Positions 1 through 64,000 of a stretch of 64,000 bases of DNA are shown piece after piece. Under the pieces are notes generated by a model. The model was not told where the DNA came from, made no database searches, and worked only from the letters and a program-made list of their open reading frames with translations. Position 1 is the stretch's first letter. Every line of letters starts with the position of its first letter. The DNA lies in the NCBI RefSeq assembly GCF_012931685.1, contig NZ_JABANC010000002.1:496001-560000 (forward strand). Direction: 5' to 3'. This DNA comes from Hanstruepera ponticola. GTDB lineage: Bacteria; Bacteroidota; Bacteroidia; Flavobacteriales; Flavobacteriaceae. The position numbers were made by a program, and so were the translations under genes.

Positions 1-1602
1 ATAACGCTTCATTTCTTCACGCACTTTCGGGAATAGCAATAATAGTCCAATCATATTTGGAAATACGAGTGCTAGTATCATAGCATCAGAGAATTTAATC
101 ACAGCATCTAATGTTGCTGCCGCACCAATAACTACAAATAATAGGAATAATATTTTATAAACCATATCTGCAGTTTTTCCTCTTCCAAATAAATACTTCC
201 ACGATTGTAGACCGTAATAAGACCATGAAATCATTGTTGAGAATGCAAATAATACAATCGCTATTGTTAATACATAAGAGAATCCTGGTATCACAGAATC
301 GAAAGCTATAGATGTTAAATCAACACCGCCTATTTGTTCTCCAGTTGCATTAATCATGACATTACTACCTTCAACGGCTCCATAAGTAAATACACTTTGC
401 ATGTTAGCTCCATCAATATTAAAAAAGATAATTACCAATGCAGTCATTGTACAAATTACAACTGTATCAATAAATGGCTCTAAAAGTGCTACCACACCTT
501 CAGAAGCTGGGTATTTTGTACGCACAGCTGAATGAGCAATAGCTGCAGAACCTGCACCTGCCTCATTGGAAAATGCTGCACGTTGGAAACCTACAATAAG
601 TACTCCCATAAAGCCACCTAGCCCAGCCATTGGCGTGAAAGCTCCTTCAATTATCAAACCAAATGCATCATCAATATATTGATAGTTTGCAAAAATAATT
701 ACTAATGCTGCCAAGATGTATATACCAGCCATAAAAGGCACTACTTTTTCAGTAATTTTAGCAATACGTTTAATACCACCAATAATAACAATTCCAACAA
801 GTACCGCCATAATAACACCAATAATTGTTCCTGAAGCTCCACCTTCTAGACCCATTAGAGATGAAATTTGCACAGTCGCCTGATTAGATTGAAAAGCATT
901 TCCTCCACCAAACGATGCACCAACACATAAAATAGCAAACAACACCGCAAGAACTTTACCTAGTCCAGCTTTTCCAGTCGCTTTAAGCCCTTTAGATAAA
1001 TAATACATTGGACCACCATAAATTGTTCCATCATCACCAACATCTCTGTACTTAACACCTAATGTACATTCTACAAATTTGGTGGACATCCCAAGAAGAC
1101 CACAGATTATCATCCAAAACGTAGCTCCGGGACCACCCATAGCAATTGCGACAGCAACACCTGCAATGTTACCCAAACCAACAGTTCCAGAAACCGCAGT
1201 TGCTAAAGCCTGAAAATGCGATACTTCACCATGAGCACTTTCATCACGAATAGTATCCAGAATATCTTCTTCTGCTAACGCCTCATCATTATCGTATAAT
1301 TTATCAACACCATGTTTTTCAATATCAACATACTTTCCTCTAACTGTATTAATAGCAGTTGGGAACTTTGTAATACTTGGTACTTTAAAATATAATGTAA
1401 AAAATGTTGCTCCAATAACCAATAGAATTACAACTATAGGCACATCAAGTCCCGCAATAGGAACAGAAGTTAAAATAAAACCTTCCCACCACGTTGCAAT
1501 TGGCATGAAAGCATCATTTACTTTTTCATCAATTCCTTTGTCTTGAGCAAACCCAATTATTGGTAGCAATACTGCTAGTAAAGAAAATAAGTATTTTCTC
1601 AT
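1..1602 (-). CDS. Alanine/glycine:cation symporter (AGCS family), 3' end cut by window edge
   Basis: Inner-membrane sodium-coupled uptake of small neutral amino acids is the known role of the AGCS family. Translating the minus strand from the ATG at 1600-1602 gives 534 open codons to the window edge. The N-terminus is hydrophobic and ends in GFAQD, like a cleavable signal, which is common in flavobacterial AGCS proteins. Family signatures seen are GTVGLGNIAGVAVAI, GGPGATFWM, YGGPMYYL and AFSNEAGAGSAA, spread through many hydrophobic helices. The last visible residues (KVREEMKRY) look close to a normal C-terminus, so little should be missing. The substrate cannot be told from the sequence. Family assignment is strong. 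Confidence 0.9.
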   Translation of the reverse strand, partial: MRKYLFSLLAVLLPIIGFAQDKGIDEKVNDAFMPIATWWEGFILTSVPIAGLDVPIVVILLVIGATFFTLYFKVPSITKFPTAINTVRGKYVDIEKHGVDKLYDNDEALAEEDILDTIRDESAHGEVSHFQALATAVSGTVGLGNIAGVAVAIAMGGPGATFWMIICGLLGMSTKFVECTLGVKYRDVGDDGTIYGGPMYYLSKGLKATGKAGLGKVLAVLFAILCVGASFGGGNAFQSNQATVQISSLMGLEGGASGTIIGVIMAVLVGIVIIGGIKRIAKITEKVVPFMAGIYILAALVIIFANYQYIDDAFGLIIEGAFTPMAGLGGFMGVLIVGFQRAAFSNEAGAGSAAIAHSAVRTKYPASEGVVALLEPFIDTVVICTMTALVIIFFNIDGANMQSVFTYGAVEGSNVMINATGEQIGGVDLTSIAFDSVIPGFSYVLTIAIVLFAFSTMISWSYYGLQSWKYLFGRGKTADMVYKILFLLFVVIGAAATLDAVIKFSDAMILALVFPNMIGLLLLFPKVREEMKRY

Positions 1603-1700
1603 AATAATATATTTCGTTAGTTTAGTTTAAGTAATAAAGTCAGCAAGATGCTAAAAAAAAATGAGTTTTTAAAACATCTGTTGTTAAAACAAAAGAAGCT

Positions 1701-2723
1701 TTAATTTATATTATACTCTGAATTTAATTTTTGGATTTGTTCAGGTCTTCCCAAAACTATAATTTTTGAATTTGGCATGAGTTGTTGTTCGGCTTCAGGG
1801 TTAACAATATATTCGCCATCTCCATTTTTATAACCTATAACATTACAACCTGTTTTTTTTCGTAAATCTAAATCTTTGATGGTTCTGGTTTGAGATACGT
1901 CATACAATTTATTCACAGGTATTTCTTCAATATTAATGTTGGATTTTCCAACTATAGATAAGTTATCAATAAATTCAATTAAATCAGGTACCACAACTAG
2001 TGACGCCATGTGGTCGCCTCCAATTTTGTCAGGTAGAATAACGTTGTTAGCTCCAGCTAGTTTTAATTTTTTATATGAGGTCTCTTGTGAAGCTCGACTG
2101 ATTATGGTCATTTCATTGTTAATTTGTCTAGCTGAAAGCACAACAAACAAATTATCTGCATCATTAGGTAATGCAGAAATTAAAGTGCTCGCACGATCTA
2201 TTCCTGCTTGAAGCAATATTTCATCTTCATTAGCATTTCCATGCACAAATGGCACCATTTCACTTTGATATTTATCAATGATGTCCTTGTTTCGTTCAAT
2301 TACAACAAAAGGTTTTTTGTAAGCAATAAGCTTTGTAGCAGCCTGTTTACCGTTTCTTCCATAACCACAGATAATAATGTGATTTGAAAGGCTATCAATC
2401 TTTTTTTGCATTTTCTTCTGTTTTAATTCATCAATATTATTCTGACTTAAAATATATTCTGTAATCACTTTTAGGGCATAACCAACAATTACTACACTGG
2501 TAAGGATTAAAAAAATAGTAAATATTTTTGACGGTTCATCTAGAGGCCTAACCTCACCAAATCCTACAGTGGTAATGGTTATAACCGTCATATACAACGC
2601 ATTAATCCAAGTATAACCAGACAACACTTTAAAACCAACTACTCCAATTAGCAGTAAGAAAACTAATAAGAAAATGGCAGTGTATATTTTTGACCTAAAT
2701 AGACCTAGTATTTTATTGCTCAT
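1701..2723 (-). CDS. Two-TM potassium channel with RCK (TrkA-N/TrkA-C) domains
   Basis: This is a ligand-gated K+ channel subunit of the MthK/Kch type. Helix 1 spans about residues 16-34, the pore loop carries the selectivity filter TVGFGE at 52-57, and helix 2 spans about 65-87. A cytosolic Rossmann RCK domain follows with GYGRNG at 120-125, then a TrkA-C-like region to residue 340. Such channels assemble as tetramers with octameric RCK rings. It lies 3 bp downstream of the PspC-like gene, so the two are probably co-transcribed, with the DUF2851 gene further upstream. The filter has the canonical GFG, which supports K+ selectivity; the gating ligand is not visible. Confidence 0.92.
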   Translation of the reverse strand: MSNKILGLFRSKIYTAIFLLVFLLLIGVVGFKVLSGYTWINALYMTVITITTVGFGEVRPLDEPSKIFTIFLILTSVVIVGYALKVITEYILSQNNIDELKQKKMQKKIDSLSNHIIICGYGRNGKQAATKLIAYKKPFVVIERNKDIIDKYQSEMVPFVHGNANEDEILLQAGIDRASTLISALPNDADNLFVVLSARQINNEMTIISRASQETSYKKLKLAGANNVILPDKIGGDHMASLVVVPDLIEFIDNLSIVGKSNINIEEIPVNKLYDVSQTRTIKDLDLRKKTGCNVIGYKNGDGEYIVNPEAEQQLMPNSKIIVLGRPEQIQKLNSEYNIN

Positions 2724-2726
2724 AAA

Positions 2727-2954
2727 TTATAAATCAAAAACTGATGATCGTTTTGTGTACAACAAATCTTTTATTCGCATCCAAAAAGCAATGAATAAAT
2801 ACAAAGCAAAACCAAAACCCAAAGTTACAAACGTTAAATACATAAATGAGGTTCTCACAACCTTGGCTCGAATTCCCAATCTATCTGCAATTCGTTGACA
2901 CACGTAGTATCCATGTTTTTGAAAATACAATAAGGTGTTATAGAAAACATTCAT
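2727..2954 (-). CDS. PspC-domain small membrane protein
   Basis: A 75-residue protein made almost entirely of a PspC-like module: an N-terminal amphipathic part containing VCQRIADRLGIRAKVVR, followed by one membrane helix (about residues 37-59, FMYLTFVTLGFGFALYLFIAF) and a short basic tail. In the PspC family this module sits in the inner membrane and is linked to envelope stress in enterobacteria, but short stand-alone flavobacterial versions have no defined role. Three bases separate it from the K+ channel gene and 16 bases from the upstream DUF2851 gene, which suggests one operon. A function in envelope sensing is inference from the family. Confidence 0.75.
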   Translation of the reverse strand: MNVFYNTLLYFQKHGYYVCQRIADRLGIRAKVVRTSFMYLTFVTLGFGFALYLFIAFWMRIKDLLYTKRSSVFDL

Positions 2955-2970
2955 GCTGCAATGTAATAAT

Positions 2971-4242
2971 TTATTCGCTTAAAAGTGCATTTCCAATAGC
3001 ACATTGCAAGCATTTATTTTTATCACAATATTGTTTTTTGAGTTGAATGTAGGCTTGCGTTTCATAAGCCGAAAAGGGCTCTTTTTTTAAGTCTTGAAAT
3101 TTTTCAATGATACTATTTTTTTCAGCTGGCAAAAGGCGAATCAATTCAAATATATCTTGTGTGTTTTCATTACCTCTACTTTTAGAATAAGCAAATTTGA
3201 TCGGAATTATAGTGTTTATAAGAAGTAGATTAATAAAAGCCTTGGTAAGTGCTTTTTTTGATGAACTAGATACAGTTCCAAAATTATAATGTGTTTGCCA
3301 ATAATCTGAAACTGAAATTTCAAACATCTGATATAAATCGGTTAAATCTTTTTTTGATATCAATTCTGAAAACAGGTTATGTTGCTTGTAATACAAGGCT
3401 GCTAGTTGCGCTAATCGAATAGTTGGGAAGTTTGGTGGTCGTAATTTATAAAATTGAGCAGGTAAAACTGAATTGTCATCTAATTTGAATTTATGTTTGA
3501 TATAGTGATATTGGTCTTTTAAATCAATAAAGTATCTGTCTTGATGGTCTGCATTCATTAGTCCCATTTGACCTAAAAACAAAGCTTCCAATTCTTGCTG
3601 ATTGGATTGCAATTTTCTAACAATTGAAAAATCGAATGACTGACTCATACTCAAAAATGCCTCGCCATTAATGTTCAGTCCAAAGTTTTTTGCGAGCATT
3701 CCAAACAGAACAGCTTCCCAATTATTTTTAGATTTATTAAGCAAGTCTTGAATTACTTCTGATTTTTGTTCCAACCGCTCTATGTACAGGCGTTCTAACC
3801 AAAGTTTCAAAACAAAATCATCCACATCAGGAAAATCATTTTCACAGTTAATCCATTTGTTGGATTTAGAAAACAATTTTTGATAATTATCCAATACAGA
3901 TTGATTTATGTAATTTTTAAGTTCAAGTGCTGGTATTACCGAATTATCGTTTCTGAAAATATCCGCATCATGCTCCCAAACTACATGTAAGATAACATTA
4001 TCGTAATTTGAGTCTGTTTCATGATTGTGTACATACCAATCACTGGATTTTAAGTGAATTTCAACATTGCCTGCCCATAATTGATTGCCAATAGTTATTT
4101 GTGCATTAAAAAAATCAGGACCAGCTAAATGGTTATGAGTTCCAGATGATTTTACAAAAACGTCACTGCCATCAACCGTTTTTAAATTAACCGATTGATA
4201 CTTTTTTTGCTTCCAGATATAGTGTAAAAAGCCTTCTTTCAT
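2971..4242 (-). CDS. DUF2851 family protein
   Basis: A cytosolic protein of 423 residues if the ATG at 4240-4242 is used. An ATG four codons further upstream (4254) is possible, but the family normally begins MKEGFLHYIW, so the inner start is preferred. The N-terminal half contains DGSDVFVKSSGTHN and AGNVEIHLKSSDWYVHNHE, and the C-terminus ends with the cysteine-rich CDKNKCLQCAIGNALL; all are typical of DUF2851, whose function is unknown. The N-terminal part resembles a small beta-rich nuclease-like fold, but I cannot verify catalytic residues. It is the first gene of a minus-strand run with pspC and the channel gene. Confidence 0.85.
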   Translation of the reverse strand: MKEGFLHYIWKQKKYQSVNLKTVDGSDVFVKSSGTHNHLAGPDFFNAQITIGNQLWAGNVEIHLKSSDWYVHNHETDSNYDNVILHVVWEHDADIFRNDNSVIPALELKNYINQSVLDNYQKLFSKSNKWINCENDFPDVDDFVLKLWLERLYIERLEQKSEVIQDLLNKSKNNWEAVLFGMLAKNFGLNINGEAFLSMSQSFDFSIVRKLQSNQQELEALFLGQMGLMNADHQDRYFIDLKDQYHYIKHKFKLDDNSVLPAQFYKLRPPNFPTIRLAQLAALYYKQHNLFSELISKKDLTDLYQMFEISVSDYWQTHYNFGTVSSSSKKALTKAFINLLLINTIIPIKFAYSKSRGNENTQDIFELIRLLPAEKNSIIEKFQDLKKEPFSAYETQAYIQLKKQYCDKNKCLQCAIGNALLSE

Positions 4243-4335
4243 ACTTAAAAACAAGTTACTAAAATTTGCAATAAATGTTTATGTTTAGTTTAGGATAATA
4301 CACAGTCTCATTTTGTATTTTTACATAAAAACAAA

Positions 4336-4872
4336 ATGAACACGCATATAATCTATACCAGCTTGCTCTTAATTTTTCAAAATACTATGACTTTATACGA
4401 TTTCAATACAGATAGTAAAGCCAATGATTGGCTAGTTGTTGATGATGTTGTTATGGGTGGACGCTCTGACGGCAATTTCTATATTGATGAAGATGGCTAT
4501 GGTATTTTTGAAGGCGAAGTCTCATTGGAAAACAATGGTGGATTTTCATCAGTACGGCATAATTGCAACACTATAAACGTAAGTGATTATTCTAAAATTC
4601 GCTTGCATATTCGAGGTGATGGCAGCACCTATCAATTACGAATAAAAAGTAACCGTAGTGATTATTATTCTTATGCTGCGTATTTTCAGTCAGATAATAA
4701 TTGGGGCACTGTTGATATTCCTTTTAGAGCAATGGCTCCGGTATTTCGTGGTAGAGATTTAGATTTACCCAATTTTAAAGGTGAAACAATTGAAGAAATT
4801 GGTTTTTTAATAGGTAATAAAAAAGCTCAATCCTTTAAATTGCAAATTGACAAGATAGAACTAATCAAATAA
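4336..4872 (+). CDS. CIA30 / NDUFAF1-like family protein
   Basis: A 178-residue protein dominated by a CIA30 domain: LYDFNTDSKANDWLVVDDVV, then GGRSDG, NNGGFSSVR, and a C-terminal strand series with IEEIGFLIGNKK. In mitochondria CIA30 (NDUFAF1) helps assemble respiratory complex I; bacterial members are carbohydrate-binding-like jelly rolls of unclear role. The first 17 residues are moderately hydrophobic. Either this is a weak export signal or translation starts at the second ATG (4387), directly before the domain. Its stop codon overlaps the next gene's ATG by one base (TAATG), so the GNAT gene is translationally coupled to it. Confidence 0.8.
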   Translation: MNTHIIYTSLLLIFQNTMTLYDFNTDSKANDWLVVDDVVMGGRSDGNFYIDEDGYGIFEGEVSLENNGGFSSVRHNCNTINVSDYSKIRLHIRGDGSTYQLRIKSNRSDYYSYAAYFQSDNNWGTVDIPFRAMAPVFRGRDLDLPNFKGETIEEIGFLIGNKKAQSFKLQIDKIELIK

Positions 4873-5303
4873 TGATAAGAAAACACATACCTAGCGACCT
4901 TGAACCCATTCTTGAAATATGGTATCAATCATCAACATTAGCGCATCCTTTTTTGGAAGATAATTTTGTTGAACAGGTTAAAACAGCTATGCGTGATATG
5001 TACATTCCAGGCTCTGAAACTTGGGTTTACGAAGAGAACAATAATATTCTTGGTTTCATTAGTATGATGGATAATGAGATTGGCGGCTTATTTGTTTTAC
5101 CAAATCATCATGGCAACGGCATAGGCACTCAACTTGTAAACTTTATAAAACCTATGCATAAGCGTTTGGAGGTAGAAGTATTTGATAAAAACACTATTGG
5201 AAGGGCTTTTTATGATAAATATGGTTTTGAGCAAATGAACCATTATTTTCATAAAGACAGTAACCAAGATGTCTTGCGTTTAAAACTTGACAATCTCAAA
5301 TAA
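4872..5303 (+). CDS. GNAT family N-acetyltransferase (YjaB-like)
   Basis: A 143-residue single-domain GNAT enzyme that should transfer an acetyl group from acetyl-CoA to an amine. The acetyl-CoA binding motif A is visible as LFVLPNHHGNGIGTQL (about residues 74-89), followed by motif B around IGRAFYDKYGF. The N-terminal IRKHIPSDLEPILEIW and SSTLAHPFL segments resemble the YjaB/YhbS-like subfamily. The acceptor substrate is unknown. It starts inside the stop codon of the CIA30 gene (1-base overlap). The cassette-like region begins about 80 bp downstream. Confidence 0.82.
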   Translation: MIRKHIPSDLEPILEIWYQSSTLAHPFLEDNFVEQVKTAMRDMYIPGSETWVYEENNNILGFISMMDNEIGGLFVLPNHHGNGIGTQLVNFIKPMHKRLEVEVFDKNTIGRAFYDKYGFEQMNHYFHKDSNQDVLRLKLDNLK

Positions 5304-5382
5304 ATAAACGAACTTCGTTAGCTCTAGATATAAAAAACCTGTATTGAGCCTGTCGAAATATTAAAACGATATCATATCAATA

Positions 5383-6095
5383 AGTTGGCAAACATAAAAC
5401 CGACATGCAAAAATTCCAATTAATTCTTATTTTGATTTTGACTTTCAATTGTTCTCAAAACCAGACGGATAAACGAATTTTGGAATTTGAAAAAATATTA
5501 GGTCAAAAGGAAACAAAAACTCTGAATTTACTTGTAGCTGACTTTGAAAAGAATTTAAAAAAAGTCTATCCTGATTTAACAACTGAAAAAGCTTATCGAA
5601 AATATATGACTGAATTCGTTTCGAAACCAACAACTGATTTGGAAAAATTTAAATTTCTATCAGATAAAGAATATTCAGAATTTAGCCAAAGTGAATTATG
5701 GAAAGAAGTTTATAAATATGACTCAAGTTTCGATTCAAGGAAAGTTATACAAAGAAATATGATTGGTAGATATATGCAAGCACTTTACTCCATAAAAGAT
5801 TCTGACTCATTGATTGATGAATATTTCGATAAACAAGAAGGTGCTGGAATGATGCAAAGGGAATTACTTGTTAATGGAGTATTAAGTTTTAAACCCGATT
5901 TCAATGACTATTTCCATAAACGGATTGTAGTTTTAGAATTTAGCTTTTGACAAAGAATACGTTTGCTAACAACGTATAAAAATAATTACTATTTTGTGCT
6001 TAAATAAAGGACGTTACGTATTTGCCAACTTCTGATTTTCCTTCGAAAAATCCTCGCTAACAAACATGCAACTATTCTTATACAAAACGTTAACG
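5383..6095. repeat. Inverted-repeat-bounded unit around a lone hypothetical gene
   Basis: A perfect 10-bp inverted repeat flanks the hypothetical lipoprotein gene: AGTTGGCAAA at 5383-5392 and TTTGCCAACT at 6021-6030. Downstream lies a further imperfect pair: GCTAACAACGTATAAAAATA from 5965 and, inverted, TTCTTATACAAAACGTTAAC ending at 6094. GCTAACAA also recurs directly at 6056. This resembles the recombination-like ends that frame single accessory genes in many Bacteroidota. No integrase or transposase is present in the window, so mobility is only inferred. Confidence 0.45.
5405..5950 (+). CDS. Hypothetical lipoprotein
   Basis: I do not recognise this 181-residue protein. It begins with a short lipoprotein-type signal (MQKFQLILILILTFNCSQNQ) with the likely lipid-modified cysteine at residue 16, although the residues before it (TFN) are a poor lipobox. 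The mature part is charged and mostly helical in character, with no catalytic motif visible. It is the only gene between two inverted-repeat blocks and has no same-strand partner, so it may be a captured single-gene unit. Its C-terminus (RIVVLEFSF) could be a shortened version of a longer family. Confidence 0.6.
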   Translation: MQKFQLILILILTFNCSQNQTDKRILEFEKILGQKETKTLNLLVADFEKNLKKVYPDLTTEKAYRKYMTEFVSKPTTDLEKFKFLSDKEYSEFSQSELWKEVYKYDSSFDSRKVIQRNMIGRYMQALYSIKDSDSLIDEYFDKQEGAGMMQRELLVNGVLSFKPDFNDYFHKRIVVLEFSF

Positions 6096-6109
6096 AAACT
6101 TCAAAAAAC

Positions 6110-7090
6110 CTAGTCGATATAACCCATTTTCTTCATCCAGTCGTTATTAAACATTTTACCAACATAACGACTGCCATGATCGTGAAACAAGACCACAACC
6201 ACGTCATCTTTAGTAAAGTGTTCTTTTAACTGTAAGAGTCCTTTAATAGCTGCTCCAGCAGAATTTCCTAAAAACATACCTTCTTCTTTGGCTAGTAATT
6301 GTGTATAAACCGCAGCGTCTTTATCGGTTACTTTAGTAAAACCATCTATTATTGAGAAATCTACATTTTCCGGTAAAATGTCTTCGCCAATACCTTCGGT
6401 TACGTAAGGATAAATTTCTTTTTCATCAAAAATGCCTGTTTCGTGATATTTTTTAAAGACGCTTCCATAGGTATCAATTCCCCAAACTTTTACATTTGGG
6501 TTTTGTTCTTTTAAATATTTACCCACTCCAGAAATGGTACCTCCAGTTCCTACACCAACCACAAAATGCGTGACTTTACCATCTGTTTGCTCCCAAATCT
6601 CTGGACCTGTGCTCTCATAATGCGCTTTAGCATTGCTGGGATTATCATACTGATTCACATACCAAGAATTTGGTGTTTCTTCTCCCAAACGCTTTGAAAC
6701 CGAATAATAACTTCTAGGGTCATCTGGCTCAACATCAGTTGGACATACAATAACTTCTGCTCCAACAGCACGAAGAATGTCCATTTTTTCTTTAGACTGC
6801 TTATCTGAAATTACAAAAATACATTTGTAGCCTTTTACTATCGCTGCCAAAGCCAAACCCATTCCCGTATTTCCTGAAGTGCCTTCAATAATAGTTCCGC
6901 CTGGTTTCAAACGACCATCTGCTTCAGCATCTTCAATCATTTTTAAGGCCATACGATCTTTAACCGAATTTCCAGGATTGAATGTTTCATATTTAGATAA
7001 AACCAAACATGGCAACTCTTCTGTAAGTTTATTGATTTTTACTAAAGGTGTATTACCAATAGTCTCCAAAATATTTTTTGCGTATTTCAT
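6110..7090 (-). CDS. PLP-dependent cystathionine beta-synthase-like enzyme
   Basis: A fold-type II PLP enzyme of 326 residues. The Schiff-base lysine is Lys44 in NSVKDR, the substrate loop is EGTSGNTG (69-76), and the phosphate-binding glycine loop is GVGTGGTISG. Several features favour cystathionine beta-synthase over cysteine synthase: DPRSYYSVSKRL, VNQYDNPSNAKAHYESTGPE, VTEGIGEDILP, and the C-terminal HDHGSRYVGKMFNNDWM, which matches the end of CBS catalytic cores. The regulatory C-terminal CBS-pair (Bateman) domain found in many homologues is absent. It should condense serine or an activated serine with homocysteine or sulfide. The permease gene lies upstream on the same strand, separated by hairpin repeats. 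Confidence 0.85.
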   Translation of the reverse strand: MKYAKNILETIGNTPLVKINKLTEELPCLVLSKYETFNPGNSVKDRMALKMIEDAEADGRLKPGGTIIEGTSGNTGMGLALAAIVKGYKCIFVISDKQSKEKMDILRAVGAEVIVCPTDVEPDDPRSYYSVSKRLGEETPNSWYVNQYDNPSNAKAHYESTGPEIWEQTDGKVTHFVVGVGTGGTISGVGKYLKEQNPNVKVWGIDTYGSVFKKYHETGIFDEKEIYPYVTEGIGEDILPENVDFSIIDGFTKVTDKDAAVYTQLLAKEEGMFLGNSAGAAIKGLLQLKEHFTKDDVVVVLFHDHGSRYVGKMFNNDWMKKMGYID

Positions 7091-7113
7091 TCTAGGCTCG
7101 CAAAAGCGAGAAT
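7089..7113. repeat. Small intergenic hairpin (CTCGC/GCGAG)
   Basis: CTCGC at 7097-7101 and GCGAG at 7106-7110 flank an AAAA loop, with ATTC/GAAT further out. It abuts the start codon of the CBS-like gene. Its layout resembles the short dispersed hairpins common between genes in Flavobacteriaceae. Role unknown; it could weakly terminate or stabilise transcripts. Confidence 0.4.
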
Positions 7114-7162
7114 CTTTTTGTTGTTAATATAAATTTTGCACAAAAGTAATTAATTTAATGAG

Positions 7163-7183
7163 ATGCTGAAAGAAGTTCAGCAT
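7163..7183. repeat. Dispersed hairpin repeat, copy 1 (ATGCTGAA/TTCAGCAT)
   Basis: A perfect 8-bp stem, ATGCTGAA at 7163-7170 and TTCAGCAT at 7176-7183, with a 5-nt loop. The same stem with a different 5-nt loop recurs at 12929-12949. It lies just beyond the stop codon of the permease gene on the minus strand. The matching arms with unmatched loops suggest a dispersed intergenic element rather than a gene-specific terminator. Confidence 0.6.
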
Positions 7184-7194
7184 GACTGTGTTGC

Positions 7195-8427
7195 TTATTC
7201 AAAACGCATAGCTTTAACTGGCGATATCTTGGTAATAATGTAAGAGGGTAATAACAGCATTATCATACACATAACAAAGGTGCCTATATTTAATGCCACG
7301 ATATACCCAATACTTAAATAAACAGGTGCTTCACTCACGTAATAAACGTCAGGGTTTAATGGAAATAATTTGAAATATTTTTGTGCTAGTAGAATTCCTA
7401 ACCCAATGATATTTCCCCAAAAAAGCCCCAAAACGATTAGGTAGGATGCATTATAAAGAAATATTTTACGGATACTTAAATTACTGCTTCCTAAAGCTTT
7501 TAAAATACCAATCATTTGAGTCCTTTCTAAGATTAACACCAATAATGCTGTGATCATATTGATACCAGCAACCAAAATCATGATGCCAATAATGCCATAA
7601 ATGTTTTTATCAAATATGTTTATCCACTCAAAAACAGATTCGTATTTCTGTTCTACGGTAACGGTATTCATTTTAGAGGGTGTGTTTTCATATACGGCAT
7701 TCTGTATATTTTGCAATTCATTATAATCATTTACAAAAACCTCAAAATGTCCAACTTGATCTGGTTCCCATTTATTCAAACGTTGTATATGCCTGATGTT
7801 TGAAATAATATAGGTTTTATCCAAATCTTGAAATCCAGAATTATAAACACCTTTTATTTTATATGGAACAATACGTGTGTTTTTATAGTCTTCACTCAAA
7901 AAATAGGTTTGAATAGTATCTCCCAATTTAAGATTCAATCTATTGGCAATATATTGTGAAACCAGAACATCCTCACTGTACGCCTGTGTGTATTTAGGAA
8001 GTTCGCCTTCTATTAAAAACTCTTGAAAATAATCCCATTTAAAATCTGGTCCGACACCCTTTACTATAACAGCTTCAAAATCGATTTCAGTTCTAATAAC
8101 ACCAAATTTAGTTGCAACACCTTGAATATGATTGACACCTTCTACCGAATTAAATTGAGGGTAAAAATCCTGATTGAGAGAAATTGAACCGTCACTTTCT
8201 TGGGAATTATTATTTCCAAAATTTGAAATCAATATATGCCCATTAAAAGCGACTACCTTGTCACGAATTTTTTGTTGCAACCCTATACCTGTAGCTATGG
8301 CAATCATCATCACGACCATTCCAATAGCAATTGCTGCAATACCAATTTTTATTATTGGTGCCGAAACGCTACTTTTATACGTTTTACTATCAATTATGCG
8401 TTTAGCAGTAAAATATTCGAAATTCAA
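7195..8427 (-). CDS. ABC transporter permease, FtsX/LolC-E type
   Basis: An inner-membrane permease of 410 residues in the MacB/LolC-E class. One membrane helix lies near the N-terminus (APIIKIGIAAIAIGMVVMMI), then a large periplasmic MacB-PCD-like domain, then an FtsX domain with three helices in the last 140 residues. The family extracts lipoproteins or substrates from the membrane with a separate ATPase, which is not encoded next to it. There is no ATG: homologues begin NFEYF or similar, so the TTG at 8425-8427 is preferred; another TTG lies at 8434-8436, just after an in-frame stop. Its start codon abuts the divergent DUF1343 gene with no gap. Confidence 0.85.
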   Translation of the reverse strand: MNFEYFTAKRIIDSKTYKSSVSAPIIKIGIAAIAIGMVVMMIAIATGIGLQQKIRDKVVAFNGHILISNFGNNNSQESDGSISLNQDFYPQFNSVEGVNHIQGVATKFGVIRTEIDFEAVIVKGVGPDFKWDYFQEFLIEGELPKYTQAYSEDVLVSQYIANRLNLKLGDTIQTYFLSEDYKNTRIVPYKIKGVYNSGFQDLDKTYIISNIRHIQRLNKWEPDQVGHFEVFVNDYNELQNIQNAVYENTPSKMNTVTVEQKYESVFEWINIFDKNIYGIIGIMILVAGINMITALLVLILERTQMIGILKALGSSNLSIRKIFLYNASYLIVLGLFWGNIIGLGILLAQKYFKLFPLNPDVYYVSEAPVYLSIGYIVALNIGTFVMCMIMLLLPSYIITKISPVKAMRFE

Positions 8428-9705
8428 ATGTTGCAATTAGATTTTAATAAGGTCAAAAATACCGTTTTTTTATTTGTTTTAGTATTGATTTCCTGTGGAA
8501 ACTTTTCGCAAACAGAAGGAGAAACCCAAGTTAAGCATAACAATACAAAGAATACTTCGTCTCTTGACTCCCTGTCTGCCTTCAGCCAAGCTCACAATGA
8601 CGAAACTATAATTGTTGGCGCCAATCAAACCGAAGATTATTTACCTCTATTAAACGGTAAGCGCGTTGGAATTGTTGCCAATCAAACTTCAGTAATCTTT
8701 AAAAATGATAATTATATACATCTAGTTGATTCACTATTAAAATTAAACATAAACGTTAAAAAAGTATTCTCTCCAGAGCATGGTTTTCGCGGTACCGCTG
8801 ATGCTGGCGAATTAGTTAGTGATGGTATAGATACAAAAACAGGTTTGCCTATTGTTTCATTACATGGAAAAAACAAAAAACCTACCCAAAAACAGTTAGC
8901 AGATTTAGATGTTGTGATTTTTGATATTCAAGATGTAGGTGTTCGTTTCTACACTTACATATCATCTCTACATTATGTTATGGAAGCTTGTGCGGAAGAA
9001 AATAAAACACTTCTAATATTTGATAGACCTAATCCAAATGGACATTATGTTGATGGTCCAACTCTAGAAACTGAAAACAAAAGTTTTCTTGGCATGCATC
9101 CTATTCCGTTAGTGCATGGTTTGACTATTGGCGAGTATGCAACAATGATAAATGGTGAAAAATGGTTAAAAAATGGTTTACAAAGTAATATCACTATAAT
9201 TCCAATTAAAAACTACACACACCAAACGCCTTATAGCCTACCCCTTAGACCTTCGCCTAATTTACCGAACGATCAATCTATTAAACTGTATCCTAGCCTT
9301 GGTTTATTTGAAGGCACCAACATAAATGCTGGTCGTGGTACGGAGTTTCAATTTCAAAGATATGGCGCACCTTTTCTGAATCCTAAAACTATGACCTTCA
9401 CTTATACTCCAGAACCAAATTTTGGAGCAAAGAATCCAAAACATAAAAACAAAGTCTGCTATGGTGAAGATTTAAGTGACGTTAAAATTGATGGTATGAC
9501 CTTGAAATGGATTATTAAAGCTTACCAAAATTCAACTGATAAATCGTTGTTTTTTTTAACGGATGGATTTACAAAACATGCAGGAACAGCCAAACTCCAA
9601 CAACAAATTGAAGCTGGTTTAACGGAAAAAGAAATAAGACAAACTTGGCAAGAAGATTTAGAGACTTTTAAAAAGACACGTAAAAAATATTTACTTTATG
9701 AATAA
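8428..9705 (+). CDS. DUF1343 lipoprotein, NamZ-like exo-N-acetylmuramidase
   Basis: A 425-residue lipoprotein of the DUF1343 family. Characterised members (NamZ) release terminal N-acetylmuramic acid from peptidoglycan fragments. The signal peptide ends in LVLISC with Cys23 as the lipid site. Conserved blocks seen are VGIVANQTSV, VFSPEHGFRGTADAGE, DVVIFDIQDVGVRFYTYISS, FDRPNPNG, HGLTIGEYA and EGTNINAGRGTEFQFQ. The open frame extends upstream to 8236, but that part runs antisense to the permease and gives a non-signal sequence, so the ATG at 8428 is chosen. Residues about 42-60 form a low-complexity linker containing a small inverted repeat. Confidence 0.88.
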   Translation: MLQLDFNKVKNTVFLFVLVLISCGNFSQTEGETQVKHNNTKNTSSLDSLSAFSQAHNDETIIVGANQTEDYLPLLNGKRVGIVANQTSVIFKNDNYIHLVDSLLKLNINVKKVFSPEHGFRGTADAGELVSDGIDTKTGLPIVSLHGKNKKPTQKQLADLDVVIFDIQDVGVRFYTYISSLHYVMEACAEENKTLLIFDRPNPNGHYVDGPTLETENKSFLGMHPIPLVHGLTIGEYATMINGEKWLKNGLQSNITIIPIKNYTHQTPYSLPLRPSPNLPNDQSIKLYPSLGLFEGTNINAGRGTEFQFQRYGAPFLNPKTMTFTYTPEPNFGAKNPKHKNKVCYGEDLSDVKIDGMTLKWIIKAYQNSTDKSLFFLTDGFTKHAGTAKLQQQIEAGLTEKEIRQTWQEDLETFKKTRKKYLLYE

Positions 9706-9707
9706 TT

Positions 9708-10112
9708 CTAATCATCTGAGTAAGTCAATTTAGAACGTTCTATTGAAGTTAAATTTTTAGAATCGTAGATGTGCAATACGAATACGATTTTTTTAGAAGA
9801 TTGACTAACAACTAATACATGCTTCCCTTGAGATAATTCAGTTAATGGTAAACTAAACTCATTTTTATTAAGATAAACATCAACTTCACGTTTGTATTCA
9901 GTATTTATTGAATACACGTTAGTAATAAGTTTATCACTTTGTAACAATAGGGTATCCTTTGTTTTATTTAAATCATGATTTATGTTGGAAGCACTCAAAT
10001 TGGCGTTTTTCTCAATCAATCCAATATGACTAGATTGTGCCATAGCAAAATTGCCAGCAATACCGACAATTAAAATTGTCCAGATTGAAATACAATTATA
10101 TTTATCTATCAT
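9708..10112 (-). CDS. Hypothetical secreted protein
   Basis: A 134-residue protein with a probable signal peptide (ISIWTILIVGIAGNFAMAQS, cleavage after AMA). The C-terminal 60 residues (EVDVYLNKNEFSLPLTEL through IVFVLHIYD) read as a small beta sandwich resembling a T9SS sorting domain or a carboxypeptidase-regulatory-like fold, but the usual sorting-domain hallmarks are missing. It converges on the DUF1343 gene with 2 bp between stop codons. No function can be assigned. Confidence 0.55.
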   Translation of the reverse strand: MIDKYNCISIWTILIVGIAGNFAMAQSSHIGLIEKNANLSASNINHDLNKTKDTLLLQSDKLITNVYSINTEYKREVDVYLNKNEFSLPLTELSQGKHVLVVSQSSKKIVFVLHIYDSKNLTSIERSKLTYSDD

Positions 10113-10255
10113 TAGCTAATATGTTTAAACAACATATTTTAATGAATCCCGAATGATAAACATATGTAAATCAGGAGGTTATTTCACCAAGAAATCTATA
10201 AACAGCAAAAAAATAGGATAAACTTATATTTAATTCAATAAATACTACACAAAAT

Positions 10256-11470
10256 TTAGAAAATATGATATCCTAGAACAAAACCAAAATTGGATATATT
10301 ATTTTTTGTGTAATCATTGGAAATAATCTTATCAGTGACTGTGTAACGTAATTCAAAAATGAACTTTTTATAATCTACACCTAATCCTGCGGACAAAGAA
10401 AAGTAGCCGATTGAACCAATTTCTTCACTTCTACGGTTCCCTGAAGAACTTATTGTATAAGATAAATTATTATTGTTTTGAATATTAAAATTATAACCAA
10501 TACCTAGCAATACAAACGGTAAAACATTATCATTTTTAGTTTTAAATCGGTGTTTAACTAGGGTATTTAGGTTGATTATACTATAATCTAAATTAAACGC
10601 TACATCATCATATGTAATTGATTCCTCATTAGTTTCAAACTCTTCATTAATTTTATAATAAACCAATTCATTGTGTAGTGACCACTTGTTTCTGTTTTTA
10701 GAGATAGCAATATCATAAGCAATTCCTAAAGTTGGCATTGTAAAACTACCTCCATCTATTTGATTTAAAAGTCTAACAGGAGATTCCAGTTTAAAATTTG
10801 AAAAATAGAATGCACCTTTTACATATAATTTATGCTTTTTTCCTGTTGACACCTCCTCAACTTGATTGTCTTCATCTCTAAAGCAATTATCATAATCTCT
10901 AAATATTTTCACCAAATCATTTTCTTTATATTGAAGATTACTTTTTGGATTCACTGAATTACAATCACTAAAAAGATAAGATAGCTGTCCAATGTACTTT
11001 TTATTATTTTGAACGTCTTCATTATTTTCTGTAAGTGATATCCTATTGATTAACTCAATATATTCACCGTCCTTAAATACGAAATAATGTGATCTACTAT
11101 CATAATAATGATACAGATTACTTTTTCCTTCATACAATAGATGTAAAAAAATCGCCTTGTTTTCAAATCGCGGCTCATCATTGTAATGCATTTTTCTCAA
11201 TACTTGTTCTGTCACATCTAGTTTTACATTCTGACTGACATACTTTGCTTCTTCAACCTCAAATCCTAATAAATCACTTGGCGTATATGAGGTAATATTT
11301 TCACCATTTTTAAATTTAATAGACTCTGGTGTATTTCGCCACTCTTGATAATTTATTTGCCCCTCAATTATATTGTTATTTTTAAGGATAATACGACCAT
11401 CGATAAAATTTGATTGACCGACAATGGTCATTGAACATAATAAAGCTAATAGGATAATTATTGGTTTCAT
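10256..11470 (-). CDS. Outer-membrane beta-barrel protein with N-terminal accessory region
   Basis: A 404-residue exported protein. The signal peptide (IILLALLCSMTIVGQS) is followed by a 190-residue region starting FIDGRIILKNNNIIEGQINY, a pattern common in Bacteroidota outer-membrane proteins. A C-terminal eight-strand-like OMP barrel begins near residue 215 (HKLYVKGAFYFSNFKL) and ends in FGFVLGYHIF, with a terminal aromatic as expected for BAM-dependent insertion. The region holds alternating hydrophobic strands but no plug or binding motif, so substrate and partners are unknown. It appears monocistronic. Confidence 0.7.
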   Translation of the reverse strand: MKPIIILLALLCSMTIVGQSNFIDGRIILKNNNIIEGQINYQEWRNTPESIKFKNGENITSYTPSDLLGFEVEEAKYVSQNVKLDVTEQVLRKMHYNDEPRFENKAIFLHLLYEGKSNLYHYYDSRSHYFVFKDGEYIELINRISLTENNEDVQNNKKYIGQLSYLFSDCNSVNPKSNLQYKENDLVKIFRDYDNCFRDEDNQVEEVSTGKKHKLYVKGAFYFSNFKLESPVRLLNQIDGGSFTMPTLGIAYDIAISKNRNKWSLHNELVYYKINEEFETNEESITYDDVAFNLDYSIINLNTLVKHRFKTKNDNVLPFVLLGIGYNFNIQNNNNLSYTISSSGNRRSEEIGSIGYFSLSAGLGVDYKKFIFELRYTVTDKIISNDYTKNNISNFGFVLGYHIF

Positions 11471-11530
11471 GAAAATTTGGTTATTGTTAGTTATAAGGTC
11501 AAAAATAGAATAAAAAATGAAAGAAAAAAA

Positions 11531-12364
11531 TCAAGAATCGTAAATCGTTGGTTTTTGATATTTTTGAAAAGGTTGTTTGAGTAACTCACCTATTTTTCCA
11601 TTGGCTATTTCATCAGGAAATACATCTACACCATAAACAATTTTCTCACGATCTAGCTCCATATAGGTGCCAAATAATCTGTCCCAAATAGAAAAAATAT
11701 TACCATAATTAGAATCTGTGTAAGGCAAAACATAGTGGTGGTGCACCTTGTGCATATCTGGAGAAACAATAATATAACTCAACCATTTATCAACTCGCTT
11801 GGACATTTTAATATTAGCATGAGTAAATTGCGTAGCAACTAATGATAAAGACTGATATAACATGATAATTGCTATAGGTGTTCCAACTAAAAACACTCCA
11901 AGTAAGGTAAAGGCGAAACGAATTACACTTTCTATTGGATGATGTCTGTTGGCTGTTGTTGTATCAACATTATGATCGGTATGATGAACCAAATGCACCA
12001 TCCATAAAGGCTTTACTTTATGCTCAACATAGTGAGCCAAATAAGCACCAAAAAAATCTAATAACAAAACGCCTAATAACACATATAACCAAAGTGGCAT
12101 TTCAGGCAACCAATTGATAATTCCAAAATTATTTTCAGCCACCCAATCAGATGTTTTTAAGAGCAAAAAAGCTAATCCGAAATTGATAATAACAGTTGTA
12201 AACGTGAAAAACAAATTAGGCAATGCATGTTGCCATTTTTTATACTTGAATTTGAATAGAGGCAATGAGCCTTCTAAAAGCCAAAAAAAAGTTATACCTC
12301 CAACAAGAATTAAACTACGATGCAGTGAAGGAATATTTTCAAAATAATTGATTAAGGTTTCCAA
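11531..12364 (-). CDS. Sterol desaturase / fatty acid hydroxylase superfamily protein
   Basis: An integral membrane di-iron oxygenase-like enzyme of 277 residues. The histidine boxes are complete: HYVEH at 111-115, HLVHH at 124-128, a further HH pair at 141-142, and MHKVHHHY near residue 205. Four to five membrane helices surround these boxes. The family hydroxylates or desaturates sterols, carotenoids and fatty acyl chains using O2. The substrate here could be an acyl chain of a membrane lipid, but nothing in the neighbourhood settles it. Confidence 0.85.
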   Translation of the reverse strand: METLINYFENIPSLHRSLILVGGITFFWLLEGSLPLFKFKYKKWQHALPNLFFTFTTVIINFGLAFLLLKTSDWVAENNFGIINWLPEMPLWLYVLLGVLLLDFFGAYLAHYVEHKVKPLWMVHLVHHTDHNVDTTTANRHHPIESVIRFAFTLLGVFLVGTPIAIIMLYQSLSLVATQFTHANIKMSKRVDKWLSYIIVSPDMHKVHHHYVLPYTDSNYGNIFSIWDRLFGTYMELDREKIVYGVDVFPDEIANGKIGELLKQPFQKYQKPTIYDS

Positions 12365-12399
12365 TTTCTATTTTTCTTTAAATATAAAAAATGTTCTGC

Positions 12400-12894
12400 T
12401 TATAGCTTTATGTACTTTTTCATTTCCTCAACAATATTATATGCAGCAGGACAAATAGCAATGTTTTTCATAGTGAGATTAGAAATTTGTTGAAACTTTT
12501 TTCTATCTGTATGCGGGAATTCTTTACAAGCTTTAGGCCTTACGTCGTAAATACTGCAATAATTATCAGCTCCCAAGAATGTACAAGGTACAGACTGTAA
12601 GACATAATCATTTTCTTCATCAATACGTAAGTAAGTTTCAATAAACTGCTGCGGTTTCATTTTGAAATGTTTAGCTATTCGCTGTATATCTTTCTCGATA
12701 AACAAAGGTCCTGTAGTTTTACAGCAATTGGCACATTGTAAACAATCAGTTCGTTCAAATTCTTCATCATGCAGGTCTTGCATGATATAATCCAATTGTT
12801 TAGGCGGTTTCTTTTTTAGCTTTTTAAAGAAGGCTTTGTTTTCGTTATGCTTATCTTTGGCCAGCTTTGGAAGATTGTCAATAATGTCTTGCAT
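12400..12894 (-). CDS. YkgJ family cysteine cluster protein
   Basis: A 164-residue cytosolic protein with eight cysteines in the YkgJ pattern: C51, C54, C57, C58 (CLQCANCC), then C104, C113, C123 and C148. The spacing suggests a bound zinc or iron-sulfur centre; function in the family is unknown. The ATG at 12892-12894 gives the typical start MQDIIDNLPKLAKDKHNENK; an ATG seven codons upstream is less likely. Lysine-rich residues 20-33 are usual for flavobacterial members. It lies divergent from the methyltransferase gene at 12960, with a hairpin repeat between them. Confidence 0.85.
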   Translation of the reverse strand: MQDIIDNLPKLAKDKHNENKAFFKKLKKKPPKQLDYIMQDLHDEEFERTDCLQCANCCKTTGPLFIEKDIQRIAKHFKMKPQQFIETYLRIDEENDYVLQSVPCTFLGADNYCSIYDVRPKACKEFPHTDRKKFQQISNLTMKNIAICPAAYNIVEEMKKYIKL

Positions 12895-12928
12895 GGTGTA
12901 AAAATAGCATAACAATTTTAAATAATAG

Positions 12929-12949
12929 ATGCTGAATCAACTTCAGCAT
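12929..12949. repeat. Dispersed hairpin repeat, copy 2 (ATGCTGAA/TTCAGCAT)
   Basis: ATGCTGAA at 12929-12936 and TTCAGCAT at 12942-12949 form an 8-bp perfect stem with loop TCAAC, the same arms as at 7163-7183. It ends 10 nt before the ATG of the methyltransferase gene, so it lies in that gene's leader and also within the divergent promoter region. Confidence 0.6.
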
Positions 12950-12959
12950 AACAAATTTC

Positions 12960-13658
12960 ATGGAACGAGATTTATTAGGGAAAGCATTATTAGATTATTA
13001 CAACGGTAATTATACCGAAAACATCATGACATCAACCAACATTTCTGATGAAGATGAATTACCCTTACCCTATTTATTCCGAAGTTTTAAAAACATGCCA
13101 AAACTTGAACGAAAGGCATTACAATTATGTCATGGAAAAACGCTTGATGTAGGATGTGGATCGGGCTCCCACAGTTTATATCTTCAAGAAAAAGGTATAG
13201 AGGTAAAAGCCATTGACATTTCAAAAGGTGCTATTGAAGTTGCTAAAAAGCGTGGTGTTAAACAAGTTGAACTTCTTAATATACTAGATGAAACAGAACA
13301 ATTTGACACCATTTTACTTTTGATGAATGGCACTGGAATTTTTCAAGAAATTGAACAAGTTGGCAAATACCTAACATATTTAAAATCACTCTTAAAAAAG
13401 GGTGGTCAAATTTTAATTGATTCTTCAGATATTCAATATATGTATCAAGATGATGATGGTGGTTTATGGATTGACACCAACGCAGCATATTATGGCGAAT
13501 TGGATTATTACTTGAGTTATAAAGACGAAGACGAAATACCCATGAAGTGGCTCTATTTGGATTTTGACACTTTGCATTTAGCTTGTACAAGTGTGGGTCT
13601 GAAATGCGAAAAAATTATGGATGGAGAACATTTTGATTATTTAGCCAAACTGTACTAA
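12960..13658 (+). CDS. Class I SAM-dependent methyltransferase
   Basis: A 232-residue Rossmann-fold methyltransferase. Motif I is LDVGCGSGS at 62-70, followed by motif II VKAIDISKGAIEVAKKRG and a post-motif segment FDTILLLMNGTGIF. The NGTGIF stretch replaces the usual acidic motif of natural-product methyltransferases. The acceptor is unknown. Its 3' end overlaps the 3' end of the convergent amidohydrolase gene by 4 bp, so no separate terminator fits between them. The hairpin repeat directly upstream may affect its leader. Confidence 0.82.
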   Translation: MERDLLGKALLDYYNGNYTENIMTSTNISDEDELPLPYLFRSFKNMPKLERKALQLCHGKTLDVGCGSGSHSLYLQEKGIEVKAIDISKGAIEVAKKRGVKQVELLNILDETEQFDTILLLMNGTGIFQEIEQVGKYLTYLKSLLKKGGQILIDSSDIQYMYQDDDGGLWIDTNAAYYGELDYYLSYKDEDEIPMKWLYLDFDTLHLACTSVGLKCEKIMDGEHFDYLAKLY

Positions 13659-15295
13659 TCCAGTTGCGGTTGTCCACTTACATAAGTTTGCAAAACTTTA
13701 ACTTTAGGAACCTTCTCAATTTCTACGGTCATAATATCTTGATCGATGATAATAAAATCAGCAAACTTTCCAACTTCAATACTTCCTTTTTCATCCTCTT
13801 CAAAATTTGAATAAGCAGCCCAAATTGTCATACCCTTTAATGCTTCAGCTCTTGACAAACCATTTTCTGTTTGAAAACCACCTTCTGGAAACTGTTTTAA
13901 ATCTTGCCTAGCAACAGCAGCATAAAATGTTAAAAACGGGCTGACCTGTTCCACAGGAAAGTCGGTTCCCAGAGCTACTTTCCCGTATTGCTCTAAAAGT
14001 TTTTTATAAGCATATGCTCCTTTAATACGTTCTTCCCCTACTCGATCTTGTGCCCAATACATATCACTGGTAGCATGAGTTGGTTGCACTGACGGCAAGA
14101 TATTATCGAAATATTTAAAATCTTCAGGTGACACCACTTGAGCGTGTTCTATTCGCCAGCGTCTATCAACATTTCCTTGTAAGACATTTTTATAAGTCAC
14201 TAAAACTTGATGATTAGCAGAATCACCAATGGCATGTGTGTTCATTTGAAATTCAGAATCCGCTATCCGTTTGGCTGAATTTTCAATATGCTCCAATGAC
14301 ATAACTGGTAACCCATATGTGTTATGTTTATCAGAATAAGGTTCTCTTAAAAGAGCACCTCGAGAACCCAACGCACCATCGGCATAAAATTTAAATGATC
14401 GTACATTCAACTTATCGGTTTTTGTAATTCCTTTGTTTAAATAATAATCTAAATTAGTTTCAATTCCAGGAACCATCATATAAAGTCTTATTTTTAAATC
14501 GCCAGATTTTTGGAGGCTGTCTATCAACTCTATGGTTTCAATCCATGGTGAGGTAAATATATCTGGACCAGCATCTGAAATACTAGTCAATCCGTTTTCA
14601 AAACAGATTTTTTGGGCAGCTAAAAGCGCCTCAATCAATTGTTCCTTTTCAAAAGCAGGCCAATTGTTCATGACCAATTGTTCGGCATTATCCAGAAGAA
14701 TACCTGTTAGCTTATCATTTTTTACTTCTACTTCACCTCCTTCAATAGAACTGTTTACAGTTACATTCCCTAAATCTAGAGCTGCTTGATTACAAAATGA
14801 GGCATGACCGTCAATACGCGTTAAAGCAACAGGTGTATTAGGAAATAATTTATCTAAAATGGTTTTATCAGGCATGTTTTTATCTTCCCAATCATTTTGA
14901 TCCCATCCTCTACCCTTTATAAAGGGCATGTTATGTTCTTTTTGGAAATCTAAAACACGCTTTATCATATCATCAAAACTAGTGGTACCAATAAGATTTA
15001 CTTGCTTTTGTAGTTGTCCTAGTGTTAAAAAATGTGCATGAGCATCAATTAAACCTGGCAAAATAGTCTTGCCATTGGCGTCTATTATAGTGTCTGCAGA
15101 ATATTTTTCTTGAAGAACTTTTGAAGATGCTATATCAAAGAATTTCCCATTCTTAACGGCAAAGGCTTCAGCTTTGTCAAAATCATCCAAAATCGTGTAA
15201 ATGTTTCCGTTAAGGACAATGGCATCAACGTGTGGCTTTTCTTTTCCACAGGAGAGAATACTTAAAAAGATTAAAGACAGTATGAGTTTTTTCAT
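13655..15295 (-). CDS. Amidohydrolase family lipoprotein (YtcJ-like, Amidohydro_3)
   Basis: A 546-residue metal-dependent hydrolase anchored as a lipoprotein: the signal is LILSLIFLSILSCGKEK with the lipid cysteine near residue 16. The catalytic TIM barrel carries the metal-binding HAHF motif (GLIDAHAHFLTLGQ), RIDGHASF, MNTHAIGD, WRIEHAQVV and the catalytic Asp in ALGTDFPVE. YtcJ-like enzymes hydrolyse N-acyl or amide bonds of unknown natural substrates. The flanking beta domain (GKFADFIIID) is complete, so the gene is intact. Periplasmic location follows from the signal. Confidence 0.88.
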   Translation of the reverse strand: MKKLILSLIFLSILSCGKEKPHVDAIVLNGNIYTILDDFDKAEAFAVKNGKFFDIASSKVLQEKYSADTIIDANGKTILPGLIDAHAHFLTLGQLQKQVNLIGTTSFDDMIKRVLDFQKEHNMPFIKGRGWDQNDWEDKNMPDKTILDKLFPNTPVALTRIDGHASFCNQAALDLGNVTVNSSIEGGEVEVKNDKLTGILLDNAEQLVMNNWPAFEKEQLIEALLAAQKICFENGLTSISDAGPDIFTSPWIETIELIDSLQKSGDLKIRLYMMVPGIETNLDYYLNKGITKTDKLNVRSFKFYADGALGSRGALLREPYSDKHNTYGLPVMSLEHIENSAKRIADSEFQMNTHAIGDSANHQVLVTYKNVLQGNVDRRWRIEHAQVVSPEDFKYFDNILPSVQPTHATSDMYWAQDRVGEERIKGAYAYKKLLEQYGKVALGTDFPVEQVSPFLTFYAAVARQDLKQFPEGGFQTENGLSRAEALKGMTIWAAYSNFEEDEKGSIEVGKFADFIIIDQDIMTVEIEKVPKVKVLQTYVSGQPQLD

Positions 15296-15455
15296 AACTA
15301 GTTATTATAAAATTTGCCCTAAATTAATTATTTTGATTGAGTTTAAATATAGTCCAATCTCTTTTTAAAAGCCATATATTATCTTTTCTTGATATTAAAA
15401 TGAGATTCAGAATCAGGTTTAAAAAACTCTATCTCTCATCAAAATTATTAAGAAT

Positions 15456-17735
15456 TTACTTTTTTATAAACTTTGTAGTTTGTTCACCATCAACCGTTTT
15501 TAAGTTTAAAAAATAAATACCCTTTACAAGATTGCTTACATTTAATCGTAATTGGTTTGTTGATGTCAACTGCGTAAGTACCTGCCTACCATGTACATCA
15601 TAAACTATAATAGATTCCAAATTAGTTTTACTTTCCAAAATAATGACATCTGCTGCTGGATTTGGATATACGGTTATTAAGTTTTGTAATTCAGTCTCTT
15701 CAACAGACAGGTTTTCGGCAACGGTTGTTAATTCATCATTAGTGATTATTGGCGCATTGTAATCAAAATAGATTTCGGCGTCGTTTGAAAATGTGTCACC
15801 TAATTCCAAAGTTTCCAATGTTTTTATTTTGAACAGTACATAACCATCATTGTTGGCATCATCAAACGGTAGGTTTATATCCTCAAAAATAAATTCAACA
15901 ATATTATCGTCCTTTATTTCTGTTATAAAGTCATGGCTACTATTCAATGGTAGTAAAGTTGATACATCGTATTTTGCCGTATCTATTTCATCCCTAACAA
16001 CAATATTAACTGCACTAGCAGTCCCTGTGTTTTCAAAGCGGATGAGATAGTGCACATAGTCGCCCACTTCTTCTGGTGTTATGGTCTCACCTTGCAAGCA
16101 GGTTTTATCGTTTGGATCAAATGAGTTGACTACTGTTAATTTTATTTGGAAATTATTATCATGAGCTGTTTCGTCTATGTCTTTTGGGTAAATATCAGCT
16201 ACATAACCTATATCATCTCCTCCGTTTAATGGTGGTGTATCGGTTGGTGTATTCATATTTAAAGTAACTAACACTTCCCGAGACTCAAAAGGTTGCAGAT
16301 TACTATAATTCCATGTCACTATGTTACCGGCAACATTGTCTGCTTCTGGTGTTGCAGACACAAAAGTCATGGCATCCCTATTTTCGTCATAATCAAAAAG
16401 CACAGTTCCTGAAAGCGTTGTATTCCCTTTATTTTTATAAAGCACTTTGTAATCTGTATCAAAACCAGGTCTCGCCTGCTCTAATGGAATAATAAAAACT
16501 TCCAAATCATTATATACTCCATTTGGTGTAATACAAAAATCTTGATTATACGGACTTGCTTCAGTTGGAAAATTCACAGTCATACTTTCTGGTGTAACCG
16601 TAAAATAATCTAGATTCTCTAAAACAGGAGTAACAGTGTGTTCTCCCTCCAAAACAGGAAAAGAATGACTTCCATCGTTACCAGGAATGAAATATCTATT
16701 TATAACACCATCATTTACATTAAGTTTTAGATTGGGATAAACATCATCACTCACATCACAGCCGTCCATTGCAAAATCTAAATGGGTTTGTCCATCAATA
16801 ACATAAAAATTTCCTCCTGGCTCAAAGAAACAATAGGAATTTACTTCACAGTCCGTTAAACCAAACAATTCAGCTCTATTCTTTACATAGTCAATTTCAA
16901 AATCATCAGTACAGATATATTCTAAATCTGGATTATTATAAATATCTAAATACTCTATGTGACTGCCATTTTTCATGAACAAACTCGTTAATTCATTATT
17001 AGAGCAATCTAAATCTGTTAGATTTGGCGACTCATTAACATCTAATGATTCTAAATAAAGATCAGTACAGTCTAAATTCTCGAGACTTACTAACCCACTT
17101 AAATCTAATGAATTAAAAAAAAAGTCAAAACCGTTGCTACAGTCTAAATCAACAAGATTAACCAAACTACTTAAGTCTAATGCTGTCAAATAATTAACAG
17201 AGCAATTTAATTCTGTTAGATTTGTTAATCCACTTAAGTTCAATGTAGATAAATCGTTATTATCACAAAATAATCTATCAAGGTTTGTCAGCGCAGTTAC
17301 ATTTAAAGTTGTTAGTCTATTTCTGGAACAATTCAAAAATTCGATATTAGTTAAACCAGTAATATTCAGATTGGTTAATAAGTTGGATCCGCACAACAAA
17401 TCAGTAAGATTGGTTAAATCACTAACATCCAAATTTGTCAGATAATTAGCCGTACAATTCAACATTTCTAAATTTACAAAAGAGGAAATACCTTCTAGTG
17501 AGTCAATATTTCTGTTTAAAACATCTAAACTCAATACGGCTTCTGCTTCCGAAACTTGTATTTCTCCATCGTTATTGGTATCTGCGTCTATATCTCCTGT
17601 GTAATCACCATCTGTATCTACACAGTTGGTATTCACCAAGGCGTTTTTAAAATTAGCATCTGGAATATTAACAATTTGCGCTTGAGAAAAGGTAAACGAA
17701 ATTAGTGCAATTAGGAATAAGTAATTATACTTCAT
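15456..17735 (-). CDS. LRR surface protein with T9SS type A sorting domain
   Basis: A 759-residue secreted protein. A signal peptide (residues 1-19, ending SQAQ) precedes an acidic, EF-hand- or dockerin-like stretch rich in DTDGD, DADTNNDGEIQVSEAEA. Residues about 80-275 hold roughly nine leucine-rich repeats of about 21 residues with pattern LxxLxCxxNxLTxLDVS, each with a cysteine. A beta-sandwich region follows, then a conserved block near the end (SFDPNDKTC, GTASAVNIVVRDEID, FDYNAPIITN) typical of domains that precede T9SS tails. The last about 70 residues are a type A sorting domain (VYPNPAADVIILES, GIYFLNLKT). It should be exported across the outer membrane and anchored or released. Confidence 0.9.
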   Translation of the reverse strand: MKYNYLFLIALISFTFSQAQIVNIPDANFKNALVNTNCVDTDGDYTGDIDADTNNDGEIQVSEAEAVLSLDVLNRNIDSLEGISSFVNLEMLNCTANYLTNLDVSDLTNLTDLLCGSNLLTNLNITGLTNIEFLNCSRNRLTTLNVTALTNLDRLFCDNNDLSTLNLSGLTNLTELNCSVNYLTALDLSSLVNLVDLDCSNGFDFFFNSLDLSGLVSLENLDCTDLYLESLDVNESPNLTDLDCSNNELTSLFMKNGSHIEYLDIYNNPDLEYICTDDFEIDYVKNRAELFGLTDCEVNSYCFFEPGGNFYVIDGQTHLDFAMDGCDVSDDVYPNLKLNVNDGVINRYFIPGNDGSHSFPVLEGEHTVTPVLENLDYFTVTPESMTVNFPTEASPYNQDFCITPNGVYNDLEVFIIPLEQARPGFDTDYKVLYKNKGNTTLSGTVLFDYDENRDAMTFVSATPEADNVAGNIVTWNYSNLQPFESREVLVTLNMNTPTDTPPLNGGDDIGYVADIYPKDIDETAHDNNFQIKLTVVNSFDPNDKTCLQGETITPEEVGDYVHYLIRFENTGTASAVNIVVRDEIDTAKYDVSTLLPLNSSHDFITEIKDDNIVEFIFEDINLPFDDANNDGYVLFKIKTLETLELGDTFSNDAEIYFDYNAPIITNDELTTVAENLSVEETELQNLITVYPNPAADVIILESKTNLESIIVYDVHGRQVLTQLTSTNQLRLNVSNLVKGIYFLNLKTVDGEQTTKFIKK

Positions 17736-17780
17736 GATTAATAGCGTTAGGAATGCAAATTACTAATATTTATGGCAACA

Positions 17781-17809
17781 AAAAAACACTCAAAGAATGA
17801 GTGTTTTTT
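17781..17809 (-). terminator. Intrinsic terminator downstream of the barrel gene
   Basis: An 11-bp perfect stem, AAAAAACACTC at 17781-17791 and GAGTGTTTTTT at 17799-17809, with a 7-nt loop. Both arms end in A/T runs, so it can act on either strand. Reading the minus strand, it follows the barrel gene at 17897-19621 and precedes the LRR gene. Confidence 0.85.
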
Positions 17810-17820
17810 GTATTTAAGAG

Positions 17821-17893
17821 GTCTCGACTTCATTTCGAGTTGCCTCAAAGACCGTTCTCGACGTGACAAAGAGATTCCTGCCTTCGCAGGAAT
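17821..17893. repeat. Cluster of dispersed intergenic hairpins
   Basis: The region holds CTCGA/TCGAG (17823-17839) and a perfect 8-bp stem ATTCCTGC at 17874-17881 with GCAGGAAT at 17886-17893 around a CTTC loop. This last hairpin matches a motif that I recall from between genes in many Flavobacteriaceae. It directly follows the stop codon of the barrel gene on the minus strand and may act as a 3' stabiliser or first terminator. Confidence 0.55.
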
Positions 17894-17896
17894 TAG

Positions 17897-19621
17897 TTAA
17901 AAATCAAATTTATAAGTTACGCCACCTAACAATTGAATGCCTTGAACGTTGAAATTTTGCCAGCGTTGATAATCTTGGTTGGCTAAATTATTGCCTTTTA
18001 AATAGGCTGATAATCGGTCAGTAATATGATATCCAACATGTGCGTTTAGATCAAAATAACTATCTAAGGTAACTGTACCTTCAAAAGGTTGAATAAGGTT
18101 TGGATAAAATATATAATCTTTTCGTTCGCCTACGTAGAACAAATTGGCTCCAGCAAACCATTTTTCATTGATTTGATAATCCATAAACAACGACGCCTTA
18201 ATGTCAGGTAAATTCCAAGCTTCACGCTGGTCACTAACATCATAAATAAAGTACTCGCCTTGAATTCCTAGGGTGAAATTTCTACTGACGTCAACACTTA
18301 ATTCGCCACCAATTGAAAAGGTTGATACATCATCATATACCACACCAAATGAATTACCATAGGTATAACTTTCACCCATAGCAATAACATCGTTATTCAA
18401 AAACAAGGCTTTATTGTTTTCAGCTACATAAGCACCTTTTATATTATAGCCCATACTATTGGACAATTTACCTTTAAGTCCAATAAATGCATTGTATTGC
18501 TGATCAGTTGGAGCAATAAAAAGTGTTGGTGATACAAATGGGTTTTCTTGAGCAAAATCATAATAACTATTCTGAAGCAAACCACCTTGAATGCCTCCAT
18601 AGGCTATAAGAATCTCATCTACCACTCTATACGATGCCGATAAGTTGGGATATATATAGAATTTATTTTCACCCATTTCGGTATCGTTTAAATAATAAAA
18701 AGACACACCCAAATCCAATGTTAAATCATCTTGTGTCAATCGGTAGGTTGGCAATAAGCCAACATTAAAATTTCCGTATTTCAATTCGTCTTCAACATAA
18801 TAACTTCTATCAAACGAACCGCCTAAATAGTCTATTTTTAACTCGGTTGTAATTTCAAAATCTGAAATGGGAATATTGCCTGCTGCTTTTGCTTTAAACC
18901 TATTTTCTCCAGAACCTCTATCGTCTCCAAAACGTCTAAAAAACACCGATCCAGATGTAATATAAGAGTCTTCAAAAGAAATATCACCTGACACATGTGC
19001 ACCATAAAATTCATGTAAAACTGGTAATCTATCGACATCTGATTTTTCAAAAATAGATTTTGGAACACCATACCAATTATAACTTTGGTGCAAACCACCT
19101 AACTCAACATTCCAAGCCATATCTCGTAAGTTTTGAGCATAGTTCACATTCAATTTTGTATCATAAAAACTGTCATCCAGAAATACACCATCAATGCCAC
19201 CTTGAGATGAATGGTGGCTAATATAACCTCCAACACTCTCTGTTCTTGATATAGCATGATTCAAGTATAATTCACCTAAAATATTAACGTAATTACCAAA
19301 CCCTAATGATGCATAGTTATCATATACTTTTGGTGGTTTTTCTTTGTCAACCACTGCGGCTTTACCTTTTGCTGGTGTGAACGTTGATGCAACAGGGAAT
19401 GAAAAAATATTATACTGAATGTCTTTTTTTGTTGTGGTCACCTCATCATCTAATGACGGTTCTTCTTTTACCTTAAACGCATCAGAAATAGATGGTTCGT
19501 ATGGTTTTACCACATTAATAACATTCGTATCAAGCGTATCGTTTGGTCGTTCTTGGGCCCAAGTAGATCCAATAGAAAAAACGATTGTTATTATTAAGAT
19601 TTGATAAACTTGCTTGCGCAT
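17897..19621 (-). CDS. TonB-dependent-receptor-like outer-membrane barrel without plug
   Basis: A 574-residue exported protein. The signal peptide ends in STWAQ. Residues about 25-95 are a proline-rich periplasmic segment (VVKPYEPSISDAFKVKEEPS), followed by a barrel that repeats amphipathic strands to the C-terminal LLGGVTYKFDF. The end of the chain (YHITDRLSAYLKGNNLANQDYQRW) is typical of TonB-dependent receptors, but no plug domain or TonB box is seen. It lies 57 bp downstream of the large TPR gene, which suggests a paired function, perhaps a transport or assembly complex. The substrate is unknown. Confidence 0.75.
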   Translation of the reverse strand: MRKQVYQILIITIVFSIGSTWAQERPNDTLDTNVINVVKPYEPSISDAFKVKEEPSLDDEVTTTKKDIQYNIFSFPVASTFTPAKGKAAVVDKEKPPKVYDNYASLGFGNYVNILGELYLNHAISRTESVGGYISHHSSQGGIDGVFLDDSFYDTKLNVNYAQNLRDMAWNVELGGLHQSYNWYGVPKSIFEKSDVDRLPVLHEFYGAHVSGDISFEDSYITSGSVFFRRFGDDRGSGENRFKAKAAGNIPISDFEITTELKIDYLGGSFDRSYYVEDELKYGNFNVGLLPTYRLTQDDLTLDLGVSFYYLNDTEMGENKFYIYPNLSASYRVVDEILIAYGGIQGGLLQNSYYDFAQENPFVSPTLFIAPTDQQYNAFIGLKGKLSNSMGYNIKGAYVAENNKALFLNNDVIAMGESYTYGNSFGVVYDDVSTFSIGGELSVDVSRNFTLGIQGEYFIYDVSDQREAWNLPDIKASLFMDYQINEKWFAGANLFYVGERKDYIFYPNLIQPFEGTVTLDSYFDLNAHVGYHITDRLSAYLKGNNLANQDYQRWQNFNVQGIQLLGGVTYKFDF

Positions 19622-19678
19622 AGATTTGTTTTTTGTTTGATGTATTTTTTGATTATTTACAATTCTAAACTTCAGATT

Positions 19679-22600
19679 TTAGTCTTCCTCACTTTGAACT
19701 GATGCGTTCGTTTTGGCTTGCTCTGTTTTTAGTTTATTGAGTTCCGTTTGTGCCTCTTCAACAACATCATCAAAATCAGGAAAATTTTCAATGACGCTTT
19801 CCAAAATATAGGTTGCTTGAAAGGCATCTCCTAAAGCATAATAATTTTTAGCCATAACAATTAATCCTTTGGCACTATAATATTTATACCCTGAATAATC
19901 CTTTGCCAGTTGCTGAACCGTTGTATTGGACGCTTCAAAACTTCCTGCTTTGTGTTTGAAATAGGCATTGTAATACAAGGCTTCAGCAGCAGTTTCACCT
20001 GTTGCTGTTTTTTCAACTTCTGTGTAAGCAGTCTTGGCACGTGTTTCATTGCCTTGTTTTATAGATGATCTTGCAATAATGACGTGTGCATCACTCTTTA
20101 TTTTATTATCTATACTGACATTAGTCAATACTTTTTCGGCATAAGAAATAGCTTCATTATATTTTTCTAATTGATAATTAGCTTTCATTAAATTTGATTG
20201 TGCAAAAATGACATTCTGCGGGAAACTTGCTTCATTTTCTAGACGTTTTAGAACAGGAATCGCTTCATTCCAATTTTTGTTTTCTAAATAAATTTGTGAA
20301 AGTCGCGATAATGCTTCTTCGGTAAATTCATTTTGAGAGGCATTAACAACTGCTTTATAATGTGGTGCCGCATTAGATTTCAAGTCTTTTTTGAAATACA
20401 ATTGTGCTAAATAAAAATGTGCTTGTAAGGCATGAAGACCTCTAGGAAAGTCATTTAAATAGCCATTAAACTGACGTATGGCATCATCGGTTTTATTTTC
20501 AATATATTTTTTCTCGGCAGATTCAAAAGTTGTATTATCCAAATCGGCATCTGTTACCTCTACATAATCTAAGGTCTTTACCCAAGACGCATATTCGTTT
20601 ACACGCCCTAAATCAATATAAATCAAACGTGCAGTTGAAACAGCCTGATTGGCTTCTGGTGTTCCTGGATAATTGGTTGCAACAGCCTTAAACTTGGTCA
20701 ATGCACGTTCATTTTCTCTAGCATTATAATGAATCAAACCTTGACGTAATTGGGCCTTTGGTGCCAGAATACTCATGCGATATTCTGAATTCAGTTTATC
20801 ATACATCCTAATCGCTTTATCTGATTCGCCTTTTTTTACATATGAGTTTCCCAACTCATATATAGCATCATCACGTAAAGTAGATTTTGGAAATCTGTCA
20901 ATAAATGTTTCCAAACCTGAAATTTTTTGATTGGAATTTCCAGCATAGCCTTGGCTTAATGTTTTTTGAAAATAGGCATAATCAGCATCTATCTTGTTCA
21001 GCTTGACGGCTTGGTCGTAAGCCTGAATGGCCTCATTATATTCAGTTGACACAAAATGGGCATCTCCCATTCTTAAATAAGCATCATTAAGACGAATATC
21101 ATCATCTTTTACACTAGAAATAAATGAATTAAAATGCTCACTTGCTTTATCATAATTTTTCTGCTTAAAATACGTATAGGCTAAATTGTACTCAAGGTTG
21201 GTATATTCAGGTGTTCCGCTAGAACTTACTTGTTGCTTGAATTGTTTAAATCCAATTAAGGCATCTTCATAATTGGTTAAATTATAATCAGTTTCAGCTT
21301 TCCAGAATGTAGCTCGAGCCGTATAATTATCGTCTCTAGGTTCTTTAATTGATTTCTCGAACAATTTACTTGCTTCTTGATAATTACCTTCGTTATACAA
21401 TTCCAATCCTCTATAAAAAGCTACTTTTTGGAATGCTACCTTGCTTTCAAAGTTGCGCTTTCCTTCCAGTAAAACTAAAGCCTCTTTATAATTTTTAGAT
21501 GTGATATAAGAGTCAATTAATAACGTTTCAATTTCTTCTTTGTATGCTGTATCTGGATATTTATCTAAATAATCTGTCAGCACTTGCGGAACGGATTGAT
21601 ATGGATTTCCTATTTCATAACTAATTTTAGCATAATTGAGCCAGGCATCTTCTTGAATTTTTAAATCGAAATCCATTTGGGATGCATTCCGAAAAGCATT
21701 GAGTGCTTCTTGTTTTTTATCGAGATTCACATAGCTTTCACCTAAATGGTAGTAGGCATTTTGTGCTACACCATTATCGCCATCTATTATTTTATTGAAT
21801 TCTGAAATAGCATCCTCATAATTACCTTGTTTGTAATAAGCATAACCCAATTGATAGTAATCAGTATTATTCCATTTACCACGTCTGCCTTTGAATTCTT
21901 GAAGGTACGGAATGGCTTCAGCATATTTTTCAAGGTTAAAATAACTTTCTCCAATTATTTTATTGAGTTCAGACACTTCATTCCGATCACTATCTGGCAA
22001 GCGTTCTTTAGCTAGCTTTATGGCTTCTTCAAACTTTCCAAGTTTGAAATTTAAATCGGCTTGATAGTATGATAGTTTTTCCTTGTATTTCTCCTGATCG
22101 CTTACCTGATCAAAGTATTCATTGGCTTGATTGTAATCATCGTCTTGATAAGCCATAAAACCCATATAATATTTTGCTTGAGAACCATACTTTTGTGAAG
22201 TTTCCAATCGGGACAAATGCTTTTTGGCTGTTTTATAATCACCTGTTGTAAATGCTACATAACCATTGTTAAAACTGAATTTATCTCGTTCACTACGAGC
22301 CAGTGAATTTTCATCCACTTTGTCATACCATTTTTTGGCGTGTGCATATTTTCCGTTTACGAAATAATAGTCTGCTACATCCAAAAAGGCCGTATTACGC
22401 TTGGTGCTAGTTGGATAATTTTCAACAAAATCCTCGATCAATTTGTCTGCATTTTGCTGATTGAGTCTAACTGCACAATTGGCTATAAAATAATCACAAT
22501 CTGATTTTAAAGCATCCGTTTCAGCATCTTTTTTTATATTTCTAAAAAGTGTTTGGGCGGCTAAATACTGATTGTTATTATAAAGTGAAAGTGCTTTTTG

Positions 22601-22702
22601 GTAATCCACCAAATCATTGGTGTAAGCTTCGGTTTGCTGGGCCACAGATATTTGAAATATTCCAAAAACCACTATAAAAAATAAGGCTATTCTTCTTAAC
22701 AT
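19679..22702 (-). CDS. Large periplasmic tetratricopeptide-repeat protein
   Basis: A 1007-residue exported protein with a signal peptide ending ISVAQQ. Most of the sequence is TPR units, recognisable by repeated pairs such as YYQLGYAYYKQGNYEDAISEF and NLAYTYFKQKNYDKASEHF, covering about residues 30-990. TPR arrays bind partner proteins. It is the first gene of a two-gene unit with the TonB-receptor-like barrel, and a promoter box TAnnTTTG lies at 22727-22734. The likely role is a periplasmic scaffold linked to that barrel; this is inference from neighbourhood. Some repeat units also resemble YbgF/CpoB-type modules. Confidence 0.85.
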   Translation of the reverse strand: MLRRIALFFIVVFGIFQISVAQQTEAYTNDLVDYQKALSLYNNNQYLAAQTLFRNIKKDAETDALKSDCDYFIANCAVRLNQQNADKLIEDFVENYPTSTKRNTAFLDVADYYFVNGKYAHAKKWYDKVDENSLARSERDKFSFNNGYVAFTTGDYKTAKKHLSRLETSQKYGSQAKYYMGFMAYQDDDYNQANEYFDQVSDQEKYKEKLSYYQADLNFKLGKFEEAIKLAKERLPDSDRNEVSELNKIIGESYFNLEKYAEAIPYLQEFKGRRGKWNNTDYYQLGYAYYKQGNYEDAISEFNKIIDGDNGVAQNAYYHLGESYVNLDKKQEALNAFRNASQMDFDLKIQEDAWLNYAKISYEIGNPYQSVPQVLTDYLDKYPDTAYKEEIETLLIDSYITSKNYKEALVLLEGKRNFESKVAFQKVAFYRGLELYNEGNYQEASKLFEKSIKEPRDDNYTARATFWKAETDYNLTNYEDALIGFKQFKQQVSSSGTPEYTNLEYNLAYTYFKQKNYDKASEHFNSFISSVKDDDIRLNDAYLRMGDAHFVSTEYNEAIQAYDQAVKLNKIDADYAYFQKTLSQGYAGNSNQKISGLETFIDRFPKSTLRDDAIYELGNSYVKKGESDKAIRMYDKLNSEYRMSILAPKAQLRQGLIHYNARENERALTKFKAVATNYPGTPEANQAVSTARLIYIDLGRVNEYASWVKTLDYVEVTDADLDNTTFESAEKKYIENKTDDAIRQFNGYLNDFPRGLHALQAHFYLAQLYFKKDLKSNAAPHYKAVVNASQNEFTEEALSRLSQIYLENKNWNEAIPVLKRLENEASFPQNVIFAQSNLMKANYQLEKYNEAISYAEKVLTNVSIDNKIKSDAHVIIARSSIKQGNETRAKTAYTEVEKTATGETAAEALYYNAYFKHKAGSFEASNTTVQQLAKDYSGYKYYSAKGLIVMAKNYYALGDAFQATYILESVIENFPDFDDVVEEAQTELNKLKTEQAKTNASVQSEED

Positions 22703-22726
22703 GAATGCTTGCTTTTAATTCAAAAT

Positions 22727-22734
22727 CAAAGATA
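22727..22734 (-). promoter_or_regulatory. Putative -7 promoter box for the TPR gene
   Basis: The minus strand reads TATCTTTG, an exact match to the Bacteroidota -7 consensus TAnnTTTG, about 25 nt upstream of the TPR gene's ATG. A clear -33 TTG at normal spacing is not visible. Confidence 0.5.
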
Positions 22735-22892
22735 AATCAATATATATTTCATAACGTTGGAATTAACTTATAATTATAAACAGAGTTATAAAAATCGGAG
22801 CTTCATATAAAATTACTCAAACTAACTTGCCGTAATTTTAAAGAAAACAATACATTTACAAACAGTAACTGTTAGCTTTCAGATCCGCTTAT

Positions 22893-23621
22893 ATGAATAC
22901 TTCTTGCGCAATTATTGTTCCATGTTTTAATGAAGCTAATAGAATTGACATTGCTAAATTTGAAGCATTTAATAATCATAATGCTGATATGAGTTTCTAC
23001 TTTATTAATGATGGAAGCTCTGACAATACTAAATCTATTTTAGATGGACTTTCTAATACATCAGAACGATTTCATTCCCTGCATCTTGAAACTAATGTTG
23101 GGAAAGCAGAGGCTATTCGCCATGGGTTCTTAAAACTTAATTCTAATTACGACTATGTTGGCTATTTGGATGCAGATCTTTCAACACCACTAGAGGAAAT
23201 AGAGCGTCTGTTGCACTATGTTCAAAACAAGCAAAAACCCTTTGTTATGGGTTCACGTATTAAACGCATTGGAAGCGATATTGATAGACGTTTAAAAAGA
23301 CATATTTCTGGGAGAATCGTTGCTACTATTATCGATTCCTTTATTTTGCAGCTAGGGATTTACGACACCCAATGTGGTGCCAAAATTATTGATTATAATT
23401 TAGCAAAAGTATTATTTGCTGAACCTTTTAAAACCAAATGGCTTTTTGATGTTGAATTGATTTTGCGTGCTAAGCTAAAATATGGTAAAGCGTATTGTTT
23501 AGATAACATCCATGAAGTTCCATTACTCGAATGGAAAGATATTGGAGCATCAAAAATTTCTAATACAGATATTTTGAAGCTACCATTGGATTTTATAAAA
23601 ATCTACAACCATTATAAGTGA
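22893..23621 (+). CDS. Family 2 glycosyltransferase (dolichyl-phosphate glycosyltransferase type)
   Basis: A 242-residue GT-A enzyme resembling polyprenyl/dolichyl-phosphate glucosyl- or mannosyltransferases. Visible motifs are AIIVPCFNEANRI at the N-terminus, FINDGSSDNT, the DxD motif in YLDADLSTP, and GIYDTQCGAKII with KTKWLFDVEL near the end, typical of this subgroup. It should load a sugar onto an undecaprenyl-phosphate carrier for use by a GT-C enzyme. That fits the next gene, a multi-pass GT-C-like protein whose GTG start overlaps this stop codon (GTGA). Confidence 0.85.
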   Translation: MNTSCAIIVPCFNEANRIDIAKFEAFNNHNADMSFYFINDGSSDNTKSILDGLSNTSERFHSLHLETNVGKAEAIRHGFLKLNSNYDYVGYLDADLSTPLEEIERLLHYVQNKQKPFVMGSRIKRIGSDIDRRLKRHISGRIVATIIDSFILQLGIYDTQCGAKIIDYNLAKVLFAEPFKTKWLFDVELILRAKLKYGKAYCLDNIHEVPLLEWKDIGASKISNTDILKLPLDFIKIYNHYK

Positions 23622-24958
23622 AAACATTCCAAAACACATATAAAACAATTTTAACCAATCCTATAAGGAACATTCTAATTTATGCCGTTTTGGTTAGGGT
23701 TTTGGTATTCATTTTCTATAATGCTATCACTATTTTTCCAGATACTGAAGACTATATTAATCTCGCAACTTATATAGGCAATCTTAATCTTTTCAATTAT
23801 ACTGGCGAAAGAACACCTGGATTTCCATTTTTAATTGCTTTAACTGGGCAAAATTTACATCTTGTGGTTTTTTTTCAAGTCATTTTAGGGGTTGTAAATA
23901 CTTATCTACTTTATGATTTTTGCTGGGTAAAAACAAAAAGCAAGGATATTGCTTTTATAACAGCAGTTATAACAACTTCTTTTTTATCTGTGGTTTTTTA
24001 TGAATTTGCCATATTAACTGAATCCTTAACTTACACCTTAATGATTTTGGCTTTTTGGTATATTGAAAAGTACAAATTGCTACATGTCACTACCTCAATT
24101 AAACATGTAATTATATTATCGCTTATTTTCAGTGCTTTATACCTAACAAGACCACTATTTATATATTTCCCATTAGGCTATTTTCTGTATTTTGTATTTA
24201 AGAATTTTAAAGTCAATCTCAAGTCAGCATTTTTAAAATCGGCTATTATTTTAATCATTCCCTTTATTAGTTTTTACAGTTGGAGTTCACTGAACAAACA
24301 TAATATTGGTTATTTTACTAGTAGTTATTATTTAGGAATCAATCTAGCACAAACAGCAACTTCATTTTTTGAAAAAGCACCTGATGAACACCAAGTTATA
24401 CGTGATATTTTTGTAAAACACCGTAATTATGTTGTAAAAAACGAACCTTATCATAAATATCCTATGACTGTTTGGTATGCTTATGATGAGCTTATTACAG
24501 CAACCAATCTATCTCCTCCAGATTTATCTCATGAATTAGGTGAAATCTCAATAAACCTTTTTAAAGAACATCCTGACCAGTATTCAAAACAAGTTTTTAT
24601 TTCATGGAAAGATTTTTGGGGAGGGACTTCAACCCTTTTATGGAATGTAGATAAATTTGAATACAAAGTTATTAGAAAAGGTTTAGTTGGCCTATGGAAT
24701 TATATTCAAAAGCCTTTATTAATACTCATAAATATCCTATTTCTAATATTTGCTTTCAAAAAAATATTGACTGCCTTAAAACAGAAATTAAGGGTTTTAG
24801 ACTACGACTTATTTTTGGTATTAATAATCTTATCTGGATCTCTGGCTCAAGCATTGGTAGCTTATGGTACAAATTCCCGATTCTGCTTTCCCTATTTCGC
24901 ATTAATTGTTTACTTTGTCATGACTAATTTATTTTCATTTAAAAACTCAAAATCATAA
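23618..24958 (+). CDS. GT-C-like multi-pass glycosyltransferase (GT39/PMT-like)
   Basis: A 446-residue integral membrane protein with about ten helices. An acidic loop after the first helix (FPDTEDYINLA) and RTPGFPFLIAL resemble the catalytic loop and R-x-P-G motif of lipid-linked-sugar-dependent GT-C enzymes. A periplasmic catalytic role using a polyprenyl-phosphate sugar is inferred. The start codon is GTG at 23618-23620, overlapping the preceding TGA by three bases. The downstream ftsE-like gene begins 2 bp after its stop, so the three genes form one run. No arabinose or mannose specificity can be claimed. Confidence 0.7.
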   Translation: MKTFQNTYKTILTNPIRNILIYAVLVRVLVFIFYNAITIFPDTEDYINLATYIGNLNLFNYTGERTPGFPFLIALTGQNLHLVVFFQVILGVVNTYLLYDFCWVKTKSKDIAFITAVITTSFLSVVFYEFAILTESLTYTLMILAFWYIEKYKLLHVTTSIKHVIILSLIFSALYLTRPLFIYFPLGYFLYFVFKNFKVNLKSAFLKSAIILIIPFISFYSWSSLNKHNIGYFTSSYYLGINLAQTATSFFEKAPDEHQVIRDIFVKHRNYVVKNEPYHKYPMTVWYAYDELITATNLSPPDLSHELGEISINLFKEHPDQYSKQVFISWKDFWGGTSTLLWNVDKFEYKVIRKGLVGLWNYIQKPLLILINILFLIFAFKKILTALKQKLRVLDYDLFLVLIILSGSLAQALVAYGTNSRFCFPYFALIVYFVMTNLFSFKNSKS

Positions 24959-24960
24959 AC

Positions 24961-25641
24961 ATGCAGCAAGTACTTTATCTTAAAGACGCTTCTATTTTCC
25001 AAGGTGATAGTTTGGTATTGTCTGATATTAACGTTGAAGTTAATAAAGGTGATTTCGTTTATTTAATAGGTAAAACCGGAACTGGAAAAAGTAGTTTTAT
25101 GAAAACGCTTTATGGTGATTTACCATTAACCAAAGGCGAAGGCAGCATTGTTGATTTTGATTTGAGAACTCTTAAAGAGAAAGATATTCCGTTCTTAAGA
25201 CGGAAATTGGGTGTTGTTTTTCAAGATTTCAAACTTTTAACGGATAGAACAGTAAACGAAAATTTATTATTTGTTTTGAAAGCAACAGGCTGGAAAGACA
25301 AAAAAGAAATGACTACAAGAATAGAAGAAGTTTTAAATAAAGTAGGGATGAAAACCAAAGGCTTTAAATTTCCGCATGAGCTCTCTGGAGGAGAACAACA
25401 GCGTGTAGCTATCGCAAGAGCTTTATTGAATAACCCTGAACTAATTCTGGCAGATGAGCCTACTGGAAACCTGGATCCACAGACAAGTGTGGAAGTCATG
25501 GAGGTTCTCCAAGATATAAACAAAAATGGCAATACCATTTTAATGGCTACCCATGATTATGCTCTATTATTAAAATATCCTAGTAAAACACTTAAATGCG
25601 ACGATAATCAAGTTTATGAAGTGGTGCAGAAAAAGAATTAA
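24961..25641 (+). CDS. ftsE: Cell-division-type ABC ATPase FtsE
   Basis: A 226-residue ABC ATPase. Walker A is GKTGTGKS at 37-44, the Q-loop is GVVFQDFKLL, the signature is LSGGEQQRVAIARAL, Walker B is LILADEP, and the switch histidine is in ATHDYALL. The wording VFQDFKLLTDRTVNENLLF is characteristic of FtsE, which pairs with the permease FtsX to activate peptidoglycan hydrolases at the divider. No ftsX is adjacent; this is common in Bacteroidota. The upstream glycosyltransferases are probably co-transcribed but not functionally tied. Confidence 0.85.
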   Translation: MQQVLYLKDASIFQGDSLVLSDINVEVNKGDFVYLIGKTGTGKSSFMKTLYGDLPLTKGEGSIVDFDLRTLKEKDIPFLRRKLGVVFQDFKLLTDRTVNENLLFVLKATGWKDKKEMTTRIEEVLNKVGMKTKGFKFPHELSGGEQQRVAIARALLNNPELILADEPTGNLDPQTSVEVMEVLQDINKNGNTILMATHDYALLLKYPSKTLKCDDNQVYEVVQKKN

Positions 25642-26558
25642 AAATCTTTTATAAAGTCATCAAGTATCACGGAACATTTTTTGGCTCCGTTTCGATTTAA
25701 GTGATCTACATCTTGAAAATCTTCTAAATAAAATCTTGGGTCCTGAACTAAATTTAGATTTTTCACGTGTTTATTTTGAGCATTCAAAATATAGGATTGT
25801 TTTAATATTTCTATAACCTCATCCTGAACCAACAAATTGAAATACTGATTGGTTACTGGTAAATTGACTAGTATAACATTTATATTTTTCTTTTTACAAA
25901 CTTTTACTATTGATTTAACTCGCTCTAAATTTTGAGAAATATCATATTTTGCATCATCATGCTTTCTGGAAATTACTTTTGCCAGTCTATGAACATCCGA
26001 TGAATCTACTGATGAATTATAACCTAAACCCCATCCATTGTTATCACAATTAACTAATGTATTTGTTTGTCTCCAAGTATTTAAAGCCTTCACTGTTCTG
26101 ACCATTTTTTGCGAAAGTGCTAGGCTATATTTTTTAGGATTATACCACTTTATAATTGGAACATTTAGTCCCATTTGTGCATTATAAAAGTATTTTCTCC
26201 ATATGTCTTCTTCAGTATTATCGGCTTGGCTCATTGTAGTATATTCCATAGGAATAATTATACATTCTAAATTAGGTAATTGGTCAACGTAACTTTGAAA
26301 TAGTAACTTATCAAAATATATTGTCTGACTCAAATTAGCTAAATTAAATGCTTTTTTATCTAAATATTTAGGATTAATTCCATACATAGCGTGTGAATCT
26401 CCAAAAATTAGAACTTCAATAGAATCTCGATGTTTCAAAATTTCTTGATGCTTAAAACTATAATTAGTTGGAACCGTCCTGTAAAATATTTCAATACCTA
26501 TAATTATCAATACTATGGGCGACAAAAACAATATTATATACTTAAGTAGTTTTTTCAT
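25638..26558 (-). CDS. SGNH-fold protein paired with MBOAT (AlgJ/AlgX-like role)
   Basis: A 306-residue membrane-anchored protein. An N-terminal helix (about residues 5-25) precedes an SGNH-like domain with GDSH at 53-56 and a C-terminal DVDHLNRNGA carrying the D-x-x-H dyad. Such proteins take acetyl groups from an MBOAT partner and pass them to extracellular glycans. The gene overlaps the upstream MBOAT stop by one base and ends convergently with ftsE (4-bp overlap). Substrate is likely a surface polysaccharide, inferred from context. The SGNH blocks II and III are weak, so hydrolase activity is uncertain. Confidence 0.72.
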   Translation of the reverse strand: MKKLLKYIILFLSPIVLIIIGIEIFYRTVPTNYSFKHQEILKHRDSIEVLIFGDSHAMYGINPKYLDKKAFNLANLSQTIYFDKLLFQSYVDQLPNLECIIIPMEYTTMSQADNTEEDIWRKYFYNAQMGLNVPIIKWYNPKKYSLALSQKMVRTVKALNTWRQTNTLVNCDNNGWGLGYNSSVDSSDVHRLAKVISRKHDDAKYDISQNLERVKSIVKVCKKKNINVILVNLPVTNQYFNLLVQDEVIEILKQSYILNAQNKHVKNLNLVQDPRFYLEDFQDVDHLNRNGAKKCSVILDDFIKDF

Positions 26559-27988
26559 TAAAATTGAAAATAAATAAATGGCTGTGTGTTACCTGAATAG
26601 TAAACTATACAGAACAAAACAAGGTAATAAATTACTATCCTTATTGGTCTATAGTTTATAAAATCAATATCTAATACATGCTCTTTTTTACGCTGAAACC
26701 ACTCAATTGACATATAAGCTGTCAAAAGTAATGTAAGTTCTTTAGATACTTGAGGCATTGAAAAAAGCGTTTCATCAAATATTCCATTCAAATATTGTAA
26801 TGCATGGAATAAAGTTTCAGCTCTAAAAAAAATCCATGCAAATACTACTATTAAAAATGTGATTAATATTTGGCTGCATGTTTTAAACGAAGGCAGTATT
26901 CTATTTTCATCAGGTATATTATTAAACTTTTTGTTTTTATCAAATAGTATTAATGGTAGAAAACAAAGGGCATGTATTAAACCCCAAATGATAAAAGTCC
27001 AATTAGCACCATGCCACAAACCACTTAATAAAAATACCACAAGAATATTTCGAATTATCCTTGTTTTTGAAACCCTACTACCTCCCAAGGGGATATAAAC
27101 ATAATCACGAAACCAGGTGGATAATGAAATATGCCAACGTCTCCAAAATTCACCTAAATTTCTTGACAAATATGGCATTTTAAAGTTTTGCATTAAATCA
27201 AACCCTAAAAGTTTTGAGCAACCAATAGCAATATCCGTATAACCTGAAAAATCACCATAGATTTGAAAAGCAAAAAAGAAAGCTCCAAATAATAATGTGC
27301 TACCACTATGCTCTGGGTAATATTCGAATAATTCATTTACAACTTTTGCACAGTTGTCTGCAATAACCATTTTTTTAAAAAGCCCTAATAATATTAACCG
27401 TAAACCATTAACACCATTGGCATAATTCATAATACGTGTTTTTTCAAACTGCGGCAACAAATTACTTGCTCTTTCAATTGGACCAGCAACTAATTGAGGA
27501 AAGAAACTTACAAAAGCAAAAAAAGAAACTGGATTTTTGGTTACTGATATGCGATTTTTGTAAACATCAATCGTGTAACTTAAAGTTTGGAAAGTATAAA
27601 AGCTAATTCCAACAGGTAATATTATTTTGAGAGTACTGACATGAAATTCACTTCCAAAAAACATGAAAACCTCTTGAAAGCTATTTATAAAAAAGTTATA
27701 GTACTTAAAAAAACCAAGTACCCCAAGATTAACAAATAAACTTGTGAGTAATAAATAAGTTCTATTTTGCTTTTTTGTTTCATTAGACAGCTTTTTCCCA
27801 ACTAAAAAATCAACTACAGAACTAATTAAAATGAGTGATAAAAATCGCCAATCCCAGCATGCATAAAAGAAATAGCTAACGGCAATCAAAAATAAATTCT
27901 GAATACGCAAATTCTTATTGAATACAAACCAATACAATAAAAAGACTATTGGCATAAAAATGGCAAAGTCTATAGAATTGAAAAGCAT
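26558..27988 (-). CDS. MBOAT family O-acyltransferase (AlgI-like)
   Basis: A 476-residue multi-pass membrane enzyme with about eleven helices. The invariant MBOAT histidine lies in WHGANWTFIIWG, preceded by the substrate-side NLGEFWRRWHISLSTWFRDY block typical of AlgI/PatA-like members. It should move acetyl or other acyl groups across the inner membrane to an SGNH partner, the following gene. The upstream neighbour is a hydrophobic protein 13 bp away. Length and motifs match the family, and the gene is intact. Confidence 0.92.
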   Translation of the reverse strand: MLFNSIDFAIFMPIVFLLYWFVFNKNLRIQNLFLIAVSYFFYACWDWRFLSLILISSVVDFLVGKKLSNETKKQNRTYLLLTSLFVNLGVLGFFKYYNFFINSFQEVFMFFGSEFHVSTLKIILPVGISFYTFQTLSYTIDVYKNRISVTKNPVSFFAFVSFFPQLVAGPIERASNLLPQFEKTRIMNYANGVNGLRLILLGLFKKMVIADNCAKVVNELFEYYPEHSGSTLLFGAFFFAFQIYGDFSGYTDIAIGCSKLLGFDLMQNFKMPYLSRNLGEFWRRWHISLSTWFRDYVYIPLGGSRVSKTRIIRNILVVFLLSGLWHGANWTFIIWGLIHALCFLPLILFDKNKKFNNIPDENRILPSFKTCSQILITFLIVVFAWIFFRAETLFHALQYLNGIFDETLFSMPQVSKELTLLLTAYMSIEWFQRKKEHVLDIDFINYRPIRIVIYYLVLFCIVYYSGNTQPFIYFQF

Positions 27989-28001
27989 ATTATATTTAGA
28001 T

Positions 28002-28937
28002 TTATCGCTTTATTATTTTATATAAGAAATTTACAATTGGCAATGATATTAGAGCTACCTTTAGTTTTGAGGTCATAATAAAAGGCGACATTATTAATAG
28101 CAACCCAATGCACATAATAGCACCATACATTGAGACATCTAATACCAATGCTATTCCTGCATGCAGAAACAACAATAGCACGCCCCAAATTTTATGAAGA
28201 TTTGCTCTAAAAAATATTAGTATTGAAAACAATTCAATATAAACAGCTCCCAAATATAAAAACCAAGCAATCCAATAATTTTCTACAAGCCACGATCCAA
28301 CTACTGTTGGTTCAATTAATTGGTTTTGCAAAATAATAACATTTCTCATGGATAGTGGTGAAAACAGACTTACCTGACCATTAAAACATTCAATAACGCC
28401 CCAGAATACTTTCCAAAAACCAGTTAACGAATATGTTAGCAACAAAAAAAATTGCAAAGAGGCAAACATTAAAATGGTTTTTTCTTTGTAATGTGCTTTA
28501 TTACTATTTGGCAAGAAAATTATCCCAAACAAATACATGAGCGGCAAATATAAGCCATGGTTTATTTTACCAAATGAATTAGTAAATGCTACAAATAAAA
28601 AGAAATTGATAAAAGCAAAAATCTTTAAAAAGAGATTGTTATTCTTAAAACAAAGCAAAACAAACGAAAGCAATAGACTTAATTTAAAATATAAAGCAAG
28701 GTAAACTGATGAAACACCTTTAATTACTTCTAAAGGCCACAACGGGTTAATTCGTTCAGCCGATTCCAATCCCCTAATATTAAACACATTATCTAGAATT
28801 AAAACCAAAAACAAGACATAAGAGAACTTAACTATAGTTTGTATATCGCTGTATAGCTTATCAACTGGCTTATTGAAAATTGGGAATTTACCAAAGGTAT
28901 ATTTCCAAAAATAATGATCTTTTAAGAACTCAATCAA
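28002..28937 (-). CDS. Multi-pass membrane protein, HTTM/DoxX-like
   Basis: A 311-residue polytopic protein with eight or so helices. The region INPLWPLEVIKG after the first helix and the later SLSMRNVIILQNQL/FSPL stretch resemble HTTM-type (gamma-carboxylase-like) membrane proteins, but no catalytic motif is clear. Its stop lies 13 bp before the MBOAT start and its start overlaps the 151-residue gene upstream by 8 bp, so it belongs to the O-acylation unit. The role in that unit is unknown. Confidence 0.5.
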   Translation of the reverse strand: MIEFLKDHYFWKYTFGKFPIFNKPVDKLYSDIQTIVKFSYVLFLVLILDNVFNIRGLESAERINPLWPLEVIKGVSSVYLALYFKLSLLLSFVLLCFKNNNLFLKIFAFINFFLFVAFTNSFGKINHGLYLPLMYLFGIIFLPNSNKAHYKEKTILMFASLQFFLLLTYSLTGFWKVFWGVIECFNGQVSLFSPLSMRNVIILQNQLIEPTVVGSWLVENYWIAWFLYLGAVYIELFSILIFFRANLHKIWGVLLLFLHAGIALVLDVSMYGAIMCIGLLLIMSPFIMTSKLKVALISLPIVNFLYKIIKR

Positions 28938-29385
28938 AATCTATAATCTTGTTATCTATAATGTTACAAACCTTTGTGGTTTTTTCTGTATTTAAATATT
29001 CTTTTTTACTCAAATCTAACGTTTTCACAAAAAGTTCAAAGTTACTTCCCGAAGGTAGAATTCTCAAAAAACTGCTATCATCCAACTCAAATTCATTTAA
29101 ATTATTGGAGACAACATTGTAAAGGTTAATCACATTCAAATTCATATCAATAGCTGAAACATGATGAATATTGCTTAAATCTAATATATTAGTTGGTGGA
29201 ATCAGTGAATCACCTATTTTGGTTACCATAACAAATGGAAATTCGACTTTATTTGGTGTTTTCGAATATAAGGACCATCTAAAAAAAGGAAAAACTTCTT
29301 TATGATACGTTGTAAATCTGCCAATAAAAGCAATAGCCAAATAAATAACAGTCCAAAAAACAACAAAGTTTTTATAAAATTTCAT
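28930..29385 (-). CDS. Hypothetical single-pass membrane protein
   Basis: A 151-residue protein with one N-terminal helix (VVFWTVIYLAIAFIGRF) and a predicted periplasmic remainder containing FPFFRWSLYSKTPNKVEFPF. I do not recognise it. The overlap with the next membrane-protein gene (8 bp) implies translational coupling and a shared job, perhaps as a small subunit of the HTTM-like protein. The helix followed by FRWSLYS is reminiscent of proteins that accompany HTTM-like genes, but this is a weak impression. Confidence 0.5.
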   Translation of the reverse strand: MKFYKNFVVFWTVIYLAIAFIGRFTTYHKEVFPFFRWSLYSKTPNKVEFPFVMVTKIGDSLIPPTNILDLSNIHHVSAIDMNLNVINLYNVVSNNLNEFELDDSSFLRILPSGSNFELFVKTLDLSKKEYLNTEKTTKVCNIIDNKIIDFD

Positions 29386-29452
29386 GCTAAATAATCATAA
29401 CGTGTCTAAAGTAATGAATATTAACAAAACTAAATGTGCCTACCTATAAAAA

Positions 29453-31039
29453 CTAAAACAACCATTTAAATAAACGCTTAAAAAAACCCTCTTTTTCTTC
29501 AATCAATAACTGCGGTTTAAATTCAATAATATAAACCCCAAAATTGTTTAAAGATTTGCTTTCATTTCTTTCAAGCTTCATTGGAAATACTATTTTAGAG
29601 TCGTTTTTTACAGTTCCTGTTTTTAATTCTACATCTAAATTTTCCACATCGCGAATAACATAATTAGAGTTTTCAGCAATATCATAATTACTAAAGTCAA
29701 CTATAATATCATTTTCATTTTTGCTAAATAAAACAACTCTATAATTATGGTCTTTATAATCATTTTTTGAAATATCTAAAACCGATGGCAAATCAAACTG
29801 TTTAATACTTTTTTGTTGGCTATTTAGGTCTTGTTTAAAAGTAAATCGCCAATTATCAAATTGATATTTCTTCTTATCAATCATGAAAGGCGTACCATTT
29901 TTTGTAAAGTAGGTATTACTATCAAGACTTTCTGGCTTCAATCTATTTGCAGTGATAGAAAGCATATGAATATAGCCACCGTAGACTATGTTATTTGAAA
30001 TTTCTGCCGATTTAAGATGAAGCAATCTAAACGGATTATTTCTTCCTAATATTAAATTATTCTTAATGAAGATGTTTTCTACTGGCGCATTTTTGTAGTA
30101 GCCTATTGTTAATGATGGTGCATCTCCATTAACTTCATTTTGCAAATAATTGGTATTATGGTAAAGTATGTTACTTGTTACCGTTATATTTTTAGCTATG
30201 TTAATACCATTTCTATCATTGGTTGCAACAATAATATTATCAACTGTCCTTCCTGAAACCAAACCACTATTAAAAATTACATTATTGTCTAAAGTTATGT
30301 TTTTAACATATTCCCTATTCGCTTTTTTATTGGCAGACCAGACTTCAATACCTTTATAATAGTTATTGAAAATGATATTATTTTTTAAAACCCTTATTTC
30401 AGTATCACTATCATTTTGAACATAAAACCCCTCACCTAGACCTTTAATGCTTTTACCTACATACCCATTATCATAAACAATACAATTAGAAATCATGGTT
30501 CCTCCTGTTTTGTTCCATGACCCAAATCCCAAACCATTATTTCCATGAATAATAAGGTTAATGAACTTACAATTTTTTCCACTATTATGACTTACGCCTC
30601 CAAATGGGCGAAAACCTGCTACTTTTTCATCTCTAACTTTTAAATTAATTGGTGAAATTTCAAAATCTCTGTATGTTACATTTCTGCCTACGACACTTAA
30701 AGTAGCAACATTAGGCCCAGGAACATTTCCGTTTATAATTGCCCATTCACCTTTGTATGAAGTAACAATAATATTTTTATTTGGTATAGTACTTTGCAGC
30801 TTACTTGTAAACCTACCCGAATAAATACCTCCATGCAACCAAATAGTATCACCACCATTCACGACTTCACTTTTTTGGTTAAGTGCTGTTTGTAAATCCC
30901 AAGGGTTCTTTAAGCTACCATCACCCAGTTTTGAGCCTTTAATAGTTGGATGATCTTTAGGGAATACATGGAAGGCCTTTTGTGCCTGTAATTGGAACAC
31001 AATAAAACAAAAACTAATAGCTGCTAAAATTGATTTCAT
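29453..31039 (-). CDS. Secreted right-handed beta-helix protein
   Basis: A 528-residue exported protein with a signal ending LQAQ. After it comes a DUF1565-like opening (GDGSLKNPWDLQTALNQ, GGDTIWLHGGIY), then about ten beta-helix coils with repeated NNxI and NxIxxN turns from residue 95 to 380. Beta-helix proteins of this type often cleave or bind polysaccharides. A C-terminal beta domain and a final basic tail (FFKRLFKWLF) follow; no T9SS tail is present. It is upstream of the O-acylation genes on the same strand. The catalytic residues of a lyase are not evident. Confidence 0.8.
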   Translation of the reverse strand: MKSILAAISFCFIVFQLQAQKAFHVFPKDHPTIKGSKLGDGSLKNPWDLQTALNQKSEVVNGGDTIWLHGGIYSGRFTSKLQSTIPNKNIIVTSYKGEWAIINGNVPGPNVATLSVVGRNVTYRDFEISPINLKVRDEKVAGFRPFGGVSHNSGKNCKFINLIIHGNNGLGFGSWNKTGGTMISNCIVYDNGYVGKSIKGLGEGFYVQNDSDTEIRVLKNNIIFNNYYKGIEVWSANKKANREYVKNITLDNNVIFNSGLVSGRTVDNIIVATNDRNGINIAKNITVTSNILYHNTNYLQNEVNGDAPSLTIGYYKNAPVENIFIKNNLILGRNNPFRLLHLKSAEISNNIVYGGYIHMLSITANRLKPESLDSNTYFTKNGTPFMIDKKKYQFDNWRFTFKQDLNSQQKSIKQFDLPSVLDISKNDYKDHNYRVVLFSKNENDIIVDFSNYDIAENSNYVIRDVENLDVELKTGTVKNDSKIVFPMKLERNESKSLNNFGVYIIEFKPQLLIEEKEGFFKRLFKWLF

Positions 31040-31144
31040 GATAGCAAATTTACAATTACCATACCATCATGATAATTTTAAAGTTGTTATTATTAAAAAA
31101 AAATGTGATTTATTGTTTAGTTTTGAATTCATTGATAAAAATCT

Positions 31145-32041
31145 ATGCTTTCCATTTTAATACCTACATACAATTATAATGCTTATCCACTAGCTGAAAA
31201 ACTTGTAACACAATCTTTAGTGTTGGGAATTAATTTTGAGTTATCTTGTATGGATGACGGTTCAAACTCAAATCTTAACACTGAAAACCAAAAAATAAAC
31301 ACACTTGAGTGCGCAGAATTTATAATAAGCGAAAAGAATGTTGGACGCACAGCTACGAGACAAATTTTAGCTCAAAACGCTAAATATGATTGGTTGCTAT
31401 TTTTGGATGCTGATGTGATGCCAAAAGACAATACCTTCATAAAAAAAATAGTTTCAAACATAGAAAATGATACCGACATCATTTTTGGCGGTATTACTTA
31501 TCAAAAAACAAAACCAGAAGCAATCAAAATACTACGTTGGCATTATGGCCGAAACAGGGAGCAACAGCCTTTAAAACATAGAAAAAACAAGCCATATCAA
31601 TCTATAATTTCAGGAGCTTTGGCTATAAAAAAAGATGTCTTTCTGAAAACTAATTCTGAATTAACAGAGAACAAATATGGATTGGATATTCTCTTTAGTA
31701 CGTTATTAAAAAAAAACAAAACGAATGTTGTTCATATCGAGAATCCTGTAATTCATTTTGGAATTGAAAACAATAAATTATTCTTATCTAAAACTAAAAA
31801 AGCTATTGACACCTTGTATTATCTGGTAAAGGAAAACAAAATTTCTTCATCTGAAACAAAATTATTGAAAGTATTTAATAAGCTTAGGGCTATTGGTTTA
31901 GCATATTTTCTTGGAACAATAACTCTAAAATTTAATAATGAAATAGAAAAGAAACTGTTAAGTAAGTCACCCAATTTAATATTATTTGATATTTATAGAC
32001 TAGGTTACTTCTGTAGATTAAACCAAAAAGATAATGTCTAA
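31145..32041 (+). CDS. Family 2 glycosyltransferase
   Basis: A 298-residue GT-A fold enzyme. The N-terminus is SILIPTYNYNA, followed by MDDGSN and the metal-binding DxD in LFLDADVMP. The C-terminal part has a weak acceptor-binding GIEN segment and no membrane helix. It should add a sugar to a growing surface glycan; donor and acceptor are unknown. Its stop overlaps the next glycosyltransferase start by 8 bp. Confidence 0.85.
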   Translation: MLSILIPTYNYNAYPLAEKLVTQSLVLGINFELSCMDDGSNSNLNTENQKINTLECAEFIISEKNVGRTATRQILAQNAKYDWLLFLDADVMPKDNTFIKKIVSNIENDTDIIFGGITYQKTKPEAIKILRWHYGRNREQQPLKHRKNKPYQSIISGALAIKKDVFLKTNSELTENKYGLDILFSTLLKKNKTNVVHIENPVIHFGIENNKLFLSKTKKAIDTLYYLVKENKISSSETKLLKVFNKLRAIGLAYFLGTITLKFNNEIEKKLLSKSPNLILFDIYRLGYFCRLNQKDNV

Positions 32042-32978
32042 ATTTTCTATTGTCATACCACTCTACAACAAAGCTAACTCTATAGCTGAGACTTTAAATA
32101 GTGTGATAAATCAAACATTTTCTGATTTTGAAATCATTATTGTTAACGATGGCTCGACAGATAAAAGTCTTAAAGTTGTTGAAAAATTTACTGATACAAG
32201 AATTAAACTATTAACAACCAAAAACCAAGGCGTATCTGCTGCTAGAAATTTTGGAATTAAAAAAGCTCAAGGAAATTATATAGCTTTTTTAGATGCTGAT
32301 GATTTTTGGAAGAAAAATCATTTAGAATTATTAAACATGTTATTAAATAAGTTTCCCAACTGTGGCATGTATTGCATGGCTTATGCCAAAAAGCATAAAT
32401 CGCTTACTTATCCTGCACGTTATAATAACGTCTCAAAAGTTAATGGTTGGATGGGACTCATAGATGATTATTTTGAGTCAAGTTTAAAAAACGCTATTGC
32501 TTGGACATCTGCAACAATGATTCCCAAAAAAGTACTTAATGAAATTGGTCTTTTTAATGAAAAAATCATTTTAGGAGCTGGAGAAGATACTGATTTATGG
32601 ATTAGAATAGCTCTAAACTATTCAGTGGCATTCTGTAATACAATTACAGCGATACATAATTTAGAAAGTGAAAATAGGATTACTAAATCTAATACAAATG
32701 ATAGAAAATTTATTGATTTAGACGTTTACGAACCATTAGTCAAAACTAATAAATCACTTAAAAAATATTTAGATGTCAATAGATTTTCTATTGGTATTCA
32801 ATATAAATTAGTTGGAAATAATAAAAAAGCTGATGCCTATCTAAAAAAAATTGACCTTAATTCCTTGAACAAAAAACAAAGGTTTTTAATAAACAAAAGT
32901 ACTAATGCTTTGAGGTTCTTTGTAGCTATTCAAAATTTATTACGAAAAATAAAAATAAATTCATCGCCTTTTCATTGA
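32034..32978 (+). CDS. Family 2 glycosyltransferase (GT2)
   Basis: A 314-residue GT2 with the classical markers VIPLYNKANSI, VNDGSTDKS, GVSAARNFGI and AFLDADDFW, the DxD being in the last. GAGEDTDLWIRIAL near residue 180 is the family's ED motif with the likely general base. It overlaps the preceding GT2 gene by 8 bp and ends convergently with fdtA (18-bp overlap of 3' ends). Part of surface-glycan assembly by context. Confidence 0.88.
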   Translation: MSKFSIVIPLYNKANSIAETLNSVINQTFSDFEIIIVNDGSTDKSLKVVEKFTDTRIKLLTTKNQGVSAARNFGIKKAQGNYIAFLDADDFWKKNHLELLNMLLNKFPNCGMYCMAYAKKHKSLTYPARYNNVSKVNGWMGLIDDYFESSLKNAIAWTSATMIPKKVLNEIGLFNEKIILGAGEDTDLWIRIALNYSVAFCNTITAIHNLESENRITKSNTNDRKFIDLDVYEPLVKTNKSLKKYLDVNRFSIGIQYKLVGNNKKADAYLKKIDLNSLNKKQRFLINKSTNALRFFVAIQNLLRKIKINSSPFH

Positions 32979-33359
32979 CACAAAAGAATCGTAATCACGA
33001 ATATAATCTGCTTCCTCAAAAACATCTGAAGCCAAAACCAAACAAACTGAACCAGAAGAAAAATTCCCTAATTCTCTCCACATTCCAGTTGGCACTACTA
33101 ATCCTTTGTCAGGCTTATTGAGGGTGATGGTTTTACGCTCATTACCATCATCCAATATCACATCAAAACTACCACTTAACGCTATTAAAACCTGAACTAA
33201 TTTTTTATGGGCATGGCCACCTCTATGGGCATTACTTGGCACATCATATAAATAGTAAACCCGTTTTATATCAAAAGGTAGTACATCTTTTTCTATAACT
33301 GCCAAATTACCTCTTGGATCTTGTACTTTAGGGATTTCAATAAACTCTATTTGCTTCAT
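32961..33359 (-). CDS. FdtA/QdtA-type sugar 3,4-ketoisomerase (cupin)
   Basis: A 132-residue single cupin. The metal- or substrate-binding cluster RGGHAH is at 46-51, and the strands DVILDDG, KGLVVPTGMWREL and LVLASDVFEEADYIRDYDSF complete the FdtA/QdtA/WxcM-like signature. The enzyme converts dTDP-4-keto-6-deoxyglucose to the 3-keto isomer, feeding the aminotransferase encoded at 37022. The ATG at 33357-33359 is preferred over a start 13 codons upstream that would overlap the GT4 gene. FdtA and QdtA differ in stereochemistry and cannot be separated here. Confidence 0.8.
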   Translation of the reverse strand: MKQIEFIEIPKVQDPRGNLAVIEKDVLPFDIKRVYYLYDVPSNAHRGGHAHKKLVQVLIALSGSFDVILDDGNERKTITLNKPDKGLVVPTGMWRELGNFSSGSVCLVLASDVFEEADYIRDYDSFVSMKRR

Positions 33360-33367
33360 ATTAGCTC

Positions 33368-34465
33368 TTATTCTATTGAATTTAATAGTTTTTGCCACTC
33401 TTTGGCTATCGTATCAGAATCATACTTTTCAACACTTTTTATTGTATTTGATTTACAATGGTCATAGAGTGCTTTATCAAATATAAAACTATTCATAGCT
33501 TCAGAAAGTTCTTTCGGGTTATTATTTTCAACTAACAAACCATTATATCCTGATTGTACAATTTCATTTGGACCAGATTTACAATCAACAGAAATCACAG
33601 GTATCCCAAAGGAAAGTGACTCAATTAAAACTCTGGGAAAACCTTCAAATCTACTTGTAAGACATACAAAACGAGCTTGTTTAATTATGTCATAAGGTTT
33701 ATCATCAAAAGGTTTAAATTCTACATATTCAGAAATATTTAATTCATTCACTTTTCGTTTTAACAAATCCAAATCCGGACCCGAACCCAAAATAATTAAT
33801 CCAACATTATTTTCTGATAATTTAGATTGCTTGTAAGCCTCTAAAAGTAGTGTATAATTTTTTACCTTTTCATCTATCCTACCATAAGCCAAAATGTACT
33901 TACCCAAATGGTCAGTCATTTCAGTTTTTGTATTATTAATTTTAACAGGGTTAGAAATAGCATAGACATTTTTAAAACCGTAAAGCCTTTCAACTTCTTC
34001 TTTTATAGCTTTAGAAACACCAACTATCGCTGAAGCTCCTCTATAATTTAATTTTGTCAAAAACTTATTTTTAGAAAAATAATAGTTTAAATTATAGCTT
34101 CGGACAACATAAATTATCTTATATTTTGAGTAACAAAAATTTGTAATAATAAACTCTCTCAACCAATAATTACGTGATCTATTGTCTATAATGTATTCAA
34201 ATTGATGCTGTTTTAAAAAAATTTTAAAATATTTTGCTTTCGCTATTTTTTTTAGAAGACTATTTCGATTAGTCACTAATAAATCCAAATTTAGTAGTTC
34301 GCCTTTAAAATCATAAGCAATATTATTTTGCACAGAAACAATGTACACTTCAAACCCTAAACTATCAAGCATCTCAGATAGTAAAGCACTTGATTTCTCG
34401 GCTCCACCTTTTCCTAAAGAAGACACTACTAAACAAATCTTTTTATTGTTGGTTTTCAAATTCAT
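33368..34465 (-). CDS. Family 4 glycosyltransferase
   Basis: A 365-residue GT-B enzyme. Donor-binding C-terminal motifs are clear: YGRIDEKVKNY, LGSGPDLDLLKR, SRFEGFPRVLIESLSFG and PVISVDCKSGPNEIV, with the E-x7-E type pair in the FEGFPRVLIE stretch. The N-terminal part has GKGGAEKSS. It should transfer a sugar from a nucleotide donor to a surface-glycan intermediate. The gene is followed by fdtA 8 bp downstream. A promoter box TATATTTG lies 12 nt upstream of its ATG. Confidence 0.9.
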   Translation of the reverse strand: MNLKTNNKKICLVVSSLGKGGAEKSSALLSEMLDSLGFEVYIVSVQNNIAYDFKGELLNLDLLVTNRNSLLKKIAKAKYFKIFLKQHQFEYIIDNRSRNYWLREFIITNFCYSKYKIIYVVRSYNLNYYFSKNKFLTKLNYRGASAIVGVSKAIKEEVERLYGFKNVYAISNPVKINNTKTEMTDHLGKYILAYGRIDEKVKNYTLLLEAYKQSKLSENNVGLIILGSGPDLDLLKRKVNELNISEYVEFKPFDDKPYDIIKQARFVCLTSRFEGFPRVLIESLSFGIPVISVDCKSGPNEIVQSGYNGLLVENNNPKELSEAMNSFIFDKALYDHCKSNTIKSVEKYDSDTIAKEWQKLLNSIE

Positions 34466-34476
34466 TATTTAATGCT

Positions 34477-34484
34477 CAAATATA
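34477..34484 (-). promoter_or_regulatory. Putative -7 promoter box for the GT4/fdtA unit
   Basis: On the minus strand the sequence is TATATTTG, an exact TAnnTTTG match 12 nt before the GT4 start codon. It would drive GT4 and fdtA. The -33 element is not clear. Confidence 0.5.
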
Positions 34485-34565
34485 CTAAATGCTAATAACG
34501 CTATTAAATTAACATGATTTAAGTTACTTTTAAATTTTTAAAACTGACTGTCTAAAAATTTTAAC

Positions 34566-35714
34566 ATGAAAATTTTATTGATTGGTGAATACAGCAGACT
34601 TCACAACTCACTAAAGGAAGGATTGCAAGAACTGGGACATGAAGTTCTTATTGTTGGCAATGGAGATAGATTTAAAAAGTTTCCTGTTGATATCTCATTG
34701 GGAGCTAATCAGTCAAAAAAGGGCAGTTCGCTTTTAAATAAAGTTCTTTTCAAATCTCTAGGTGTTGATTTAAATTCACAAAAAATAAAAGTTGAATATA
34801 ATAGACAAAAGCATTTATTTGTTGATTATGATGTTGTTCAACTTATAAATGAAGCTCCGTTTAACTCCATTCCAAAAATTGAATCAAAATTGTTAAGCCA
34901 CATCTTCAAAAACAATAAAAATGTATTTTTGCTGTCTTGTGGAGCAGACTACATAAGTGTAAATTTTGCAGCCGAAGACAGATTCAAATATTCAATATTA
35001 AATCCCTATAAAGAAAGTAGAGCTTCCAAAAAAAGCTACTGGCATATCATTAAATTCCTAACTCCCTCCTATCAAAAGCTTCATCATTTTGTTTATAAAA
35101 ACATTAAAGGCGTCATTGCTTCTGATTTAGATTATCATCTACCACTTCTTAATAACAAGCAGTATTTATGCCTGATACCAAACCCTATCAATATTAATAA
35201 GATTAGCTTTATTAAACCTAAAATTGAAGATAGAATCATAATTTTCATGGGTATTAATAGGGCAAACTACTTAAAAAAAGGAAGCAATTTTTTTGATGAA
35301 GCTTTAGAAATAATATCTAAAAAGTATGATAATAAGGTAAGCATTATAAAAACAGAAAACCTTCCCTATGATGAATACATCCAATCATATAATAAGGCAC
35401 ATATTATTCTAGATCAAGTCTATGCTTATGATCAAGGCTATAACGCTTTAGAAGCTATGGCTAAAGGCAAAGTGGTTTTTACAGGTGCTGAACAAGAATG
35501 GTTAGATTATTATGGTTTGAAGGAAGATACTGTTGCTATTAATGCTTTACCTAATTCCAACCAAATTGCCAACAAATTGTCATGGCTTATTGAAAATTCA
35601 GAAAAAATTATTGAAATCTCCGAAAATGCTAGAGCCTTTATTGAGAAAGAGCATAACTACTTGAACATCACAAAACGTTATCTAGAAATTTGGCAAAATC
35701 ATTCAAAAAATTAA
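34566..35714 (+). CDS. GT-B glycosyltransferase
   Basis: A 382-residue glycosyltransferase-like protein with the two-domain GT-B layout. The N-terminus MKILLIGEYSRLHNSLKEGL is a typical GT1/GT4 start, and the donor site is suggested by IFMGINRANYLKKGS and DQVYAYDQGYNALEAMAKG with the conserved acidic residue before AMA. It lies alone on the plus strand between minus-strand glycan genes; its 3' end overlaps that of the Wzx-like gene by 4 bp. Specific sugar unknown. Confidence 0.75.
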   Translation: MKILLIGEYSRLHNSLKEGLQELGHEVLIVGNGDRFKKFPVDISLGANQSKKGSSLLNKVLFKSLGVDLNSQKIKVEYNRQKHLFVDYDVVQLINEAPFNSIPKIESKLLSHIFKNNKNVFLLSCGADYISVNFAAEDRFKYSILNPYKESRASKKSYWHIIKFLTPSYQKLHHFVYKNIKGVIASDLDYHLPLLNNKQYLCLIPNPININKISFIKPKIEDRIIIFMGINRANYLKKGSNFFDEALEIISKKYDNKVSIIKTENLPYDEYIQSYNKAHIILDQVYAYDQGYNALEAMAKGKVVFTGAEQEWLDYYGLKEDTVAINALPNSNQIANKLSWLIENSEKIIEISENARAFIEKEHNYLNITKRYLEIWQNHSKN

Positions 35715-37021
35715 TTCTCTAAATCAGGTTCATCCGGTAATACACCAAACAATGATGAACTGAATATTAAAAGTATTAGCCCATAATAAGCAACATATGT
35801 CACAAAGTGCGCAATATTGGCTCCTTTTGTTCCATAAATATCAATAAAATAAATACTCGTAAAATATAGAATGATCACAGAAAATGCTTCGGTAATGATA
35901 TAATGCCAAAACATTTTTTTAGCCAAAAACTGATAAGCAATAACTATGGATAGCACTTTAACAAAATCACCTAAAAGCTGCCATAAAAACAAATCCTGTA
36001 CGGGTAAAAATTCTTCAGAAAAAATTAAAAGGATTATATATTTTCTAAAAAGATATATAACCAATAATCCTAATCCAAAAATGGGAATAATGGTTTTGTA
36101 AAAATTAAAAACTTCATTTCTAAATTCTTTTACATTATCTATTTCAGATAAACGAGGTAATATATAAAGTGTCAATAATGAAGATACGAACATCAAATAA
36201 TACTTTGAAATCCTGTTCATAGTTTCCCAAAAACCAGCTTCTCGTATTCCAACCGAATCAGTAATATAATTTCTTATGAATATGGCAACTATGGGTAATA
36301 AAATAGCTGAAAAAATAGCCATCATGGAATATGAACTCAATTTTTTGACATAACCAAAACTGATGTTCTTTACTTTGACTAATGGTGCCAAACTTCTTCT
36401 ATTGGCAACACCTACTAGTGTGATTAAAAAAATCAATGATTCTGAAATAGCTACCGAAATTAATGCACCATCAATACGCTCTTTATATATTAACAAAATG
36501 GTAATAGAAAGACCTAAAATCTGTCCAATAATGTTAATTATGATTAAAATTTTATATTTAGAAAACCCATTGAGAATACCAAACGTAAACATATTCAATG
36601 CGTAAAACGGCAAAGCTATCGCGAGAATTCTAATAACATAAGCGTAATCATTGTAATAGGAAAACACATAATCATTAATATAATCTGCTCCAAAGTAACA
36701 GGTAAAAGACACTAATATGGTAGAAAAAAAGCCTAGATAAAAAATAGTAGAAAGGGTTTTACTCAATTCAATAGTATTCTCCTTAAATTCAGCCACATAT
36801 TTTACGATACCATTATAAAAACCCAATATGGAGACTGTTTGAACTGAACTCAAAAAGTTCCGTAGATTTCCTATTAAGGCCATTCCTTCTGCTCCAACAA
36901 AAAGGGCAATGGCTTTTGAAGTTAAAAATCCTGCTATAATTCTCGTTGCTACTGAAGCAGAATTCAATGAAGCAACCTTGATTAAAACATTATTATTTAT
37001 ATAATTAAGTAATCGTTTCAA
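35711..37021 (-). CDS. Wzx-like lipid-linked oligosaccharide flippase (O-antigen translocase)
   Basis: A 436-residue MATE/MOP-like membrane protein with twelve or so helices. ASVATRIIAGFLTSKAIALF at the N-terminus and GAEGMALIGNLRNFLS match the O-antigen translocase branch (WzxE-like). It should flip undecaprenyl-linked repeat units to the periplasm. Its start codon sits immediately after the aminotransferase stop codon, so fdtB, the acyltransferase and wzx form one transcription unit. The window has no Wzy polymerase or Wzz. Confidence 0.85.
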   Translation of the reverse strand: MKRLLNYINNNVLIKVASLNSASVATRIIAGFLTSKAIALFVGAEGMALIGNLRNFLSSVQTVSILGFYNGIVKYVAEFKENTIELSKTLSTIFYLGFFSTILVSFTCYFGADYINDYVFSYYNDYAYVIRILAIALPFYALNMFTFGILNGFSKYKILIIINIIGQILGLSITILLIYKERIDGALISVAISESLIFLITLVGVANRRSLAPLVKVKNISFGYVKKLSSYSMMAIFSAILLPIVAIFIRNYITDSVGIREAGFWETMNRISKYYLMFVSSLLTLYILPRLSEIDNVKEFRNEVFNFYKTIIPIFGLGLLVIYLFRKYIILLIFSEEFLPVQDLFLWQLLGDFVKVLSIVIAYQFLAKKMFWHYIITEAFSVIILYFTSIYFIDIYGTKGANIAHFVTYVAYYGLILLIFSSSLFGVLPDEPDLEN

Positions 37022-38122
37022 TTAATAAGAATTTAGTAGGTTAACAATTTGAGAGACCTCTGCATCAGTCATAACTGGGCTCATTGGAATACTGACTACC
37101 TGTTCATGTATGGCATCTGTTACTGGCAATTTCAGATTACTGTATTCCGCTAGGGCTAATTGTCTATGAGCTGGTTTAGAATAATGAATTAGGTATTGTA
37201 CATCATTCTTCTCCAAAAAAGAGACAAATGCGTCTCTATCTTCTACCCTAACAACAAAGACATGGAAAACATGATTTTTACTTAAGTCATAAAAAGGTAG
37301 TTGTATCTTACTATTTTTAATTTCACTTAAATATTTTTTAGCAACCTCACGTCTTCTGCTATTGTCATTATCCAATGAAGGAAGTTTAACTGATAGCATG
37401 GCAGCCTGAATATCATCTAAACGGTTATTAAAGCCCAGACTTGTATGCACGTACTTTTCAGTGGAGCCATAATTTCGTAACTCCTTAATAGTTTCAGCCA
37501 ATTGAACATCATTAGTAGTTACCGCACCAGCATCACCAAGCGCACCTAAATTTTTACTCGGATAAAAGCTAAATGCTCCAGCATCAGCCAGGTTTCCTGC
37601 TCTATTTCCTTTACTATTAATAGCTCCATGAGCTTGCGCAGCGTCCTCAATTACTAGTAAATTTTGTTTTTTTGCCAAAAGATTGATTTCATCCATTTCC
37701 GCTAATTGCCCATACAAATGAACTACTAAAATAGCTTTAGTATTTTTGGAAATATGCTTATTTAATTCTTTAGCTGATATGTTAAAAGTCTTTTCATCAG
37801 GCTCTACAAAAACTGGCTTCAGTCCAGCATGAACAACAGCCAAAATACTAGCTATATAAGTATTTGCAGGAACTAGCACCTCATCACCTATTTTTAAAAT
37901 ACCTAATTTAATATATGCTCTAAAAATCAATATTAAGGCGTCTAGCCCATTACTGACTCCTAGGCAATAATCAGTACCGCAATATTTCGCATAGTCATTC
38001 TCAAAAGTATTTAATTCATTACCGAGAATATATTGTCCGGAATTTAAAAGCTGCTTAAATCGCTCTTGAAAAGCCTTATCAAAACGTTCGTTTATTTTCT
38101 TTAGATCTAAAAATTTAATCAT
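37022..38122 (-). CDS. FdtB/QdtB-type sugar aminotransferase (DegT/DnrJ/EryC1)
   Basis: A 366-residue PLP aminotransferase of the DegT/DnrJ/EryC1/StrS family. The PLP lysine is Lys190 in [16 protein letters not shown], Asp160 lies in [11 protein letters not shown], and the substrate-loop [16 protein letters not shown] is present. With the FdtA-like isomerase it should make a dTDP-3-amino-3,6-dideoxyhexose (Fuc3N or Qui3N) for the surface glycan. It overlaps the FemAB-like gene upstream by 4 bp and abuts wzx downstream. The rmlA/rmlB genes that would supply the keto-sugar are not in the window. Confidence 0.85.
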
Positions 38123-38991
38123 ATCAAAACAGCATCTAACCGCTTGTAATTTTCAATTGGTAATTGATAAAAATCCTGAACTATGGCTCTCGCACCAAAA
38201 CCTTCTTTCCAATATTGTAATCCAGAATTAACTTTGAAGCCATTATTTTCATTTGAAATACCAAAATCAAAATATGGTTTCTCTGTAAAAACTTCTTTCA
38301 ATAAATAGTCATGCAAAAAATCCAAACTCCCTGTTTTATTCTTTGTTTCATTTGCAGAAATGTATTGTGAATGGACAACTTTTTCAGTAATAAAGATAGT
38401 TGTCCCAGCAATAATTTTTTGCTGGTCATAAACATTAAACTGCATGATGTTTTTTGGAAAACGCTTTTTAAGTAATTTAATTTCATCCAAGCTATGAACG
38501 GGATTAACACCATGTTTTTTTTGCAGGTTTGGAATTAATATTTCATTCCAAAAATTATCAAAATCATCATCTGATTTAATAATTAAATGTGCTTTCTTTG
38601 CACGTTTGACACCATCCTTTCTGTCTTTTGAATATTTTATTGGGTTTGACTGATTTACAACCGAGAGCATGTCTCTTCTTATTAATTTAGCATCCAAAAT
38701 ATGCATTAAATACAACATGTCATCACTTGGTTGCTTACTATATATAGCAGGTAACGTTTTAACTTGAAGGCTATTAAAACCTTTTTCTGAATAGTATTTC
38801 AAAACCTCCTTAAAACATTCTAAAATAGCATGAAATTTCAATTTTTCACTTACAACCAATCCGCCATAGGTAAGACCTTGATGTGAATAAACCATATTAT
38901 CAACTTTGTTAGCAGGTAAAAGAGCTACAACTTCATCATTTTTAAATATTAATAGTGAGGCATCTTCAAATCGATCTTGATGGTATTCCAT
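38119..38991 (-). CDS. FemAB-like GNAT acyltransferase, start unresolved
   Basis: The first ATG gives 290 residues of a GNAT/FemAB-like acyltransferase ([26 protein letters not shown] and [11 protein letters not shown]). In-frame coding sequence continues upstream to 39105, adding YLAKPYHSKYKPHWDAFIG, then SAKNATFLFNRDF, which matches the conserved N-terminus of flavobacterial homologues. No ATG, GTG or TTG occurs in that extension; only an ATT (39091-39093) fits. So the real start may be a rare ATT, or the gene lost its start and is now 5'-truncated. It likely N-acylates the 3-amino sugar made by FdtA/FdtB, by neighbourhood. Confidence 0.75.
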
Positions 38992-39141
38992 AAAATCTCT
39001 ATTGAATAAAAAAGTAGCATTTTTTGCACTACCAATAAAGGCGTCCCAATGAGGTTTATATTTTGAATGATATGGCTTTGCTAAATACTTAATTTCTAAA
39101 TTGGTTTAAATTTGAGATGAAAATACTAATTATAATTTACT

Positions 39142-40641
39142 CTATTGGGCTGTTTTTTTTGAAACTCGATTAAAAGTAATTTCTTCTTTATCGTTGATAT
39201 ATTCGTAAACACCAAAAGCAGCTTTTCTATTAATAGGAATATAGCTTTTATCTGCTTGAAGGTTTTCTAAATATATCTCATTGTCGCTTAAATAAGAGAA
39301 TAGAAACCTAAATAAGTTTACTGGCGTTTCAATTTCTTTTTCAAAATGAGGAGTATCATTTGACCATTTAATTGCTAATTGTGAAGAAAAAATAGAGTAA
39401 ATTAAGTCTCGATCTGTCTGCTTTTCATGAGACTCTATGGTTGTATGCATACCAACAAACCCTCCATGATCTGCGGTTATGACTATCAGGCTATTTGGAT
39501 CATTATCAATTATAAAGTTGATAATATCCTTTAACCAAACATTAGCCAACTCTAGCTTACTAAAATACTTATCCCGTTCAAAATCAGCTACGTCTCCTAG
39601 ATTAGAACTATTGGTTATATGACCAGGCAACAATTGCTCAATAAAGAAAAAATTATGAGAGTCATTTTCAAGAGGAAACAATGATTCTAAATTCTCGCGT
39701 ACATCTTTTGTTACATGAAATCCTCTAGAGAAATATGTAAACTCATTATAATCTATGTTACAATAATCATATTGCATTTCTGGTCTATTAGTCAATAAAT
39801 ATGATTTTTCCATTAATAGGTGAGTCTTATATTTATTCTGCTTTAGAATATCAATTACAGGATTATTTCCTGCAATAACATCTCTTGCATTATAAACCTC
39901 CCTAATTTTATTACTTGGTAAATTATAATAATGATGCTTCATTGCAAACAGCGAACTATTAGAACTTAATGTTGAATAATAATTGCTCCTATAATTATCA
40001 AATAATTCAAAATTATTATTTAAAAGATATCCTTTGAAATCTGAATTATCATAGTTGTAATAACCCTTATCTATTTCAGAAAAGTTAACATAGCCATCAG
40101 GTTGAATAATATAAATGTTCGGTTTCTTCTTGAATTCTACATTTTCAATATTATCAGGTTGATTAATCCATTCAATAGGTGTCTCGATATCAAAAAAAAT
40201 GTATTTCATTAAAGGAATTAAAACCAAAACAGCCATTAATATTTGCAAAGCAATTATTTTATTAAAATGCTTTTTTAGGACAACTCCAAGCACAAAACCT
40301 AATGCCACTGCCAGCAGCATAAACTTAATATGAAACCCTTTCGTAATTAAAACCAATAAATAAGCAAACCACATTAAGTTAAAAACAGGTGTTGCATATA
40401 CTTTAATGCTCTTGAAATAGGAAACTCTTGAAATCAAAAATCCCATAAGCTTAAATACGGCAATGGGAACAATTAAGAAGTATATTACAAAAAATACAAT
40501 TTGTTCTGAAGAGTTTAGTAAAGTCAAATTGTTGTTATAATAATACAATAAGGGGTACAATCCAGCAGCTATAGCAGCAATTAGTGGTTTGTCCTCATCA
40601 CTGTTTATGAATGCTATAATTCTATCACGCAGATTACTCAT
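39142..40641 (-). CDS. Membrane-anchored sulfatase-fold hydrolase/transferase
   Basis: A 499-residue protein with four or five N-terminal helices (residues about 15-145) and a periplasmic alkaline-phosphatase-superfamily domain. The metal-binding blocks are IYIIQPDGYVNF near residue 176, NYYSTLSSNSSLF (candidate nucleophile Thr or Ser), PGHITNS and ITADHGGFVGMHT. This layout matches LPS phosphoethanolamine transferases and sulfatase-like enzymes, which modify cell-surface glycolipids. Whether it transfers or hydrolyses is not decidable. It lies 2 bp downstream of the methyltransferase gene. Confidence 0.72.
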   Translation of the reverse strand: MSNLRDRIIAFINSDEDKPLIAAIAAGLYPLLYYYNNNLTLLNSSEQIVFFVIYFLIVPIAVFKLMGFLISRVSYFKSIKVYATPVFNLMWFAYLLVLITKGFHIKFMLLAVALGFVLGVVLKKHFNKIIALQILMAVLVLIPLMKYIFFDIETPIEWINQPDNIENVEFKKKPNIYIIQPDGYVNFSEIDKGYYNYDNSDFKGYLLNNNFELFDNYRSNYYSTLSSNSSLFAMKHHYYNLPSNKIREVYNARDVIAGNNPVIDILKQNKYKTHLLMEKSYLLTNRPEMQYDYCNIDYNEFTYFSRGFHVTKDVRENLESLFPLENDSHNFFFIEQLLPGHITNSSNLGDVADFERDKYFSKLELANVWLKDIINFIIDNDPNSLIVITADHGGFVGMHTTIESHEKQTDRDLIYSIFSSQLAIKWSNDTPHFEKEIETPVNLFRFLFSYLSDNEIYLENLQADKSYIPINRKAAFGVYEYINDKEEITFNRVSKKTAQ

Positions 40642-40643
40642 TC

Positions 40644-42023
40644 CTATTTTCTTTTAAAAGAATACATAACCCGTTTAGAATTCGGTATGTCTATTTTTTC
40701 TACCAAATAAAACTTCTTCAAATAGGCTTTCTCAAAATTTTCTTCGTTATAAAAATCAAAATGATTTCTGAATTCTCCTTTGGTATTTAGTAAACGTAAA
40801 GCCCAAGAATCGTCTGGTTTTGGAAATTCAATTATTAAATTTCTAGAAAAATTGGCAAAAAATTCAGCAGACATGTCAAAGGTCACATTTCCTGAAAGCG
40901 TTATATGATGAATAACTGCCAACGCTAAAGTAATATCTGGAGCATATTCTTCAATACGATTTAGAAAAGACGTTCTTTCTTCATTGTTAAACCCAATATT
41001 TGCCGATGGGTTTAAAATATCTAAAACAAAAGGCAACATATAGGCTTCGTTATTTGTTTTAGTAATTTTATAATTACAATCAACGGCATTATTATCAATA
41101 TCACAGACCAAAGCCTGTTCTAATTCATTATTTAGAAGTCTAACAAAAGTACCATCGTTGCCACCAATATCAATTAAGGTTTTAGGTTTAATTGAATTCA
41201 CCCATCTATTTATAACTTCAGATTTTGTTTTAAAAGCCGTATCTGAATAATTGGTTTTACTATAATAGTCGCCCCATTCAGATTGTTCCTTTAAGGACAT
41301 TTTTTTTATGAAATCGTAAAGCGATTTAATAATATTTAGTTGCGCTTTTTTAGAAAGTTTGGTTTGCTTTATGTTTCCCTCGTAGTCGTCATTATAATTC
41401 TCTTCAAATTTTGCTAGTAAGTGCACATTTGAATACAAAAACGGGTTCAATTTTGTTTTAAATGGTAACATGGATGCTAACTGCCTCATTGGCATACCGT
41501 CTATAAAACTTGATAATAGTTTTAGAGATTGTGTACCATGGTATTGTGCAAGCAGTAATGGACCCAAAAAGTGTGCTATAAATTGCTTGTAAGCACGCCA
41601 AGGTTGATCTTCAATATAAAAATCAAATGAGAGGGTGTCTATAAAAATGGCTTGGCTATTATGAAACGTCACATTGAAAGCCGATGCATCTTTTAATGAA
41701 TAGCCATGTTCTAGAGCATATTTTTGGATTTTTAAAGTAAGTAATGCAGCTTCTTTATATTGCAAAAAACTCCATTCGTAAGGATAGGTAATAAAAGGAA
41801 TATGTTCAGGTACTATTACTATTTCAGAATCGTTAGATTGATCTTCAGTATGTGAAATCAATAACTTATTCTGAAATAATTTTTTAAAGAAACCTGAATC
41901 TTTTAAACTTCTATATTGCCGAAAGTATATTGGGTTAATAACACGCTTAAAAACATTTTGGTCTTTAAAAACGTATCCAGATGGATCTCTAAATGAAGAT
42001 GGATGCCTTTTATTACTTGTCAC
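40644..42023 (-). CDS. SAM-dependent methyltransferase (large N-terminal extension)
   Basis: A 459-residue protein. The C-terminal half is a class I methyltransferase with motif I TLIDIGGNDGTFVRLL and ALVCDIDNNAVDCNY, and DITLALAVIHHITLSGN. The N-terminal 230 residues (including SSFRDPSGYVFKDQ, VPEHIPFITYPYEWSFLQYK and HFLGPLLLAQYHG) recur in a family of glycan-linked nucleoside/sugar methyltransferases. Its start lies 11 bp inside the upstream 70-residue gene, so both are translated from one message. Confidence 0.75.
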   Translation of the reverse strand: MTSNKRHPSSFRDPSGYVFKDQNVFKRVINPIYFRQYRSLKDSGFFKKLFQNKLLISHTEDQSNDSEIVIVPEHIPFITYPYEWSFLQYKEAALLTLKIQKYALEHGYSLKDASAFNVTFHNSQAIFIDTLSFDFYIEDQPWRAYKQFIAHFLGPLLLAQYHGTQSLKLLSSFIDGMPMRQLASMLPFKTKLNPFLYSNVHLLAKFEENYNDDYEGNIKQTKLSKKAQLNIIKSLYDFIKKMSLKEQSEWGDYYSKTNYSDTAFKTKSEVINRWVNSIKPKTLIDIGGNDGTFVRLLNNELEQALVCDIDNNAVDCNYKITKTNNEAYMLPFVLDILNPSANIGFNNEERTSFLNRIEEYAPDITLALAVIHHITLSGNVTFDMSAEFFANFSRNLIIEFPKPDDSWALRLLNTKGEFRNHFDFYNEENFEKAYLKKFYLVEKIDIPNSKRVMYSFKRK

Positions 42024-42225
42024 CTGCTTTGTTGTTTTCTATGTCAGAATCTTTAACGTCAATATCATCAAATAAGTCATCGTCGTTTTTAACAAGACCC
42101 AAAAATGATTTGATTTTAAACATAAAACTTTTCGAAAACAAAACAACTCCTGCCACAGCTGCAACGACCGCTTGCACAATCATAGCACCAATACTTGGAT
42201 CGAAATATAGAAAATGCATATTCAA
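42013..42225 (-). CDS. Small membrane protein, 70 residues
   Basis: One strong membrane helix (SIGAMIVQAVVAAVAGVVLF, residues 11-30) follows a short N-terminal segment, then a basic loop and a very acidic tail (KNDDDLFDDIDVKDSD). It overlaps the methyltransferase start by 11 bp and lies 23 bp after the 75-residue membrane gene. The conserved operon context with methyltransferase and sulfatase-fold genes suggests a small subunit, but it is unrecognised. Start ATG at 42225 is the only sensible one. Confidence 0.6.
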   Translation of the reverse strand: MNMHFLYFDPSIGAMIVQAVVAAVAGVVLFSKSFMFKIKSFLGLVKNDDDLFDDIDVKDSDIENNKAGDK

Positions 42226-42248
42226 ACTTTTTGTAAATATAATGAACT

Positions 42249-42476
42249 CTACCTTTTCTTTAACACCAAGTAATATATGTTTATCAAGAATATGGCTGTA
42301 TTGGTAATAATAATGGGATAAGACAACGGATTAAGCATAAAGCCATAAATCACAAAAAGTAAACAACCCACAGAATTTACCATTCGTAAGTTGTTTACTT
42401 TTTTCATTAAGAATGAAATTAAAACTGTAGCCATGGCAGCATAACCAACCCAATCTGTTACAGTAATCAACTCCAT
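42249..42476 (-). CDS. Small membrane protein, YgjV-like
   Basis: A 75-residue protein with two to three helices (WVGYAAMATVLISFLM, VGCLLFVIYGFM, and IIITNTAIFLINIYYL). The layout and N-terminal motif DWVGYAAM resemble the YgjV family of short membrane proteins with no known role. It lies 3 bp downstream of bipA, so it is almost certainly part of that transcript. No catalytic residue is seen. Confidence 0.65.
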   Translation of the reverse strand: MELITVTDWVGYAAMATVLISFLMKKVNNLRMVNSVGCLLFVIYGFMLNPLSYPIIITNTAIFLINIYYLVLKKR

Positions 42477-42479
42477 AAT

Positions 42480-44279
42480 TTATATACTTTTATTACGCTT
42501 ACGTTCAACTTCCGTCAATAGAATTTTACGTAATCGTAAATGTTTAGGTGTTACCTCAACATATTCGTCTTTCTGGATATATTCTAACGCTTCTTCTAAT
42601 GAAAACTTGATAGCAGGAACAATTTTAGCCTTATCATCAGCACCTGATGAACGCACGTTACTTAATTTTTTAGTTTTAGTCACATTAACAACCATATCAT
42701 CTCCACGAGAATTTTCTCCAATTACCTGACCTTCATAGATATCTTCGCCTGGATCAACGAAAAACTTTCCACGATCTTGTAATTTATCAATTGAATATGG
42801 AATAGCTTGTCCTTTTTCCATAGAAACTAACGATCCATTTTGACGTTCTGGAATACCGCCTTTTAAAGGCTGATATTCTTTAAAACGGTGCGCCATAATA
42901 GCCTCACCAGCAGTAGCTGTTAATAATTGATTACGCAAACCTATAATACCTCTTGAAGGTACTATAAACTGGCAAACCATACGCTCACCTTTAGCTTCCA
43001 TACTTAACATTTCACCTTTACGCATAGTAACCATTTCAATAGCCTTACCAGAAACTGTTTCAGGCAAATCAATTGTCATTTCTTCAACAGGTTCACATTT
43101 TACACCATCAATTTCCTTAATGATTACTTGTGGTTGACCAATTTGTAATTCATATCCTTCACGACGCATCGTTTCAATTAAAACAGATAAATGCAGTACA
43201 CCACGACCAAAAACCATAAATTTATCAGCACTATCAGTCTCTTCAACACGTAAGGCTAAATTCTTTTCAAGTTCTTTAGTCAAACGTTCTTTTATGTGTC
43301 TTGAGGTAACATATTTACCATCTTTTCCAAAGAAAGGCGAATCGTTAATAGTAAATAACATACTCATGGTTGGCTCATCAATGGCTATGGTTTTTAAACC
43401 TTCTGGATTTTCCCAATCAGCAACCGTATCACCAATTTCAAATCCTTCTAAACCTACAATGGCACAAATATCTCCAGCTTTAACCTCTTCAACTTTCTTA
43501 CGACCTAAACCTTCAAATGTATGTAATTCTTTAATTTTAGATTTTACAATACTTCCATCGCGTTTTACCAAAGAAATATTTTGATTAACCTTTAATTCTC
43601 CACGTGTTAAACGACCAATTGCAATACGACCTGTAAACGAAGAAAAATCTAAAGACGTAATCAGCATTTGCGTTGTCCCTTCTTCAATTTTTGGCTCTGG
43701 AATATGCTCGATAACCATATCTAGTAACGGCTCAATATTATCAGTTTCATTCTTCCAGTCGTCACTCATCCAGTTGTTCTTTGCAGACCCATAAACCGTT
43801 GGAAAATCTAATTGCCACTCTTCAGCACCCAATTCAAACATTAAGTCAAATACTTTTTCATGTACTTCATCTGGCGTGCAATTTTCCTTATCAACTTTAT
43901 TAATAACCACACATGGTTTTAATCCTAAATCAATAGCTTTTTGTAATACAAAACGCGTTTGTGGCATAGGACCTTCAAAGGCATCAACCAATAACAGCAC
44001 ACCATCAGCCATATTTAATACACGTTCTACTTCACCACCAAAATCGGCGTGACCAGGAGTATCTATAATATTTATTTTAGTGTCTTTATAAATAACAGAT
44101 ACGTTTTTAGAAGTAATTGTAATACCTCTTTCACGCTCTAAATCGTTGTTATCAAGAATAAGATCTCCAGTGTTCTCGTTATCACGAAATAACTGACAGT
44201 GATACATGATCTTATCAACCAAAGTTGTTTTACCGTGGTCAACGTGTGCAATAATTGCAATGTTTTTAATTGTAGCCAT
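42480..44279 (-). CDS. typA: Ribosome-associated GTPase BipA/TypA
   Basis: A 599-residue translational GTPase of the EF-G-like class. G1 is AHVDHGKTT at 11-19, the switch region holds RGITI, G3 is DTPGHADFGGE and G4 is NKVD. The C-terminal half has the BipA-specific sequences HLSVLIETMRREGYELQIG, FIVPSRGIIGLRNQLLT and YEGQVIGEN. BipA binds the 70S ribosome and influences translation under stress and low temperature; in enterobacteria it affects LPS and capsule traits. It heads the minus-strand glycan operon, which is unusual (see findings). The start is the ATG at 44277-44279. Confidence 0.97.
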   Translation of the reverse strand: MATIKNIAIIAHVDHGKTTLVDKIMYHCQLFRDNENTGDLILDNNDLERERGITITSKNVSVIYKDTKINIIDTPGHADFGGEVERVLNMADGVLLLVDAFEGPMPQTRFVLQKAIDLGLKPCVVINKVDKENCTPDEVHEKVFDLMFELGAEEWQLDFPTVYGSAKNNWMSDDWKNETDNIEPLLDMVIEHIPEPKIEEGTTQMLITSLDFSSFTGRIAIGRLTRGELKVNQNISLVKRDGSIVKSKIKELHTFEGLGRKKVEEVKAGDICAIVGLEGFEIGDTVADWENPEGLKTIAIDEPTMSMLFTINDSPFFGKDGKYVTSRHIKERLTKELEKNLALRVEETDSADKFMVFGRGVLHLSVLIETMRREGYELQIGQPQVIIKEIDGVKCEPVEEMTIDLPETVSGKAIEMVTMRKGEMLSMEAKGERMVCQFIVPSRGIIGLRNQLLTATAGEAIMAHRFKEYQPLKGGIPERQNGSLVSMEKGQAIPYSIDKLQDRGKFFVDPGEDIYEGQVIGENSRGDDMVVNVTKTKKLSNVRSSGADDKAKIVPAIKFSLEEALEYIQKDEYVEVTPKHLRLRKILLTEVERKRNKSI

Positions 44280-44302
44280 AATAATGCCCTATTTTAAGCG
44301 CG

Positions 44303-44310
44303 CAAAGGTA
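44303..44310 (-). promoter_or_regulatory. Putative -7 promoter box for bipA and downstream glycan genes
   Basis: The minus strand reads TACCTTTG followed by C, an exact TAnnTTTG match 24 nt upstream of the bipA ATG. No other good promoter is seen before wzx in the minus-strand run, where gaps are under 40 bp. Confidence 0.6.
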
Positions 44311-44496
44311 CGTTATATTTTAACAACTATTATAAATTATAGTTAATTATATGTTACAATCAATATAACACATACGATTTATAATTATCTTTCGTTTAAG
44401 TATTATTAGTAAATAGCCATTACTAACCAACTTCATAACCACCAAAGGCGCTTTACTCATGTTAAATTACATGTTTAACCCTTAAAAATGTAAAAA

Positions 44497-44856
44497 ATGA
44501 AATTGATTAGTAAATATTCTAAATTCATCCCATATCTTTATTATATAGCTGTAATTGCCTATTGGTTTACAGATGTAAATAGAAGCGATGGTCTTACTGC
44601 ATATCCCATTTTATTATTTAGCATACCTTTTCTTTGGCAATTAATTAAACCAAATAAGCAACTCAATTTCTCACTAGGAATTGTATTTGTGTGCTTGTCA
44701 TCCTATCTAATTCTCGCTTATTTATCTGATTTATTCAATATTATTGATTTTTCGGCATCAACTAGAACCTTCATTATTTATGGCGGTCTCTTTGTGTTTA
44801 CCAATTTTTTAATGGCGCTTTGGATGATTAGAAATAGCATTAAAAAAGCGTTTTAA
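44497..44856 (+). CDS. Hypothetical four-helix membrane protein
   Basis: A 119-residue integral membrane protein with four helices (FIPYLYYIAVIAYWFT, TAYPILLFSIPFLW, LNFSLGIVFVCLSSYLILAY and FIIYGGLFVFTNFLMALWM). It is not similar to anything I recognise. It ends 34 bp before kdsA and may share a regulatory context, but the kdsA promoter box lies between them. The 217-bp region upstream (44280-44496) holds the bipA promoter and no other gene I can support. Confidence 0.65.
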   Translation: MKLISKYSKFIPYLYYIAVIAYWFTDVNRSDGLTAYPILLFSIPFLWQLIKPNKQLNFSLGIVFVCLSSYLILAYLSDLFNIIDFSASTRTFIIYGGLFVFTNFLMALWMIRNSIKKAF

Positions 44857-44862
44857 TTTAAC

Positions 44863-44870
44863 TATCTTTG
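44863..44870 (+). promoter_or_regulatory. Putative -7 promoter box for kdsA
   Basis: TATCTTTG, an exact TAnnTTTG match, 20 nt before the kdsA ATG. The predicted start site then falls within the palindrome at 44872-44889. A -33 TTG is not obvious. Confidence 0.6.
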
Positions 44871-44871
44871 T

Positions 44872-44889
44872 AGCTTAAATTTTTAAGCT
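44872..44889 (+). promoter_or_regulatory. Palindrome in the kdsA leader
   Basis: AGCTTAAA at 44872-44879 and TTTAAGCT at 44882-44889 are perfect 8-bp inverted arms with a 2-nt spacer, ending one base before the kdsA ATG. As DNA this could bind a regulator; as RNA it would form a hairpin covering the ribosome-binding region. Confidence 0.5.
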
Positions 44890-44890
44890 C

Positions 44891-45712
44891 ATGAATTTAA
44901 GAGACGTTCCGAAGTTAATGCATACAAATAGTAATAACTTCTTTTTATTAGCAGGACCTTGTGCAATTGAAGGTGAAGATATGGCTTTGCGCATTGCTGA
45001 AAAGATTATTGCTATTACCAACGAATTACACATTCCATTTGTATTTAAAGGCAGTTTTAAGAAAGCCAATCGTAGTCGTATAGATAGTTTTACTGGAATA
45101 GGTGATGAAAAAGCTTTAAAAATTTTACGTAAAGTTTCTGAAACCTTTGATGTACCAACAGTTACAGATATTCATGAAGTATCTGATGCTAAAATGGCTG
45201 CCGAATATGTAGATGTGCTTCAAATCCCAGCATTCTTGGTCCGTCAAACAGATTTAGTAGTTGCGGCTGCTGAAACAGGCAAAGTAGTTAACCTAAAGAA
45301 AGGACAATTTATGAGTCCAGAAGCTATGAAACATGCCGTACAGAAAGTCAAAGATTCTGGTAGCGATAAAGCTTGGATAACCGATAGAGGAACGATGTTT
45401 GGCTACCAAGATATGATAGTTGATTTTCGTGGTATTCCAACCATGCGACAATACGCACCAACAATATTAGATGTTACTCACTCATTACAACAACCTAACC
45501 AATCGGTTGGTGTAACAGGCGGAAGACCTGATATGATTGAAACTATTGCGCGAGCTGGTGTTGTAAATCATGTTGATGGTTTATTCATAGAAACCCATTT
45601 TGATCCTGCCAATGCTAAAAGTGATGGCGCCAACATGTTACATTTAGACAATCTAGAAGGTTTACTCTCTAATTTAGTGGCTATTAGAAAAACAATAAAC
45701 AGCTTGAAATAA
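44891..45712 (+). CDS. kdsA: 3-deoxy-8-phosphooctulonate (KDO-8-P) synthase, metal-dependent type
   Basis: A 273-residue TIM-barrel synthase condensing phosphoenolpyruvate with arabinose-5-phosphate, the first committed step of lipopolysaccharide KDO synthesis. Motifs seen are LLAGPCAIEGED, KGSFKKANRSR, FLVRQTDLV, DVTHSLQQ and FIETHFDPANAKSDG. The cysteine in AGPCAIE (Cys24) marks the metal-dependent class, since metal-independent enzymes have Asn there; the other ligands (His in DVTH, Glu in FIETH, Asp in KSDG) are present. The start codon follows a promoter box and a palindrome. The neighbouring GNAT gene starts 9 bp downstream. Confidence 0.95.
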   Translation: MNLRDVPKLMHTNSNNFFLLAGPCAIEGEDMALRIAEKIIAITNELHIPFVFKGSFKKANRSRIDSFTGIGDEKALKILRKVSETFDVPTVTDIHEVSDAKMAAEYVDVLQIPAFLVRQTDLVVAAAETGKVVNLKKGQFMSPEAMKHAVQKVKDSGSDKAWITDRGTMFGYQDMIVDFRGIPTMRQYAPTILDVTHSLQQPNQSVGVTGGRPDMIETIARAGVVNHVDGLFIETHFDPANAKSDGANMLHLDNLEGLLSNLVAIRKTINSLK

Positions 45713-45721
45713 GTCTATTCT

Positions 45722-46189
45722 ATGGATATTGAAATTCGCCAAGCAACAATTGAAGATGTTCCAGAGATAACTACACTATTTAGGGATACTGTTCGCGAAG
45801 TGAATTCAAAAGATTATTCAGATAAGCAGATTCAAACCTGGTCTGCTGGAGCCAATGATACTGAAAAATGGGAAGAAAGAGTTAACAGATTCTATTTTTT
45901 AGTTGCTGAAACTAATGACACCATTGTCGGTTTTGCCTATTTAAAAAACGGCAACTATTTTGATGGTCTGTTCGTTCATAAAGACTATCAACGTCAAGGT
46001 ATTGCTTCAAAATTATTACGTATTATAGAATCAAAAGTTATGATGGATGGTTTCGATGAAATAAAATCTGATGTGAGTATTACAGCATTACCCTTTTTTG
46101 AAGACCATTACTACGATGTTATTAAAAAGCAAAAGAAAGTATTGAAAGGCATGTCTTTTGAGAATTACATTGTTTCAAAACAACTTTAA
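45722..46189 (+). CDS. GNAT family N-acetyltransferase
   Basis: A 155-residue GNAT protein. The acetyl-CoA loop is seen in LFVHKDYQRQGIASKLLRI (about residues 83-101), and the substrate side has SAGANDTEKWEERVNRFYF, resembling flavobacterial aminoglycoside-like or YafP-type GNATs. It follows kdsA by 9 bp and may be co-transcribed; a link to LPS is not shown. It ends convergently with the DUF1801 gene (4-bp overlap of stops). Confidence 0.82.
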   Translation: MDIEIRQATIEDVPEITTLFRDTVREVNSKDYSDKQIQTWSAGANDTEKWEERVNRFYFLVAETNDTIVGFAYLKNGNYFDGLFVHKDYQRQGIASKLLRIIESKVMMDGFDEIKSDVSITALPFFEDHYYDVIKKQKKVLKGMSFENYIVSKQL

Positions 46190-46563
46190 ATAAACCAAGC
46201 CTTTTTACTCTGCTCCAATTGCTTTGCTGCTGCCTGCAGCAATTTAACAAAACGCAATTCATCTAAATCTTCAATGCTTTTTAATTGAATAGAGCGCACT
46301 TGTTTTCGGTTATTATAATCCTGTAACTCCGGAAAGTCATTTTCCAATAAAATACCTTGAACAAAAGCCACATCTACAAAATCAGTTCCTTTTAAAACAT
46401 TCAAATATATCATAGGCTTTTTCCCCATGTTATAAAACGGAATTTTATAGCTATAGCGTTCTTGAATATTAGGCAAAGTCTTCAAAATTACCTGTCTTAC
46501 GTACAGCATAATAGATTGCAATGGCTCTTGTTGTTCCAAAAAATAAACATCAACTGGTTTCAT
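46186..46563 (-). CDS. DUF1801 / YdhG-like domain protein
   Basis: A 125-residue small protein: QSIMLYVRQVILKTLPNIQERYSYKIPFYNMGKKPMIYLNVLK resembles the opening of DUF1801/YdhG-like proteins, in which the YKIPFY and I-YLN strands form an alpha/beta fold of the CyaY-like superfamily. Function is unknown. It converges on the GNAT gene and diverges from the DUF6090 array, with 108 bp between, where the array's promoter should lie. Confidence 0.75.
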   Translation of the reverse strand: MKPVDVYFLEQQEPLQSIMLYVRQVILKTLPNIQERYSYKIPFYNMGKKPMIYLNVLKGTDFVDVAFVQGILLENDFPELQDYNNRKQVRSIQLKSIEDLDELRFVKLLQAAAKQLEQSKKAWFI

Positions 46564-46671
46564 TTAGTTATGTGAAATTGATTATAATTTGTAAGAATTT
46601 ACTAAATTACTAATCGAAAATGACCAACCAAAACTACTAGCCAATTTAATTTACTTGGAACTAACCAGTAA

Positions 46672-47730
46672 ATGCTCAAATTCTTTCGTCGTACCAGGCA
46701 ACATCTTCTTGCCGATAACAAAACAGGTAAATACATTAAATACGCCATTGGTGAAATAATTCTTGTAGTCATTGGAATTCTCATTGCATTACAAGTCAAT
46801 AATTGGAACACTGAAAGACAATTAGAACAAACTGGACGTAAATTGTTGAAAAATATTCAAAAAGATCTTTTAACAGATATAGAAAGTGCTACAAATATTT
46901 TAGAAACCTACGTAATAAAGGATTCGTTGGCACGATTAGTTGTCAATAATAAATTCACAATATCTGATTATCAAAATAGTATATACGGACCAGAAGGCAC
47001 CTATTTCATGTATTGGTATGACAACTTCGTAATCAATAAAGAAGCTTTTTTAAAGTTTAAAGACTTCGTGAAAAACTTGGATGATTCATTTATTAGCTTT
47101 CAGGACTCATTAGATGAACTCTACATTACTCAAGGTAATTATATAGACAAGTTCAATCAACGTATAAGCACAACAGTATATAAAAATTTAGACTACCTCG
47201 CCAAGAGTAAAACATGGTATCACGAATGGCAATATGGAAGCGACACTGGAAACCATGATGAAAGCCATTTGTTTTTTTTAGAAGACCCTATATATAAAAA
47301 CCAAGTTGCTAATTACATTAACGATTATAAAAACCTTAATAGAGGTGCACAAACCTTCAGAGTACAGGCTGTATCACTCTACAAAAAGATAAGCGATGTG
47401 TTAAATGAAACTCCAGAAGACAACGAATTACTTAAGTTACAAATCAGTCAAGAGCATCAACTTGATCATTATTTAGGAAACTATAAATCCGATAGCGAAT
47501 CTATAGATATGACAAGAATTATATTAACAAACAACTATTTACAAAGACAGGATTCAGACGGTCAAACTACTAGGATGTACAGACATTCGAACACCTCGTT
47601 TTTCATGTTTAAAACCAATGAAGTTGAAGTTGTAAAATTTAATTTATACAGCGACCCAAATGAGACAAGTATTAAGATTATGGCAAAACACAAGTATCTA
47701 AACTATAAAAAGGTGAATACTAATGATTAA
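46672..47730 (+). CDS. DUF6090-like paralogue 1, with extra C-terminal beta domain
   Basis: First of twelve tandem paralogues. It has the family N-terminus in altered form (MLKFFRRTRQHLLADNKTGK; helix about residues 28-43), then a divergent coiled region lacking the central SG-x-ND-S-L-K motif of the later copies. Unlike them it ends with an added domain from about residue 260: LDHYLGNYKSDSE, RIILTNNYLQRQ, SNTSFFMFKTNEVEVVKFN. This reads like a DUF3471/lipocalin-like beta domain, familiar from the ends of periplasmic beta-lactamase-like proteins. It overlaps copy 2 by 8 bp (ATGATTAA). Membrane-anchored, periplasmic domain; function unknown. Confidence 0.85.
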   Translation: MLKFFRRTRQHLLADNKTGKYIKYAIGEIILVVIGILIALQVNNWNTERQLEQTGRKLLKNIQKDLLTDIESATNILETYVIKDSLARLVVNNKFTISDYQNSIYGPEGTYFMYWYDNFVINKEAFLKFKDFVKNLDDSFISFQDSLDELYITQGNYIDKFNQRISTTVYKNLDYLAKSKTWYHEWQYGSDTGNHDESHLFFLEDPIYKNQVANYINDYKNLNRGAQTFRVQAVSLYKKISDVLNETPEDNELLKLQISQEHQLDHYLGNYKSDSESIDMTRIILTNNYLQRQDSDGQTTRMYRHSNTSFFMFKTNEVEVVKFNLYSDPNETSIKIMAKHKYLNYKKVNTND

Positions 47731-48529
47731 ATTCTTCCGAAAAATACGCTACAACCTCATGGAACAAAATAAAACAGGCAAGTACTTTAAATACGCCATT
47801 GGCGAAATTATTCTTGTAGTCATTGGGATTTTGATTGCATTGCAGATTAATAATTGGAATGAACAGCGAAATAAAAATTCACTTGAAAAACAATATATAA
47901 TTAGACTAATAGAAGATCTAAAAGAAGAAGAAGCTTTGGTTAAAGCTGTTATTAATTATTCTAATCAGATTCTACATCATGCAAAAAATGCCATAAGCTT
48001 ATTTGAAGATCCACAAAAAGAAATTACTAACCCATCACGTAGCTTAATAGACATGTATCAAGCCAGTCAATTACAAGACCCTAACTCTATAAAATCAACT
48101 TATTTAGAATTGATTGCATCTGGGCAAATAAATCTTATTAAGAAAGACAGCTTAAAAACCGCCTTAATAAGACATTATGAAGTGGAATGGTCAAAAAACA
48201 AATTATTTGAAATGAATAATGACTACAGAAAAAATTTGAGAAGTAAGATGCCAAACTTTATACAGGAAAAAATTCGTGAAAAATGCGATGACATCTATTA
48301 TAAAGTACGAAACAGCATAGAGGCACGATTACCAGAAAATTGCGAGGTGGATATACCAAATGATGAAGCTGTTATAGCTATAGAATTACTTCGGAATGAC
48401 ACCTCATTAAAAAAAGACCTTCGGTTTTTAATTGGAAATGAAGGTGCTAAAAAATTCCTTTTAGAAACCCACTTAACTCAATTACAAAGACTCATTCAAG
48501 ACCTAGAAACCACTGTTAATCATGATTAA
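47723..48529 (+). CDS. DUF6090-like paralogue 2
   Basis: 268 residues. Constant region residues 1-48 (helix IILVVIGILIALQINNW at 29-45), preceded by a basic cytosolic start. The variable predicted-periplasmic part has a helical pattern and the central motif at 133-148 (SGQINLIKKDSLKTAL). Two cysteines at about 184 and 205 could form a disulfide; most paralogues lack such a pair. Start and stop both lie in the 8-nt ATGATTAA overlap with its neighbours. Compared with copies 3 and 4 the first 17 codons are nearly identical at DNA level. Confidence 0.88.
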   Translation: MIKFFRKIRYNLMEQNKTGKYFKYAIGEIILVVIGILIALQINNWNEQRNKNSLEKQYIIRLIEDLKEEEALVKAVINYSNQILHHAKNAISLFEDPQKEITNPSRSLIDMYQASQLQDPNSIKSTYLELIASGQINLIKKDSLKTALIRHYEVEWSKNKLFEMNNDYRKNLRSKMPNFIQEKIREKCDDIYYKVRNSIEARLPENCEVDIPNDEAVIAIELLRNDTSLKKDLRFLIGNEGAKKFLLETHLTQLQRLIQDLETTVNHD

Positions 48530-49214
48530 ATTCTTCAGAAAAATACGCTACAACCTCATGGAACAAAACAAAACTGGCAAATACTTTAAATATGCTATTG
48601 GTGAGATTATTCTTGTAGTCATTGGGATTTTGATTGCACTACAGATAAATAATTGGAATGAGACTAGAAAACATGCCATAGCAGAAAAAGAATTTTTTAA
48701 AAGCATAACAAATGATCTTAATCAAGATCTAAAATTTATAAACTATGTTCAAAGGTATTTAAAACCTAAAACAGATGCTTATAACTTATTAAATAGTAAG
48801 TACTCAACAGATTATGAAAACCATAAAACACAAATAGATTCTTTAATGTCTATTTATCTTTTTTCTGGACAACGTACATTCTACCCTGTCTCTGGAGCTT
48901 TCAAATCTGCAATAGCGGGTAATGAAATCAATACCTACAGTCAAAAAAGTAATATCCAAAGTATTATAAAACTCTATGGTTCTAATTATGATAGACTTAT
49001 TGACAATGGTAAAATTGTAGATGAAAGATGGAGTCATTTAAGTAAAAAATATATTCATTACAGAAGAACAAATGCCTTTAACGATGTAAATAATATTACA
49101 TATACCAAAATGTTAGACGACTTCCACTTTCATTATATTCAATTAAACTGGTACAATAAAATTTTAGATGAAACTAAAATAGAAGTGAATCAATTATTAA
49201 AAAAATTACAATGA
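48522..49214 (+). CDS. DUF6090-like paralogue 3
   Basis: 230 residues, the shortest copy. N-terminal region as in copies 2 and 4 (MIKFFRKIRYNLMEQNKTGK), single helix at about 29-45. The central motif is degenerate: AGNEINTYSQKSNIQSI at 132-148, lacking the usual ND-S-L. The end is KLLKKLQ-like and the stop overlaps the next start by 4 bp (ATGA), a different junction from most others. The tail is more basic than in other members. Confidence 0.86.
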   Translation: MIKFFRKIRYNLMEQNKTGKYFKYAIGEIILVVIGILIALQINNWNETRKHAIAEKEFFKSITNDLNQDLKFINYVQRYLKPKTDAYNLLNSKYSTDYENHKTQIDSLMSIYLFSGQRTFYPVSGAFKSAIAGNEINTYSQKSNIQSIIKLYGSNYDRLIDNGKIVDERWSHLSKKYIHYRRTNAFNDVNNITYTKMLDDFHFHYIQLNWYNKILDETKIEVNQLLKKLQ

Positions 49215-49993
49215 TTAAATTCTTCAGGAAAATACGCTACAACCTCATGGAACAAAATAAAACAGGCAAGTACTTTAAATACGCAATAGGCGAAATTGTC
49301 CTAGTAGTTATTGGTATTCTAATTGCCCTTCAAATTAATAATTGGAATGAAGGCAGAAAACTAGAAAAAAGTAAAAGCCAACTTATGTTAGCTTTAAAAA
49401 GCGAATTGGTCAAGAATAAAAAGGAATTGGATAATTATAGTTTAGAAATACATGAAAGCAACTCAAGATTCAATAAAGTGCTTCTTTATTCGGTAGGAGA
49501 TTATACCATTCCTAATGATAGTCTAAAGTTTTATCTATCTGAAATGATTTATGGCAGAACATTATCCTTATTGAGTTCCGTTCAAGAAGAAGCTATTAAT
49601 TCTGGTAAATTTGAAATGTTAAGTGATAGCTTAAAGCAAAACCTTTCTGTACTAAAAGATTATACCAATTCTAGAAAAGTGATTAGTGATAGAAGTACTG
49701 CCATGCTAAATGTTGATATTGATAACAGGATAGTTAATTTAATGGCTAGATTAAATATGCTTCCTGTAATTCCTGATGAATTTTTAAGTCATCCATTAAT
49801 TCCAACACATCCTGATTTTTTATTAAGCAATATGGAGTTATCATCTCTAGTCAAAAATCCTGACACCTACCTAACATTAAATAAAATATATTTAATGTAT
49901 GCAGCCGATGAAGTTTGGGTTAAGTATGGCCTTGTTAGACTAACAGACAAAACAATTGCATTAATCGACAAAGAATTGAATACAAATGATTAA
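49211..49993 (+). CDS. DUF6090-like paralogue 4
   Basis: 260 residues. Constant segment as in copy 2, but the helix reads IVLVVIGILIALQ. Central motif SGKFEMLSDSLKQNL at 131-145 matches the shared pattern. The region is proline-poor and rich in charged heptads, suggesting two or more long helices. Its C-terminus NTND comes from the ATGATTAA junction with copy 5. Confidence 0.87.
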   Translation: MIKFFRKIRYNLMEQNKTGKYFKYAIGEIVLVVIGILIALQINNWNEGRKLEKSKSQLMLALKSELVKNKKELDNYSLEIHESNSRFNKVLLYSVGDYTIPNDSLKFYLSEMIYGRTLSLLSSVQEEAINSGKFEMLSDSLKQNLSVLKDYTNSRKVISDRSTAMLNVDIDNRIVNLMARLNMLPVIPDEFLSHPLIPTHPDFLLSNMELSSLVKNPDTYLTLNKIYLMYAADEVWVKYGLVRLTDKTIALIDKELNTND

Positions 49994-50735
49994 ATTCTTT
50001 AGAAATATCAGAAAAAAACTTCTTAACGAAGGTAAAACTAGTAGGTATTTTAAATATGCTATTGGTGAAATTATTCTAGTAGTAATTGGGATTCTAATTG
50101 CATTACAAATCAATAACTGGAATGAGAACAGAAAGGCTCAGAAACTAGCTAAAGAAAATTATATAAATTTACTAACCTCACTAGAACAGGACCTTATTAA
50201 GGTTAAGAAAATTAGTAATTACAACAAAAAAAGCCTAGTTGCATTACGTAAAATAATTCCAACCAAGATTAATGATAGCCTATTTGAACTAAATGATGAC
50301 GATTTAAACACGTTTTTAATAGAACTTGGGTTTTCTGTAAGAAGTTTTATCCCACAAACAGGAGTGTATAATTTACTAACCTCAAATAACGGTTTTGATT
50401 TAATGAAATCTGACAAAATAAAGTCATCATTAATTCATCTTTATGATTACCAATATAAAGCCTATGAAGATCTAGATAAGCAAGTAGACAATAAATATCA
50501 CAGCCAACTGGGCACGGTTTTAAGACAAAAAATAGTTCTGATTATTGAATATAACCCAAATCTTACAATTACGCACAGAGCAACCATGAACCGTTTTGAA
50601 GAGCATTTTGAAGAATTGGCTTTGGCCTCAAGAGATCTCTACCCGATGATAGCATTTAATACAAACAACCTAGTTAAAATAGAAGAATCTATAACTAAAC
50701 TGATTCCTTTGATTAATGTAGAGATAAATAAATAA
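49986..50735 (+). CDS. DUF6090-like paralogue 5
   Basis: 249 residues. The N-terminus differs in a block (MIKFFRNIRKKLLNEGKTSR) that closely matches copy 6 (NIRKSLLAEGKTSK), so 5 and 6 form a subfamily. Central motif is NNGFDLMKSDKIKSSLI (134-150), a conservative variant. A 21-bp gap, without overlap, follows before copy 6. C-terminus NVEINK does not come from the overlap junction. Confidence 0.86.
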   Translation: MIKFFRNIRKKLLNEGKTSRYFKYAIGEIILVVIGILIALQINNWNENRKAQKLAKENYINLLTSLEQDLIKVKKISNYNKKSLVALRKIIPTKINDSLFELNDDDLNTFLIELGFSVRSFIPQTGVYNLLTSNNGFDLMKSDKIKSSLIHLYDYQYKAYEDLDKQVDNKYHSQLGTVLRQKIVLIIEYNPNLTITHRATMNRFEEHFEELALASRDLYPMIAFNTNNLVKIEESITKLIPLINVEINK

Positions 50736-50756
50736 TAAAAATCAAGATTCAAATTA

Positions 50757-51497
50757 ATGATTAAATTCTTCAGAAATATCCGAAAATCACTTCTTGCCGA
50801 AGGTAAAACAAGTAAATACCTAAAATATGCCATTGGTGAAATTATCCTTGTGGTTATAGGTATTCTAATTGCCTTACAGATTAACACCTGGAATCAAGAA
50901 CATAATAACAGAAAGTTGGAAAAAGAAATGATGGCCAGTATCCATTCCGAATTCAAAAACAACCTGACAAAAATTGAAACCAGCATTGTTCAATATTACA
51001 AAACCGAGCAAGCCATTCGGTTTTTAATGTCTAAAATAAAAGCGTCTTCAGAAGAGTTGAAAACTGAAAACATAGACAGTCTCCTTGCTGCAGCAGTAGA
51101 TGTCTATGAATACCATCCTACACAAAATATCTTGACTGAAATATTATCGACAGGGAGTTTAAATTTAATCAAGAATGATTCCTTAAAATACCAATTACTC
51201 CATTGGTCTGGCGAATTCAACGAATTAAATGAAGCCTGGGAAACCCTAGACGACTTTAACCAACATATGGTTATTCCTTACTTAACTAAAAAAGCTTCAA
51301 TGAAAAATATTGACAAATATTCCTTAATGGCTTGGGAGGAAAAATCAAAATTCGAGATTGACTATGAAAGTGTTTTCAATGATTTGGAATTTGAAAACCA
51401 CTTGGACAATCTTGGATGGGCTGTTGTAAACTACAGAATCGTATTAAAACGTTTAGAAAAATTAATTAAACAAATCATTGAGCTAACCCATGATTAA
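50757..51497 (+). CDS. DUF6090-like paralogue 6
   Basis: 246 residues. EGKTSK subfamily start; the helix end reads QINTWNQ instead of NNWNE. Central motif TGSLNLIKNDSLKYQLLHW at 132-150 is one of the clearest. Tail contains SLMAWEEKSKFEIDYESVF and ends ELTHD, created by the ATGATTAA overlap with copy 7. It lies after a 21-bp spacer. Confidence 0.87.
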   Translation: MIKFFRNIRKSLLAEGKTSKYLKYAIGEIILVVIGILIALQINTWNQEHNNRKLEKEMMASIHSEFKNNLTKIETSIVQYYKTEQAIRFLMSKIKASSEELKTENIDSLLAAAVDVYEYHPTQNILTEILSTGSLNLIKNDSLKYQLLHWSGEFNELNEAWETLDDFNQHMVIPYLTKKASMKNIDKYSLMAWEEKSKFEIDYESVFNDLEFENHLDNLGWAVVNYRIVLKRLEKLIKQIIELTHD

Positions 51498-52287
51498 ATT
51501 CTTCCGTCATATCCGTCAATCACTAATTATGAAAAATAAAACCAGCCCGAATGACTCGGTCGGGCGAACAGGACGTTACTTCAAGTATGCCATTGGCGAA
51601 ATCATTCTTGTAGTTATAGGTATTCTCATTGCCTTACAGATTAACAATTGGAATGCTCTCAAAAAACAAGAAAACAATAATATATTCTTAAGTAAACGGC
51701 TACTTGTAGAAACTGATAAAAACATCATTGAACTAGAAAAAGAAATCATTTCAATAGAAAAATCAATAAACTCATTGCTAATGATGTTACACCTTTCAGG
51801 TGAAGACTACCATGAAGTTGATCCCAAAAAAGTTGATAGTTTAATTTATAATATTTTAGGCACACCAACCTATTATTTTAACGATGCTGTTTTAAACGAA
51901 GCTTTATCTACTGGTCAAGTGTCTAGTTTTGAAAATGACAGTTTAAAAAATATCATTTACAGTATTCCAACGACTATGGAAACAGTCAAATTTCGCGAGC
52001 AAAACATTGAACAAGACACCAATACCAATTTAATTCCTTTTCTTTATAATTATATCTCTTTAAGGAATGTGGACTACCAATTCTCTAACCTTGATAACCT
52101 AGGAAAAAGCCAAGTAAAAGAAATTGATAATCGTCAAATACTCTCCATGTTATTTTGGGAAAATGAAATTGACAACCTCCATTTTATATATAACACATTG
52201 CTAGAAGAAAGCTACAGGAAACTTGATAGAGACTTGAAGAGTTTAAAGATATTATTGGAGCAACAAATAAACCGCAATCATGATTAA
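51490..52287 (+). CDS. DUF6090-like paralogue 7 with in-frame palindromic insertion
   Basis: 265 residues. The usual NKTGKYFKY becomes NKTSPNDSVGRTGRYFKY: nine extra residues (19-27) encoded by a GC-rich palindrome (51545-51565) that keeps the frame. Central motif TGQVSSFENDSLKNII at 141-156. Its stop is followed inside an ATGATTAA overlap by a start codon that leads only into a decayed copy (see remnant at 52280). Confidence 0.86.
   Translation: MIKFFRHIRQSLIMKNKTSPNDSVGRTGRYFKYAIGEIILVVIGILIALQINNWNALKKQENNNIFLSKRLLVETDKNIIELEKEIISIEKSINSLLMMLHLSGEDYHEVDPKKVDSLIYNILGTPTYYFNDAVLNEALSTGQVSSFENDSLKNIIYSIPTTMETVKFREQNIEQDTNTNLIPFLYNYISLRNVDYQFSNLDNLGKSQVKEIDNRQILSMLFWENEIDNLHFIYNTLLEESYRKLDRDLKSLKILLEQQINRNHD
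51545..51565 (+). repeat. In-frame palindrome in paralogue 7
   Basis: GCCCGA at 51545-51550 and TCGGGC at 51560-51565 are inverted arms around ATGACTCGG. The GC-rich block stands out in AT-rich coding sequence and matches the insertions at 53248 and 55577 in sequence and position. Confidence 0.75.
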
Positions 52288-52395
52288 ATTTTTCCATTAT
52301 CGAAAAATAATTTTGCGTTTGCAAAATCAAAGGTCTTGTAGACCTTTGTTGGAAATAGCCGCTTGCGGAAAGCTCAAAATTAAAATGTGTGAAAT
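52280..52395 (+). pseudogene. Remnant of a DUF6090-like gene start overrun by hairpins
   Basis: After copy 7 the standard junction ATGATTAAATTTTTCC begins another MIKFF start, but the frame then leaves the family (HYRKIILRLQ) and runs into unrelated sequence. Three hairpins sit back to back: ATTTTGC/GCAAAAT (52310-52327), CAAAGGTCT/AGACCTTTG (52328-52348, 9-bp stem), CCGC/GCGG (52359-52368). The remaining paralogue body is missing. Copy 8 starts at 52396 with no overlap. This looks like a copy deleted or split by an inserted intergenic element. Confidence 0.65.
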
Positions 52396-53160
52396 ATGAT
52401 TCAGTTTTTCAGACACATACGTAAATCACTCCTCATGGAAAATAAAGCAGGCAAGTACCTAAAATATGCCATTGGTGAAATCATTCTAGTCGTTATTGGT
52501 ATATTAATAGCCTTACAAATCAACAACTGGAATGAGACAAGACAAATCAGAAAAGTAGAAAAAGAAATTCTGAATGTATTACTTGAAGATTTAAATTCTG
52601 CAAAAGCGTTTTCAGCGCAATACATTAAAAGTGAGCAAAGCTACCTGAATGTTATTGAAACAATACTGCATAATGATTCAATAAAAACAATCATAAACAG
52701 TAATGATAAAACAACACAATATTTCAACAAAGCATTTTGGGACTTCGAAATAAAAATTCCTGTAATTAATACATATTCCGATTTAAAAAATGCAGGAAAA
52801 ATTGCCATTGTTCAAAACGATTCTATTCGAGACAGGTTAAGCATTTTAGAGGCAAATATTTACAATTTAGATAAGTTAATCCAAGATAGGATGAATGTTC
52901 ATCAAATTAGGATTGATGAAATATGTGTGGAAAATGTAAATTTTCTTCAACTTTTAAAATTTAAAATACCTGACTATAATATTTCATTAGGTTCTCAAAA
53001 TGACTATATCGAAATCATGTCACAACCAAAAGTTCGTAACTTAATGGGGATTAAGGCCGTTCTGACAAATGAGGCATTGGGATACAGGGAAGATCTACAC
53101 AATGAAATAGTATCTATTATTAAATTGATAAAGACTGAACTAAATGACAGTCAAAATTGA
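52396..53160 (+). CDS. DUF6090-like paralogue 8
   Basis: 254 residues. The start MIQFFRHIRKSLLMENKAGK differs at the third residue (K to Q). Central motif AGKIAIVQNDSIRDRLS at 133-149. The first gene after the hairpin remnant; it therefore lacks the usual overlap with an upstream stop, and a 32-bp spacer follows it. Codon choice in the constant part differs more from copies 2-4. Confidence 0.87.
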   Translation: MIQFFRHIRKSLLMENKAGKYLKYAIGEIILVVIGILIALQINNWNETRQIRKVEKEILNVLLEDLNSAKAFSAQYIKSEQSYLNVIETILHNDSIKTIINSNDKTTQYFNKAFWDFEIKIPVINTYSDLKNAGKIAIVQNDSIRDRLSILEANIYNLDKLIQDRMNVHQIRIDEICVENVNFLQLLKFKIPDYNISLGSQNDYIEIMSQPKVRNLMGIKAVLTNEALGYREDLHNEIVSIIKLIKTELNDSQN

Positions 53161-53192
53161 AAAAGTATAGTTAACACAAGTATAATCAACCC

Positions 53193-54011
53193 ATGATAAA
53201 ATTCTTTAGAAAAATACGCTACAACCTAATGAGTGAGAACAAAACCAGCCCGAATGACTCGGGCGGGCGGGCGGGCAAGTACTTTAAATATGCTATTGGC
53301 GAAATCATTCTTGTAGTTATAGGAATTCTAATTGCACTACAGATTAATAATTGGAATGAAAACAGAAAAGACCGTTTAGAAGAACAAGAACTTTTAGCTC
53401 AATTACAATCTGAATTTTTAAGTAACCTAGATCAGTTAGACCAAAAAATAGCATTACGAAATAATATGCTCAAAGCCTCAGCAAAACTACTTAACTACAT
53501 AGATTATCCAGAATCACTAGAAACTGATAGTATTCTCAATCATGTAGGATATACTGTAATTGCTCCAACATTTGATCCTATTGTAAACGACATTATTAGC
53601 TCTGGAAGAATACAGTTACTAGAAAATAGCCAATTAAAAGAAAAATTATCACGCTGGACTAGTGAATTAGTTCAAGTTACTGAAGAAGAACAAGTTTGGT
53701 TAAATTATCGGTCAAACTACTATACACCCCTTTTGATAGAGTATGGTTTATATAGAAATCTCATTAATCGATACTGGAAATCCAATATTATTGGGGCTTT
53801 CCATTTAGACAAAGGCACTCAAACTGAATTCGATTTAGGACCATCAAAAAAAGAGATTAACATCACAGAGTTTATAAATGACTCAAGATTTGAAAATCAC
53901 ATCGCACAATGTGCTTCGTTTGCTAAACTCACCAATAGTCAAGCATTGAGTTTACGACAACGCATTGTTGAAATTTTAAATATTATTGAGCAAGAACTAA
54001 ATAATAACTAA
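53193..54011 (+). CDS. DUF6090-like paralogue 9 with in-frame palindromic insertion
   Basis: 272 residues. NKTSPNDSGGRAGKYFKY carries the nine-residue insertion (53248-53276 in DNA, including four tandem GGGC units). The variable part matches copy 10 over its whole length (LDQKIALRN versus LDEKIYMRD; NYIDYPE versus NYIDHPE; PTFDPI in both), so 9 and 10 are the closest sister pair. Central motif SGRIQLLENSQLKEKLS at 137-153. One base overlaps copy 10 (TAATG). Confidence 0.87.
   Translation: MIKFFRKIRYNLMSENKTSPNDSGGRAGKYFKYAIGEIILVVIGILIALQINNWNENRKDRLEEQELLAQLQSEFLSNLDQLDQKIALRNNMLKASAKLLNYIDYPESLETDSILNHVGYTVIAPTFDPIVNDIISSGRIQLLENSQLKEKLSRWTSELVQVTEEEQVWLNYRSNYYTPLLIEYGLYRNLINRYWKSNIIGAFHLDKGTQTEFDLGPSKKEINITEFINDSRFENHIAQCASFAKLTNSQALSLRQRIVEILNIIEQELNNN
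53248..53276 (+). repeat. In-frame palindrome in paralogue 9, extended by GGGC repeats
   Basis: GCCCGA at 53248-53253, loop ATGAC, TCGGGC at 53259-53264, then further GGGC units to 53276. The tandem GGGC tract is absent from the copy-7 insertion and could vary by slippage; the units are 4 bp, so a change of one unit would shift the frame. Confidence 0.75.
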
Positions 54012-54802
54012 TGATAAAATTTTTCCGTAAAATACGCTTAAACCTCATGGAACAAAATAAAACCAGGAAATACTTTAAGTATGCCATTGGCGAAATAATT
54101 CTTGTAGTTATAGGCATTCTTATTGCATTGCAGATAAACAATTGGAATGAAAATAGAAAGGCTGAATACGAAGAGCAAAAAATTCTGAAACAATTAAAAA
54201 ATGAATATCAAAAAAATTTAAATCAATTAGATGAAAAAATATATATGCGTGATAAAATGACTTTGGCATCTGCAGGTATTCTTAACTATATTGATCATCC
54301 GGAAAAATATAATAGAGACAGTTTAATATACTACTCGTTCAGACTTACTCAAGAACCTACCTTTGATCCTATTCAAAATGATCTTGTGGTTTCTGGCAAA
54401 TTAAGAAGTATTCAAAACGACAGTTTAATAATTTTACTTTCAAACTGGACATCGGATGTATATCAGGTTCAAGAATTAGAAACAAGTTGGCAAGAGATGC
54501 GTAGTAAATATGTTATGCCTGTTTTTATGACTCAAGACTTTGCAAGAAACACAGCTTCATACCTACTAAAAAATGGATATACTCCAGATCATGCTCTTGA
54601 CCGCAGTATATCTTTAGTTTATAATATTGAAATGACCGACACCGACTTGCTTGAAAAGTTGCAAGAAAACACCATCGCTTTTCAAAGTGCAGCTAGCACA
54701 TGCATACTTTATAATAAAATAATAAACGGCCAATCCATGGTGCTTCGAAAACAAATTCTAAAAATATTAGCCCTCTTAAATTCTGAAATTCACCATGATT
54801 AA
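54011..54802 (+). CDS. DUF6090-like paralogue 10
   Basis: 263 residues. At the insertion point it reads NKTRKYFKY (DNA AAAACCAGGAAATAC at 54059-54073). This shares the AAAACCAG left boundary with the palindrome-bearing copies, yet lacks the palindrome, so it may be a scar of loss. Central motif SGKLRSIQNDSLIILLS at 128-144. Closest to copy 9. Ends HHD through an ATGATTAA overlap with copy 11. Confidence 0.87.
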   Translation: MIKFFRKIRLNLMEQNKTRKYFKYAIGEIILVVIGILIALQINNWNENRKAEYEEQKILKQLKNEYQKNLNQLDEKIYMRDKMTLASAGILNYIDHPEKYNRDSLIYYSFRLTQEPTFDPIQNDLVVSGKLRSIQNDSLIILLSNWTSDVYQVQELETSWQEMRSKYVMPVFMTQDFARNTASYLLKNGYTPDHALDRSISLVYNIEMTDTDLLEKLQENTIAFQSAASTCILYNKIINGQSMVLRKQILKILALLNSEIHHD

Positions 54803-55529
54803 ATTCTTTCAAAAAATACGCCACTCTCTTATGGAACAGAATAAAACTGGCAAATACTTTAAATACGCCATTGGGGAAATTATTCTTGTGGTTATTGGTA
54901 TTCTCATTGCATTGCAGATTAATAATTGGAATGAAAACAGAATAAAATCCAATAAAGAAACTGCTATTTTAGCCACTATTCATAAAGAATTTAAGAAAAA
55001 TAAAAAACAGTTGGACTCGGTAGTTAATCAACATCTTATGGCAAGAAATAATTGTGCAAAAATTATCAATTTATTTCCAATAAAATCTAAACCAGAACCT
55101 GCTATTTTAGACTCTCTGCAACATCAATTGTTTTGGTCCTATGGTGGTACCACTTTTAATCCATCTCAAACAAGTATTAATGCACTAGCTAGCACATCGT
55201 CTTTTGATATTATTAAAAACAATACCTTGCGTGATCATTTAATTTCATGGAATGATTTAATTACAGATTATCAAGAAGAAGAATTAAGAGTTTCGGAACA
55301 TATGGTTCAACAATATGATCCATATATGTCTAAACATTTTGACTGGAATTTTAATTTCAACGATGAACGCAATGATTTTAATGCACTTCAAACATTGGAG
55401 TTTGAATATTTAGTCAGAAATCAATATTATTTAATTGATCAAATATTGACTGCCACTGGTGAACTTCAAAAAGTACAAAACACTTTGGTTAAGATTATTA
55501 ATCTATCAAAACCCAAAAACCATGATTAA
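54795..55529 (+). CDS. DUF6090-like paralogue 11
   Basis: 244 residues. Start MIKFFQKIRHSLMEQNKTGK. Central motif TSSFDIIKNNTLRDHLIS at 134-151. A single cysteine at residue 87 of the variable part is unusual in this set. Ends KNHD at the ATGATTAA overlap into copy 12. An ATG in this frame within the C-terminus of copy 11 opens a longer reading frame for copy 12, but the family start is the one chosen there. Confidence 0.87.
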   Translation: MIKFFQKIRHSLMEQNKTGKYFKYAIGEIILVVIGILIALQINNWNENRIKSNKETAILATIHKEFKKNKKQLDSVVNQHLMARNNCAKIINLFPIKSKPEPAILDSLQHQLFWSYGGTTFNPSQTSINALASTSSFDIIKNNTLRDHLISWNDLITDYQEEELRVSEHMVQQYDPYMSKHFDWNFNFNDERNDFNALQTLEFEYLVRNQYYLIDQILTATGELQKVQNTLVKIINLSKPKNHD

Positions 55530-56292
55530 GTTTTTTAGGAAAATACGTCAAAATCTTATTATGGAAAATAAAACCAGCCCGAATGACTCGGTCGGGCGGG
55601 CAGGCAAATATTTCAAATATGCCATTGGTGAGATTATACTTGTGGTCTTAGGTATTCTCATTGCGCTTCAAATTAATAATTGGAATGAAGAAAAAAAGAA
55701 CCACCAGTTAAAAGTCTATTACATGAATTCCATTAAAAACGACTTAAAAAAAGATACTATAGATATCAATCGTATAACTAGAATTCAACGTACCGATAAC
55801 CAGGCTTCAGATCAGTACTTAAAGCGTATTCTGGCACCAAATAGCACCATAGACACGATAATTAACATAGCAAAAAATGAGTATAATTTTAAGTTTGCTG
55901 TTAAACGGGAGTATGCCAACAACACTTTTAAAACATTAATTTCAACAGGTAACATTGAACTTTTAGATAAAGAACTTACTCAAAAATTAATGGATTTAAA
56001 TAGCCTACAACTCGATCAGCTGGAACGCTTTTATAGCCATATGGGTTATTTTGAAAGAATAATGTCTGACTATCTTCAAGATTATCCCATTTATAGTGAT
56101 ATACCCGAAAATTCAATAGTTGAAAAAATTTTATGGGAAGATGTCAACGAAAAGGAACTCGTAGGCAGTTTTACTTCAATTCTCGGTTTACGTAAATTTA
56201 TGTTCGAGAATTCTATTAGCGGACATTTAAAGGTTAAAGAACAGTCTGCTGAAGTACTCAACCTAATTGATACATTGTTGGAAAAAGAATGA
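55522..56292 (+). CDS. DUF6090-like paralogue 12 with in-frame palindromic insertion
   Basis: 256 residues starting at the family MIKFF (55522), although the reading frame opens 63 bp earlier. Insertion NKTSPNDSVGRAGKYFKY as in copy 7 (palindrome at 55577-55597). The helix reads LVVLGILIALQ. The central motif is STGNIELLDKELTQKL at 141-156, degenerate in the ND-S-L part. This is the last copy; the sequence right after its stop forms an 8-bp stem (56295-56320). Confidence 0.87.
   Translation: MIKFFRKIRQNLIMENKTSPNDSVGRAGKYFKYAIGEIILVVLGILIALQINNWNEEKKNHQLKVYYMNSIKNDLKKDTIDINRITRIQRTDNQASDQYLKRILAPNSTIDTIINIAKNEYNFKFAVKREYANNTFKTLISTGNIELLDKELTQKLMDLNSLQLDQLERFYSHMGYFERIMSDYLQDYPIYSDIPENSIVEKILWEDVNEKELVGSFTSILGLRKFMFENSISGHLKVKEQSAEVLNLIDTLLEKE
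55577..55597 (+). repeat. In-frame palindrome in paralogue 12
   Basis: GCCCGA at 55577-55582 and TCGGGC at 55592-55597 around ATGACTCGG, almost identical to the copy-7 insertion (both with the extra T before CGGGC). Confidence 0.75.
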
Positions 56293-56294
56293 AA

Positions 56295-56320
56295 ATTGAT
56301 TTAGCTACAAAAAAATCAAT
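56295..56320 (+). terminator. Possible terminator or 3' hairpin after the array
   Basis: ATTGATTT (56295-56302) and AAATCAAT (56313-56320) pair over 8 bp with a 10-nt loop, directly after the last paralogue's stop. It lacks a T run, so termination is uncertain. Confidence 0.35.
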
Positions 56321-56427
56321 ATATAATATAACGCTTACTATAAAAATAGAATCTACCATAAAAAGGGGCATTTAGAATTTTAACTATTGTGAAAAATTTA
56401 ACTAGGATAATAACATAATTTTATTTT

Positions 56428-56444
56428 ACTTTGTAATTCAAAGT
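56428..56444 (+). promoter_or_regulatory. Palindromic operator, copy 1 (ACTTTG/CAAAGT)
   Basis: ACTTTGTAATTCAAAGT, a 17-bp near-perfect palindrome, ends 8 nt before the ATG of the 202-residue membrane protein. The same sequence with one change recurs at 57747-57763 before creD, in both cases next to GTACTTT. A shared site in front of two transcription units around a winged-helix gene suggests it is that regulator's operator. Confidence 0.65.
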
Positions 56445-56452
56445 ACTTTTAT

Positions 56453-57061
56453 ATGGAATCAAAAGATTATCTAAAAGACATTAGTGAGATTAAAAACCTC
56501 ATGAATAAATCGTCTCGCTTCATATCACTATCTGGACTTTCAGGAATATTAGCAGGTATTTATGCACTTGTAGGCGCTGCAACAGCTCATTGGCTAGTAA
56601 CAACTTATAGTTATGGCACCTTAACTTTAGATGGTTGGGTATTTAGAACCTGTGTGTTAATTTTAGGTTTGGTGGCATTCTTTAGTATAGTCACTGGAAT
56701 ACTACTTACCACACGCAAAGCAAAAAAACACGGTGAGAAAATTTGGGACACTACTTCAAAGCGTTTAGTTTTTAACTTCTTAATTCCATTAGCAGTTGGC
56801 GGTATTTATATTCTTATTATTCTCAATCAACAAAAATATGGGCAAACAGCTGCATTAATGTTACTTTTCTATGGGTTAGCATTAATTAATGCTTCGAAAT
56901 ACAGTATTGGCGATATTCGATATTTAGGACTTATTCAAATAGTTTTGGGACTAATTTGTGCGCTTTTTCCAGGTTATGGCTTCTGGCTTTGGACACTTGG
57001 TTTTGGCGTTATGCACATTATTTATGGCACTTGGATGCATTTTAAATACGATAAACAATAA
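56453..57061 (+). CDS. Hypothetical multi-pass membrane protein of the creD locus
   Basis: A 202-residue protein with a charged cytosolic start (ESKDYLKDISEIKNLMNKSSRF) and six helices, including SGLSGILAGIYALVGAATAH and LIQIVLGLICALFPGYGFW. I do not know its activity; similar proteins recur beside short winged-helix regulators and creD in flavobacteria. It is the first gene after the operator at 56428. The gene ends 23 bp before the 96-residue membrane gene. Confidence 0.7.
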   Translation: MESKDYLKDISEIKNLMNKSSRFISLSGLSGILAGIYALVGAATAHWLVTTYSYGTLTLDGWVFRTCVLILGLVAFFSIVTGILLTTRKAKKHGEKIWDTTSKRLVFNFLIPLAVGGIYILIILNQQKYGQTAALMLLFYGLALINASKYSIGDIRYLGLIQIVLGLICALFPGYGFWLWTLGFGVMHIIYGTWMHFKYDKQ

Positions 57062-57084
57062 ATTAATAACTAAAATTTAAAATT

Positions 57085-57375
57085 ATGTTGACACAAAACA
57101 AGCGATTGATTACAATCATGCTCTGGGTTGGACTCCTATTATTAATTCCATTCATAGGGATGCAATTTTCTAATGACGTTAATTGGACAGTTTCCGATTT
57201 TTTAGTTGCTGGCGTTCTATTATTAGGAGCAGGTTTAACAATTGAAATAGTTATGAGAACTATCAAAAAGAAACAGACTAGATTATTATTAATTTTAATA
57301 ATTGCAGCAATACTATTATTAACTTGGGCCGAATTGGCAGTTGGAGTATTTGGAACACCTTTCGCTGGCAGTTAA
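57085..57375 (+). CDS. Hypothetical small membrane protein, 96 residues
   Basis: Three helices (LITIMLWVGLLLLIPFIGM, FLVAGVLLLGAGLTIEIVM and LLILIIAAILLLTWAELA) and a short C-terminus FGTPFAGS. It sits between the 202-residue membrane protein and the winged-helix regulator, so it likely belongs to the same transcript. Function unknown; comparable proteins with an N-terminal basic segment and GMQFSNDVNW occur next to the same regulator type. Confidence 0.65.
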   Translation: MLTQNKRLITIMLWVGLLLLIPFIGMQFSNDVNWTVSDFLVAGVLLLGAGLTIEIVMRTIKKKQTRLLLILIIAAILLLTWAELAVGVFGTPFAGS

Positions 57376-57411
57376 GTAATCACTAAAATGTCCTCCATAG
57401 CAGGACACCTT

Positions 57412-57705
57412 ATGAGCATAATAACTAACATAAATAAAGTTTTTGATCATCGCATTCGATTAGGCATTATGTCTATTCTAATGGTTAATGAGTATGCCGA
57501 TTTTAACACACTCAAAGAATTATTAGATGTTACAGATGGCAACCTAGCAAGCCACACCAAAGCTTTAGAGAAAGCGGAATACATTTTGGTTGAAAAACAA
57601 TTTATAGGCAGAAAACCAAATACACGTTACGCAACTACTCAATTAGGTCGTTCAGAATTCAAAAAACACATAGAAGCCCTAGAAAAATTAATAAATAAAC
57701 AATAA
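57412..57705 (+). CDS. Winged-helix transcriptional regulator
   Basis: A 97-residue one-domain winged-helix protein: NINKVFDHRIRLGIMSILMV, LKELLDVTDGNLASHTKALE (the recognition helix region) and YILVEKQFIGRKPNTRYATT (the wing), resembling MarR/ArsR-like regulators found with creD in Bacteroidota. The ATG at 57412 is preferred over the one at 57388 because the domain begins there and an AGGA sits 6 nt ahead. The likely operator is the palindrome at 56428 and 57747, so it would control its own operon and creD. No sensor domain is visible; the signal could come through the upstream membrane proteins. Confidence 0.82.
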   Translation: MSIITNINKVFDHRIRLGIMSILMVNEYADFNTLKELLDVTDGNLASHTKALEKAEYILVEKQFIGRKPNTRYATTQLGRSEFKKHIEALEKLINKQ

Positions 57706-57714
57706 CAGGCATCA

Positions 57715-57738
57715 AGCTCAAAACGAGCTATTTTTTTA
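57715..57738 (+). terminator. Weak intrinsic terminator after the regulator
   Basis: AGCTC at 57715-57719 and GAGCT at 57726-57730 form a 5-bp stem followed by ATTTTTTT. It ends the regulator transcript before the second operator and creD. Confidence 0.55.
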
Positions 57739-57746
57739 TCAATTTA

Positions 57747-57763
57747 CTTTGTATTTCAAAGTA
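57747..57763 (+). promoter_or_regulatory. Palindromic operator, copy 2 (ACTTTG/CAAAGT)
   Basis: ACTTTGTATTTCAAAGT, differing from copy 1 at one base, 17 nt before the creD ATG, again flanked by TACTTT. The position over the likely core promoter suggests repression. Confidence 0.65.
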
Positions 57764-57780
57764 CTTTAAAATCATCTATC

Positions 57781-59154
57781 ATGGAACAACAAGAAAAACA
57801 AAACAAAAGTAAATTTGGAAACTGGTTAAAAACCTCGATTACAGCTAGAATGCTCATGGTTGGCTTTTTGGTAATCGTATTACTCATACCATCCTACATC
57901 AATAGTTTAATAGCTGAACGCTCAATACGGCAACAAGATGTTGTAAACGAAATTAACGACAAATGGGGAAACCATGTTTTGGTTTATGGTCCTATTCTAA
58001 AACTACCATACAAAACCTATACTGAAACCTCCACATACAATGAGAAAACAAAAACCTATTTAAAGGAAACCAAAACGCACATAAATTATGCTTACTTTTT
58101 TCCAGAATCACTCAATGCTAATATTGAAGTGAATTCTAAAACTTTAAATCGCGGAAATTTTGAATCTGCTGTATTTACAACTACCATGGATTTTAGTGGG
58201 CAATTTAAAAGTCCAGAATTGAGTTCAAAAGACATAAAAGATGAGGATATTATTTGGAGTAAAGCAACAGTGTTAATTAAAACATCCAACCTCAAAGGCA
58301 TAAAAGATGCCATTAAACTTAAACTAATGAACAAAACATTAGATTTTGAAACCAATTTTAATAGTGATTCTAAAACGTATAATGGTTATTTGGAAGAGCT
58401 TGAATCTACTTTTTTAAACGAAGAAAGTTTAAAACAGCTTTTAAGTTCACCATTTAATATTGGCATGACCTTTAATGGTAGTAAAGACATTAAAATTATT
58501 CCAATTGGAAAAACTACAACTATGAAAATGACATCTAATTGGCCAGATCCAAGCTTCACAGGTAATTATTTACCTAATGACGAAACTAAAGAGATTACTA
58601 AAGATGGTTTTAAAGCTAATTGGAAAGTATTACACATTAACCGTGCATTTTCCCAACAATACTTCAACAAGATTCCTAACCTTGATAGTTTTGCATTTGG
58701 CACCAAGTTCATGGTAATGGTAGACGAATATCAAAAGAGTGAACGCTCAGCAAAGTACGGTTTTCTGGTTATTGGTCTAACCTTCTTAATTTTCTTTTTA
58801 ATTCAAACCATGAGTAAAATTCATATTCATCCGTTTCAATATTTAATGATTGGATTGGCATTAACCATGTTTTACACTTTGTTAGTTTCCATATCTGAAC
58901 ATAGTGATTTTTTAAAGGCCTATTTAGTTGCTGACATTTCAGTAATTGCGTTAATAACACTTTACTCAAAATCAATTTTAAAAACACTCAAGTTTCCTCT
59001 TTTTATTGGAATATCCTTAACAGCATTGTACACGTTTATTTATGTAATTATACAGCTCGAAAACTATGCGCTTCTTGTTGGTAGTATTGGATTATTTTTA
59101 ATTCTAGCCAGTGTTATGTATGTGTCTAGAAAAATAGATTGGAATAACGGATAA
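57781..59154 (+). CDS. creD: CreD family inner-membrane protein
   Basis: A 457-residue protein with one N-terminal helix (MLMVGFLVIVLLIPSYINSL), a periplasmic domain from about residue 60 to 320 (containing WGNHVLVYGPILKLPY and SIIGKTTTMKMTSNWPDPSF-type segments), then five or six C-terminal helices. This is the CreD architecture. In Gammaproteobacteria CreD belongs to the CreBC regulon and affects envelope integrity and beta-lactam response, but its activity is undefined. Here it is preceded by an operator instead of a CreBC pair. The phrase NWPDPSFTGNYLP is typical. Confidence 0.9.
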   Translation: MEQQEKQNKSKFGNWLKTSITARMLMVGFLVIVLLIPSYINSLIAERSIRQQDVVNEINDKWGNHVLVYGPILKLPYKTYTETSTYNEKTKTYLKETKTHINYAYFFPESLNANIEVNSKTLNRGNFESAVFTTTMDFSGQFKSPELSSKDIKDEDIIWSKATVLIKTSNLKGIKDAIKLKLMNKTLDFETNFNSDSKTYNGYLEELESTFLNEESLKQLLSSPFNIGMTFNGSKDIKIIPIGKTTTMKMTSNWPDPSFTGNYLPNDETKEITKDGFKANWKVLHINRAFSQQYFNKIPNLDSFAFGTKFMVMVDEYQKSERSAKYGFLVIGLTFLIFFLIQTMSKIHIHPFQYLMIGLALTMFYTLLVSISEHSDFLKAYLVADISVIALITLYSKSILKTLKFPLFIGISLTALYTFIYVIIQLENYALLVGSIGLFLILASVMYVSRKIDWNNG

Positions 59155-59172
59155 GTTTAGTTAGTGTGTTGC

Positions 59173-59210
59173 AACCTCGCTCCTCTTACATGTGTAATGT
59201 GCGAGGTTTT
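59173..59210 (+). terminator. Hairpin after creD
   Basis: AACCTCGC at 59173-59180 pairs with GCGAGGTT at 59201-59208, with an inner TTACA/TGTAA stem in the loop, followed by TTAAAT. It is a plausible terminator for creD, though the T run is short. Confidence 0.6.
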
Positions 59211-59222
59211 AAATAATATATT

Positions 59223-59504
59223 ATGAATAGTTTAAACGAATTAGGTCAAATAACGGCAACTTTAAGCTTTGTAATTGGTACTAGTTTACTAGCATTCTTT
59301 TTGTATTATGGTGAGTCTAGTTTTATAATTGAATTTGGATTAGTATTTATAATTGTTGTATTTACAGTCAATATCGTTCTTTTATCTGTACTAATTGGAT
59401 CTGCTATATTAAATCCTAAACATCGCTTAAAATTAATTAAAACTTGTGCCATCATGTTACTAAATATTCCAATAGTAATATTTTATATCTGTGTGTTGCT
59501 TTAA
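59223..59504 (+). CDS. Hypothetical small membrane protein, 93 residues
   Basis: Three helices (ATLSFVIGTSLLAFFLYYG, FGLVFIIVVFTVNIVLLSVL and IMLLNIPIVIFYICVLL). Unrecognised. It is separated from the DUF2809 gene by 12 bp, so the two are probably an operon downstream of the creD hairpin. No functional residue visible. Confidence 0.6.
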   Translation: MNSLNELGQITATLSFVIGTSLLAFFLYYGESSFIIEFGLVFIIVVFTVNIVLLSVLIGSAILNPKHRLKLIKTCAIMLLNIPIVIFYICVLL

Positions 59505-59516
59505 TCCCATTCAGAT

Positions 59517-59894
59517 ATGAAAGTCACCTTTAATAAAAGATACTTTGCTTGTTTTGCTTTCCTACTTGCTGTAGAAATTCTAATAGCTTTATTCTTAAAA
59601 AATGGCTTTATACGTCATACATTTGGTGATTTTTTAGTAGTTATACTTATGTATTGCTTTATTAAAAGTTTCTTCAATCTCAAAACAACCCTTGTAGCTT
59701 TTGGTGTTCTTCTTTTCGCTTATGGTGTTGAATTTTTACAAATGACTTCTATGTTGGAGGCGCTAAACTTTCAAAACAACCAATTTGCAAAAATAGTTCT
59801 GGGAACCACCTTTCATATTTCTGATTTAGTAGCTTATACTATAGGTGTTATGTTTGTAATTTTAGTTGAAATATCAATAGATAAAAAAACCTGA
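59517..59894 (+). CDS. DUF2809 domain membrane protein
   Basis: A 125-residue four-helix membrane protein of the DUF2809 family: FIRHTFGDFLVVILMYCFI, AYGVEFLQMTSML and GTTFHISDLVAYTIGVMF are its recurring blocks. Function unknown. It follows the 93-residue gene by 12 bp. Some annotations tie DUF2809 proteins to ribosome maturation by name only, which I do not accept from this sequence. Confidence 0.8.
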   Translation: MKVTFNKRYFACFAFLLAVEILIALFLKNGFIRHTFGDFLVVILMYCFIKSFFNLKTTLVAFGVLLFAYGVEFLQMTSMLEALNFQNNQFAKIVLGTTFHISDLVAYTIGVMFVILVEISIDKKT

Positions 59895-59897
59895 AGT

Positions 59898-60686
59898 TTA
59901 TTCTTCCCTATTCTTTTCTTGAATCCTTCTTACTATTTGAGTGGCCATATTGCGTGGTACAAAACGCGGTAGTGTCCCCAAAATTTTATTCAATCCACCA
60001 GGGATAGCAACAGACTTGCCTTTTTTCATAGCCTTGTAACCATAAGCAGCCACATCTTTGGCATTAGCCATATTGAAAGTGATTTTATTCTCTGAAGAAG
60101 CACTGGATACAACTTGCTGAAAAGACGTTTTAGTTGGCCCAGGACACAAGGCTGTAACTGTAACACCAGTTCCTTTTAATTCGTTAGCAATAGCTTCGGA
60201 AAAAGATAAAATATAACCTTTGGTAGCATAATACAAAGACATCAATGGTCCTGGCTGAAAAGCCGCTAATGATGATAAGTTTAATATCATTCCTGAACCA
60301 CGTTTCACCATACCATCTAAAATCAACTTTGTAAGATGGGTTGTAGTCATAACATGCAGATTCAACATTTGTTCCTGACGCTCCCAATCAACTTCATGAA
60401 AGGCTCCAAAAGCACCAAATCCTGCATTATTTACTAAAGCATCTATTTGAGTTTCTCCCAATTCAGACACAATTTCTTCAGAGATATTGACTTGGCTCAA
60501 ATCTTTAGCCATTATTTGTACTGGTACTTGATAAGTAGATTCTATTTCTTTTTTGGTTTCCAAAAGCTTATCCGAATCAATGTCAACTAACACCAATCCA
60601 TAGTTATCTTTTGCAAACAACAAGACTAATTCATACCCCAAACCAGATGCGCCTCCTGTTATTAAAGCCGTTTTTCTAGTTTCCAT
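59898..60686 (-). CDS. Short-chain dehydrogenase/reductase (SDR)
   Basis: A 262-residue classical SDR. Cofactor loop TGGASGLGYEL near the N-terminus, NNAGFG, and the catalytic SSLAAFQ and YYATKGYI (Ser/Tyr/Lys) are present. An Asp at the end of the second strand (LVLVDIDSDKL) favours NAD(H). Its start overlaps the end of the saccharopine dehydrogenase-like gene by 11 bp, so the two are coupled. Substrate unknown. Confidence 0.9.
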   Translation of the reverse strand: METRKTALITGGASGLGYELVLLFAKDNYGLVLVDIDSDKLLETKKEIESTYQVPVQIMAKDLSQVNISEEIVSELGETQIDALVNNAGFGAFGAFHEVDWERQEQMLNLHVMTTTHLTKLILDGMVKRGSGMILNLSSLAAFQPGPLMSLYYATKGYILSFSEAIANELKGTGVTVTALCPGPTKTSFQQVVSSASSENKITFNMANAKDVAAYGYKAMKKGKSVAIPGGLNKILGTLPRFVPRNMATQIVRRIQEKNREE

Positions 60687-61878
60687 CTACATAATCTTGA
60701 AGGTACGCAAAGCGTTCTGTAAGCTTACCATTCTCGGTAATTTTTGCACGCTTTAAAATACCACGTTCATCATTGTTAAAAAAAGCTGGAATAACATGCT
60801 CTAGAAACATATCACCAAAACCTTCACTGGCATCTTTTGGTAATTCGCAAGGTAAATTATCTACTGCCATTACAGTAATAGCTCCACTAGCATCAAAGGC
60901 TACTTCGCTTTCTGTCTGGGCATCATACCCATAAAAAGGATTGGCTATTGTTGATGCTCGTATGGTCGATGCTACTGGTCCGTCAATGTCACAGCTAATA
61001 TCAGCCACTAAATTTATTCTAAAATCTGGATGCTTGGCATCTTCTCTTGTAAACAAATAGGGTGCATTATTACCATAAAAATGACCCGCTATAAAAAAGT
61101 CAGTTTCTTTGGCATAAGGCATAAAGTTACTCTTGTAAGCTGTTGGATCCTTATAAAAAGCCCACTTATCTCCTACTTTACCATCTTTACGCTTATTATA
61201 TTCCATCACATCAACCCTACAATAAACTGGTTCTGTGAATTCAGAAGTTAGATATAGCGCATCACTAACCTCTTTAATTTTGAGGTGATCTAAAATTTCT
61301 TTCGCACCTTGAGCAACTTTACCCGTTCCAGACAACAATATTTTAATGTTTGGTAATGTAATTTTATCGAGCTCGGCTTTAACCTCATTTAAATCGGCTA
61401 AAGTTTCAACTTTTGGTAAGTTAAAAAGGTTATCGCGTAATCCTAGAGCTCTAAACCCATTATAAGCTCCAACCAATCCAGCATAACGCCCAAAACCAAT
61501 TAAACGTGCCCCACTTTGCTTAATTATAGTTTCATGATCATACATCTCAATATTTTTATTAAGCATAGCTTTCAATAACTTCCTATTATAAGGCTGCTTT
61601 TTTATGGTATGAGAAAAGTAAAAGTATTTTTTATTGGGTATCAAATTTTCAATCGGGACTTCTTTTACGCCTAACATGACATCACAATCTGACACATCTT
61701 CAGTGACTGTAAAACCCATTGCTTTATAAGCACTATCAGGAAATATACGAATATTGCTAGATTCAACCACAAACTCGGCATGAGGAAACTGTGCTCTGGC
61801 TTCAGCCAATTTTTCAGGTGAAAAAACAACACGTCTATCAGGAGGATTTTTACGTTCTTTTATGATGGCAAACTTCAT
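60676..61878 (-). CDS. Saccharopine dehydrogenase-like NAD(P) oxidoreductase (AlaDh/PNT fold)
   Basis: A 400-residue protein with an N-terminal AlaDh/PNT-like domain (MKFAIIKERKNPPDRRVVFS, RIFPDSAYKAMGF) and a Rossmann domain (KILLSGTGKVAQGAKEIL). These features and VADISCDIDGPVASTIRAST are typical of lysine-forming saccharopine dehydrogenases in eukaryotes and of the related bacterial group. Whether it works on lysine is not shown, since the rest of a lysine catabolic or AAA pathway is not nearby. It is upstream of, and overlaps, the SDR gene. The tmRNA promoter lies about 40 bp beyond its start. Confidence 0.8.
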   Translation of the reverse strand: MKFAIIKERKNPPDRRVVFSPEKLAEARAQFPHAEFVVESSNIRIFPDSAYKAMGFTVTEDVSDCDVMLGVKEVPIENLIPNKKYFYFSHTIKKQPYNRKLLKAMLNKNIEMYDHETIIKQSGARLIGFGRYAGLVGAYNGFRALGLRDNLFNLPKVETLADLNEVKAELDKITLPNIKILLSGTGKVAQGAKEILDHLKIKEVSDALYLTSEFTEPVYCRVDVMEYNKRKDGKVGDKWAFYKDPTAYKSNFMPYAKETDFFIAGHFYGNNAPYLFTREDAKHPDFRINLVADISCDIDGPVASTIRASTIANPFYGYDAQTESEVAFDASGAITVMAVDNLPCELPKDASEGFGDMFLEHVIPAFFNNDERGILKRAKITENGKLTERFAYLQDYVDGN

Positions 61879-61919
61879 AACTTATAAGTTGGAATAATTA
61901 TTGCACGAAAATAAGTGTA

Positions 61920-61953
61920 TTGGCAAGGTTATACAAACTTTTTGATAACTTTG
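61920..61953 (+). promoter_or_regulatory. Promoter of ssrA
   Basis: An exact -7 box TAACTTTG lies at 61946-61953, followed by C, with a TTG at 61920-61922 at about the right distance for the -33 element. Transcription should begin about 25 nt before the mature tmRNA 5' end. Confidence 0.65.
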
Positions 61954-61984
61954 CAATCCATTATCATTTTGATAATTAAAAATT

Positions 61985-62376
61985 GGGGTCGACTGGTTTT
62001 GACAGCGAGATTAATGAAATGGTAAGCACGTCGTGTAATGACTTTGAAACACGTAAAAGGCTAGGTCAAACTTTTAAACGGCGAGAATAACTACGCTTTA
62101 GCTGCCTAATCCGAATTATAGTAGGATTGGCCTAGGTACACAAGGTGTACAAGCTAAATGTCTCCTGAAAGCCTTGATTAACGGCGTTCGATTAGAGGCA
62201 TCGTAAATGTTAATATAGAACGTGAAGTGCTTCGATTTGCGTTTGAAACTTAAGAAGATAAGTTGTAAGTAGGTTGTCTGTAACCAGCTTATAATCGAAA
62301 AAACAAGAACAGAATAAACGTGTAGAAAGCCCTTTGATTACTTGTTTGGACGAGAGTTCGATTCTCTCCGACTCCA
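61985..62376 (+). ncRNA. ssrA: Transfer-messenger RNA (tmRNA, tag GENNYALAA)
   Basis: The RNA rescues stalled ribosomes by trans-translation. The 5' end GGGGTCG pairs with CGACTCC at 62369-62375 to form the acceptor stem, and the T arm GAGAGTTCGATTCTCT is at 62352-62367. The internal reading frame begins at GGC 62080 and gives G-E-N-N-Y-A-L-A-A before the TAA at 62107-62109, a tag of the Bacteroidota type (probably with a charged alanine added first). The discriminator base is A62376; the following CAA is not CCA, so CCA must be added after transcription. The downstream hairpin terminates it. Confidence 0.96.
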
Positions 62377-62380
62377 CAAA

Positions 62381-62420
62381 AAACCCTTGAAAACCTAGTA
62401 AATTCAAGGGTTTCATTTTT
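62381..62420. terminator. Bidirectional terminator after ssrA
   Basis: AAACCCTTGAA at 62381-62391 pairs with TTCAAGGGTTT at 62403-62413 (11 bp, 11-nt loop), with A and T runs on both sides. It serves ssrA on the plus strand and the rhodanese operon on the minus strand. Confidence 0.88.
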
Positions 62421-62461
62421 TAGGGAATAATTTAGGTGACAATTAACACTATTATAAATGC

Positions 62462-62863
62462 TTACTGCAACACTTTAACCTCTTGCCCTTCGTGTTGCCA
62501 TTTAGAAATACCACCTTCTAAATCATAAATTTTGACAAATCCAGCATCTAGCATTTTTTGTGCACAACTAGCACTTCTGCCTCCAGATTTACAATATAAA
62601 ATTACAGGTTTATTTTTATCTAATTTAGCAATATCCTCATCAAAGGTTGGCGATAAAAAATCGATGTTCTGAAAATTTGCAATATAGCCTTCTTGATATT
62701 CTTCAGGTGTTCTCACATCAACCAATTGAATATCTTCCAATTCTAATAGCGATTGCATTTCTTCAACCGATACAACCTTAACCTCTCCTTTTTTCGCCTC
62801 TTTTTTGCAGCTACTAACACCTATAAATAGTAATAAAGCGCAAAGTATGATACTTTTTTTCAT
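62462..62863 (-). CDS. Rhodanese-like lipoprotein
   Basis: A 133-residue lipoprotein with signal ALLLFIGVSSCKKEAK, lipid cysteine 19. The rhodanese domain ends in the active-site loop CKSGGRSASC, whose first cysteine would carry a persulfide. Periplasm-facing location implies sulfur or thiol chemistry outside the cytosol. It lies 9 bp downstream of the cytosolic rhodanese gene, so the two are one transcript with the thioredoxin genes further upstream. Physiological donor unknown. Confidence 0.88.
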   Translation of the reverse strand: MKKSIILCALLLFIGVSSCKKEAKKGEVKVVSVEEMQSLLELEDIQLVDVRTPEEYQEGYIANFQNIDFLSPTFDEDIAKLDKNKPVILYCKSGGRSASCAQKMLDAGFVKIYDLEGGISKWQHEGQEVKVLQ

Positions 62864-62872
62864 TTGTTGTGT

Positions 62873-63187
62873 TTAACTTTTAGTGGTTTCTCCTTGCCAT
62901 TCTGTAAATCCTCCTACAAGGTTATAAGCACTCTTAAAACCTAATTGGTTCATAATGGCACATGCTTGAGCACTCCTGCCACCGGATTTACAATAAACAT
63001 AATAATGCTTGTTTTTATCCAATTCTTGGACCTTGTCAATAAATGCTTGTCCTTGGTAGATGTCAAGATGAATGGCATTGGGTATAAAACCGTCCTCTAG
63101 TTCTTGTTCGGTTCGCACATCAATTATTACTGCATCAGAATCTTTATCTAACTTTTCGCGCCATTCAGTTTGGGTATAATCTGCCAT
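62873..63187 (-). CDS. Single-domain rhodanese (thiosulfate sulfurtransferase-like)
   Basis: A 104-residue cytosolic rhodanese: VIIDVRTEQELEDGFIPNAI and the active-site loop CKSGGRSAQACAIM. Likely transfers sulfane sulfur to thiol acceptors. Ninety bases upstream lies a terminator for the preceding gene, so it may have its own promoter, or read-through. It has no signal, in contrast with its lipoprotein neighbour. Confidence 0.9.
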   Translation of the reverse strand: MADYTQTEWREKLDKDSDAVIIDVRTEQELEDGFIPNAIHLDIYQGQAFIDKVQELDKNKHYYVYCKSGGRSAQACAIMNQLGFKSAYNLVGGFTEWQGETTKS

Positions 63188-63244
63188 GATCTTTAATTTG
63201 AATTAAAACAAAATTAAGATTTCTTTAATTAAAAGACGAAAAAA

Positions 63245-63269
63245 AATCCGAAGTGTTACGCTTCGGATT
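63245..63269 (-). terminator. Intrinsic terminator between thioredoxin and rhodanese genes
   Basis: AATCCGAAG at 63245-63253 pairs with CTTCGGATT at 63261-63269 over 9 bp with a 7-nt loop. On the minus strand the stem is followed by a run of about eight T, so it ends the thioredoxin transcript. Confidence 0.85.
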
Positions 63270-63278
63270 AGATAATTA

Positions 63279-63890
63279 TTAAACTTTTATGGAGCAGCCT
63301 ATCGCTCTTGTTTTTGTTTCTGGGACTTCTTTCCCATTTAATAAAGCGTCAACAGCGTTTTCAACATACTTTTGATTGACCGCACTGGCATCTTGGTAAT
63401 TATCATCTATTGCTCCAATGTACTTCACCTCATTTCCTTTTTTTGTTTTTTGTAAAACATATACATGCGGTGTTTTTGTAGCACCATATTGCGGATAAAT
63501 TTTTTGTCCTTTATCCATTAAATAAGGAAATGTAAAGCCCTTAGCTTTAGCTCTTGCCTTCATAGCTTCCATGTTGTCTCCAGGTTTTACATCTGTATTA
63601 TTAGGCATAATGGCAATTACTGGATAACCTTTACTTGCATATTTTTTATTCAGAGCTTCTATTCTATCTTCATAGGCAACAGCATAAGGACAGGTATTAC
63701 AGGTAAAGATTACTATAAACCCTTTGGCTTCTTTAAAATCAGCCAATGACACCATTTTCCCATCGATGTTTTCTAAACTAAAATCGGTAGCAATATCGCC
63801 AATATCATAACCACCACTATCAGTACCTGTTGTAAAGGCAAATAATGTTGCTACAACCAGGAAAGTAAAAATTGTTTTTAGTGTTTTCAT
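63279..63890 (-). CDS. Exported thioredoxin-fold protein (AhpC/TSA-like) with CNTCP motif
   Basis: A 203-residue exported redox protein. The signal peptide (IFTFLVVATLFAFTTG) is followed by IGDIATDFSLENIDG and a redox centre FTCNTCPYA with Cys64 and Cys67, then PNNTDVKPGDNMEAMK and YGATKTPHVYVLQK, which holds the cis-proline. This is the pattern of flavobacterial peroxiredoxin-like thioredoxins. It should reduce or oxidise thiols in the periplasm. Its start lies 5 bp after the stop of the truncated gene at the window edge. Confidence 0.88.
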   Translation of the reverse strand: MKTLKTIFTFLVVATLFAFTTGTDSGGYDIGDIATDFSLENIDGKMVSLADFKEAKGFIVIFTCNTCPYAVAYEDRIEALNKKYASKGYPVIAIMPNNTDVKPGDNMEAMKARAKAKGFTFPYLMDKGQKIYPQYGATKTPHVYVLQKTKKGNEVKYIGAIDDNYQDASAVNQKYVENAVDALLNGKEVPETKTRAIGCSIKV

Positions 63891-63895
63891 AATTG

Positions 63896-64000
63896 TTATT
63901 TTAAAAATTGTTTAAGTTCGGTTTCTAATTCTTCATAACTGAAAGACTGTTCATAAAACTGTCTTTTATCATTATTGTATATTAAAGTTGCTGGTATAGC
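63896..64000 (-). CDS. C-terminal end of a thioredoxin-fold protein, cut by window edge
   Basis: Only 34 residues and the stop are in the window. They read AIPATLIYNNDKRQFYEQSF, then SYEELETELKQFLK: a cis-proline (IPATL) and a C-terminal helix, as in thioredoxins. With the next gene 5 bp downstream, a periplasmic redox operon is likely. The start and the redox motif lie outside. Confidence 0.72.
   Translation of the reverse strand, partial: AIPATLIYNNDKRQFYEQSFSYEELETELKQFLK

Follow-up and report, generated by a model that had tools for sequence, protein, structure and literature searches.

A shared membrane anchor and apparently exchangeable heads in a tandem DUF6090 gene array of Hanstruepera ponticola

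Why should a marine bacterium maintain, side by side, twelve genes for small membrane proteins that share a nearly unchanging part at one end and each differ at the other? The question arises from a window of 64,000 nucleotides of Hanstruepera ponticola (assembly GCF_012931685.1, contig NZ_JABANC010000002.1, positions 496,001 to 560,000), in which a preliminary description made from the sequence alone had noted twelve tandem, co-oriented and intact paralogues of a single-pass membrane protein at 46672-56292, with almost no other coding sequence. That observation is confirmed. Twelve intact ORFs, all on the forward (+) strand, cover 98.3% of the interval, and 12 of 12 score above the curated Pfam cut-off of 23.5 bits for DUF6090 (PF19578), so the family name that the preliminary description had given without a search was correct. 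Each protein has a single hydrophobic segment, preceded by 6-8 positive and 1-2 negative residues, from which, by the positive-inside rule, we infer an N-in, C-out, single-pass topology. Two points should be added or corrected: the twelfth gene starts at ATG 55522, GTG 55459 being merely the start of the longest ORF; and similarity is concentrated in the first ~46 residues, the full-length identity to gene 1 being only 21-29%. The Pfam entry names no function, and no paper in the library that we searched contains the word DUF6090.

The genes follow one another closely: eight of the 11 junctions overlap (six by 8 bases, one by 4 and one by 1) and the gaps at the others are 21, 108 and 32 bases. 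Gene 1 (46672..47730, 352 aa, anchor block about 46672-46809, head type T11) is a long form with an extra C-terminal ~100 aa that is DUF3471-like, but below the cut-off. It is followed by gene 2 (47723..48529, 268 aa, T15, overlap 8), gene 3 (48522..49214, 230 aa, T14, overlap 8), which has the best DUF6090 score of the twelve (63.8 bits), and gene 4 (49211..49993, 260 aa, T2, overlap 4); types T2, T1 and T0 occur here in the same order as in G001 and G003, two of the four other genomes of the genus (apparently Hanstruepera) that we compared and refer to as G001 to G004, G004 being H. flava. Gene 5 (49986..50735, 249 aa, overlap 8) has a head with no close copy in the loci compared, the best being 30% over half its length. 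Next come gene 6 (50757..51497, 246 aa, T23) and gene 7 (51490..52287, 265 aa, T28), the anchor of which carries a 27-base palindromic in-frame insert that is absent from the G001 copy. A mini-ORF of 39 codons (52280..52399, +), which starts like an anchor block (MIKFF) and also carries a palindromic element, overlaps the end of gene 7 and the start of gene 8 (52396..53160, 254 aa, T3). The near copies of the gene 8 head in G001, G002 and G003 sit in a different array. The row is completed by gene 9 (53193..54011, 272 aa, T9, with the same palindromic insert), gene 10 (54011..54802, 263 aa, T1), gene 11 (54795..55529, 244 aa, T0, a type found at or next to the 3' end of the array in all five genomes) and gene 12 (55522..56292, 256 aa, T20, again with the palindromic insert).

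How widespread is this arrangement? The array is only one of several clusters of a family with 50 matches in this 3.18 Mb genome, and the four other genomes of the genus have 12-45. Of the 175 matches in the five genomes, 169 full-length genes and 2 remnants were recovered and 4 were not; some of our analyses (head typing, codon mismatch in the anchors and anchor clustering) used 136 of the 169. The site itself is syntenic in all five genomes. The upstream flank (42480..46563), with genes which by their sequence resemble a typA-like GTPase, a small membrane protein, a kdsA-like synthase, a GNAT-like and a DUF1801-like protein, has the same order in G001, G003, G004 and, as far as the stretch reaches, G002. 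The downstream flank (56453..57705, +) appears to encode two small membrane proteins and a small regulator-like protein; the ORF at 56453 is present in all five genomes (86-93% in the other four) and the next two genes were seen in G002, G003 and G004, the stretch of G001 ending before them. A single conserved copy at this site in other genomes, which had been set beforehand as grounds for abandoning the proposal, was not what we found: 5 of 5 genomes of the genus carry 5-17 full-length genes there. More broadly, the family is patchy and lineage-specific, with matches in 17 of 40 relatives and in 91 of 149 genomes of the taxonomic family, sampled at one per genus.

Recent tandem duplication as the origin of the array is rejected by comparison of the heads of all 169 genes: 0 of 3189 within-genome pairs have heads at least 50% identical (at 45% there is one such pair and at 40% there are three), against 111 of 11007 between-genome pairs. 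Label shuffles of these data bear on the absence of recent duplicates and not on selection for diversity, and non-redundancy would also follow from old paralogues without recent duplication. The anchors, in contrast, are alike because their amino acids are kept by purifying selection. Codon mismatch at identical residues is 0.52-0.54 against 0.58 expected, that is, the synonymous sites are close to equilibrium, although the observed mismatch lies slightly below expectation, and gene conversion was therefore rejected as the reason for the similarity. Nine anchor positions (Y24, A25, G27, E28, L31, V32, G35, I36 and A39) are the same in 136 of 136 genes. Among these 136 genes the nearest anchor lies in the same array for 21.4 genes against 8.0 expected (sd 2.9), but there is no such clustering by genome as a whole (33.9 against 31.0, sd 5.1).

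The histories of anchor and head, moreover, do not agree. In 27 of 28 comparisons of flanking genes dS is above 1 (range 0.80 to saturated), yet in 7 of 19 hand-picked pairs the head dS is only 0.06, 0.10, 0.22, 0.46, 0.47, 0.52 and 0.52, while the anchors of these seven pairs have dS of 0.51, 0.91, 2.28 and, in four, saturation. Thus the head of gene 1 is at dS 0.06 to the G004 copy (anchor 0.51), that of gene 6 at 0.10 to G001 (anchor 0.91) and that of gene 7 at 0.22 to G001 (anchor 2.28); the anchor of gene 8 is saturated. Three heads are 97-98% identical between species. Identity along the DNA steps up sharply within or at the end of the anchor for genes 1, 6 and 7, more gradually for genes 4 and 8, and drops at the end of the gene. 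Recombination at one specific site is not supported, since the best-fit breakpoint lies between codons 17 and 51 in 12 of 16 hand-picked pairs but later (71-103) in 4, several having wide limits. When all pairs over stated limits among the 169 genes are used, 37 of 38 pairs with head pS below 0.5 have anchor pS above head pS (26 at p<0.01), as do 21 of 22 independent head types (14 at p<0.01); 8 of the 22 types do not reach p<0.01 and one goes the other way. Choosing pairs by similar heads favours the anchor appearing more diverged, which is why a control without pS selection matters: here the anchor is the more diverged in 1 of 16 solitary pairs, 8 of 12 mixed pairs and 49 of 70 array pairs (21 of the 70 thus failing to show it), but the solitary sample rests on just two ortholog groups. 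The palindromic insert serves as a further tracer, for it occurs 4 times in the genome, always in the anchors of genes with different head types.

With respect to structure, the model of the gene 10 protein is confident and all-helical, with one long helix (18-95) in which the membrane helix is continuous with that of the head. In the gene 1 model, blocks of the helical part have pLDDT 61-92, but residues 252-352, the extra domain of the long form, are below 50. No relative of solved structure was convincing: Foldseek gave no hit better than E 0.025 for the two models and a 109-row profile gave no sequence hit up to E 1; nor was any viral structural relative convincing. A PADLOC search with 10 of the 12 proteins gave only weak hits (best LeoA, E 0.0019) and PHROGs gave none for 109 relatives. 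No recurrent partner gene was recognized either. Among 98 operon-linked neighbours (the syntenic loci of the other genus genomes being left out) no Pfam family occurs more than 4 times, and no toxin or secretion family is among the 25 of 87 families inspected. When 539 neighbours were clustered, the largest cluster was found in 8 loci, and neither a toxin nor a recombinase was recognized by eye among the representatives inspected, not all neighbours being annotated. VipB of type VI secretion was not detected in the genome, but the control was positive in only 1 of 14 genomes and the model may miss the Bacteroidota type.

What the computations support, and we hold this with fairly high confidence, is a bank of inner-membrane proteins built from one anchor of about 46 residues (a cytoplasmic helix, a loop and one membrane helix) and interchangeable, divergent, helical periplasmic heads, in which the decoupling of anchor and head within arrays is best explained by homologous recombination within the anchor-coding block, with heads that appear to have passed between species and nearly every head within a genome being different. 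The anchor block thus seems to double as a recombination handle. The rest is inference. The genes probably form a translationally coupled operon (58 of 106 junctions in the five genomes overlap, 34 by exactly 8 bases), so that all of the heads would be displayed together; the invariant anchor would dock a common partner or assemble the paralogues; and each head would bind and block a different incoming agent (a toxin, bacteriocin or phage factor acting in the periplasm), a new head being gained and kept when its target is about. The array would then work like an orphan-immunity bank. We advance this immunity-like function, and with it the explanation as a whole, only tentatively. Orphan immunity genes in Bacteroides gather non-synonymous change (PMC12247911), whereas close heads here look conserved (median dN/dS 0.108 among pairs at least 75% identical with pS below 0.6), and so strict an anchor is more than a tether would need. 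The preliminary description's interpretation is accordingly supported only in part: the patchy, lineage-specific family, the diversity of the periplasmic part and the variable copy number at the site all hold, but expansion by recent tandem duplication is not supported, evidence for selection for diversity is only indirect, since genomes differ by exchange and retention of heads, and the recognition or stress role and hetero-oligomers that it had inferred remain conjecture.

Several alternatives must be weighed against this view, the least improbable, though still doubtful, being an array of sensors or receptors whose heads bind different ligands or envelope signals and whose common anchor couples them to one shared partner in the membrane or cytoplasm. 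The invariance of the nine anchor positions despite near-saturated synonymous sites suggests a specific common partner, the membrane helix is continuous with the long head helix, and the low-confidence gene 1 model has a weak shape resemblance to the sensor domains of TorS and McpS (E 0.15-0.28). However, there is no cytoplasmic output domain (about 23 residues), no second hydrophobic segment in any of the 12 proteins, as a two-helix sensor of the 4HB type would have, and no recurrent partner next to the genes. It is also unlikely that the anchor is the only working part and that recombination among repeats shuffles merely tolerated heads: no phenotype is known, and remnants and chimeras do occur (remnants of 43 and 44 aa, and an anchor-like start fused to a sulfatase), but this reading is already disfavoured by the low dN/dS of close heads, and the intactness of 12 of 12 genes, the heads nearly identical between species and the conserved head positions such as D103, S128, G129, N136 and L139 (in 82-94 of 108-109 relatives) also speak against it.

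An envelope scaffold, with paralogues assembled into mixed oligomers through the common membrane helix and the heads as spacers or linkers, appears similarly unlikely; the small residues G27, G35 and A39, the polar E28 and the single long helix are compatible with it, but the movement of particular heads between species suggests that head identity matters. Polymorphic toxins also have a constant, trafficking N-terminus and a variable, toxic C-terminus, but the two modelled proteins share one helical order, all 12 match one Pfam family and there is no room for immunity genes between the genes of the window, which makes this very unlikely. Finally, type IV pilin-like subunits displayed on the surface can be rejected. 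The hydrophobic segment after E28 does look like a pilin N-terminus, and an NCBIfam search with 10 of the 12 proteins gave one weak GspG hit (E 0.011, 15.8 bits against a cut-off of 88.85), but the genome has no prepilin peptidase, whereas 12 of 14 control genomes do, and the pilin cleavage site has glycine at -1 and E at +5, while here, with E28 as +5, the -1 residue is K23.

Arrays of immunity genes that recombine through conserved blocks already have precedents, and the DUF6090 genes share with orphan immunity arrays the tandem, non-redundant, variable genes whose content differs between close relatives and, as inferred from the discordance of anchor and head, recombination through a conserved block, although membership is not shown. 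The tipC arrays of streptococcal type VII secretion (PMC9484751) are tandem variable copies of a membrane-bound, outward-facing immunity protein, with a conserved block near the start, a variable part after it and recombination between copies through conserved blocks. But tipC lies at the toxin locus telC, has a second conserved block at the end and has a probable lipoprotein signal peptide where DUF6090 has a membrane helix; DUF6090 has no known toxin and lies at many loci, in Bacteroidota. The esaG arrays of Staphylococcus aureus (PMC9484751), with twelve tandem copies in strain RN6390, likewise have conserved blocks and form mosaics by recombination, but they have three blocks in an immunity protein to a nuclease and the first copy is next to the toxin gene esaD, whereas DUF6090 is membrane-anchored with one 5' block. 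The rAID clusters are also arrays of divergent orphan immunity genes away from their toxins, but they are recombinase-associated and the factors tested have SUKH domains; the DUF6090 proteins match no such domain in Pfam.

A bolder reading, possible but in our view less likely than not, is that in many Bacteroidota a selection-frozen membrane-anchor block serves both as the working anchor and as the recombination handle of an open, interspecies pool of periplasmic specificity domains, which would be a new class of stand-alone envelope immunity or recognition repertoire, with up to about 50 different heads in one cell and no toxin gene of its own. If this is true, then about 50 genes of a 3.2 Mb genome, from a family found in 91 of 149 sampled genera of its taxonomic family, form a repertoire that no paper in the library searched names. 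The analysis identifies concrete genes, anchor residues and apparently recently moved heads that could serve studies of envelope defence in marine Bacteroidota, and the family would offer a clear case in which one short coding block is kept by protein-level selection and at the same time lets heads be swapped in frame.

The twelve open reading frames at 46672-56292 are intact, co-oriented and 230-352 aa in length, and together they code for 98.3% of this interval. All twelve pass the Pfam cut-off for DUF6090, and the preliminary description, which had reported twelve tandem, co-oriented DUF6090-like genes here, therefore holds as an observation. Each protein has one hydrophobic segment preceded by 6-8 positive and 1-2 negative residues, so that, inferring from the positive-inside rule, the N-terminus lies inside and the bulk of the protein outside the inner membrane. 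The first 46 residues (the anchor) are nearly the same in all twelve, whereas the rest (the head) is not, the full-length identity to gene 1 being only 21-29%. Eight of the 11 junctions between the genes overlap, six of them by 8 bases.

The H. ponticola genome (G000) contains 50 matches to the family, in several clusters and single copies; with Pfam's own model 48 are found, 46 of them over the cut-off. The four other genomes of the genus, which is taken to be Hanstruepera (G001 to G004, the last apparently Hanstruepera flava NBU2984), have 38, 45, 30 and 12 matches. More widely, the family is present in 17 of 40 relatives (the H. ponticola genome included) and in 91 of 149 genomes drawn from the taxonomic family, one per genus (87 over the cut-off), with from 1 to at least 21 copies (scoring was stopped at 21). 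At least 567 candidate stretches in named genomes encode a relative, and the 78 loci that we kept range from Winogradskyella to Algoriphagus and Portibacter, with up to 11 open reading frames bearing the anchor motif in stretches of up to 13 kb. No paper in the literature searched contains the word DUF6090.

The site of the array is conserved, but its content is not. The downstream neighbour, orf56453, has one match per genome and is 86-93% identical in the four other genus genomes, and the array lies between it and the same upstream genes in all five, as far as the available stretches reach. The five arrays comprise 12, 17, 12, 11 (plus a 44-aa remnant) and 5 full-length genes. G010, a genome of another genus with orf56453 at 78%, has no DUF6090 match. 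When the heads are sorted into types, type T0 stands at or next to the 3' end of the array in all five genomes, and the order T2-T1-T0 is kept in G000, G001 and G003, although with other genes between them in G000. Gene 5 of the window has no close head in the loci compared.

Heads appear to move between these species, while the anchors stay. The flanking genes are far apart at synonymous sites between genus members (27 of 28 comparisons have dS above 1 and one has 0.80), yet the head dS is 0.06 for gene 1 against G004, 0.10 and 0.22 for genes 6 and 7 against G001, 0.46-0.52 for gene 8 against G001, G002 and G003, and 0.52 for gene 4 against G003; the other 12 of the 19 hand-picked pairs have head dS above 1 or saturated. 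In the seven close pairs the anchor codons have dS 0.51, 0.91, 2.28 and, four times, saturation, although anchor estimates rest on only about 46 codons. Identity along the DNA steps up sharply within or at the end of the anchor block for genes 1, 6 and 7, more gradually for genes 4 and 8, and drops at the gene's end; for the adjacent genes 6 and 7 the second anchor, lying between two near-identical heads, is itself diverged. The best-fit breakpoints lie between codons 17 and 51 in 12 of 16 hand-picked pairs, which fits homologous recombination in the anchor block, although this mechanism is inferred.

These hand-chosen pairs are backed by analyses of all 169 genes recovered from the five genomes (one genome per species). 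Of the 38 pairs with head pS below 0.5, 37 have a more diverged anchor (26 at p<0.01). Since the pairs share genes and are not independent, we also counted by head type, and 21 of 22 independent types show the same trend (14 at p<0.01; Wilcoxon p 7e-7). Choosing pairs by their similar heads favors this outcome, and the control is therefore important: among pairs with heads at least 60% identical, the anchor is the more diverged in 49 of 70 array pairs and 8 of 12 mixed pairs, but in only 1 of 16 solitary pairs (these from two ortholog groups). The reverse mosaic also occurs, with the genes G002_C7_127472 and G003_C16_98822 (of G002 and G003) sharing the same 66 anchor bases and having no detectable head similarity.

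Other features were noted in and around the anchors and arrays. A palindromic 27-base in-frame insert in the loop between the anchor's two helices occurs four times in the H. ponticola genome (window positions 51545-51561, 53248-53264 and 55577-55593, and contig C8 at 121227), all in DUF6090 anchors with different head types. Of 411 measured genes, 13 are lengthened at this loop, 9 of them in other genera with other inserts, several of which are palindromic by eye. A second palindrome, AAGGTCTNNNAGACCTTTG, is present at three sites of the genome (within 52280-52399 of the window, and on contig C7 at 578160 and 579194), all about 67 bases upstream of a DUF6090 start. It was noted as well at the loci L056, L061 and L080 among those collected from other genomes, lying upstream of a DUF6090 start in another genus genome (L061) and in Croceitalea (L080). 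In the window it lies in a mini-ORF that begins like an anchor and ends at the gene's start; by a loose pattern 23 of 494 distinct genes have such a mini-ORF, 17 of them with a MIKFF-like start. Remnants of 43 and 44 aa that hold little more than the anchor (contig C8 of G000, 122880-123011; contig C7 of G003, 1291384-1291518) are likely left over from recombination or truncation. At locus L145 (3819-5597) an anchor-like start is fused in frame to a sulfatase, and Pfam detects the sulfatase only, as if the 5' block had been joined to an unrelated gene. Finally, the DUF6090 arrays of two genomes contain a gene for a 117-aa protein that resembles GIY-YIG (L050, 8916-9269; L056, 6303-6656); its cluster spans 4 loci, and 2 of 98 operon-linked neighbours elsewhere match PF01541.

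The likeness of the anchors is not the result of recent DNA copying; it is the protein sequence that is kept by selection. Within the array, codon positions 1 and 2 differ by 6.6% and position 3 by 46.6% in a 26-codon core. Over 136 genes of the genus the synonymous mismatch is 0.52-0.54 against 0.58 expected from codon usage, while Y24, A25, G27, E28, L31, V32, G35, I36 and A39 are the same in 136 of 136. In 109 relatives the entropy is 0.32 bits in the membrane helix, 1.11 in the cytoplasmic part and 2.5-3.0 in the head.

Structure prediction for gene 10 with a 109-row alignment gave a model with a mean pLDDT of 94.7 and a pTM of 0.85, comprising a helix at residues 2-14, a single helix at 18-95 that holds the membrane segment and runs on into the head, helices at 137-173 and 221-259, and smaller elements between them. 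Gene 1, which is 21-29% identical to the others, gave the same helical order at lower confidence (mean pLDDT 67.2). No PDB or viral structure matches the models convincingly (best E 0.025-0.23), and no PDB sequence matches the profile up to E 1. Longer members in other genera carry extra C-terminal parts: DUF6197 (35.5 bits, over cut-off) in L118 (7836-9041), whose DUF6090 score is just below cut-off, SusE/F-like parts below cut-off in L139 (3720-4811) and L102 (8971-10038), and also, below cut-off, DUF3471-like parts.

With respect to function, no partner gene was found to recur: among 539 neighbours the largest cluster is in 8 of 103 loci, and no recurrent partner was seen among the 98 operon-linked neighbours, for which 25 of 87 families were inspected. 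The T6SS component VipB was not found in the H. ponticola genome. The best precedent is provided by tipC and esaG (PMC9484751), where conserved blocks let tandem immunity genes recombine; tipC is also membrane-bound and faces outward. Orphan immunity arrays exist in Bacteroidales (PMC12247911) and in Vibrio cholerae (PMC5361080). We therefore rank an immunity-like bank first, although only tentatively, with an array of sensors as a second and rather doubtful alternative. Our analyses support the architecture, the selection on the anchor, the conservation of close heads (with a dN/dS of 0.108, from pairs chosen to be at least 75% identical) and the exchange, whereas co-expression, partner and target are inferred.

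The preliminary description had likened the array to lineage-specific families under selection for diversity, such as immunity or sensor arrays, and this interpretation is only partly supported. At 45% identity the 169 genes fall into 97 head types, of which 59 are single and three are in all five genomes. Within genomes 0 of 3189 pairs reach 50% head identity, whereas between genomes 111 of 11007 do; the arrays therefore did not grow by recent duplication. This alone does not prove selection for diversity, since old paralogues inherited vertically would look the same. Nevertheless, together with the exchange of heads, this non-redundancy fits a repertoire.
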